From a virus, in the IMG/VR virus record IMGVR_UViG_3300042378_000048, positions 1 to 37,313 of that record: a stretch of DNA of 37,313 nt; one strand, given 5' to 3'. Positions 1 to 37,313 of the stretch are shown piece by piece. The position numbers and the translations under genes were made by a program. Each line of letters opens with the position of its first letter. The stretch's first letter is position 1. Below the pieces are notes generated by a model, which saw nothing but the letters and a program-made list of their open reading frames with translations, did no database searches and was not told where the DNA came from.

Positions 1-3000
1 CAATATTAACAGCTTCTTGATTAGGATTATTAGATTTATAATCCCATCTAAGATTTAGTCCAATCATTAAATTAGCTGATGAACCTTTATTAGTTTTAGC
101 TGCTTGAGATTGAAGATAAGGCATTAAGATATTAAATAGTTCTAATTGTTCTTGTTCATTTAATGCATTTCTTTTTATTTCTATTCCTGGAGCTACAACT
201 TCAGTACTAGGTTGAGTAGTTGTAGTAGGTTTAACTTCAGGTTTACTCCAAGTACCAATAACTTGACCATCAACTGTTATTTCAGAATAGTTATAACCTT
301 TAGCTTCTAAATTTTTATAAAGTCTTTTTTCACCTTCATTATAATCAGAACTTTCAATATAAGATTTATTATCAGTAAGTATAGTTGCACCTGCTTCAAT
401 AGCTTTTATAGCTTCCTTAATAGTTTTATCTTGTTGTTCTTTTCTAACTTCTTCATTACCTCGTTTACCACCTATAGATACAAATATTACATCATTAGAA
501 AAATAATTACCTGTATTAGCATACTGCCCTGCTTGTTGTCTATATAATTGAGTAGAACTATTTGTAATTCCTTCACCAAATCCTATAAACTGAGTAGCAA
601 TACTTGCTTTTACAATAGCTTTTTTATCAGCAGATTGAATAGGGGTTATGGTAAATATATTTTTCTTATTAAATTTATTACTTGTGGTAGCTTGAGTTTG
701 AGTAGGTTTACTTTCTTCAATAAGTTGGAATATACTTTTAATAGCTTCATCTGTAAGAGTACCTGGTTCTACACCAATAGCTGTCAATACTGACTTAATA
801 AAGTTTCTCAACTTATCCATCAGAGTAGTATTAGAAGAACCTATTTTAATTTCACTCATAGCCTGTTGAAATTCAGGTTGAGTAAGCATCATTTCAATAA
901 ATTCTTTTATATTAGCAGTACCATAAAGTATTCTTTTTTCTTCGGGGTCAAATCCTACATCTTCACCTGCTTTAAGTTTTTCAAACTTTTCACGCATTGA
1001 TTTATACTTAGCAGCATACTTACCTGAACTTAATGCTGTATTTGCTCTTTCAAACAAAGTAATAATATCTCTTGCAGCTTGAGCACCAGGTACACCATCT
1101 TTAGGTGTAAGTTGTCCATTCTCATCAGTATGTTTAAGTATAAGTTCATCAGTAACTGAGTGTACAGTTTCTTTAAGAATAGTTCTTGCAAGCATTTCAT
1201 TTGATGTATCTTTACTTTCAGCATATTCTTTATTGATTTCAATTACACCTTCTTTATACTTACCATTACTATTTAATCCACTAACTAATTTAATTGTAGT
1301 ATTAGGGTCAACTTTAGATATAAGTTGTTTAAGTATAATAGTAATGTTATTAGGAAGACCACTTGTATTTATTACATTATTAAGTATAGTGGTAAAACTA
1401 TCTTGACCTAATCCAAATCTTTCTGAATTTATAAGTTCAGAAACTGCACTATCATTAACAGGTTCATTAGGTATTGGTGGTGCAACATCTCTTGTTTTAC
1501 CTTTACTTATTTGTCTTTGTTGTTGATTAGGATTTATGTCATAAGCAAATACTTTTTGTCCTTGATTACCTTTACTAACTGCTACTGTCAATGGCTTATA
1601 TTCATTTCCCATTTTTATCCACAAGTAATCTTTACCTTTTACTCTAAATGCAATAAAATTAGGAGCATTTTTTGAATTATATCCTGCATCAGTTATAGAT
1701 ATATTAGATTTTAATTTACCACTTGCAGTTTTTTCATCCATTAAAAGTTTAGGAAGTGAAGTAGGATTATTTCTTGCAAACTGAATTGCAAAATCACTTG
1801 GTCCATTCTCTTTAAATCCAAATACAGTTGTAGTATCATAGTTTATTTTGTTAAGTTCTTTAGTGAATCCCATTTGTTCTAAGTAACTAACAGGTATAAA
1901 CTTAGCAAATTGTGTAGCTTCTTGTACACCACCCTCTAACAATGCATAATTAATAAGGTCTTGTGCAAGTTTTTTAGCACTATATATTTCTCCATTAAAT
2001 GCAGGAAGTGTAAGGTCAGTACCTAATAGTTCTAACAATGCATTATTTAATCCATCTTCATCAAAATTAGACCCAGCAGTATTCTCATAAAGTATCATAG
2101 ATGGCTTACCTGTATAATCAATATCATAGTTAAACCTCTGTATGAGTTTATTATCTTTAAGTTGAGGATGCATACTTACAATGCTAGCTAAATATTTAGC
2201 TAAAGATACTTTACCAGTTTTTTTATCATCTAACATTAACCTATATCTTTCATCAGTTGCTGTACCTGATTTAATAAGAGTTCTTTGTGCTGCTACTGAA
2301 TTAAGATATTTTTTAACTTCTTTAATAATCATGTGTTGCTTTTCAGCTTTCTTAGCTTCACTTGCTTCACTTTTACTTATTAAACTCATTACTTCATCTA
2401 TTGCTCTACTCATTGTAGGAGTATTATATGGAAAATGTTTTTCCCATAAATTATTAGCAGTAAGTAATGCATTTAAAGATACAGCACCAACAGAAGTTGT
2501 AGGTTTAATCATTAAGTCTTCTGTAACATGAATGTAACCTTCTTTTTTCTTTTGTTCTATATTAGTATAAATAGTAATAGGTAAATAATCACCTATAAGT
2601 TTTTCAGAATTTTTAATTGTTGTATTACTTAAAGCTGTTACATTTTTTATCCTTTCTCCAATTTCAGGAATAGATTTACCTAATCCTTTTGAATCTGTGT
2701 TGATTGTACTTTGTATATTTCTAAGTGCTAAACCATATCCTTTAAGCATTAAAAATCTATTTAATGCTGCAAGTTGTAAATAGTTATTAAGTCTATCTCC
2801 TGTTTTGTTTTTAGTTAATTCATCATACATTTTTTCAGAAGTCAATACATTACTAACTTCATTATCAAAATGATATACAGACATTTCATCCATTGATGAA
2901 ATTGCAACACTATCAAAGTATTTCTCTTTTAATTTTTTAATAACCTCAGCTTCTGCATTTGGACTGTAACCTTTTATATTAGAGGTAGCTTTACTCATTT

Positions 3001-6000
3001 CAGCTACATAATCTTTAATAATAGGTTGAGATAAAAATAAGAATGAAAGAGAATTACCATCCTCTCCTTTATCAAATCCTAACATACACAATACTTTATC
3101 TACATCCATTGTGTATGAATTAAGATTTACCTTACCTAAGACTTGTTCTTTTTCATTATCTACTGATATGTTTTGTCTTTCAGATAATACATTTGCAATA
3201 GGTCTTTGAAGTTTATTATAGTCATCAAGTATTTGTCTTAGTTCAGGATAGTTTTCTGTTTGACCTTCAAGTACAACTAACCCTGTTTCTTCATCACTTT
3301 TAAGTAATTCAGTAAGATTATCTAATACAGTATCATTCCCTTCTAAACTACTCATTCTTGCAATAAAGTAATCTTTTTTAGATACTACTTTAGTATCAGC
3401 TTCTCCAAGTTTACCATTAGAATCAATAGAACCAAATGACATTTTAAATGGAAGACCATCATTCAACAATTGTAATTGATTACCATTTGCTTTAGCTTGT
3501 TCAAATAATGAATGAGAAGTAACATCTAATGAATATGCACCTGTACCTATTTTACCTGAAGCACCTAATGCCATTTTTTGTTTTTGATACTCATCAGATA
3601 ATGGAGTAAAAAACTTATTATCTTTTTGATTAATCTTATCAATCATCTCTGCTTGTTCTTTAGCATAATCAATTGATAATATAGCATTAATTTTCTTTTG
3701 TACAGAAGGTTTACTGTTGCCAAATACAGCTAAGTGTATATTGACAAGTTTGTTTTGAAGTAGTTTTTCTTTAACATTCTTTACTTTATCTCCTGCTTTG
3801 ACTGGTCTAAACTTACCATCTTCATCTTGGGTATGCCATAGTTGATAACTACTTAGTTTATCAACGTCAAAGTCTTGACCCATTTGTTTAGTAAAGTTCT
3901 TAGGAGTAATTATTAAGTCACCATTTTGAGATGGAAGAAATCCTGCAATAGTAACCTTAGAACCTGACATGTGACCTGAGGTAGGAATCCTAAATGTAAT
4001 CATGTCTAATAGTTCCTTATCAAACATTTTTTCATTTAATTGAAATCCTTTGTCAGTCTTAATTACATACTTATAATTTTCTCCATCTCTCTCTAATAAG
4101 TCAATAAGATTACCATCATTATCTCTAAACTTAGATGCAACTAATATTTGAGCAGATTTAAGATTATTTTTTTCATCATAATCAGCTGCTTGTAGCTCTC
4201 CATTAAATTTATTATTTAACCAAACTATTTGACTTTTGTCTATACCTTTAAAATCTTTTTGAATTTTAAATCCTTCTTCAGAACCTGCTACATAAGCATT
4301 ACCAGGAAATTTCATTTTAACAAGTCTATTATCTATAATAGCATTGAGTAGTGCTTCAATTCTATTTGAATTAGCACTCATCCATAATGGAAGTTTAAAC
4401 TTGTAATCTGTTATTGTTCCATCATTATCATAAATAAATTCTATTTCTAATCCATCTATATCTTGTTTAGACCAACCTCTATCAAAAGCTTCTTCTTTTA
4501 AAAGCTTTTGAAGTTTAAGTGCTGTTTCTTTTACATTAGTAGGTTTATTAGTAGCTTCATCAATACCTAACTCATTATAAAATCTTTGTTTCCTTAAGTT
4601 ATAAAGTTCAGTAAAGGTTTGATTATATATCTCTTGAAGTTTTTTACCCGAGTAAGATGTGCCATCCATCATAAATCCAGACTCATCCATCATCCCATTA
4701 CCAAATAAAACTTTAGTAAGCTGAGAACCTAAAGTAGTTGTGTCTTCACTTCTTTTGCCTGATTTAAATGGTACATCTTGTTGTATCTTAAAATCTTTTC
4801 TGTTTAAAACTAATGATGCATTTTCAAGGTCTTGTTGACTTATGTTTTTTATCTTACCATTTTCATCAAATATTTTTAATGGACTTTTAAGTGCTCCTAC
4901 TTTATTAGCAGTTTGATAAGATGCTCTTACTTTTAATCCTCTTTTTTGAAAATCTTGTAATGCTATTCTAAGTTTATCTAATTCAGTACCTGCTGTCATC
5001 TGTGGAATTAAAGGAAATGATGAACTCTTAATGTACATCATTCTCATTAACCCTTGTTCTTTATCAAATGTCTGACCTGTATATACTGGCTTAATTGGTT
5101 GAAGCACTTTAGAAAGAATTTCTTTTTGTGCATCAGTCATATCTTCTACAGAAGTATTATTAGTAAATAACTCTTCAGCTATATCTAAGTCTTTATCTGT
5201 AAGTGAAAGTACACTATCAGATGTTTTACCCATTTGTCTTAATACATGGAGATGTTCTTGCCATGTTGTATACTCTTGAGCATCAGTAGATTCTATACTA
5301 AAGTAACCTGCTGAATTAGGATATGCTTTGTTAAGTTCTTTTTCTCTTTCCCCTTCATCTCCTATTTGCATTATCTTATTATACTCTTCAACATCAAATT
5401 TTTTATTATCTAATACTTTAGTAAGGAATCCAATATTTTGAGAAACAGAAACTCTATCTGCTAAAAAGATTTGATGATAAGTTTCATTTTTAGAATCAGC
5501 TAATTTAACACCAGGAGCAATCATAGCTGCTAACCTTTTACCAACATTGATAAAAGTATCTTCTGATTGTTCAATAAAAGATTTAGAACTTGATTTATAA
5601 TAAACAGCTGGGTCACCAATAACTGTCATGTAAGTATTTGCATTACCAATCATTTGATTAATAACATAATCAAATGCTATTACACTTGTTTTTGTATCAT
5701 CAGGTAACTTACCATACTTTTCAGTATCTTTTAAATACTTTGCATCAACAAACTTAAACTTAGTTGAACCATCTTCATTCTTAGTAATTAACTCATTATC
5801 CTCCCATACTTTTATTTTTTGTTGTACAAGAGTGCTAATAAGATTATTTATTTCAGGATAAATTTGAGCTTTAAGTTCATCATTAAGATTTTCTAATTTA
5901 AAATTAGGTGAAGATAAAAGAGTTTGTAAATTTCCTTCCCACAATGAACCATCATTCATTTCATATTTAACTTGCAAATCATTGAGTCCAGGTAAAAACA

Positions 6001-8587
6001 TTAACATTTTTGCACCCTTATCATATCCTTTTACATTAGTGCCATCAGGATTCTTTGTCTTAAAGTCAATAATCCTTTCTATTTCAGGTAACACTAATTG
6101 ATTAAATGCTAATTGAAGTACCTCAGCTTTAATTTCAAACCTTTGATTTTTAACATTATATTCATAGTAGTCTTGGTCATTAAGTTTAAACATTGGTGCT
6201 TTAACTGTAAGCATTGTTGACTTATCTGACATAGTTGGGAATAGCATAGATGCTATCCTCATTGGAAACTCCATTCCATCAATTGTAAACTTTACACTTG
6301 TATCACCTTGTTTCATGTCCATGAACAATCCCCACTTAACAAGTTCATGGTCAGCATCTGCTAATGAGGTAATACCATTATCACCAAATATTTTTTTACC
6401 TAATTCTTTTAAAGCATTTAAATCTAAATGACTAATACTAAATGCATTAGATACTGCTGGATTTTCTAACCATTGTAACCAAGCTGCATTTTTAGAAAAT
6501 GCAATATCATTTAATTGCTCTCTAATATTACCATTGTTATTTTTTAAATCTATAAATCTATCAGTAGCAAATTTATATGCAGTATATCCATAGATAGATT
6601 TTTTACCTGACCTAAATGAACTTGTAGATACATTCTCTACATACTTAGCTTGAAACTTAGCTAAACCATTTTCAATTGCATTATCTCTAAATGGATGATT
6701 TTCTTTAAAGTCAGCTGAAATAATTGTATTGTCAGCATCAACAGCTTTCTGTAACCAACCTGCAAGAATACCAATAGGTTGATGTTCACCTGATGTTTTT
6801 GCAAAAAACTTATCAGGAGTTAGTTTAGTATCTTTATTTACATAGTAATCACCACTAAGTATTCTATGTATTGCATTAGGATGCATATCAATACCAAATG
6901 CATCTAACCACTCTAATACCTTCTCTCTTGCTTCTGCTTGTTCTTCAGCAGACATGTTTGAATATTCCATAATAGGAATATTCTTACCATCTGTTGAAAT
7001 ATTTTTAACTTGTAATGCTCTACTAATAGCAGGAGTTGTAGGTTTGCCAACAATGTATTTTAATTGACCATTTACTTTTTCAACTCTTAATTCTTTAGTG
7101 TCATACTTATCATCAATTTTAGTTGTAATACTAAACTTTTTTACTTCTCCTTCTTTAAAGTCATCAGCTTTAAATCCAAGTATATCAATTGTTTTTTTAT
7201 CCTTTAATTCTTCATCTCTATTATTAATTGCTGCTGTCTTATGAATATCTACAAGTTGTCTTGCCTTACTATATTTTAATGGTTTAGGTGCATTATTAAA
7301 CCAAGACTGATGTTCTTCTAATAATCTTTGTGCTTCATTTTTATTTACAAAGTATTGTCCTGTTTCAACATCAGCATCTACTAAGTCACTACCTAAGAAA
7401 TCATTTTTCCAATTAGCTAAAGTTTTTCTTCTAAGTTCTGCAGAATTAGTATTCATTACTTTTAAAGTAAGATTACCATCTTGGTCAAATGAATATTGTA
7501 CATAATGCATAGTAAGTGCATGATTACTCATTGTAGATAAAAACTGATTCTTAACTTGAGCATCAGCTTTTTCTAATCTATTTACAAACTCATTTAACCA
7601 AGGTCTTACATCAGCATTATCTTTTAAGTAAGCAACAGCTTCATTAAAAGTAAATGACTTATCAGCCATTAAAGCTATAACAGTATCAAACACAGTATCA
7701 AAATCTACATAAGCAGGAATACCCATTACAGTATTCATGTTATTACCTTTGTCATCTGTAAGAGGAATACCTGACATTAACAGTCTAAGTTCTTTTCTTA
7801 CAGAATTTTTAGGATTTCTTTCTAAAGAAGTTTGTGAATAATTTTCATCTCTTTCACTATTTGTTTCTTCAAAGTCTGTTACACTATCTTCTGAAGATTC
7901 TTCTTCCATGTCTGCTATTTTAGCAGTATCATCTGCTTCCTCTACTGTTGTTGTAGTAGTACCATCTTCATTAGTTACAGTATTAACTTTAATATTAGCA
8001 AACTTATATAGTTTATTTAATCCTACTTCAGCAATAGTATCAAAATTATCTTTAACTAATTTAAGTTTTTCTTTAGCTACTTGAATTTTCTTAAGATTAA
8101 GTTGAACTACATTATCATCAGGTTTACCAATAGCATTTAATTTTTCTGCAACATTATCAAGAGTAGCTTCATAAGTATTAAACATCTTAATAAGCTCTTC
8201 TTTCATTTGCTGTTTTAACTCTGATTCACTTGTTATTGATTTCCCATTAACATTAAAATCTTTAGCAGCAGTATTAAATACATGATTTACAAAATAGTTA
8301 AAATGATTATTAGCTAAACCATCAATCTTCATTAACTCTTTGGTAATTTCTTTTCTACCTTCTTCACTTATTTCTTTAGGCTCAAATGATGTGTCATCAT
8401 CTAACTTAACACCATACTGGTTTAAGAATCCTAGTAGTGCATCAGCTTGTTTCATTACAGTATTATAAGCTTCTACTGCATCTTGACTACTTTGAGTTGC
8501 TTTATAATTACTAAATGATGCTTCTACTAATCTTTTAAATTCTTGTTCGGTATAAGCTTTACCATTATAGGTGATAGTACAAATCAT
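1..8587 (-). CDS. Giant crAss-like virion RNA polymerase (partial, 3' end outside window)
   Basis: The frame is open from the ATG at 8587 to the window edge: 2862 codons with no stop, so the C-terminus is missing. The catalytic DxDxD motif reads DFDVD at residues 1572-1576 (D1572, D1574, D1576; bases 3860-3874). It is preceded 39 residues earlier by RIPTSGHMSG (from R1533), which matches the R-P-T-L-H-R to NADFDGD spacing of cellular beta-prime, and by KMKFPG at 1424-1429. Known: crAss-like phages package a single-chain, YonO-related RNA polymerase that is ejected to transcribe early genes. About 1400 residues precede the catalytic core. Behind it lie a degenerate zincin-like segment (K-E-T-V-H ending at H2476, with E2562) and an alpha/beta-looking domain near residues 2655-2780 that I cannot name. 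The start lies 8 bases after the upstream stop, with no Shine-Dalgarno. The RNAP identity is strong; roles of the flanking domains are unknown. Confidence 0.93.
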   Translation of the reverse strand, partial: MICTITYNGKAYTEQEFKRLVEASFSNYKATQSSQDAVEAYNTVMKQADALLGFLNQYGVKLDDDTSFEPKEISEEGRKEITKELMKIDGLANNHFNYFVNHVFNTAAKDFNVNGKSITSESELKQQMKEELIKMFNTYEATLDNVAEKLNAIGKPDDNVVQLNLKKIQVAKEKLKLVKDNFDTIAEVGLNKLYKFANIKVNTVTNEDGTTTTTVEEADDTAKIADMEEESSEDSVTDFEETNSERDENYSQTSLERNPKNSVRKELRLLMSGIPLTDDKGNNMNTVMGIPAYVDFDTVFDTVIALMADKSFTFNEAVAYLKDNADVRPWLNEFVNRLEKADAQVKNQFLSTMSNHALTMHYVQYSFDQDGNLTLKVMNTNSAELRRKTLANWKNDFLGSDLVDADVETGQYFVNKNEAQRLLEEHQSWFNNAPKPLKYSKARQLVDIHKTAAINNRDEELKDKKTIDILGFKADDFKEGEVKKFSITTKIDDKYDTKELRVEKVNGQLKYIVGKPTTPAISRALQVKNISTDGKNIPIMEYSNMSAEEQAEAREKVLEWLDAFGIDMHPNAIHRILSGDYYVNKDTKLTPDKFFAKTSGEHQPIGILAGWLQKAVDADNTIISADFKENHPFRDNAIENGLAKFQAKYVENVSTSSFRSGKKSIYGYTAYKFATDRFIDLKNNNGNIREQLNDIAFSKNAAWLQWLENPAVSNAFSISHLDLNALKELGKKIFGDNGITSLADADHELVKWGLFMDMKQGDTSVKFTIDGMEFPMRIASMLFPTMSDKSTMLTVKAPMFKLNDQDYYEYNVKNQRFEIKAEVLQLAFNQLVLPEIERIIDFKTKNPDGTNVKGYDKGAKMLMFLPGLNDLQVKYEMNDGSLWEGNLQTLLSSPNFKLENLNDELKAQIYPEINNLISTLVQQKIKVWEDNELITKNEDGSTKFKFVDAKYLKDTEKYGKLPDDTKTSVIAFDYVINQMIGNANTYMTVIGDPAVYYKSSSKSFIEQSEDTFINVGKRLAAMIAPGVKLADSKNETYHQIFLADRVSVSQNIGFLTKVLDNKKFDVEEYNKIMQIGDEGEREKELNKAYPNSAGYFSIESTDAQEYTTWQEHLHVLRQMGKTSDSVLSLTDKDLDIAEELFTNNTSVEDMTDAQKEILSKVLQPIKPVYTGQTFDKEQGLMRMMYIKSSSFPLIPQMTAGTELDKLRIALQDFQKRGLKVRASYQTANKVGALKSPLKIFDENGKIKNISQQDLENASLVLNRKDFKIQQDVPFKSGKRSEDTTTLGSQLTKVLFGNGMMDESGFMMDGTSYSGKKLQEIYNQTFTELYNLRKQRFYNELGIDEATNKPTNVKETALKLQKLLKEEAFDRGWSKQDIDGLEIEFIYDNDGTITDYKFKLPLWMSANSNRIEALLNAIIDNRLVKMKFPGNAYVAGSEEGFKIQKDFKGIDKSQIVWLNNKFNGELQAADYDEKNNLKSAQILVASKFRDNDGNLIDLLERDGENYKYVIKTDKGFQLNEKMFDKELLDMITFRIPTSGHMSGSKVTIAGFLPSQNGDLIITPKNFTKQMGQDFDVDKLSSYQLWHTQDEDGKFRPVKAGDKVKNVKEKLLQNKLVNIHLAVFGNSKPSVQKKINAILSIDYAKEQAEMIDKINQKDNKFFTPLSDEYQKQKMALGASGKIGTGAYSLDVTSHSLFEQAKANGNQLQLLNDGLPFKMSFGSIDSNGKLGEADTKVVSKKDYFIARMSSLEGNDTVLDNLTELLKSDEETGLVVLEGQTENYPELRQILDDYNKLQRPIANVLSERQNISVDNEKEQVLGKVNLNSYTMDVDKVLCMLGFDKGEDGNSLSFLFLSQPIIKDYVAEMSKATSNIKGYSPNAEAEVIKKLKEKYFDSVAISSMDEMSVYHFDNEVSNVLTSEKMYDELTKNKTGDRLNNYLQLAALNRFLMLKGYGLALRNIQSTINTDSKGLGKSIPEIGERIKNVTALSNTTIKNSEKLIGDYLPITIYTNIEQKKKEGYIHVTEDLMIKPTTSVGAVSLNALLTANNLWEKHFPYNTPTMSRAIDEVMSLISKSEASEAKKAEKQHMIIKEVKKYLNSVAAQRTLIKSGTATDERYRLMLDDKKTGKVSLAKYLASIVSMHPQLKDNKLIQRFNYDIDYTGKPSMILYENTAGSNFDEDGLNNALLELLGTDLTLPAFNGEIYSAKKLAQDLINYALLEGGVQEATQFAKFIPVSYLEQMGFTKELNKINYDTTTVFGFKENGPSDFAIQFARNNPTSLPKLLMDEKTASGKLKSNISITDAGYNSKNAPNFIAFRVKGKDYLWIKMGNEYKPLTVAVSKGNQGQKVFAYDINPNQQQRQISKGKTRDVAPPIPNEPVNDSAVSELINSERFGLGQDSFTTILNNVINTSGLPNNITIILKQLISKVDPNTTIKLVSGLNSNGKYKEGVIEINKEYAESKDTSNEMLARTILKETVHSVTDELILKHTDENGQLTPKDGVPGAQAARDIITLFERANTALSSGKYAAKYKSMREKFEKLKAGEDVGFDPEEKRILYGTANIKEFIEMMLTQPEFQQAMSEIKIGSSNTTLMDKLRNFIKSVLTAIGVEPGTLTDEAIKSIFQLIEESKPTQTQATTSNKFNKKNIFTITPIQSADKKAIVKASIATQFIGFGEGITNSSTQLYRQQAGQYANTGNYFSNDVIFVSIGGKRGNEEVRKEQQDKTIKEAIKAIEAGATILTDNKSYIESSDYNEGEKRLYKNLEAKGYNYSEITVDGQVIGTWSKPEVKPTTTTQPSTEVVAPGIEIKRNALNEQEQLELFNILMPYLQSQAAKTNKGSSANLMIGLNLRWDYKSNNPNQEAVNI

Positions 8588-8595
8588 GTTGATGT

Positions 8596-11500
8596 TTATT
8601 TACAATCTTTAGTAATTGTTTTGTTGTCTATAAGTTTCTGAATAGCTTCATCTACATTTGAAGACTCTGCAAATATATTAAAAAATTCTTCAAATCCTTC
8701 TAAAGGTGTTTGTGTTTCTTCAGTTTTTTGTTGACTTTCTAATGCTGCAATTTGTGCATCATATCTTTCATTGATTGTTTTTTCTTTTGCTTCTTTTATT
8801 TTTTGAGATTCTTTATCAGTATAATCATCTTTTACAAGTTCTGTTTTTATAATACCTTTTGCATCTAATTCAAAATCAAATTTTAAATAATCTTGAATTG
8901 ATTCATTTGATAAATTATTATATCTTTTAGCTTTGGTATCTTTTGTAGCTATTTGTATACTACCATCTTTAAAAGTTATTACTTGTAATTCTACTAATAA
9001 ATTATCTCCAGTATCAACTATTATTTTTTCATTTTTAATTGGTGTAATTTTATCTATTTCTTCTTGTTGTTTTCTTTTTAATTCAGCTATTGCTTCTACA
9101 TTAGATTCTTGAGATGTAGGAGTTTGTACTGGTTTTTGTTCAAGTTTCTTTTTAAGATTATCATCTAATTGTTTAGCAAATTCAGTAGACTCATTAGTAT
9201 TCTCAGATAATAATCTTTTAGCATCTTCTACTTTTTCTTCTATAGTACTTCCTATAAATTCCCAACCTGCTTCTTCAAAAAGAGGTATTTGTTTTTGTAA
9301 CTGCTCATCTGTATATGTACTGGCAACAAGATTATTGAGTTGTTTATTCTCTTCTTTAGTTTCTGTTTTAGGACTACTGTATTCAGCACTATTTCTATTA
9401 GGTGGAGCAACAGCTTTAAATTCAATATTAGGTTGGAACCTTGTAATGAAATGAGGTTTATCAGCAGTACCTGCATTTTCTAATCTAATATCTGTTTGAG
9501 CATCCTTCATTGAGTACTCAAAGTAATTATAATTTGATGACTCTTCAATAGAACCATCTTCATTTATTAATCCCATTTTAAACTCAGAAGAGTTTATGTC
9601 AGGATTATTAAAATTATTTTTTACATTTAAGTATTGTTCAGATAAAAATTGTCTTAGTTCAGTTTCATATTTTTTTAAATCATTTTCATTCTCAATTGTA
9701 AATTCCTTTCCACCCTTAACTCCAAATCTTAATTTTGTACCTTCATCATTAATGTGGATGTATGATTTATTATTTGCTAAGCTAGTTGGATTTTGTGTTC
9801 TTACAAATTTATTTGTGTATTGAAAAAACATGTTACTACCTGAAAATCCAAGTTTTTTTAGGTTAGTAATTAAATTATTTTTGTTGGCTCCACCTGTTAA
9901 ACTTACTGAAAACAAGTTCATTAATGAGTCAACTAATTCTTCACTTACTTTTGGAAAATCAGTAGTTAATATTTTATGACTATCTGCATCCCATTGTCTT
10001 ACATCAATAGTATGACCATATTTTAATTGCTCTAATAACTCAGGAGTAAATTGATTATCGTCAATCTTAAACTGTTTTTTAAATTCATCAAATGGAATTA
10101 TAAAAGATTTATTTCCATTACTCACATACATATGAGTAATTTGTTTATTACTTACAATTGCTCTAGCAAGAACAGCATTCTTATTTATACTTCTAATTCT
10201 TTTCTTTTCATTGTTAGGGAATTTTTCAATCATCCCTCCTGTCTTAGCTGTTATTTCAATCTTAGGAGTTCCACCTTTTTTATTAGTATCAATTATATAT
10301 TTTCTTAAAGCTCTAAGGTCTGCAAGTTGTTTTTTCTTATCTTCTGCATTAAGCTTATCATTGGTTTCTATTTTACTTACATCATGAATATAGGAAACTG
10401 CATCTCCTTCATTATCAATAATAGTAAGAGGTACAGCATCATAGTATGCTTGAGATTTTAAAAAATCATTTCCTTTTTCTTTTACATTCTTAACTACCCA
10501 ATCTTTAAAAGAAATTAATGCAGCTTTACCATCAGGAGTAACTTTAACCTTACCATTAGCATCTCTATCTTTAATAAGAATATCTGCATTATTAGCAGCT
10601 ACTTGTACATTAAGTTGAGTGCCTGGATTAAACTTATCTCTTCTTAATAACTTTTTAAATTTCAAAAAGTTATCAACATCTTCTTCTTCATATTCTTCAA
10701 GTATAGTTGATAAACTTCCATCTTCATTTTCTATAGTTTTAAAATTACCACCCTTATTAGTAGAGTTATAACCAAATCTAAATATAGTATCACCAAGTGA
10801 AAATACTTCAGTAGCCATTTCACCTGATGCAGTTTCAACAGGAGTTTTAGAACTGTTAATTTCTTTGTTTAAATTATCAGCTTGTTTTTGAGCCTGTTGT
10901 TCCATCAGGTTTTGTTCTTCAGCAAACTGCAATAAAGAACTTGCCATCTCTTTTCTACTTCTGAATACCTTATCAAATACAGCTTGATAATTATCAATAG
11001 GCATTCCATTTAATTCCCAACCAAGAATCAATGTGTTGAATAATCCTCTTACTTGGTCTTTGTTAGAATTAACAATATAATCTCTGATAAACTTTTCAAA
11101 TGATGGTTCAGAACCAAGTTCATCTTCAAGTGCTACTAAGTAATCACCTACTTCTTGTTTAATTCTAGCTCTTGCTTCAGGACTTAATTTGCTATTTACT
11201 TCTTTAGGGTCATAACTAATTGATTCTTTTTCTACTGCAGCATCACTACTTTCTTTAGGGTCATTACTTACAGGTATTTGAAACTTATATCTATTTGGTA
11301 TAGTTTTATTTTTAGTAATATCTAATCCTGAATTATTATTAGCTTGTAGTCTTTGAATTAACTCTAATTGTTTTTTACCTTCTTCATTTAACTCATCACT
11401 CTGTTCATCAACTTCAAGGTCTATAGTTAATTGGTCATTACCAGAATTTTCTATTTGTTGTTTGATATCATTAACAAAGTTAATTAACTCAACATCAGTA

Positions 11501-14500
11501 TTATTATCAACAGATTGTTGATTTAATTTATATTCATTTATTATTTGTTGAGCTATTGACTTTTTAACATTACCAAGTAATCCTGCTACAAGATTTTGAT
11601 TAGGGTTTTCTTTAGCAAGTTCCTTTTCTAATAATGCTTTTTTATCATCACTAATTTTAAGATTATTATTTTTAAGAACTGTATCAATATCAGATTCAGT
11701 TTTTACTTCAGGAGTTATTTCAGATTCCTCATTAAGTATACCACTAATGTTATTTGCAATCTTAGACTTTTCATCAGTTACAGTTCCTTCTTCACCAACT
11801 ACTTGTTCTTGAATATCCTCTGTAATAGGTTCACCACTTGCTTGTTGTTTTTCATAATCAGCTCTTTTATTTTCTACCTTAATAGAGTTAGAGTTTTTAA
11901 ATCTTTCTTCATCAGCAGTTAAAGGTTTATTCTGTGCAAGTTTTCTTGCAACTAATTCTATCTTAGTTTCTTTAGGGAGATTAGTAAAGGGTATTTCTTT
12001 TACAGAATTTTCATCTGCTTTTTTAGTTTCTTCCTCTATATCTTTATTACTCTTTAATCCTTCTTCTAATTGTGCTTTTTCTGCTAACTCTTTTGTAACT
12101 TTTTCTTTATTGTTTTTATTTACAAAAAATTGCTTTCTAAAATTTTCAAAAGAATCCTTAGTCATTTTATTTTTATAATGATTAAGAATTTTTGAATCTA
12201 TTTCCTGCATATACTTATCAGTACCTAATAATTCTTCTAAGTTACCTTTCATAGATTCATATTCTTGAAGTACCATATTTTGATACTTCAAGTTTTTCTG
12301 TAAACCTTTGTCAGTCATCTTAGCATAAGTTTCATTATGCTGTGCTATTCTTATTTCTGTTGCTTCAAGTTCTTCTTGTAAGTCTAAAAGTTCTTGATAA
12401 GGTTTTACACTTTCTTTAATTTGCTGTATTTGTTTATCTGCATTTCTACCAGGAGTAGCACTTACATATCCTTTATTTGTAAGTTCTAATTCAAGTTCAC
12501 CTCTTTCAGTTTTTTCACTTGGAAATACTAACTCACCTGTTTCTTCATTTACAGTAGGTTCTCCTACACCTACTGTGTAGTCATAACCTAAATCAAGTTT
12601 ACCTGCTTGTCTTAAAAGTGCAACTTCTAATTGAGCTTCATTTCTTTTTTCAGCAATCTTATTTTTTATTTCTTGTGCTAACTTAGCATCTTGTTTTTGA
12701 TTAGCTCTATTTTTAAATACACTTCTACCATTCTCATATTTTAATGAATCATTAAAATCATTTTCCATAGCAATAATTTCTTGTACTGCTACTGCTGCAG
12801 CTTGTCTTACTTCAGGTTTTAATGTTGTATCATCAGCTATTTTTTGCCAATTTTGAATAAGATTTTGAGTAGTGCCTGATTGATAAGCATCATAAGCTTG
12901 AACTGCAAGTATTTGTTTACTTTTTTGTTTAGCTTCTTCAGTTTTACCTTGAGATTCAAGTGCATTTATTTCTCCTAAAATTTTATTTAACTCTTGTGCA
13001 CTTCTTACAGGAGCAGTAAGTTGTTCTACTATATCAGGCATCCCAACAGATGCACCTATTTCATTTTGTTTTTTAATTACTTCTTGTTGTTTATTATAAG
13101 CTTCTTTATGGTCTTTAGCACCAAAAGCTTCTATTCCTATTTTCATTCCTCCACCAACTCCAAATCCTATTAATCCCCCTACAATACTATCCCAAGAAGA
13201 TAATTTTTTCCATGCATCAGATACAGTATATTCTCTACCCTCACCAGCAGCCATACCCATATCCTCAGCTATATTTTCAACTCCCCATTCTTCTACAAAT
13301 TCTTGACCACCTTCAACTAATGTGCCTTTAACACTATATGGAGATTTAGAAATTATATTTCTTGAAGTTCTTGGAAGTCCACTAAAAACTCTTGTAAATG
13401 CAGATGACATTGAAAGGTTTAAAAGGAATGCAGGGGCCATTGCTTGAATACTTACTTCAGCACCTTTACTTGCACTTTTAGTTGCAGATTGATGTAAGTC
13501 AGGATTTTCATCAGCAAATTTTTGAAGATATTCTTTTTTTGCTTTTAATCCCATTGCTATTGCATCTTCATCACTTTCACCATTTTTAAGTGCATCTTGA
13601 ATTGCTTTTTCATAAGTTGCATTCATTGCAGTTTCTAACTGAGGAGATAAATCAAAAAGTTTCTTTTGATATGTTTCATTATACACTCCTTGTGCAATAG
13701 AAAACCCTGTAGTTTGAGTCATTAAAAATGCTCCACCTATTACATCTAATGCTTTTTTTGTTCCACCTAAATTACTATTTGCAAATGCTGTAGCTCTTAC
13801 AGCTTGTTGAGCAGCAGTTAATCCTTTTAATCCACCACGAAAAGCTGATATTGATTGTGAAACTTTAAATGCAGAACCAGGACCTATTATATTTCCTACA
13901 ATACTACCAGCTATTTGAGGAGCATAATTAGCAACTGTATTTATTAAATTTGATTTAGTTTTAACAGTATGATATACTCTATCTAACTCTCTTATTTCAG
14001 AAGCTCTTCTTGTAAGCCAGTTACCAAACATGTGTTCACCATCTCCAAATATAGTATGATTATCTAAAAACTTAAAAGGACTATTTAACCAATCTGCTGT
14101 TTTATTCCAATCTTCTGCATCTTTTTTAACTTGCATTGTATTCCACATGTTTCCTTGTATATCACGATTAGCATCAAGGCCTCTATAGTCAACATCTGAA
14201 TATTCACCACTTAAACTTGGTATTCTCCAATCAGCAGGGTCCATTAATGTTCCTAAATATTCTTCTAATGCAGCAGCAGTATGTGTAAGAAATGAACCTG
14301 TCATTTTATACAAAGTATTTCCTAATCCATCATATTCATTTTCTATTGATTCTTTTCTTAAATTTTCATAAGTTTTTTCAAATTGTTCTTCAAGTGCTTG
14401 TTGTGACCAAGAACTTCCAACTAAAACTTTAGGAGTTGAAATAGCAGAACTAATGTCAGGACTCTTTGAATATTTATTTATTGCAGCTTGAACATCAATT

Positions 14501-14598
14501 ACTTCTCCATTAATTGTTGCTGTTTTTGGTTGATTAACAGGAGTAACATTTACAGGTTTAGTATTTTGATTTACAACTTTATCATCTTCATTTGCCAT
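8596..14598 (-). CDS. Large virion cargo protein with hydrophobic Gly-rich helices (2000 aa)
   Basis: It sits directly upstream of the RNA polymerase, where crAss-like phages encode giant proteins packaged with it. The first 500 residues hold several glycine-rich hydrophobic helices, at about 219-245 (with GSIVGNIIGPGS), 283-303, 376-402 and 469-492 (SIVGGLIGFGVGGG). They are linked by an acidic helix, EGGQEFVEEWGVENIAED, like those in large polyvalent phage proteins. Residues 500-1350 are mostly charged, Glu/Lys/Gln-rich and helical or disordered; the C-terminal third looks more globular. There is no signal peptide and no recognisable catalytic motif. The pattern suits a protein that is ejected and inserts into the host membrane, but that is inference. 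The start follows an AT-only leader 14 bases after the previous stop. Confidence 0.8.
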   Translation of the reverse strand: MANEDDKVVNQNTKPVNVTPVNQPKTATINGEVIDVQAAINKYSKSPDISSAISTPKVLVGSSWSQQALEEQFEKTYENLRKESIENEYDGLGNTLYKMTGSFLTHTAAALEEYLGTLMDPADWRIPSLSGEYSDVDYRGLDANRDIQGNMWNTMQVKKDAEDWNKTADWLNSPFKFLDNHTIFGDGEHMFGNWLTRRASEIRELDRVYHTVKTKSNLINTVANYAPQIAGSIVGNIIGPGSAFKVSQSISAFRGGLKGLTAAQQAVRATAFANSNLGGTKKALDVIGGAFLMTQTTGFSIAQGVYNETYQKKLFDLSPQLETAMNATYEKAIQDALKNGESDEDAIAMGLKAKKEYLQKFADENPDLHQSATKSASKGAEVSIQAMAPAFLLNLSMSSAFTRVFSGLPRTSRNIISKSPYSVKGTLVEGGQEFVEEWGVENIAEDMGMAAGEGREYTVSDAWKKLSSWDSIVGGLIGFGVGGGMKIGIEAFGAKDHKEAYNKQQEVIKKQNEIGASVGMPDIVEQLTAPVRSAQELNKILGEINALESQGKTEEAKQKSKQILAVQAYDAYQSGTTQNLIQNWQKIADDTTLKPEVRQAAAVAVQEIIAMENDFNDSLKYENGRSVFKNRANQKQDAKLAQEIKNKIAEKRNEAQLEVALLRQAGKLDLGYDYTVGVGEPTVNEETGELVFPSEKTERGELELELTNKGYVSATPGRNADKQIQQIKESVKPYQELLDLQEELEATEIRIAQHNETYAKMTDKGLQKNLKYQNMVLQEYESMKGNLEELLGTDKYMQEIDSKILNHYKNKMTKDSFENFRKQFFVNKNNKEKVTKELAEKAQLEEGLKSNKDIEEETKKADENSVKEIPFTNLPKETKIELVARKLAQNKPLTADEERFKNSNSIKVENKRADYEKQQASGEPITEDIQEQVVGEEGTVTDEKSKIANNISGILNEESEITPEVKTESDIDTVLKNNNLKISDDKKALLEKELAKENPNQNLVAGLLGNVKKSIAQQIINEYKLNQQSVDNNTDVELINFVNDIKQQIENSGNDQLTIDLEVDEQSDELNEEGKKQLELIQRLQANNNSGLDITKNKTIPNRYKFQIPVSNDPKESSDAAVEKESISYDPKEVNSKLSPEARARIKQEVGDYLVALEDELGSEPSFEKFIRDYIVNSNKDQVRGLFNTLILGWELNGMPIDNYQAVFDKVFRSRKEMASSLLQFAEEQNLMEQQAQKQADNLNKEINSSKTPVETASGEMATEVFSLGDTIFRFGYNSTNKGGNFKTIENEDGSLSTILEEYEEEDVDNFLKFKKLLRRDKFNPGTQLNVQVAANNADILIKDRDANGKVKVTPDGKAALISFKDWVVKNVKEKGNDFLKSQAYYDAVPLTIIDNEGDAVSYIHDVSKIETNDKLNAEDKKKQLADLRALRKYIIDTNKKGGTPKIEITAKTGGMIEKFPNNEKKRIRSINKNAVLARAIVSNKQITHMYVSNGNKSFIIPFDEFKKQFKIDDNQFTPELLEQLKYGHTIDVRQWDADSHKILTTDFPKVSEELVDSLMNLFSVSLTGGANKNNLITNLKKLGFSGSNMFFQYTNKFVRTQNPTSLANNKSYIHINDEGTKLRFGVKGGKEFTIENENDLKKYETELRQFLSEQYLNVKNNFNNPDINSSEFKMGLINEDGSIEESSNYNYFEYSMKDAQTDIRLENAGTADKPHFITRFQPNIEFKAVAPPNRNSAEYSSPKTETKEENKQLNNLVASTYTDEQLQKQIPLFEEAGWEFIGSTIEEKVEDAKRLLSENTNESTEFAKQLDDNLKKKLEQKPVQTPTSQESNVEAIAELKRKQQEEIDKITPIKNEKIIVDTGDNLLVELQVITFKDGSIQIATKDTKAKRYNNLSNESIQDYLKFDFELDAKGIIKTELVKDDYTDKESQKIKEAKEKTINERYDAQIAALESQQKTEETQTPLEGFEEFFNIFAESSNVDEAIQKLIDNKTITKDCK

Positions 14599-14612
14599 AA
14601 TTAAATATATAT

Positions 14613-17102
14613 TTACTTTTTATATAATGTTTCAAATAACCCAAGTGCTTCATTTGCAGTTTCAAATTTTCCTATTTCGTTTTTATTATCATCATAAAAT
14701 ACGTATATACCTTTATTATTATTTGCATTAGGATAATAAGAAATAAATTTATTATATTGATATTCAAATTTTGGACTTTTAACTGAACTTGCTTTTCTTG
14801 TAGCTTCTTGTGTAAAAGCCATCATTTCTGTTTGAGGTTCAACTTTTTTTAATGTCGATGATACTGTACTACTTTTTAATTGATTTGTATACAAATCAAA
14901 ACTTACAGATTCTCTCTTTCCTGTTAACGGGTTTATTTGACTACCATTAATTGTAACTGCAACAGCATTTTTACCTACTTTATCAAGATTTTCTAAAGCT
15001 AATCTATAATTTCCTACATTACCGTTAAATACTACTTTACCATCAGCTTTAGTTTTAACTTCAAATTGATTAGTTACTGAATTATAGTCATAATCATATT
15101 TATCTGTTTCTGTAAAATAGCTACCAAGTGTAGTTCCTTTAAGTCCAACCATTCCTGTACCCTTACTATTTCTTACAAAAGTTCCAGTAGCAGTTGAACC
15201 ACCAAATAAAGAAAATATACTTTCTTTACCTAAATCTCCTAATGCTTTTTGTACTGCTATTGCATCTTCATTGCTTGCTCCAAAATCTTTTAATTTTTCT
15301 CCAGCAGTTTGATAAGTTCCAAATGATATTTTATTAACATTATTTGGGTCATCAACATTTAAATTAACATATTTATTTATAATTGCATCTTTATCTTTTT
15401 GTAATTTTTTTATTTTATCAGTTACTTCAAATAATTTTTTTCCAGTAGGACTATCTATCATTCCAAGACGAGGTTGTTTAGTTACAGGGTCATAGTAGTT
15501 AGTTTCTAATCTTTGTTTTTCTGCTATTAATTTTGTTAAATCATTATCAATAGCAGTTTGTTGTTGTATGTCATAATAATTTAAATTATCTTTAGCTTGC
15601 TCTCTCATTAAGTTTAAAGCATTTTGTTTATTTCTTAAATTTGTATTAGTAGATTCCCACTCTCGTTTAAAATCATCTACAGATGTCAAATTAGGGTCAC
15701 CATTAAATCCTTGACTAGCCATAAATTTTGCTAAACCATTAAAGTCTGGGTCACCTATTTTTTGACCAAGAAGAGTTGGTCTTTCAAAATATTTATTTAA
15801 TTCAACTCTAATTTTCTTTAATTCTGTTTCAGATTTACCTTTACCTAAAACTGCAAGTAATTTATTTTTATAATCTAAAGATGAAGTTTCTAATGCATTA
15901 CGTTGCTCATCAAGTTTACTTTCTGCTTCTTCTACAGTATTACCTTCAAACATGGTTTCAATAAATTCCCCAGTTGTTTTATCCCAAACAATTGGGTTTT
16001 TATAATCTTCTAATGCTTTTGCATTAGCTAATTCTTGTGCTTTTATAGCAAATGGGTCAGCACCAGTCATTTCATTTCCTGTAGTTATATCATTCTTATC
16101 TTTTTTATCAGCAGCAGCTTGAGCTATTCTATACAATTTGCCAGGATTTACAAACCTCATTACAGGTTTTTTTGTTTGCTCATTTATTACAGGTTGACCT
16201 TTTTCATCTAATACTTGTTCTAATTTAAGTTGTTTTGTAGCTGGGTCTATTTCTCCAAATTCATTTGTATATAATTTATTAAATGCTTCATTATATAACT
16301 TATCAAAATTTTCACCAGTTTCTTCAGCTCTTGCAGTAGCAGCAACAGTTGCTTTGTGTTGTAAGTTTTGTATAATGGGTTTAATTACATTTTCATCATT
16401 TTCCATAGTATTTAAAATACCCATAGTTAAATCATCTAACTCTAATACATCTGTTTCTTTAGTTATTTTATACCAATAATTTCCTTTTGGTGTAGAATAC
16501 CAATCTTTTGTTTTTGTTGATTCCCAACCATTAGCTGTTTCTTTAGCATATACAGATGGGTCAACATAATCATATAATAATTCAGTACCATAAGGATTAA
16601 ACTTACCTGTTTCTTTATTAAACTGTGCACCTTTATTCATAGCATATCTTGCATCATAAGCACCCATTGCATCTTTAACTTGTTGTACATTTAACCTACC
16701 ATCTTTATCTGTAGCTTCCTTAGTTACTTTTTCTTCATAAGCTTTTCTTGTACTATAATTAGTATTATATGCATAGAGTTCTCCTTCAGTTAAATCTTTA
16801 TAAATCTCTTGACCTAAATCTCTAATACCTTTTTGTTCTTTAATTGCAAGTAAAGGATTTTCAAAAATCTTTAAAGAGTGTTCTCTAATCTTTCCTTCAA
16901 GTTCTGTTACTCTTGCTTTTCTTTTTGCTTCATCTTCTTCTAATGCAGCAGTTTTTAACTGTTTTTGTAAATCAGTTAAGTAAGCTTCTTGTCCTTCAAT
17001 TTGAGCATCAGCACCTTTAATAGCAGTCATAATTGCTTGCTCAGGTACCTTAAACATGAAATCCATTATTTCAGGTTTAGCTGTTTTATAAAATCTTCCC
17101 AT
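14613..17102 (-). CDS. Conserved crAss-like cargo/structural protein (829 aa)
   Basis: The N-terminus MGRFYKTAKPEIMDFMF resembles the opening of a conserved crAss-like protein that sits between the first cargo protein and the polymerase-flanking giants. That recognition is from memory and not from a search. Residues about 30-80 are heptad-like and charged, predicting a coiled coil, and a second long helical stretch lies around 500-570. The rest is polar with no hydrophobic segments, signal peptide or known enzyme motif. The start lies 5 bases after the stop of the 2136-aa gene, so the two are probably translated from one message. Likely a virion component ejected with the RNA polymerase; function unknown. 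Confidence 0.75.
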   Translation of the reverse strand: MGRFYKTAKPEIMDFMFKVPEQAIMTAIKGADAQIEGQEAYLTDLQKQLKTAALEEDEAKRKARVTELEGKIREHSLKIFENPLLAIKEQKGIRDLGQEIYKDLTEGELYAYNTNYSTRKAYEEKVTKEATDKDGRLNVQQVKDAMGAYDARYAMNKGAQFNKETGKFNPYGTELLYDYVDPSVYAKETANGWESTKTKDWYSTPKGNYWYKITKETDVLELDDLTMGILNTMENDENVIKPIIQNLQHKATVAATARAEETGENFDKLYNEAFNKLYTNEFGEIDPATKQLKLEQVLDEKGQPVINEQTKKPVMRFVNPGKLYRIAQAAADKKDKNDITTGNEMTGADPFAIKAQELANAKALEDYKNPIVWDKTTGEFIETMFEGNTVEEAESKLDEQRNALETSSLDYKNKLLAVLGKGKSETELKKIRVELNKYFERPTLLGQKIGDPDFNGLAKFMASQGFNGDPNLTSVDDFKREWESTNTNLRNKQNALNLMREQAKDNLNYYDIQQQTAIDNDLTKLIAEKQRLETNYYDPVTKQPRLGMIDSPTGKKLFEVTDKIKKLQKDKDAIINKYVNLNVDDPNNVNKISFGTYQTAGEKLKDFGASNEDAIAVQKALGDLGKESIFSLFGGSTATGTFVRNSKGTGMVGLKGTTLGSYFTETDKYDYDYNSVTNQFEVKTKADGKVVFNGNVGNYRLALENLDKVGKNAVAVTINGSQINPLTGKRESVSFDLYTNQLKSSTVSSTLKKVEPQTEMMAFTQEATRKASSVKSPKFEYQYNKFISYYPNANNNKGIYVFYDDNKNEIGKFETANEALGLFETLYKK

Positions 17103-17107
17103 AATTA

Positions 17108-20100
17108 TTATCTTCTTTTAGTTGCAGCTTTAATAAATGACTTATCAGTTACAGTAGGTATATTTATATCTTTAAATATAGGATTAAAGTAAGGAGTATT
17201 TCCTAACCCTAAAGGATTAATTGCAGGAATCATATTAGAAGTTTTAACTGGTGCAACAGGAACATTAGAAGTAGTAGGATTAACAGGAGTATTAGGAATA
17301 ACAGGTGCAGTTGTAGTACTTGCTTTTTCAAGTGCAGCTTTCTTTTCTGCTTCTATTCCTTTTTCTACTATTAACCTGGCTGTTGTTTGGTCAATATCTT
17401 CACCATTATGTGTCATTACATATTTACCCTTTCTCATTTCTACACCAATACCATACTTAGAAAACATTGGTGACATTTCTAATATCATCTTATTGTATTG
17501 TGCTTGATTCATATCTCTACCTTGTTTCTGCATTAGTTCAGATTGAGATGCAAAGTTTTCACTAAGGTTACTGTAGAAGTTATCAACATCTTGTCTATCA
17601 GCTAAATCTCTTTGGTATTCACCTGTCATTACTGCTTGGTCTTGTTGATTTTCCATTTGTGCTTTTTGACCTAACAACTGCATCATCTGTTGAGCATAAG
17701 CATTGTAAGCTTGGTTCTGTGCTTGGTTAGCTCCCATATCAGCAGCAATATCCATTGCTCTTAAAGTATTAACACCTCTTGCAGAATTTCTACCTCTTTG
17801 TCTTGATGCTTCTTCTCCTAATTTAATATCAGCTAATTGTTTATCTCTATTAATACCAGAGAGTGCTTGTGCTTCTTGCATAGCTCTTAATCCTTCAGCA
17901 CCAAATTCTCTAAAGAAGTTTTGATTCTTAGGAGTCATCATTCTATTTAACATAGTAGTTGTAGCAGGTGCAAGTCCACCAAACAATGTACCTGCCATAC
18001 CCATTAAATCACCACGAGTATAATCTAAACCTTCATCTGACTTAGTACCTTTTTCTTTTTTAGGTTTACCATCTTTATCAAACAACCCACTAAAGAAATC
18101 ACCTGTTTGGTCTACTGCTTTATTTAAAAAGTTCATAAACTTATTAGGTTTCTTAGGGTCTTCTTCAGGTAACATTTTATTACCAATCACTTCATTGTAA
18201 AGTGGATTAGGAATCATTCCACCTTTAGTATTAATGTATGGGTCTTTTGAAAGAGCAATATTTTCAAATGTATTTCCCATTATATTACTCATTACATCAT
18301 AAGGATTTACACCTGGAGGTTCTGGTTTAGTTACATCAACACCTACATTTTTTCTAAGGTCTAATGGATTAGTATTAAAATTTGTAAATTGATTAAGTTG
18401 TTCTTCTGTTAAATATGGAGGAGTAATATTTGCAACTTTAGTTTTAGAATTTAAAGTATTTACAGATTTTGTTTTAGACATATTATCATCATAAACTACT
18501 GTCATTGGATTTCCTTGTTCATCATATTCTAAATCTTCCATAACTTGAAAATCTTTTCCATATAGATTTTCAGTAGGAATTAGTTTATTATATTGTTGCT
18601 TATTAACTGCATTAGCAAGTGTAGGGGATATATAATTTAATAACCCATAAGGAGGAGTACCATTAACAAGTTTACCACCATACATCATCATTCCCATTTG
18701 TTGCATCATAGCAGGGTCTTGCATTAAACCAGCCATTGCTTGTTCTTGCATCATACCCTGTTGAGCTTGTTGTTGCATTTGTTGTTTCTGATTAGCTTGT
18801 TCTTGCATAGCCATATCACTCTGCTCTTCTAAAGCAGCAGTTTCCTGTTGTCTTTTAAGTGCTTCTTTTATAAACTTATCAGAAGGATTTTTACTAAGTA
18901 TCTTTTCTAACTTAGCAACATTAGCTTCTCTTTTAGTTTTTCTATCTGCCATAGTTTTACCATTGACTTTTAATTGTTTAGAATAAACCTTAGTTTGTTC
19001 AGGAAGTGCTACTGGTATTCCACCATTATCATGTGATGGTCCTTCAAACTCTCCCATTTCACCATTAGGTAGTTCATAAGCTTCTCCTCCCTCTACTTCA
19101 ACAGGAATGTTTTGAGGTACTTGTCCACCTTGTGCATAAGAACCATACATCATTTGTTGCATGTACATTGATGGGTCAATCATGCCACCATAAGCCATAG
19201 TAAAACCTGTATTAGGTTTTGTAGGCCTCATTTCTTGTTCAGGTTCTCTAATAGCTTTAACCATATCAGTTACAGCTTTAGTTGTAAGGTTTACTAAAGC
19301 ATTAGCACCTACATCAAAAAGCATAGGTGTTAATCCACCTGCCCACATTTTAGGAAGTTTGTTATTCATATCATCAGTTATTGTACCACCATAAGCTCTT
19401 TTACTCAAATTAAGTGATTGAGCATAATACTCACTTGGCGAAAGACTTTCCTTTAAAGCATTAATCATTTTTTGTCCTTTTGTTGGTTGATTTTCATCTA
19501 TCAACTTTATACTTTCATTCTTTTTAATCATTTCTTTTGGTAATTTCCAAGGTGTAGTTTTTTGTTTTGCTTTACCTTTAGGAGTATATGTTACTCCTGC
19601 TTTAACTTCAAATGGGGATGCTTTATCTTTTTCTTTTTGAGCTTCACTTAAAGTTTTATAATCAACTCCAGCTTTAACTCCAAAACCATTTCTATTATAT
19701 CCAACATTAACACCTAATTTATTAGTAGCAGGATTTTCTTCTGTAGCAAATTGTCTTTCATAATTAGCATCTGCATTAAAGTTTTTACCTCTATATCCAA
19801 CTTTAGCATCTAAACTTCTGTTTCCAGTTTCTTCTTCAAGGTCTAAATTTGTTTTGTAATTTACATTAGTTGCAAATTTTTTACCTTTATATCCAAGTCC
19901 TGTTCTAACATCAAAGTTTTTATTTTTATAATCAACAGCTGCATTAGTAGTGAACCCTTGTTTTTCAGGAACAAAGTTAAGATTAAAATTATAATTAGGG
20001 TCAAGTTTATTTCCAGTAAATCCAAGATTACCAGTAAACCCATTTTTAGAATAACCTATTTTAGCATCATGTATAAGTGGGTCTTGATTATCTCTTGATA

Positions 20101-23100
20101 TTGCATAGTTAGCAGTAAGACCATTTCTATCATAATCTAATAATCCTAAATTAAAATTAGATTTGTTTTTAGCATTATTAGATTTAAGATTATTATTTTT
20201 ACCTTTTGTAAGAATAGATTTAAAGTCATCTTTTTTACCACCTTTATAATTAAAGTTAGTACCTATGCCACCCACATTAAAACCTGCTGTAATATCATAA
20301 TCATTTTGATTACCAGTAAATCCAAAGTTACCAGTAACTCCATCTCTATCATAATTTAAACCAGCTTCATAATTATATGGAACATCTTTATTTTTTGTTG
20401 CTTTAAAGTTTGCATCAAATCCATTACCCTTATATCCTCCACCAAAATCAAAGTTAGGATTTTCTTTATTAAAGTTATAATTGTAATCTCCAGTAAATCC
20501 ATACTTATCAAATCCTAAATTAAATTTAGCATTAGGATTATTTTCAGCTGTAGAGTTTGTATAATCAGCACTACCTTTAAATCCAAATCTATCTCTATAT
20601 CCTAACCTTGCATTAAAGTTTAATTGTGAATTAGGATTATCACTAGCAAATGTAAAATCTTTAAGAGGAGCTAATTTTCTATCACTAGTTATACTTGTCA
20701 TTTGATTAAATGGACCTACTTTATACCCTAGTCCAACATTACTTAAACCAGATGACATTCCTCTTATATTAGGATTAAATCCTGGTTGTCTTAAACTTTG
20801 ATTTAATCTTTCTTGATATGGATATACAGTTCCACCATTATCCATTTGTGCTCTAATCTTTCTTTCTTGCTCTAACATTTTTTTAGTAGGCTTTTTACTA
20901 GAACCTTTATTAGCTCTAATATTATCCCACAATCCTCTTTTAGAATAAGAACCATCTGCTCTTTTAATCATACCACCTGTTCCATACTCATCTCCACTTG
21001 TTGTAAAATTATTATTTTGTAATACCGATTTTTTCTTTTTCATAGTATTAGTTATTATACCACCATTAGCAGCAGTAGATATAGGAGTATTATTTTGATT
21101 ACTTACAAAAGAATTAAACATTTTAATTACATCTTCTTCTTTAAAAGGAATCATTAAATCTTGTATTTGTGACTTTAATGAATTTTCTTTACTCATACCT
21201 TTTAAAGGAGTAAGTTCTAAATTCTTTTTTAATTCATCATAATGTTTCTTTTCAAATCTTTCATTAACTGGGTCATACATGTTATTATCTAACATCCACT
21301 TTCTAACAGCATCTACTCTTGCTTTTACTTCAGTAGGTCTTTCATAATATTCTTTGTCATTATAAACTTCTTTAAAATCTTCTGGTAAATTAGCTTCATC
21401 TATTGTAAATGGATTATTAAAATACTTTAAACCTCTACGACCTAATGTAGAAGCATGAGAAAGTTCATGTAATTCTGTAGCTGGTAAATCTTGATTTTCA
21501 TTTATAAATACAGTATGAGGATTATTTACTTTACTCTTATAAGACCTTATATTTTTAGCATAATTTAAAAGACTTTCTGTAAGATTTGGATTATCCATTA
21601 TAGTAGTATAACCATAATTTTCTATAAATTTTTCTTTACTTTTTTCCAATTCTTGTAGTTGAGCATTCATTTTATTTTTTTCATCCTCAGAAAATTGAGG
21701 ATAATAAACACCTTCCCAAGCTCCTTTGTCAGAATTTTCATAATCACCAATCTTAACAGTATTTAAATTATTATTTATAAACTGTCTGTAATCATCAGCT
21801 TCAGTAGATATATTTGTTATAGGTTTATTTGTCATCATAGCATACCTTTCATTAAACAAAGGACTGTTTGTCATTTGTTTTAAAAAGTCTAATGATGTAG
21901 TATTTGTTGGTTCTATTGGTCCACCTGTTTGATATTTAGGAAGTTTCTTTTTCGTATTAGTTATTTTTCCTCCCATAGCTTTTTGTTCAGGTGCAGATTC
22001 TTCTTGTGACATTAACTGAGAACCAATTGTACCAGCAGTTGCAACTCCAGTTGTTGCTGGTAATGCTTCATTTAACCATTTTAAAAAGTTTGGTTTATTT
22101 AATCTTTTAATAAGTTCAGGTGTAAATATATAATCATCAGTTTTTATAAATTTATCAAGTGTAGTTTCGTCTATTTGTTCAAATGGACTTTTTATAAATC
22201 CTTTATCTACCATTAATTTTTTTAAATCTCTTGATAACCAAGCTTCTTGTTCTACTGGATCTAATCTGTATTTAGTATAATTATCTCTAATATTAGTTTC
22301 ATCAAAATTTTGAGAAATTGCTTCTTTGTATTTTTCTGGAAATTGTGCTCTCCATTTTTTTGTAAAATGTTCTTTATGTTTTAATTCATGTGGTAATGCA
22401 TTATCTACTCTTACTTGTGTTATATTTAAACCAGGAGTAAATCTACCTAATACCCTACTTTGTCTTTGAGCTTCGTTAAATTCTTCAGTTGTTAAATCAT
22501 CAATACTCTTCTTTAAGTTTTTTAAATATTCATCACCAAAATCTACATTAGTAAATATATTTTTATAATATTCAGGAGTTTGAGTATAATTAGACATTCT
22601 AGTAAAAAGACCAGCTGCATCTTCAAACTCGTTCCTTTGTTGAAATGGCCCAAATAATAAAGAAGGTCTATAATCATTATTTCTCAAAGGTCTTCTTGTT
22701 CTTGTTTCTCGCAATGTTAATTGTCTTGCAAAAGGATTAAAATCAGTTGTTTGTTGTTGGTCAGTTAAAGTTAAATTACTATTAGTAGGTCTTTCTTGTA
22801 TTGATGTATCACCATATTTAACATCAAGCTCTTTAGCTTTTTGCGCATATCTTGGGTCTGATGTTACATTTTTAACATAATCTATTCCTGTTTTATTTTT
22901 AAACTTATTTTTAAATAAGTTTGGTAAAACATCTTGTAATTTATTTAATTGTTTAGCATACTTAGATGTTTTTGTAAATGCTTTTCCTGTTAAAATATCT
23001 AAAGGTACATCTATACCCATTTGTACTAAAGGATTATCAGAAACCAATGCACCAGGAGTCATTTGGTCATTAGTAGGTAACCATTTTTTATCTTCAGATG

Positions 23101-23518
23101 TTAGTTGACCTTCTAACCCCATATCTTTCATTGCTCTTGTTAAATTAGGCAATGCAGAATAATAATCATTTCTGCCTGATAAAGCTTCTCCCATTAATGC
23201 TAATGGAGTATTCATTACTTCACCAGTATAAGCTAATGCAGTACCTACTCCTTGAACTGCTCCTTTTACAAATTTACCTCTACCTTTTCTAACTTTATCT
23301 TGAGCTTTACCTACTCTTTGCTTTTTATAAAATTCATCCCAAAGTTTATTCATACTTTTTGGAACACTTACCCATTCTTGGTCAGCTTCACTCCAAACTA
23401 TATCACCATCTTCAAACTTATCTTCATACATTTGAGCATAATTAGGAGAGTTGACATCGTAAATTTTACTGTCAACTTGTACCTGATTTTTTTTAAGTTT
23501 TTTCTTTTGCTTACTCAT
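17108..23518 (-). CDS. Multi-module cargo protein with two HExxH motifs and beta-hairpin repeats (2136 aa)
   Basis: Modules in order: a basic N-terminus with a hydrophobic Gly/Ala patch (about 84-112); HELKH at 377-381 with E423; HELSH at 684-688 with E730; a conserved phage segment including KRADGSYSKRGLWDNIR (852-868); 11-12 beta-hairpin repeats (about 965-1315); a conserved segment with EGPSHDNGGIPVALP (1491-1505); a Met/Gln-rich run (1566-1613); a helical C-terminal third; and a Pro/Thr-rich tail. About a dozen x-G-G-x-(I/L/V) motifs separate the modules. HExxH plus a downstream Glu is the zincin metallopeptidase signature, so peptide-bond cleavage in the envelope or virion is plausible but unproven. 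The ATG overlaps the muzzle stop as TAATG. Placement between muzzle and polymerase implies a packaged, ejected protein. I am sure of the gene and fairly sure of the virion role; enzymatic activity is inference. Confidence 0.82.
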   Translation of the reverse strand: MSKQKKKLKKNQVQVDSKIYDVNSPNYAQMYEDKFEDGDIVWSEADQEWVSVPKSMNKLWDEFYKKQRVGKAQDKVRKGRGKFVKGAVQGVGTALAYTGEVMNTPLALMGEALSGRNDYYSALPNLTRAMKDMGLEGQLTSEDKKWLPTNDQMTPGALVSDNPLVQMGIDVPLDILTGKAFTKTSKYAKQLNKLQDVLPNLFKNKFKNKTGIDYVKNVTSDPRYAQKAKELDVKYGDTSIQERPTNSNLTLTDQQQTTDFNPFARQLTLRETRTRRPLRNNDYRPSLLFGPFQQRNEFEDAAGLFTRMSNYTQTPEYYKNIFTNVDFGDEYLKNLKKSIDDLTTEEFNEAQRQSRVLGRFTPGLNITQVRVDNALPHELKHKEHFTKKWRAQFPEKYKEAISQNFDETNIRDNYTKYRLDPVEQEAWLSRDLKKLMVDKGFIKSPFEQIDETTLDKFIKTDDYIFTPELIKRLNKPNFLKWLNEALPATTGVATAGTIGSQLMSQEESAPEQKAMGGKITNTKKKLPKYQTGGPIEPTNTTSLDFLKQMTNSPLFNERYAMMTNKPITNISTEADDYRQFINNNLNTVKIGDYENSDKGAWEGVYYPQFSEDEKNKMNAQLQELEKSKEKFIENYGYTTIMDNPNLTESLLNYAKNIRSYKSKVNNPHTVFINENQDLPATELHELSHASTLGRRGLKYFNNPFTIDEANLPEDFKEVYNDKEYYERPTEVKARVDAVRKWMLDNNMYDPVNERFEKKHYDELKKNLELTPLKGMSKENSLKSQIQDLMIPFKEEDVIKMFNSFVSNQNNTPISTAANGGIITNTMKKKKSVLQNNNFTTSGDEYGTGGMIKRADGSYSKRGLWDNIRANKGSSKKPTKKMLEQERKIRAQMDNGGTVYPYQERLNQSLRQPGFNPNIRGMSSGLSNVGLGYKVGPFNQMTSITSDRKLAPLKDFTFASDNPNSQLNFNARLGYRDRFGFKGSADYTNSTAENNPNAKFNLGFDKYGFTGDYNYNFNKENPNFDFGGGYKGNGFDANFKATKNKDVPYNYEAGLNYDRDGVTGNFGFTGNQNDYDITAGFNVGGIGTNFNYKGGKKDDFKSILTKGKNNNLKSNNAKNKSNFNLGLLDYDRNGLTANYAISRDNQDPLIHDAKIGYSKNGFTGNLGFTGNKLDPNYNFNLNFVPEKQGFTTNAAVDYKNKNFDVRTGLGYKGKKFATNVNYKTNLDLEEETGNRSLDAKVGYRGKNFNADANYERQFATEENPATNKLGVNVGYNRNGFGVKAGVDYKTLSEAQKEKDKASPFEVKAGVTYTPKGKAKQKTTPWKLPKEMIKKNESIKLIDENQPTKGQKMINALKESLSPSEYYAQSLNLSKRAYGGTITDDMNNKLPKMWAGGLTPMLFDVGANALVNLTTKAVTDMVKAIREPEQEMRPTKPNTGFTMAYGGMIDPSMYMQQMMYGSYAQGGQVPQNIPVEVEGGEAYELPNGEMGEFEGPSHDNGGIPVALPEQTKVYSKQLKVNGKTMADRKTKREANVAKLEKILSKNPSDKFIKEALKRQQETAALEEQSDMAMQEQANQKQQMQQQAQQGMMQEQAMAGLMQDPAMMQQMGMMMYGGKLVNGTPPYGLLNYISPTLANAVNKQQYNKLIPTENLYGKDFQVMEDLEYDEQGNPMTVVYDDNMSKTKSVNTLNSKTKVANITPPYLTEEQLNQFTNFNTNPLDLRKNVGVDVTKPEPPGVNPYDVMSNIMGNTFENIALSKDPYINTKGGMIPNPLYNEVIGNKMLPEEDPKKPNKFMNFLNKAVDQTGDFFSGLFDKDGKPKKEKGTKSDEGLDYTRGDLMGMAGTLFGGLAPATTTMLNRMMTPKNQNFFREFGAEGLRAMQEAQALSGINRDKQLADIKLGEEASRQRGRNSARGVNTLRAMDIAADMGANQAQNQAYNAYAQQMMQLLGQKAQMENQQDQAVMTGEYQRDLADRQDVDNFYSNLSENFASQSELMQKQGRDMNQAQYNKMILEMSPMFSKYGIGVEMRKGKYVMTHNGEDIDQTTARLIVEKGIEAEKKAALEKASTTTAPVIPNTPVNPTTSNVPVAPVKTSNMIPAINPLGLGNTPYFNPIFKDINIPTVTDKSFIKAATKRR
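19574..20626 (-). repeat. Degenerate beta-hairpin repeat array inside the 2136-aa cargo gene
   Basis: Residues about 965-1315 contain 11-12 degenerate units. Each has a strand such as FNLGF, EAGLNY or DAKIGY, a tight Gly/Asn/Asp turn (DKYG, DRDG, SKNG, NRNG), and a return strand such as FTGDYNYNF or FTGNLGFTG. Unit spacing is mostly 21-32 residues, with one longer insertion near 1092-1120. Alternating aromatic and small residues with short turns on one side and longer polar loops on the other resemble outer-membrane beta-barrel strands. The units are diverged at both protein and DNA level, so this is an old expansion and not a recent tandem duplication. Confidence 0.75.
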
Positions 23519-26500
23519 TATCTTATAGAATTTTGTTCAGTTTCAATAATAAAGTTAGTAGTTAGTTCTACATCCTCAAAGTTAGTGAATCTTAATCTCA
23601 TTACTAAATATTTATCTCTAAAGTTTTCTTGGTCATACCAATCTTTGTTTACATTAATTGCAGCAGGATTAATAACTTTATCAATAGGATATTGAGAAGA
23701 TATAGCTGACCAGTCTTTAGTAAACATAGGAATTGTATAATTAATTCTTACATCTCTAAAATCATTTATTCTCCAATCTCTTTCAGCTCTATCTATTACA
23801 ACTGATGTAGCATTGTTAGTAGTTTGATTCTCATAAAAATCTGCTGGGTTAGCTTGTAAATTTTTAGCAATCAATTGTACTTCACCAGATATTTGTCTGT
23901 TATTATAAACTGTTAATCTGTTAAATGTAACATTTCTTTCTTCATAATAATCTTGATTTACTGCATCATATTTTTTAGCAATAGTTTGTAACATAATATC
24001 TTCCCATAGTCTTGTAGTTATAGGATTAGATACTGATACTGTTTCAATTATATGTGAGTAAAGAGTATCATAATACTTTTGATATAATCCTTGAATATTA
24101 TGTTCCCACTCTGTTTCTCCATCAGCTGAGTAAAAAGTATTTTGGTCTTGAGAATAGAATAGTGGAAGATAAGAATGAAATGATACCCAAGTTTTAGTTA
24201 GCAATGAAAATGAAATAGTAAATGATTTATTTTCAAAAAATGTAGCATCATTAAAAATAATGTTTGTAAAATCTTCTTTAAATCCATAATACACAAAGTT
24301 ATTAGTGTCTATATTAAAATATACTGAACCAGGAATTAATCCTACATAACCAGCATCAATACTTATTATTTGAAAATTATTTACATAGTTAGGTCTTAAT
24401 AAATAATCTCTTTTAGTAAAGATAACTCTTTGATGTCTTGGGTCAAATACTGAATGAATACCTATACCATTAGGATTATTAGGATTGTCAGCATTAGGGA
24501 ATACTTCACCTGTAAGGTCAAAGAATTGTTGAGCAAGATATGGTTTAAGATATTCTTGAAACCAATTATACATACCTTCACCACTTATTTTTGCTAACCC
24601 TCCTTCTGCACCACTAACAAGATATAAACTCTTTTCATATTCAGAAGCATAAAATATACCAAGAGGTGATTTAAGAATACTCCATTTATGATTAGTACCT
24701 GCACTACCCATATCTGAATCTACCATTTTTCTTGGAGGTATTGAGAAGTATTCTCCAGTACCTATAAATGTAACTACTTCATTAACAATACTTTGTTGTA
24801 CATTTTGAGGTAGTAACCATAAACACTCTTCAGTAAATACAAACAATGAATTATTCTTTCTTACTAATCCTGTAATGCCACCATGCTCTGCTTCTATATC
24901 TCTATAATTGTTAGCTAAAAATACTCTATAGTTATCACTTAGTTCTTCTTGAAAACTTGTTTCAGAATAATATACTCTATCAGGAAAAGACTCTAAACAA
25001 TCTGAACAACAATCATAAAGAGATGGTAATGGAAAATAAACTTTTTGTTTATCCATTCTACTAAAGTCAACATTATAGTGATATATCTCTGGACAACAAC
25101 TTGACTTGGCTAAATATTTCTTTTTATCTTCATCAAAGAATAACCATCTATCTCTAAAGTATTCTTCTATATCTTGTGTATAATTATAATAACTACCACA
25201 AACATTATTTTCTACTTGTCTTAAAGCAGTATTAATTTCTGATTCTACATATACTCCAACAAGATGTTCATTAGCATAAAATAAACAATTACCAAGACTA
25301 ACTGACATGCTATCTAATTCAGGGTCTTGACATAATACATCTAATTCACTTTGTTTAAATGCATTCCAAAATGCAGCTATTTTTGTTGCAGTTACTCCTA
25401 CAGCAGCACCACCTATTGCAAGAACTAAAACCCACACAGGTGCTCCTGCACCCACTGTTACTATAGTTATTACTAATGCTGCAACAATAGCAAGTGCTGT
25501 AATTATTTCATCAAAGAATCCTGAAAATGATTCTCTTACTAATGAGTTAGATAAATTAAAATGTGTAATAGATACATCACCTGCATATAATCCAAAATCA
25601 TCAGTTTTTGAATTTGCTTTCAACATACAATTATGCATCTTATAATACTTAATAGAGTTTAATTGACAATGAACATTTCTATCTACTCTCATAGTTATGT
25701 AAGAAATATTCCTTTCATCTAATCCTTGATTAGGAGGAAACAATTGTCCAGTCTTAATCATTTGTACTCTATTAGACCAAGATAAATTATACATTCTTCT
25801 ACCTGGTTCATAAGTATCATCATAAGATAAAGCATCCATTGCAAGTATTTTTAACCTGCAAAGATTTCTACCTGTAAATACACCATTAGTTACTCCACTA
25901 TAATTTTGAACTCTAACTTCTATTCCACTATCCCAATCACCTATAAATGTTCCTACTCCATCATATCTTTCATAATAAAATGTACTATTTGTATATTGAA
26001 ATTCATTTTCTAATTTAATATATTCAGGAACAAGTATATCTTTTTTATATAAAAATTTTGGATTAAATATATAACCATGCCCTCCACCATCTCCATTAAG
26101 TCGAGTAAAATATGTAAATGTAGTATAGTTATAAGAATTAGTATTCTGACTTCTAGCTTTTCCTCCTATACCTGCATCAAGTATAGTTCTATTAAAATCA
26201 TCTCTTTCAGCTCTAACAAAATAATGACCTACAATATCAGGATGTGGATATTCTACATTAGTAAATTTAATTCCTAATAGTTTAAGTGTAGTGTTATTTA
26301 CATAATTTTGATATGCAAAATTAATACTATAAGTAACAGTAAATTCAGCACCCCAACTAGTAATCATTGTACCACTAAATGCTACATTACTAAAAATATC
26401 ATTAGGGTCATTTCCTGGTTCTGTAACTACTGTAAAAGTATATGATGATTCATATAAATCTGATTCTGAAATACTTGTAGTTACAGGAGTTTGTGTAGTT

Positions 26501-28248
26501 GGAGGAGGTATATTATAATCATAAGTAGTAGTTAAATCAATAGCATTTCCAGGGTCAGGCCACACAAACCCATCATTTAAAGTAACTGTAACTGATAAAT
26601 TATAAAATGAATTTATTGAGTTATCATTATCTACATGGTGTTCTAAAGTACGAGAAGGAAACCTATGATGTCTTACAGGTGTACTAACAAGTGGATTACC
26701 ACATATATCTTCTCCCCAATAATCTCCTGATGCACAAGAATCTATATTTTCATAAACACTTCCAAAACATTCCCAATATGCCATTTGTCCTTCAACACCA
26801 GGATTAGTTGCAATAGCAGTTTCATATACTCTCCATTTTTCTACTTTAGGAATTAATCCATCATTATACTGAGTTTCTTGACTTAATGGTACAATATGTT
26901 CTATATTATGAGTCCAAGTATTAATTAAACTATCATCATTTGTAGGTTCACAATTACCTGTATTCCAATTCCATCTTTGATTTTTAGGTGGTCCAGGAAT
27001 ATGATAAACAGGAGATTCAAATCCATCAGCAAATACATAAACTATACCCATAGCATATACTTCACCACCCATAAATCCAATAACTTCATTAGGAGATATA
27101 GGATTTTTAGGATTACCTACTTCACTAATATCTGTATCACCTATTTCTTTTACAATATAACGAGAATGTATTTTAGATGCATATTGTTGAAATCCACAAA
27201 AGTTTACTTGTTTACCTTTTGTATTAGCAAGTAATAATTTATTTTCTAATTGCTCTAAGTGTCTAGCAAGTTCAATATCAATTTTACCTGGTTTAATTTC
27301 CTCAACAGATATTTCTGTATAACCATTTATTCCTCCATCATATATAAATGTAGTTTGGTCAATAGGTATATTAGGAGATACTAAACACTTGTTTACTAAT
27401 CCTGTAAATTGAGTTGCATGAATTGCAGCAATTCTATAATAAGTAAAGTCAGGGTCTAAATTAGATAAATTAATTTGTATTGATTTATTTGTTTTAGCTG
27501 TAACACCTCCTACTCCATCATATTCTAATTGAGATGAACCATTGATATTATTATAAGTTGAAAAAATATTATCATGGTAAATATTAACAGGTCTTGAAGT
27601 TATAATCCAATTAGTAGGATTACCACTTTCATTAAGTAGTTGAATAGCAAAATTATATGAACCTGCTTCTAATTGACCACCAGTATTTAAAACTTCTATT
27701 TCAGAAAAACAAGGAATTTGAAATGGTTGAATTAAATTAAATTTAACACAATTCCATTTTTCACCTACAAATGGGCCAATAGGATTATCTAACCAAGCTA
27801 AATATGCATCACTATAATAATCTTCTAATTTATTAAGATTAACTTGTCTTACAGAATTTAACCCATCTGTAAAATAAATTACTTTTTCACAACCTCTTCT
27901 TATTCTATAAGTTGCATCTATCTGATATTCAATACTAAATCCTAAACATTCAGAATTTACTATTTGAATGTACTCACAATTCTTTACTGTACCTATTTCA
28001 CTATTAGTTCCATTAGTACTAAAGATAACTATCTCATTATCTTTGGTATAAACTTTACCTATTCTATAATATCCATTAGGAAGAGTATAACATTCCTCAT
28101 TTCCTTTTTCATTAGATAACATTGTTCTGTTACCTTCACTTGTTTCATTGACAGCATTAAGTGCATATCTATATGATTCTTTAGGTTGGTCAACAGGATT
28201 AACATCCTGCATCATACCTTTATGTGGTCTATTTACATTGTTATCCAT
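23518..28248 (-). CDS. Tail muzzle / stabilisation protein (1576 aa)
   Basis: The N-terminus contains HKGMMQDVNPVDQPKESYRY, resembling the opening of the crAss-like stabilisation (muzzle) protein that closes the tail end. The body is beta-rich, with many short strands and Asn/Gly/Thr loops. Around residues 1100-1240 there is a conserved-looking block including ANNYRDIEAEHGGITGL, LFVFTEECLWLL and GIFYASEYEKSLYLVSG. A Cys-rich patch (CCPE and CCSDC) precedes it. A long hydrophobic Ala/Val/Ile/Gly stretch lies at about residues 912-963, unexpected for a soluble tail tip. The gene is translationally coupled on both sides: its ATG overlaps the ring-protein stop and its stop overlaps the next ATG, both as TAATG. 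Predicted role: tail-neck/muzzle structure and retention of cargo before ejection. Confidence 0.85.
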   Translation of the reverse strand: MDNNVNRPHKGMMQDVNPVDQPKESYRYALNAVNETSEGNRTMLSNEKGNEECYTLPNGYYRIGKVYTKDNEIVIFSTNGTNSEIGTVKNCEYIQIVNSECLGFSIEYQIDATYRIRRGCEKVIYFTDGLNSVRQVNLNKLEDYYSDAYLAWLDNPIGPFVGEKWNCVKFNLIQPFQIPCFSEIEVLNTGGQLEAGSYNFAIQLLNESGNPTNWIITSRPVNIYHDNIFSTYNNINGSSQLEYDGVGGVTAKTNKSIQINLSNLDPDFTYYRIAAIHATQFTGLVNKCLVSPNIPIDQTTFIYDGGINGYTEISVEEIKPGKIDIELARHLEQLENKLLLANTKGKQVNFCGFQQYASKIHSRYIVKEIGDTDISEVGNPKNPISPNEVIGFMGGEVYAMGIVYVFADGFESPVYHIPGPPKNQRWNWNTGNCEPTNDDSLINTWTHNIEHIVPLSQETQYNDGLIPKVEKWRVYETAIATNPGVEGQMAYWECFGSVYENIDSCASGDYWGEDICGNPLVSTPVRHHRFPSRTLEHHVDNDNSINSFYNLSVTVTLNDGFVWPDPGNAIDLTTTYDYNIPPPTTQTPVTTSISESDLYESSYTFTVVTEPGNDPNDIFSNVAFSGTMITSWGAEFTVTYSINFAYQNYVNNTTLKLLGIKFTNVEYPHPDIVGHYFVRAERDDFNRTILDAGIGGKARSQNTNSYNYTTFTYFTRLNGDGGGHGYIFNPKFLYKKDILVPEYIKLENEFQYTNSTFYYERYDGVGTFIGDWDSGIEVRVQNYSGVTNGVFTGRNLCRLKILAMDALSYDDTYEPGRRMYNLSWSNRVQMIKTGQLFPPNQGLDERNISYITMRVDRNVHCQLNSIKYYKMHNCMLKANSKTDDFGLYAGDVSITHFNLSNSLVRESFSGFFDEIITALAIVAALVITIVTVGAGAPVWVLVLAIGGAAVGVTATKIAAFWNAFKQSELDVLCQDPELDSMSVSLGNCLFYANEHLVGVYVESEINTALRQVENNVCGSYYNYTQDIEEYFRDRWLFFDEDKKKYLAKSSCCPEIYHYNVDFSRMDKQKVYFPLPSLYDCCSDCLESFPDRVYYSETSFQEELSDNYRVFLANNYRDIEAEHGGITGLVRKNNSLFVFTEECLWLLPQNVQQSIVNEVVTFIGTGEYFSIPPRKMVDSDMGSAGTNHKWSILKSPLGIFYASEYEKSLYLVSGAEGGLAKISGEGMYNWFQEYLKPYLAQQFFDLTGEVFPNADNPNNPNGIGIHSVFDPRHQRVIFTKRDYLLRPNYVNNFQIISIDAGYVGLIPGSVYFNIDTNNFVYYGFKEDFTNIIFNDATFFENKSFTISFSLLTKTWVSFHSYLPLFYSQDQNTFYSADGETEWEHNIQGLYQKYYDTLYSHIIETVSVSNPITTRLWEDIMLQTIAKKYDAVNQDYYEERNVTFNRLTVYNNRQISGEVQLIAKNLQANPADFYENQTTNNATSVVIDRAERDWRINDFRDVRINYTIPMFTKDWSAISSQYPIDKVINPAAINVNKDWYDQENFRDKYLVMRLRFTNFEDVELTTNFIIETEQNSIR

Positions 28249-29249
28249 TAGATATAAGAATTATAATATCCTCTAAAATAGTTTCTAAAGTCAGGGTCAT
28301 TAAATTTACGAGATTCTGGTCTAGACATTTTACCAAAAAATCCATAGTACCTATTCATACGAGGTAACATATATTGTCTTTGTTCAAGAATGTTCTGCCA
28401 TTGGTCAACACCTTTAGGCATCATAGCTCTATTACGAGCTTGTTTACAATACCAATGCCAATCCTGTTCTGCTTTTTGTAATTTACCTACTGACCCATCT
28501 CTATTGGCATAAAACTCTCTTTCCATTAACTTCATTACTACATATTTAGTAATAGCAGTAGTGTAAGCATAATGGTCAGGTATCATTGGGTAACCTTGGT
28601 CATCAACAACTTGTCTTACATGAGATAATACTATCTGACCTTTCTCAAAAGAAAATCTAATAGTATCTCCATTTATAATAGTGTATTCATCAAATACTCC
28701 TGAACCTGCATTATATAATTTATCCTGGTCAGGATTAGAACATACAAGTGAATTAAAAAATGTATGGTTAGCAAGTCTTATAACTGAAAAACATTTGTTG
28801 TACAAATAAGATGAAGCATAATATCCTACCTCATCTCTTAAATCAAAATATGGTCTATAATATGCTAAGTCATATTCTTGTAATGGTTTTCCATCACAAT
28901 CAATAGGTACAGGTATAGCTGCAGGAAGTGGTGCTAAAGATGAAACTTCTTCAGATAAGTTAAGTACATCAGATGGACAAAGACCACATTCTCTTATATC
29001 ATCCCAACATATATTTCTTATTACCTGTACAATAGCATGAAGTCCATTAGGAAGAGAAGCCTGATGATTTCTTACTTCTATAAATGCAACTGCTTCTTCA
29101 TAAAGAGTAATGGCACCAATAGCTTCTAAAGCTTCAGCAGTCCATTCAATAACATCTGATTCATTTATATTTTCTAATGAACCAAAATCTCTTCTAAGTT
29201 TACCAAGTATTCTATTTACAGATACATAGGGTGTAACTTCATTACTCAT
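28248..29249 (-). CDS. Tail tubular / ring protein, P22 gp4-like (333 aa)
   Basis: Length, position immediately before the muzzle gene, and sequence character match the crAss-like tail tubular protein related to P22 gp4 (ring protein 1 type). The N-terminal helical part (SVNRILGKLRRDFG, then DVIEWTAEALEAIGA) is followed by a beta-rich middle and a C-terminal helical region with KYVVMKLMEREFYANRDG and WHWYCKQARNRAMMPKG. It probably stacks below the portal and holds the muzzle. The ATG overlaps the IHF-like gene's stop as ATGA and the stop overlaps the muzzle start, so stoichiometry may be set by coupled translation. The assignment rests on recalled family features and synteny. Confidence 0.82.
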   Translation of the reverse strand: MSNEVTPYVSVNRILGKLRRDFGSLENINESDVIEWTAEALEAIGAITLYEEAVAFIEVRNHQASLPNGLHAIVQVIRNICWDDIRECGLCPSDVLNLSEEVSSLAPLPAAIPVPIDCDGKPLQEYDLAYYRPYFDLRDEVGYYASSYLYNKCFSVIRLANHTFFNSLVCSNPDQDKLYNAGSGVFDEYTIINGDTIRFSFEKGQIVLSHVRQVVDDQGYPMIPDHYAYTTAITKYVVMKLMEREFYANRDGSVGKLQKAEQDWHWYCKQARNRAMMPKGVDQWQNILEQRQYMLPRMNRYYGFFGKMSRPESRKFNDPDFRNYFRGYYNSYI

Positions 29250-29782
29250 AATTTACGTTCTTTTAAAGCTTTTAATGATTTAGTATGTAAAGCATCTCTT
29301 CCTTCAAGTATTAGATATTCAGTTCCATTTATTATTCTTTTAGCCAACTCTCTTTTACTTTCTCTATTAGGACAATAAGTATAAAAATATTTATTACCTA
29401 ATGTTACTGCTGTTCTTGACCACATAAATCTATATCCTATACCATCACTATGCTCATTAAAATTATATATTTTCTTTTGTTGTAGTTTAGATTTCTCACA
29501 GGATTCCCATAACTTTTTAGTTTCTGTCCAGTTAATTGATAACCCTGATATTCCCCAATCAGTAACTTTTATATTTCTTTTTTTACCTACTACTTGTACT
29601 GCCCCAAGTTTGCCTGGCAAATAAACTGTTTCACCTTTTAAGATAGATTCCATTATAAAATCATTGAATCCATTTAACAATTTAAGATATTCAGGCTTAG
29701 TAAGTTTTCTTTTAAATTCTGATTTCTTAAAATAATTCTTGTATGCTGTCTGTATTGATTCTAATACCTTTCCTTTACTCAT
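29246..29782 (-). CDS. IHF/HU-like DNA-binding protein (178 aa)
   Basis: Residues about 27-70 fit the HU/IHF core: a helix ending in FNDFIMESILKGETVYLPGKL followed by GAVQVVGKK, matching the Gly-Glu-x-Val-x-Leu-Pro-Gly turn and the GxxxV strand of HU. At 178 aa it is about twice the length of HU. It has an inserted or extended basic/aromatic region and a basic C-terminal helix (NRESKRELAKRIINGTEY). crAss-like phages carry IHF-subunit homologues in this structural cluster. It may bind or bend phage DNA at the neck or during packaging, or be a structural adaptation of the fold. The start overlaps nothing; the stop overlaps the next ATG (ATGA). Confidence 0.8.
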   Translation of the reverse strand: MSKGKVLESIQTAYKNYFKKSEFKRKLTKPEYLKLLNGFNDFIMESILKGETVYLPGKLGAVQVVGKKRNIKVTDWGISGLSINWTETKKLWESCEKSKLQQKKIYNFNEHSDGIGYRFMWSRTAVTLGNKYFYTYCPNRESKRELAKRIINGTEYLILEGRDALHTKSLKALKERKL

Positions 29783-29784
29783 TG

Positions 29785-30477
29785 TTACTTAGTTGTTTGT
29801 TCTGGATTATCTTTTGTATTATTAGATGAATCTTCTTGTGCTTGATTAAACATAGCTATAAGTTCTTGAGTACTTAATTCAATAGCTGCATCTAACATTG
29901 AGTTATCTAAATGAAACTCTTTATCAAATACAGATTCACAAGAATCTACTACAGGACAATACATTGGATAAGTATATCCTTCTATTGGGTCTTCTAATAG
30001 TATTTCTATTCTAATTACTTCTGCATCATTCTTTGCAGTAACATAAAGATACTCACCTGAAATAAAATAATCAGGTTTATGAGAAGTATATTTATCAAAC
30101 TGTTTATACTTTTTATCTTGCCAGGTTAGTTCAGAATACACTACATTACCATCTAAAGATGTAACACTTTTAATAATGTGTCCACTTATACCTGATATTG
30201 GTTTAGGAAGTGGATATTTAGTTTTAAATATACAACATCCAAGAGGAGGAATACAAGGACATTCTGATATAGGTGCTTTTACAAGTTCTACACAAGGCAA
30301 TACCTGATAGTTAATACTTGCAATGAATTGTCTTTTATTTACTTTTTCATAAAGTAATCTTCCTCTAGTAGATTTAAGTTTGCTGTAAATATGTCTTGAA
30401 CTTAATCTGCTATCATCAGACTTAACACCTTTAGAATATAAAGCTTGTATTCTTTGTATGACTTCTTTAATTAACAT
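29785..30477 (-). CDS. Tail-neck ring protein, crAss-like (230 aa)
   Basis: The N-terminal helix (LIKEVIQRIQALYSKGVKSD), the segment SRLSSRHIYSKLKSTRGRLL and the Cys/Pro motif CPCIPPLGCC resemble the conserved crAss-like structural protein placed upstream of the IHF and gp4-like genes and identified as a ring protein in the crAss001 virion. I recall this and did not search it. The middle is beta-rich and the C-terminus is an acidic/Gln/Asn tail (about residues 205-230) that may be disordered. The start overlaps the last 7 bases of the nuclease gene, and the stop is 2 bases from the next start. Confidence 0.75.
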   Translation of the reverse strand: MLIKEVIQRIQALYSKGVKSDDSRLSSRHIYSKLKSTRGRLLYEKVNKRQFIASINYQVLPCVELVKAPISECPCIPPLGCCIFKTKYPLPKPISGISGHIIKSVTSLDGNVVYSELTWQDKKYKQFDKYTSHKPDYFISGEYLYVTAKNDAEVIRIEILLEDPIEGYTYPMYCPVVDSCESVFDKEFHLDNSMLDAAIELSTQELIAMFNQAQEDSSNNTKDNPEQTTK

Positions 30478-31187
30478 TGTTGTAAGTAATCTTTTAATAT
30501 AGTAGTAAAATCATTACAATTTCTCAGTTCATAAGTTCCATCTGTTCTTAACCAAATTATTAGTCTTTGTTTAGCATACAATTCTATTTCTTCTAAGAGT
30601 ATTTGATAATAACTCAATTGAATTTGATACTTACAATAAGGAGTATTTGGAGTATAACTAAATGGTTCTAAAAGATAACCATACTGTTTATCTAAATCAT
30701 AATTAGTTTTGTAATCAGCAATAACTATTTCTCCAAGTTCATTATCCCATAACAATAAATCTGATGTACCAGCGTAATTATACTTTTCAGAATACATTTT
30801 AAGTTCAGTAGTTAATACTGTATATTTACCTGATAATATATTCTCATGTATAAATTTCTTAACAGCTTCTTCTTGTCTGCAATTTGGAATTAACTCATTA
30901 TCAACAATATAGTTTTCTGCAAACAAGTGCACTTTAGTTCCTTGGTGTGCTGCTTTTTCTCTTTTGTTTTTCCACTCTAAAAGTATCTCACTTGGTTTAA
31001 CTTGTAACTTTCTTGCTGTATTTCCTGCAGCTTCTTTTTCATTAAAATCAGGAGTATGTTGTTTAATCATTCCTGTTGTAGAAGTAAGCAATTTATTTTT
31101 TACTTTGTACAAGTGTCTTCCTTCTTCAAATTCTAAATCTAAAAATGCATTTTGCAATTTAAATTGAACATCGTTTAAGTTTAACAT
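30471..31187 (-). CDS. PD-(D/E)XK nuclease, RecB/Cas4-like (238 aa)
   Basis: All core motifs are visible: GTKVHLFAE (H87, E91), E128 in TTELKMY, D143 in YAGTSDLLL, D158 and K160 in IADYKTN, and the QxxxY-type motif QIQLSYYQ (about 188-194). This order is typical of the RecB/Cas4-like branch of PD-(D/E)XK exonucleases. crAss-like genomes usually carry such a gene among structural genes. Possible jobs are processing DNA ends during packaging, degrading host DNA, or replication/recombination; the context does not decide. There is no Cas gene or CRISPR array here, so a CRISPR role is unsupported. The ATG sits 3 bases after a perfect 30-base palindrome. The first ATG is chosen because the N-terminal VQFKLQNAFLDLEFEEGRHLY reads like family N-termini. 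Confidence 0.9.
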   Translation of the reverse strand: MLNLNDVQFKLQNAFLDLEFEEGRHLYKVKNKLLTSTTGMIKQHTPDFNEKEAAGNTARKLQVKPSEILLEWKNKREKAAHQGTKVHLFAENYIVDNELIPNCRQEEAVKKFIHENILSGKYTVLTTELKMYSEKYNYAGTSDLLLWDNELGEIVIADYKTNYDLDKQYGYLLEPFSYTPNTPYCKYQIQLSYYQILLEEIELYAKQRLIIWLRTDGTYELRNCNDFTTILKDYLQQC

Positions 31188-31190
31188 AAA

Positions 31191-31220
31191 AAGATATTTG
31201 TTAATTTTAACAAATATCTT
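31191..31220 (-). terminator. Perfect 13-bp palindrome, possible intrinsic terminator
   Basis: Two 13-base arms (aagatatttgtta and its exact reverse complement) flank a 4-base loop. On the minus strand the stem is followed by five T residues running into the ATG of the nuclease gene at 31187; on the plus strand five T residues follow slightly further away. The stem is AT-rich, so it would be a weak terminator. It lies in the only sizeable intergenic gap of the window (61 bases), at the boundary between the adsorption/lysis-like genes and the nuclease/ring/cargo genes. It could also be a protein-binding operator. Confidence 0.55.
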
Positions 31221-31242
31221 AATTTTTATTCATAGTTTCAAC
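31211..31242 (-). promoter_or_regulatory. Candidate Bacteroidota-type promoter for the nuclease-ring-cargo block
   Basis: Read on the minus strand, GTTG (31239-31242), a 20-base spacer and GATATTTG (31211-31218) each differ by one base from the Bacteroides housekeeping consensus TTTG / TAnnTTTG at near-ideal spacing. The -7 element lies inside the upstream arm of the palindrome, so initiation would fall near the loop and leave a leader of about 20 bases before the ATG. In DNA this AT-rich, chance matches are common, so this is only a candidate. Confidence 0.3.
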
Positions 31243-31248
31243 TTAATC

Positions 31249-31551
31249 TTAATTATTCTTTTCTAATCTTTCAACTAATGTAAGTAACTTTTTCATTAAT
31301 GCTGTATTGTTTTCTATAACGTGATTATTAGAACTAACTGTATCTAATAATGTTTTTCTGTCTTCTGAAACATATTTTAAAAGTTGGTCTTCTATTTCTT
31401 TTAAACGAGTTTCATTCTTTTTATGAAGAACAAAAAACTGTTTACCCATAAAGTAAATAATACCAATCATAATAATAGCAAATACACCTAGTATGCCATA
31501 GTTAGTTAAATAGCTTATCTCTTGGGGTACTTGTAACAATAAGGATTTCAT
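31249..31551 (-). CDS. Holin-like single-helix membrane protein with coiled coil (100 aa)
   Basis: A short N-terminus is followed by one strongly hydrophobic helix, about residues 19-36 (YGILGVFAIIMIGIIYFMG). A charged coiled-coil region follows (KKNETRLKEIEDQLL ... MKKLLTLVERLEKNN). This architecture resembles BhlA/UviB-type phage holins and some spanin-like accessory proteins. No endolysin is seen beside it, so a lysis role is a suggestion. The ATG directly follows the TAA of the preceding 69-aa gene in the same frame. The palindrome at 31191-31220 follows its stop. Confidence 0.65.
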   Translation of the reverse strand: MKSLLLQVPQEISYLTNYGILGVFAIIMIGIIYFMGKQFFVLHKKNETRLKEIEDQLLKYVSEDRKTLLDTVSSNNHVIENNTALMKKLLTLVERLEKNN

Positions 31552-31761
31552 TTAGTTTTGAAATTTATTATGTGATTTAAACTCAACTACCGGCAAATGC
31601 TTTACCCACCAACAGTCTATATTTTTGTTTTCAAATATTTGGTGCAATGGCAAAATCCAATTTTCTTCTGCATCTAATACAGGAGTAAATGGCTTATATT
31701 CATCGTAAAACTTATCAGACAAATATAATCTTTCTTCTTCATCTAATATACCGCCTAACAT
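31552..31761 (-). CDS. Small tail-fibre-associated paralogue B (69 aa)
   Basis: This small acidic, aromatic protein aligns with the neighbouring 72-aa protein along its length. Both have a short helical N-terminus (ILDEEERLYLSDKFYDEY), then FTPVLDAEENWILPLHQI versus FNPIQDANDDWIISVEEI, and then WVKHLPVVEF versus WVKDLPLIEY. Similar small proteins are common next to tail-fibre genes of Bacteroidota phages, where a fibre-assembly chaperone role is conceivable; I know of no proven function. The gene lies 14 bases after its paralogue and ends directly against the next start. Confidence 0.65.
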   Translation of the reverse strand: MLGGILDEEERLYLSDKFYDEYKPFTPVLDAEENWILPLHQIFENKNIDCWWVKHLPVVEFKSHNKFQN

Positions 31762-31775
31762 AATTAAAATTTTTA

Positions 31776-31994
31776 TTATGGATGTAATGGAGGTTCAGGT
31801 TTAGGTATATATTCAATCAAAGGCAAATCTTTGACCCATTGGAACTCAGGAGTTACACATTGGTCAATCTCTTCAACTGAAATTATCCAATCGTCATTTG
31901 CATCCTGTATTGGGTTGAAATAGCTGTCTTCATCATATAATTGACCGACAAGGTCATTTTTTTGTGATTCTGTTAAAAGTCCTACGTATATCAT
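31776..31994 (-). CDS. Small tail-fibre-associated paralogue A (72 aa)
   Basis: Paralogue of the 69-aa protein downstream. The pattern is LTESQKNDLVGQLYDED, FNPIQDANDDWIISVEEID, FQWVKDLPLIEYIP, then a Pro-rich end. Its ATG overlaps the stop of the 274-aa fibre protein (ATGA), so it is probably coupled to that fibre's translation. A chaperone or small tip/cap subunit for the fibre is a reasonable guess. No enzyme motif or membrane segment is visible. Confidence 0.68.
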   Translation of the reverse strand: MIYVGLLTESQKNDLVGQLYDEDSYFNPIQDANDDWIISVEEIDQCVTPEFQWVKDLPLIEYIPKPEPPLHP

Positions 31995-32815
31995 ACTTGT
32001 CTACCTAAAGTTGTTTGGAATGTTTGTATAGCTGTATAATAATTTGTCATTTCAGACGATAACAAAGGTTCACCATAAAATGCAAATGCCATTTGTTGTG
32101 TGCTAAAATTAGTAATACTGCCTAAATCATTATATGCACCAAGTGAAAATGTATTTACAGTTTCAGGACTTGAACTGCTTGCAGTTGTAGAACCAACTAA
32201 AATTGTTGAATTATTATTTACATACCATTGTGTTGCTGTACTTCTTGAATGACCAATTAAACCTGTAACCCCACTAATATTTTCATTCCTATTTCCTGAC
32301 CTAATATTTGAAGTAGTAGGCAATGAATTAGTTACTCTAATCCAATAAATACCATTTCTCAATCCTGTTGATGCTTCAGTAGTATTTACTGCAAAAGTTG
32401 GATTTGTTCTTAAATAAACTCCATAAGATTGTAAACCTGTTGTTGTTACATCATCTGTATTAAAAAATGTATTAGCGTAACCATTTGTACCATTTGGTAA
32501 TGCACCATTAGCACTATGTGTCCAACCACCATTAAATACCAACCTAAACGCTGCATTAGTATCTAAAGGATTTTTTAGGTTAAACTTGTGAGTAGTAGCA
32601 GTACCACCAACAAATGGATATATAGCTTTCATCTTAGTCCAAATACCATAGCCTTTCATATCAATTACTAATGTATTGATAGCATTTTTCTGAGTGTTAT
32701 CTGTTATGCCTGCTGCCGTAATAAAAGTCTGTGCATCAGGGTCAAAAGATGACTTAGCTTTTATATAAGTTCCTATTTTAGAACTTGTATTTCCTGCTTT
32801 TATATATGCTTTCAT
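31991..32815 (-). CDS. Putative tail fibre / receptor-binding protein (274 aa)
   Basis: The opening MKAYIKAGNTSSKIGTYIKAKS, then FDPDAQTFITAAGI and IDMKGYGIWTKMKAIYPFVGG, is characteristic, to my recollection, of a widespread tail-fibre-type protein of Bacteroidota phages. The C-terminal 180 residues are beta-rich, Asn/Thr/Ser/Gly-rich and look like a lectin-like jelly roll (FRLVFNGGWTHSANG, NTFSLGAYND, MAFAFYGEPLLSSEM). Its ATG directly follows the TAG of the upstream 221-aa gene in the same frame, allowing a 496-aa readthrough product. The stop TGA overlaps the next gene's ATG. Confidence 0.72.
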   Translation of the reverse strand: MKAYIKAGNTSSKIGTYIKAKSSFDPDAQTFITAAGITDNTQKNAINTLVIDMKGYGIWTKMKAIYPFVGGTATTHKFNLKNPLDTNAAFRLVFNGGWTHSANGALPNGTNGYANTFFNTDDVTTTGLQSYGVYLRTNPTFAVNTTEASTGLRNGIYWIRVTNSLPTTSNIRSGNRNENISGVTGLIGHSRSTATQWYVNNNSTILVGSTTASSSSPETVNTFSLGAYNDLGSITNFSTQQMAFAFYGEPLLSSEMTNYYTAIQTFQTTLGRQV

Positions 32816-32818
32816 CTA
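32813..32818 (-). other. In-frame TAG-ATG junction between two fibre genes
   Basis: The 221-aa reading frame stops at TAG (32818-32816) and the next codon in the same frame is the ATG of the 274-aa gene (32815-32813). Reading through the TAG would give one 496-aa protein. Of 18 stop codons visible here, 14 are TAA, 3 are TGA and this is the only TAG. TAG recoding to glutamine is known in several crAss-like lineages, but no other in-frame TAG is seen in the large genes here. Confidence 0.5.
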
Positions 32819-33481
32819 TGCTTTAGTAATGTTTAAGTTAATAACTGCTGCTGTATTTACTGTAACTGTTATCTTGCTACCTACTGCAATAGTATTTGTA
32901 AGTGTATAAGCTGCCCCATCATCAAGTATTGTAGTAGTAGGACTATTTAAAATATTGCTTATTGTGTTAATCTTTAAAGCATAAGGTGCATAAAAATCTA
33001 CAGTAAGTGCATCCATTAACTCAATTGTATAAAGAATATTTGTTGACTCCCAAACAGCAGCACCTGTAGTATTATCAGTACATGTATAAGTATCTCCATT
33101 ATCTAAAGACCATTTACTACCAACTAAATAACCTAATGTTACATCATCAGTTACTGTAGGAGTTATATTAAAGTTATATAAAGACCATCTGATGTAGATG
33201 CCATTACCATCCATTACATACAATCTCCCTGCTTCCCACTTTAACTCATAACCAACAGCACAAATCTGAGCAATACCTTTACTTCCACCAAGCAATGCAT
33301 CTATAGTACCTTCTCTGAGTCTTGAGCTATTATTAAACAAAACACCTTGTGTTGTATCAAACTGTATATCATTTGGTCCTGATGTATTACCATTTCCTAA
33401 TACAGTTTCTAAATCACTAGAACCACTTCCTGCTTCATAGTAATCAAAATTTCCAGTAAATGGATTTAATTTATATGGCAT
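32816..33481 (-). CDS. Tail fibre-type protein with N-terminal NPFTG peptide (221 aa)
   Basis: It begins MPYKLNPFTGNFDYYEAG. The NPxTGxxD peptide recurs at the start of the 421-aa protein and is common at the N-termini of phage tail-fibre proteins, suggesting a shared attachment peptide. The segment LETVLGNGNTSGPNDIQFD resembles fibre linkers, and VTLGYLVGSKWSLDNGDTYTCTDNTTGAAVW (quoted here as two motifs, VTLGYLVGSKW and CTDNTTGAAVW) is a common fibre module. The C-terminal 70 residues are beta-rich. The protein may be the proximal part of a fibre whose distal part is the following 274-aa protein, made either as a separate chain or by TAG readthrough. Confidence 0.7.
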   Translation of the reverse strand: MPYKLNPFTGNFDYYEAGSGSSDLETVLGNGNTSGPNDIQFDTTQGVLFNNSSRLREGTIDALLGGSKGIAQICAVGYELKWEAGRLYVMDGNGIYIRWSLYNFNITPTVTDDVTLGYLVGSKWSLDNGDTYTCTDNTTGAAVWESTNILYTIELMDALTVDFYAPYALKINTISNILNSPTTTILDDGAAYTLTNTIAVGSKITVTVNTAAVINLNITKA

Positions 33482-33494
33482 AGTATTATGTTTA

Positions 33495-34760
33495 TTATCT
33501 GATTTCTCTAAATTTTACTGCTCCTCTACATGCTTGTGTTCCACTTAAACTTTTCATAATTAAAGTAATTGTACCTAATGTTCTATGTGCACCTGCTTGA
33601 TTTAATGTAATTGGATATCTTGAATTGATTGCAGTATTAGTAACTGACTTTACACTTCCACTTGCAGGAACCCATCCACCATCTATTTTAACTGCATAAG
33701 CACCACTTAGTGTACCAGCTGTATTATATTCTGTACTTGAATAAGAAGCACTAACATCATTAAATGTAGTAGTACCTGTTAAATCTTGACCAATTACTAA
33801 ATGCCATTCTACAGGTTGATTTCCTCCATTATAAACTTCAACATCAATAAATGATACCCTTGACCTATTAGTTAATCCATTAAATAAGAGTTTAGGTCTT
33901 AAAGTTAATATATGAGTATTAGATGTTAAAACATTTACAGAACCACTCATTTGTTGAAATGTATATCCAAACTGATTAACATCATCAGTACCTCCTTCAG
34001 ATATTACAGCAGAACAAAGAAAATACATTGAAGTAGTTGCTGTTGCAGTACATGTCATTCCACATCTTACTGGTAAACTTGCATAAGCCAAATAAGGATG
34101 CAATATAAGATTTGAATGAACAAATTCATGTGCATACACAATAACACCATCAATATCAAAACCTATTCTTACTCTACCTGCATACAATGCTTGTAAATCT
34201 ATTACAAGTATTTGAACTTTATCTGTTGCTAATGTAACACCACTTGGACCAGTACCATCTAATTTATCTAAATTCCATTCTGATTGTAACTTAGTAATAT
34301 TACCTTGTGATGTACTTGAATACAAAGTAAACTGTTTTTGTGAACCATCTAATTGATATTCTATACCATTAATACCATCAGAGTAACCTGCAAACTTTAA
34401 AACATTTGATACTCCCTCAACAAAATTAAATGTTATAAATATTAATTGTGATTTACCTGGTTGATATGGTAAGTATTCAAAGCTTTGCATATATGCTTTT
34501 CCACCTGTGGGAGTAGATAAAAAAGTAATATCTGCATGTCTATTTGTAACATCATGAGATATACTTGCTCCACTTCCATTTGTTATTTGTTCATACAAAA
34601 GAGGTACAAGGTCATAAGTCAATTGTGCATTAAATAACGTAAGAGGATTTGAAATTCTTAACCTACTAAATGCATCAAAGTTTGGGGTATCAGAAAAACC
34701 AATATTTTGATAACTACCAACATTATCTAGTTTTCCTGTATAGGGATTAATTCTATACAT
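33495..34760 (-). CDS. Widespread phage structural / receptor-binding-type protein (421 aa)
   Basis: The start is placed at 34760 (MYRINPYTGKLDNVG) because the ATG overlaps the upstream TAA (TAATG) and puts the NPxTGxxD peptide at the N-terminus; an ATG 8 codons upstream is less likely. Segments NFDAFSRLRISNPLTLF, QPGKSQLIFITFNF, LDKLDGTGPSGVTL and GRVRIGFDIDGVIVYAHEF match, from memory, a protein family seen in many tailed phages as a tail or receptor-binding structural protein. It is beta-rich throughout, without signal peptide or membrane segments. It is followed after 13 bases by the fibre gene that shares its N-terminal peptide. Confidence 0.75.
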   Translation of the reverse strand: MYRINPYTGKLDNVGSYQNIGFSDTPNFDAFSRLRISNPLTLFNAQLTYDLVPLLYEQITNGSGASISHDVTNRHADITFLSTPTGGKAYMQSFEYLPYQPGKSQLIFITFNFVEGVSNVLKFAGYSDGINGIEYQLDGSQKQFTLYSSTSQGNITKLQSEWNLDKLDGTGPSGVTLATDKVQILVIDLQALYAGRVRIGFDIDGVIVYAHEFVHSNLILHPYLAYASLPVRCGMTCTATATTSMYFLCSAVISEGGTDDVNQFGYTFQQMSGSVNVLTSNTHILTLRPKLLFNGLTNRSRVSFIDVEVYNGGNQPVEWHLVIGQDLTGTTTFNDVSASYSSTEYNTAGTLSGAYAVKIDGGWVPASGSVKSVTNTAINSRYPITLNQAGAHRTLGTITLIMKSLSGTQACRGAVKFREIR

Positions 34761-35047
34761 TATGTAGTAGTTATATTTGTACAATTGTTTCCAACATAAG
34801 TATAAGTCTGAGTAAATACAAGAGTAGCACCCTCATAGTATTCAGCAACAGTTACATTATTATTAGTATCATAAGTATAATCAATTGAATTACCTGGAGT
34901 AGTACTCCAATTAGCATATAATATAGTTGTATATAATAATTGAGTTACTTGTGTAAGTCTATTTATTGCTTCAATAGTAGCTGCACTACTTTCACAAGCA
35001 CATTGTAATGCTCTATTTATTTGTTTGATATCATCCCTGGTTCCCAT
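34760..35047 (-). CDS. Small structural protein of the fibre cluster (95 aa)
   Basis: The start MGTRDDIKQINRALQCACES at 35047 is preferred over an ATG at 35149, because the latter would add a stretch that merely overlaps the membrane protein upstream. The N-terminal half is a helix with Cys residues. The C-terminal half alternates Tyr/Thr/Asn in beta-like strands (SIDYTYDTNNNVTVAEYY, VFTQTYTYVGNN), resembling short fibre or adaptor proteins of phages. It overlaps the upstream stop by 17 bases and its own stop overlaps the next ATG (TAATG). Function unknown. Confidence 0.65.
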   Translation of the reverse strand: MGTRDDIKQINRALQCACESSAATIEAINRLTQVTQLLYTTILYANWSTTPGNSIDYTYDTNNNVTVAEYYEGATLVFTQTYTYVGNNCTNITTT

Positions 35048-35264
35048 CTGTATTTTTATTTTTAAGTTTTTCAATAGTTCTTGAGATAGTATAAACACCC
35101 ATATCAGCAAACATTGCAAGTAATATAGCTTCAGTAATAAATCCCTCATTACAAGGTTTAGAACTATATAGACAAGTTACAAATGCTATAGTAATTAGTA
35201 CAGACCATAAAACAGTTCTTACAGGTCTTTGGTAATTCTTTATCAAAATTAATACTTTTTCCAT
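35031..35264 (-). CDS. Small two-helix membrane protein, holin-like (77 aa)
   Basis: Residues about 16-34 (TVLWSVLITIAFVTCLYSS) and 41-60 (GFITEAILLAMFADMGVYTI) are hydrophobic helices. Both termini are basic or charged (NYQRPVRT at the start; RTIEKLKNKN at the end). Two-helix proteins of this size among late structural genes of crAss-like phages are often annotated as holin-like. Two such candidates (this and the 100-aa protein) exist in the same module, so holin/antiholin or unrelated membrane roles are possible. Confidence 0.65.
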   Translation of the reverse strand: MEKVLILIKNYQRPVRTVLWSVLITIAFVTCLYSSKPCNEGFITEAILLAMFADMGVYTISRTIEKLKNKNTDGNQG

Positions 35265-35279
35265 AATTATTTTAATTTT

Positions 35280-36908
35280 TTAATATTCATCACAATCAAT
35301 TAAAGTTAATCCTATTATTGAACTTCCACCTGAACCAGCATCACAAGATACATCAGCTTTTAATGTTCCTGAAAAACAAAGAGTACAAACAACATCTTCA
35401 GTAACTACAGTAAGTCTTACTTTAATAATTGCATCTATTTTTTTAAAAGCTCCAGGAGAACAAGTAGAAGATATTATTGCTGTATGAGATGGAGATAAAC
35501 CTATTGAGTTACTTGTATTGTACACTATAGGTGAACTTGTAGTAAGATGTGTAAGAGAACCTATACAAGGATTACAAGGAGAACCTGACATTCCAAAAGG
35601 ATAGTGGTCAAATAATCCAAGAGATACATTTTGTAATTTATATTCAAATGTTGCAATGTTTGCATAATTTAATCCAAGTGAACCTAAGTTAGTCAATTGA
35701 AAATTAATATTATACAAAGCTCGCAGTTTAACTGATAATCCTACAAGTGTATTACTAATGCTTGACACAAACATTGAACTTAAAATATTAATTTCACCAA
35801 AGTCTACACAATCAAATCCATCTCCTCCAGGACCTGGGTCAGGTAATGGACAATCAATAGTTATACTATCAGTTGTAGTACAACCATTTGAATCAGTTAT
35901 AATAACATAAATTTTATCTCCATTATTTACAGATTGACCTGGACTAAAAACACCTGGTGTTATTTGTGTAAAGTTCCCATAAGGACTTCCATTTATACTT
36001 CCTGTAACTGAATATGGTGCATTACCACCTGAAGGAGTTAATGTTAATAATGCTTCTCCTGTGTTATTACCTAACCCATCAGTTAAACATTCAACTTCAA
36101 AATTAGATAAAATAGTAACTGTTTCACAATCAAATGGACAACCTATAGTTCCTCTTTGTATAAGACTAACAGTTCCTAAACTATCTATTACATAAAATGA
36201 AAATGTAGTACCATTAGGTAAGTTTTGACATAAATTTCCACCATCTAAAAGTATAGTACCATTTGGTACACCAACTACTGTGTATGGAGGAGTTCCACCT
36301 GATGCTTGAATACATAATGTACCTGTATCATCTTCTTGACATTCATAAGCAGATGATATTAATAATGGGTCATAATAACAAGTACCATTATCTATTGTAG
36401 CAAGTGGGTCATAGTTAACAGCTTCAGGGTCAGTACATCCACCTCTGTAATTAATTTTATCATCCCAACTTCCTGTGCATTTATCAGTATCAGTAACAAC
36501 AACTTCTACATTACCCGCTACTGAACCACTAAATAATAATATTGGTTCTAATGTTAATACATTAGCTACATTAGATACTAATTGAAAAACACTTGTATCA
36601 TAAGTCCAATTATAAGAAACAGGTAATACAGCATTTGTTACACTAGCTGTAAATACAAAGTTATTATTTACTATAGTAACAACTACATTAACTATAATAT
36701 TACATACAACTGTACTTGATGCTTCACTACTTGTACATGGAAGATTAGAACCTTTTAAACAAGATAAGTCAATAGGTGTACAATCTAATCTGTTAAGATA
36801 AGACTTGATAAAATTTTCATTAGATGTATCATCAGAGCAAAGCATTCCAAATTTTCTTCGGAGTACTCTATCATACATTTCTTTGACTATGTTACAGTTC
36901 CATTTCAT
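35280..36908 (-). CDS. Putative adhesin/tail protein with SprB-like modules (542 aa)
   Basis: The start at 36908 (MKWNCNIVKEMYDRVL) follows the upstream TAA by one base; an earlier ATG at 36938 overlaps that gene and is less likely. After a Cys-containing helical N-terminus come an Ig/PKD-like segment (about 70-145), a GCTDPEAVNYDP...NGTC module (about 157-177), and two SprB-like repeats with SGGTPPY and SGGNAPYS openings and D-S-x-G endings (DSLG, DSNGC) at about 188-256 and 267-353. A Pro/Gly hinge and a beta-rich, Cys-containing C-terminal domain (about 370-542) follow. SprB-like repeats and the GCTDP motif are otherwise typical of Bacteroidota surface and gliding adhesins. Likely exposed on the virion and involved in adsorption; inference. 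Confidence 0.75.
   Translation of the reverse strand: MKWNCNIVKEMYDRVLRRKFGMLCSDDTSNENFIKSYLNRLDCTPIDLSCLKGSNLPCTSSEASSTVVCNIIVNVVVTIVNNNFVFTASVTNAVLPVSYNWTYDTSVFQLVSNVANVLTLEPILLFSGSVAGNVEVVVTDTDKCTGSWDDKINYRGGCTDPEAVNYDPLATIDNGTCYYDPLLISSAYECQEDDTGTLCIQASGGTPPYTVVGVPNGTILLDGGNLCQNLPNGTTFSFYVIDSLGTVSLIQRGTIGCPFDCETVTILSNFEVECLTDGLGNNTGEALLTLTPSGGNAPYSVTGSINGSPYGNFTQITPGVFSPGQSVNNGDKIYVIITDSNGCTTTDSITIDCPLPDPGPGGDGFDCVDFGEINILSSMFVSSISNTLVGLSVKLRALYNINFQLTNLGSLGLNYANIATFEYKLQNVSLGLFDHYPFGMSGSPCNPCIGSLTHLTTSSPIVYNTSNSIGLSPSHTAIISSTCSPGAFKKIDAIIKVRLTVVTEDVVCTLCFSGTLKADVSCDAGSGGSSIIGLTLIDCDEY
35850..36347 (-). repeat. Two SprB-like beta-sandwich repeats in the adhesin
   Basis: Two diverged units of about 70-87 residues each run: a Cys-containing lead strand, an A/P-SGG-x-x-PY turn, a central loop with LPNGT or VNNGD, a FYVIDS or YVIITDS strand, and a terminal Gly. 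The consensus SGG..PY ... G..Y.V.I.DS.G matches the SprB repeat of Bacteroidota adhesins. The second unit ends with the canonical DSNGC. Confidence 0.65.
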
Positions 36909-36909
36909 A

Positions 36910-37313
36910 TTAGCAACCACAATTAGCACATGATTCATTAGTACCTAATTCAGAGCACAATTTATTAAATATTGTGCACAATTCCTCACAATTACATCCA
37001 CAATTTCCACCTTCAGTTAAAGCATAATGTAGAAGAAATATATTAGTAGCTGTTTTATTACAGTTTAATATTTCTTCTAACTTAGTAGATACTTTACATT
37101 TAGTTTGACAATCAAAAAAGAAACAATTTGATTCAGTAATTATATATCCATCAGTACTCTTAAAAGTAAGTGTAAATGAATAAATCCCATCAATAAAATT
37201 CATCAATGAAAAAAATGATGGTGCTATATATAGCATATAATTATTTACAAACATTCCTTCAATTGGAAAATAACCAAAGTATATTTCCTGAATATCAGTT
37301 GTTAGTTTAGTTG
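36910..37313 (-). CDS. Cys-rich structural-cluster protein, 5' end outside window
   Basis: The frame is open from the TAA at 36910 to the right window edge. An internal ATG at 37254 exists, but coding-like sequence (LTTDIQEIYFGYFPIEG) continues upstream of it, so the true start is probably beyond 37313. The visible part has an aromatic segment (NNYMLYIAPSFFSLMNF), a beta-rich stretch and a Cys-rich C-terminal third (FFFDCQTKCKV, GGNCGCNCEELC, ESCANCGC). It ends one base before the adhesin's preferred start. Comparable small Cys-rich proteins precede fibre genes in crAss-like phages as I recall them; function unknown. The cysteines could bind metal or form disulfides in the extracellular virion. 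Confidence 0.6.
   Translation of the reverse strand, partial: TKLTTDIQEIYFGYFPIEGMFVNNYMLYIAPSFFSLMNFIDGIYSFTLTFKSTDGYIITESNCFFFDCQTKCKVSTKLEEILNCNKTATNIFLLHYALTEGGNCGCNCEELCTIFNKLCSELGTNESCANCGC

Follow-up and report, generated by a model that had tools for sequence, protein, structure and literature searches.

Two predicted zincin-like modules in a C1-like cargo protein of a crassvirus

Few phages of the human gut are as abundant as crassviruses. We know of no account of how crassvirus cargo passes the envelope of Bacteroidota. The window analysed here (the whole 37,313-nucleotide stretch of IMG/VR virus record IMGVR_UViG_3300042378_000048) encodes a giant protein with two HExxH motifs, each followed by a P-x-E motif. 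The initial annotation read the pair as an internal duplication of a metallopeptidase-like domain in a cargo protein. This locus raises four questions: whether the protein is virion cargo, whether both motifs mark genuine zincin-like modules, whether one module was copied from the other, and what the two might do.

The giant protein appears to be a version of cargo protein C1

The open reading frame (ORF; positions 17108-23518, minus strand; 2136 residues) is the first gene downstream of the gene for the crassvirus muzzle protein (23518..28248, minus; Pfam crAss_MUZ, E 2.3e-57), which is the slot of cargo protein C1 (gp45 in crAss001). Its C-terminal part matches phrog_15413 (E 1.5e-67), a family with a 628-residue member at the equivalent gene position in Flavobacterium phage Fpv1. 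The predicted C1 core, residues ~1440-2041 (17396..19201, minus), is homologous to the Fpv1 C1 and weakly to crAss001 gp45: comparison of a core profile with gp45 and the cr108_1 C1 gave an hhalign E of 1.2e-4 over 71 columns of the portal-binding region, against 0.47 for the reversed control. The Pfam model crAss_CARG1 did not match the window protein. Because this model fails and the profile support is weak, the assignment comes mainly from gene order and the relationship to Fpv1. As far as sequence and gene order can tell, the ORF appears to be the window phage's own C1-like protein, carrying a mosaic N-terminal extension.

In crAss001, gp45 is located in the tail barrel and the capsid and is expected to exit first, with its N-terminus leading (PMC10172136). 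By analogy to gp45, the window protein would travel inside the virion and be ejected when the phage infects. The earlier expectation that it is virion cargo fits this analogy.

Ahead of the core, residues 900-1370 (19409-20821, minus) are rich in Asn and Gly and contain recurring units of the form G-[FLVI]-x-x-x-[FYVA], GFTGDY and GVTGNF among them. This region looks beta-rich and perhaps barrel-like; it is also present in the related loci L004, L005 and L006, and had no match in Pfam, PHROG or phage records.

Two modules of one zincin-like family

Module 1 spans residues ~281-514 (21977..22678, minus) and module 2 residues ~534-817 (21068..21919, minus). The former contains HELKH at residues 377-381 (22376..22390, minus) and E423 of P421-V-E423 (22250..22252, minus); the latter contains HELSH at 684-688 (21455..21469, minus) and E730 of P728-T-E730 (21329..21331, minus). 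In both, the two His of the HExxH motif are proposed metal ligands, its Glu the proposed catalytic residue, and the Glu of P-x-E the proposed third ligand. Closely similar linkers follow, GGKITNTKKK at residues 516-525 and GGIITNTMKKK at 819-829 of the ORF. Motifs and linkers had been annotated correctly to the residue, and the equal distance of 46 residues from first His to third-ligand Glu (H377 to E423 and H684 to E730) is reproduced in the ORF translation. The two-motif observation is real and so far under-described. The span first marked, 21317-22390, runs from H377 to just beyond E730, while the modules themselves occupy about 21068-22678.

His is scarce in the protein, and four of its 10 His lie inside the two HExxH motifs. 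Composition-preserving shuffles produced one HExxH in 19 of 5000 cases and two in none. Similarity beyond the motifs was assessed with held-out profiles, scored against 500 shuffles per module in which the HExxH and P-x-E residues were kept in place. Against a profile trained on other modules, module 1 scored 27.6 bits, compared with 14.1 for its best shuffle (n=500); with its relative gp056 removed from the profile it still reached 20.9, against a shuffle maximum of 16.8. Module 2 scored 65.9 bits with its own subfamily held out (shuffle maximum 19.1, n=500). When both modules were aligned jointly, module 1 was misplaced, and this alignment does not enter the results. The failure of AF2 to give module 1 a confident fold might suggest that the motifs arose by chance in a helical structural protein, an explanation that the shuffles (0/5000) and the held-out profiles rule out and to which we assign a negligible probability.

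Only five columns are invariant in an alignment of 17 modules: H, E and H of the motif, the third-ligand Glu, and a distal Asn in a C-terminal helix motif, namely N483 in KWLNEAL of module 1 (22070..22072, minus) and N802 in KMFNSFV of module 2 (21113..21115, minus). The invariance of H, E and H is partly built in, because HExxH was used in picking the modules; the third-ligand Glu and the distal Asn played no part in selection. The conservation of H, H and E in homologues had been named beforehand as one point on which the proposal of two zincin-like modules should stand or fall, and this triad is conserved in the relatives. HELSH and P-T-E of module 2 are kept in L004, L005 and L006 at 61-98% identity.

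This conservation also bears on whether one or both modules could have retained the zincin fold as purely structural pseudo-enzymes. Module 1 is very divergent (end branch of 2.06 in the module tree) and module 2 is under only moderately purifying selection overall (dN/dS ~0.5-0.7), both of which speak for this reading. Against this, all ligands and the catalytic Glu are retained in both modules and in every relative compared, and the HELSH block is the most conserved part of module 2, with 95% mean identity. We regard a loss of activity as very improbable.

In database comparisons, phrog_24249 matched module 2 (E 2.4e-7) and the L010 module (2.4e-4); module 1 alone gave no match to it. None of the curated Pfam and NCBIfam peptidase models reached its own cut-off, and whole-protein scans returned nothing relevant. 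In sequence profile searches of the PDB, the top match was twice a zincin, in both cases sub-threshold: deuterolysin 1EB6 (E 0.0075) and 3LQB (E 0.053; record name LOC792177 protein), which we take to be an astacin-type enzyme. As a query for close relatives, module 1 alone matched a single contig, which has the same sequence as the window in this region (100% identity); the two-subfamily alignment found no further loci, and a search of genome contigs found no relative.

The zincin fold consists of a three-stranded sheet plus active-site helices. Our model of module 2 is mediocre (mean pLDDT 68); its HExxH lies on one helix (145-159) and its third Glu opens a later one (195-211), and it has two short strands only. 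In a Foldseek search of BFVD with this model, the best match was phi14:2 g070 (E 3.6e-3, probability 1.00), and the phi4:1 homologue came third. Against solved structures, Foldseek and VIA-align of the same mediocre model listed no zincin, and the matches follow a helical hairpin at residues 72-135. The AF2 model of module 1 was unusable (pLDDT 43). For module 1 we infer the zincin fold, as we do zinc binding, catalysis and substrate, whereas the assignment of module 1 itself comes from the held-out profile and the module tree, and that of module 2 from phrog_24249, the held-out profile and the g070 fold match.

The claim of two zincin-like modules thus holds up, with both recovered above motif-preserving shuffles, and it is highly probable that they are genuine members of the zincin family. 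Judged from sequence comparison, both modules are members of a single, unnamed zincin-like family that occurs widely across Crassvirales, with representatives in Steigviridae, Suoliviridae and epsilon-group phages.

Elsewhere in the window, the ORF at 33495-34784 (minus) contains HEFVH and matches phrog_1645 (virion structural protein). It had no match to the zincin family HMM, and its motif is probably due to chance.

The modules belong to different subfamilies

The equal spacing and near-identical linkers had been taken as signs that one metallopeptidase-like domain was duplicated within the protein. In a tree of 18 modules, module 1 groups with cr125_1 gp056, cr53_1 gp89, cr10_1 gp64 and two proteins from IMG/VR (88/94), whereas module 2 joins the C-terminal module of phi14:2 and that of phi17:2 (89/94). 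Branches are long and support is moderate, which limits certainty; a sister placement of the two window modules is not favoured. BLASTP of module 1 against module 2 was not significant (E 0.18). Across the wider family the distance from first His to Glu ranges over 35-71 residues, with 45-47 among the direct homologues of module 2, so the shared value of 46 is a coincidence. The linkers are present as described and fail as evidence of duplication, since an A-x-G-G motif marks cassette boundaries in general and also follows unrelated modules. With two subfamilies, a non-significant alignment, a coincidental spacing and a general linker motif, a duplication within this ORF is unsupported. Tandem or paired modules recur in phi14:2, phi17:2 and cr125_1; possessing two therefore seems useful in itself.

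N-terminal cassettes are exchanged at A-x-G-G hinges

Relatives in IMG/VR keep the C-terminal core and differ in the region ahead of it. The window protein begins with a conserved leader, residues 1-180 (22979..23518, minus), common to L004 and L010. In L010 this leader comes with a zincin at the position of module 1, but module 2 is missing; the protein rejoins the window sequence at GGMIKRADG, within the linker that runs from A-N-G-G-I-I up to TGGMIKRADG (20969..21070, minus). In L004 the leader precedes an unrelated module that replaces module 1; the sequence rejoins at KAMGGKITNTKKK, and module 2 is present. This join falls in the A-M-G-G-K-I linker behind module 1 (21920..21976, minus), a cassette boundary just after which L005 starts; L005 and L006 both start just ahead of module 2. 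L013-L015 carry another module and lack HExxH. Sequences are joined at GG hinges, for the most part of the A-x-G-G form, which accounts for the similar linkers behind both zincin modules. The pattern A-x-G-G-x-[ILVM] occurs 5 times in the window protein (0.28 expected) and 7 times in gp45 (0.39 expected); the A-x-G-G motif is enriched in most C1 proteins examined. A conserved C-terminal core would thus sit behind an N-terminal stretch of ~1400 residues, made up of exchangeable cassettes with A-x-G-G hinges between them.

Several of the other cassettes could be described. The unrelated module of L004 (ORF 8846-14563), residues ~181-355, lies between the same leader and the same A-M-G-G linker; it has no Pfam match and, by eye, some ADP-ribosyltransferase-like features. 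The N-terminal ~165 residues of L014 (ORF 7445-11617) form a third, different module, which ends in a QPEQKAMGGMIKR-type join. A cassette of ~50 residues (IKPSKRGTFTAAAKK...ANFARNAAKW), bounded by GG hinges, is found in L006, L010, crAss001 gp45 and the cr108_1 C1, and so recurs in C1 proteins of distant crassviruses.

In the L011, L014, L015, Fpv1 and crAss001 records, the zincin profile recognised no module, which indicates that zincin activity is not essential to C1. L011 does contain HELVH, although the family profile gives no module there.

Such variability could also be the mark of an arms race, in which the zincins are effectors that cut host periplasmic or cytoplasmic proteins after ejection, for counter-defence or take-over. 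The slot behind the leader, which holds a zincin in the window and L010 and an unrelated module in L004, and the further N-terminal module of L014 would fit such a role. However, there is no sign of a host protein target, and the module pairs of crassviruses as distant as phi14:2, phi17:2 and cr125_1 better suit a general entry function. An effector role is, in our view, decidedly unlikely.

A possible role in crossing the cell wall

In the proposed mechanism, zinc would be held by both His of HExxH and by the Glu of the following helix, with the HExxH Glu acting as general base. After ejection, the modules would cut peptidoglycan peptides or envelope proteins, allowing cargo and genome to cross the cell wall. 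What makes peptidoglycan or the envelope a plausible target is the fusion of family members to phage tail lysozyme, which is N-terminal in phi17:2 gp042 (PF18013, E 9.1e-32) and C-terminal in cr108_1 (E 4.6e-20). The phi14:2 protein g070 lies right after the gene in the muzzle position, matches Pfam crAss_CARG1 (E 2.8e-10) and is an MS/MS-supported virion protein, as written in its own record. Owing to the two lysozyme fusions and the presence of g070 in virions by mass spectrometry, a virion-borne role in crossing the wall is the best supported reading, and we put the probability that this predicted metallopeptidase pair acts on the wall or envelope at about 0.5. An early exit of the zincins from the tail is not general, as those of phi14:2 lie C-terminal to the C1 domain.

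The main rival is that the zincins process virion or cargo polypeptides, for instance C1 at its own A-x-G-G hinges, during assembly or after ejection, releasing the cassettes. Maturation proteases are usually encoded between the portal and major head protein genes, and this is where the stand-alone relatives of Suoliviridae are found. An A-x-G-G hinge also stands behind each module, and Iyer et al. (2017, PMC5512222) propose that phage MPTase domains commonly serve auto-processing. However, such hinges are also present in C1 proteins with no recognised zincin (L014, crAss001 gp45), a fusion to tail lysozyme better suits wall hydrolysis, and the MPTase-bearing N4 vRNAP enters the particle without being processed (PMC5512222). 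Processing is a possibility to be taken seriously, if on the unlikely side. We think it rather unlikely that the N-terminal half of C1 is, as a whole, an exchangeable delivery platform, in which enzyme cassettes, zincins and others, swapped at A-x-G-G hinges would be carried in the virion and ejected first, the paired zincins of two subfamilies opening the wall or cutting the hinges to free the remaining cassettes.

If wall crossing is the correct reading, a virion-associated zincin family, lysozyme-fused in some members, would supply candidate entry enzymes for crassviruses, which the cultured Cellulophaga phages phi14:2, phi17:2 and phi4:1 make testable. Swapping of cassettes at A-x-G-G hinges would also illustrate how new enzyme modules are acquired by a core cargo protein. 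The main text of the 2023 crassvirus virion atlas makes no mention of a peptidase or protease (PMC10172136), and no description of such modules turned up in the open-access literature searched for zincins and peptidases in crassvirus cargo. The Crassvirales-wide family, its place in C1, the lysozyme fusions and the module exchange at A-x-G-G seem to be undescribed in open-access papers; giant phage proteins with MPTase domains (PMC5512222) and the HExxH domain of N4 vRNAP (PMC12633501) are already known.

Comparison with known systems

The closest counterparts are the Cellulophaga 'tail proteins' of phrog_24249, including phi14:2 g070 and phi17:2 gp042, with two HExxH modules each; phi17:2 is an epsilon-group crAss-like phage (PMC7886860). 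Like the window protein, these and the phi4:1 tail protein have tandem HExxH modules with an intervening linker (A-M-G-G in phi14:2) and are encoded directly behind the gene in the muzzle position, and module 2 groups in the tree with the C-terminal module of g070 and that of gp042. They differ in size (593 and 739 residues, against 2136), and their N-terminal modules fall outside the subfamily of module 1. The phi14:2 zincins are placed after the C1 domain, and the C-terminal part of C1 is apparently encoded by a separate gene; phi17:2 has the extra N-terminal tail lysozyme. The crAss001 gp45 protein shares with the window protein the post-muzzle gene, the A-x-G-G hinges and a weak profile match over the portal-binding region, but has 842 residues and no HExxH.

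Further members of the family are found in Dulem virus 41, cr108_1, cr109_1, cr114_1, cr125_1 (two adjacent genes), cr53_1 and cr10_1, where gp64 is annotated 'peptidase'. Those of cr10_1 (gp64), cr125_1 (gp056 and gp057), cr53_1 (gp89), cr109_1 (gp90) and cr114_1 (gp053) are stand-alone proteins. Of these, gp056, gp89 and gp64 resemble module 1 in having E-(Q/N)-x-A at the third-ligand Glu, as well as the last-helix Asn. The stand-alone relatives differ in having a single module and in being encoded between portal and capsid genes, and several need TAG to be read as Gln, for example HE*AH in cr114_1 and cr125_1. In both of these the TAG is a codon of the HExxH motif itself (L030:4413-5525, cr125_1 gp057; L028:4413-5315, cr114_1 gp053). 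The small crassvirus 'protease' genes beside the portal gene (L053:2191-2544, noted as a putative zincin, and L058:1947-2411) encode a different HExxH protein type (NHEKIH, NHENIH). The proteins cr109_1 gp91 (annotated zincin) and cr53_1 gp90 (annotated protease) are of a small HExxH type but are a different protein of ~117-154 residues, with neither P-x-E nor the last-helix motif.

Beyond crassviruses, the nearest parallel is provided by the MPTase domains of polyvalent proteins, which occur in one to five copies in giant phage proteins and are thought to be delivered with the DNA (PMC5512222); an HExxH domain is also carried by N4 vRNAP (PMC12633501). In these domains, including the C1 domain of N4 vRNAP, HExxH is followed by a Glu on a later helix (Iyer et al. 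2017); in the window modules it is followed by a conserved Glu that would lie on a later helix. A polyvalent protein combines unrelated domains in a single delivered chain, often with MPTases; the window protein is built of multiple cassettes, two of them MPTase-like, and Pfam and PHROG assign no activity to the others. Iyer et al. (2017) describe 12 clades of MPTases; the window modules match no curated Pfam or NCBIfam peptidase model. Whereas those domains are borne by RNA polymerase or ArdC-type proteins, the bearer here appears to be crassvirus C1.
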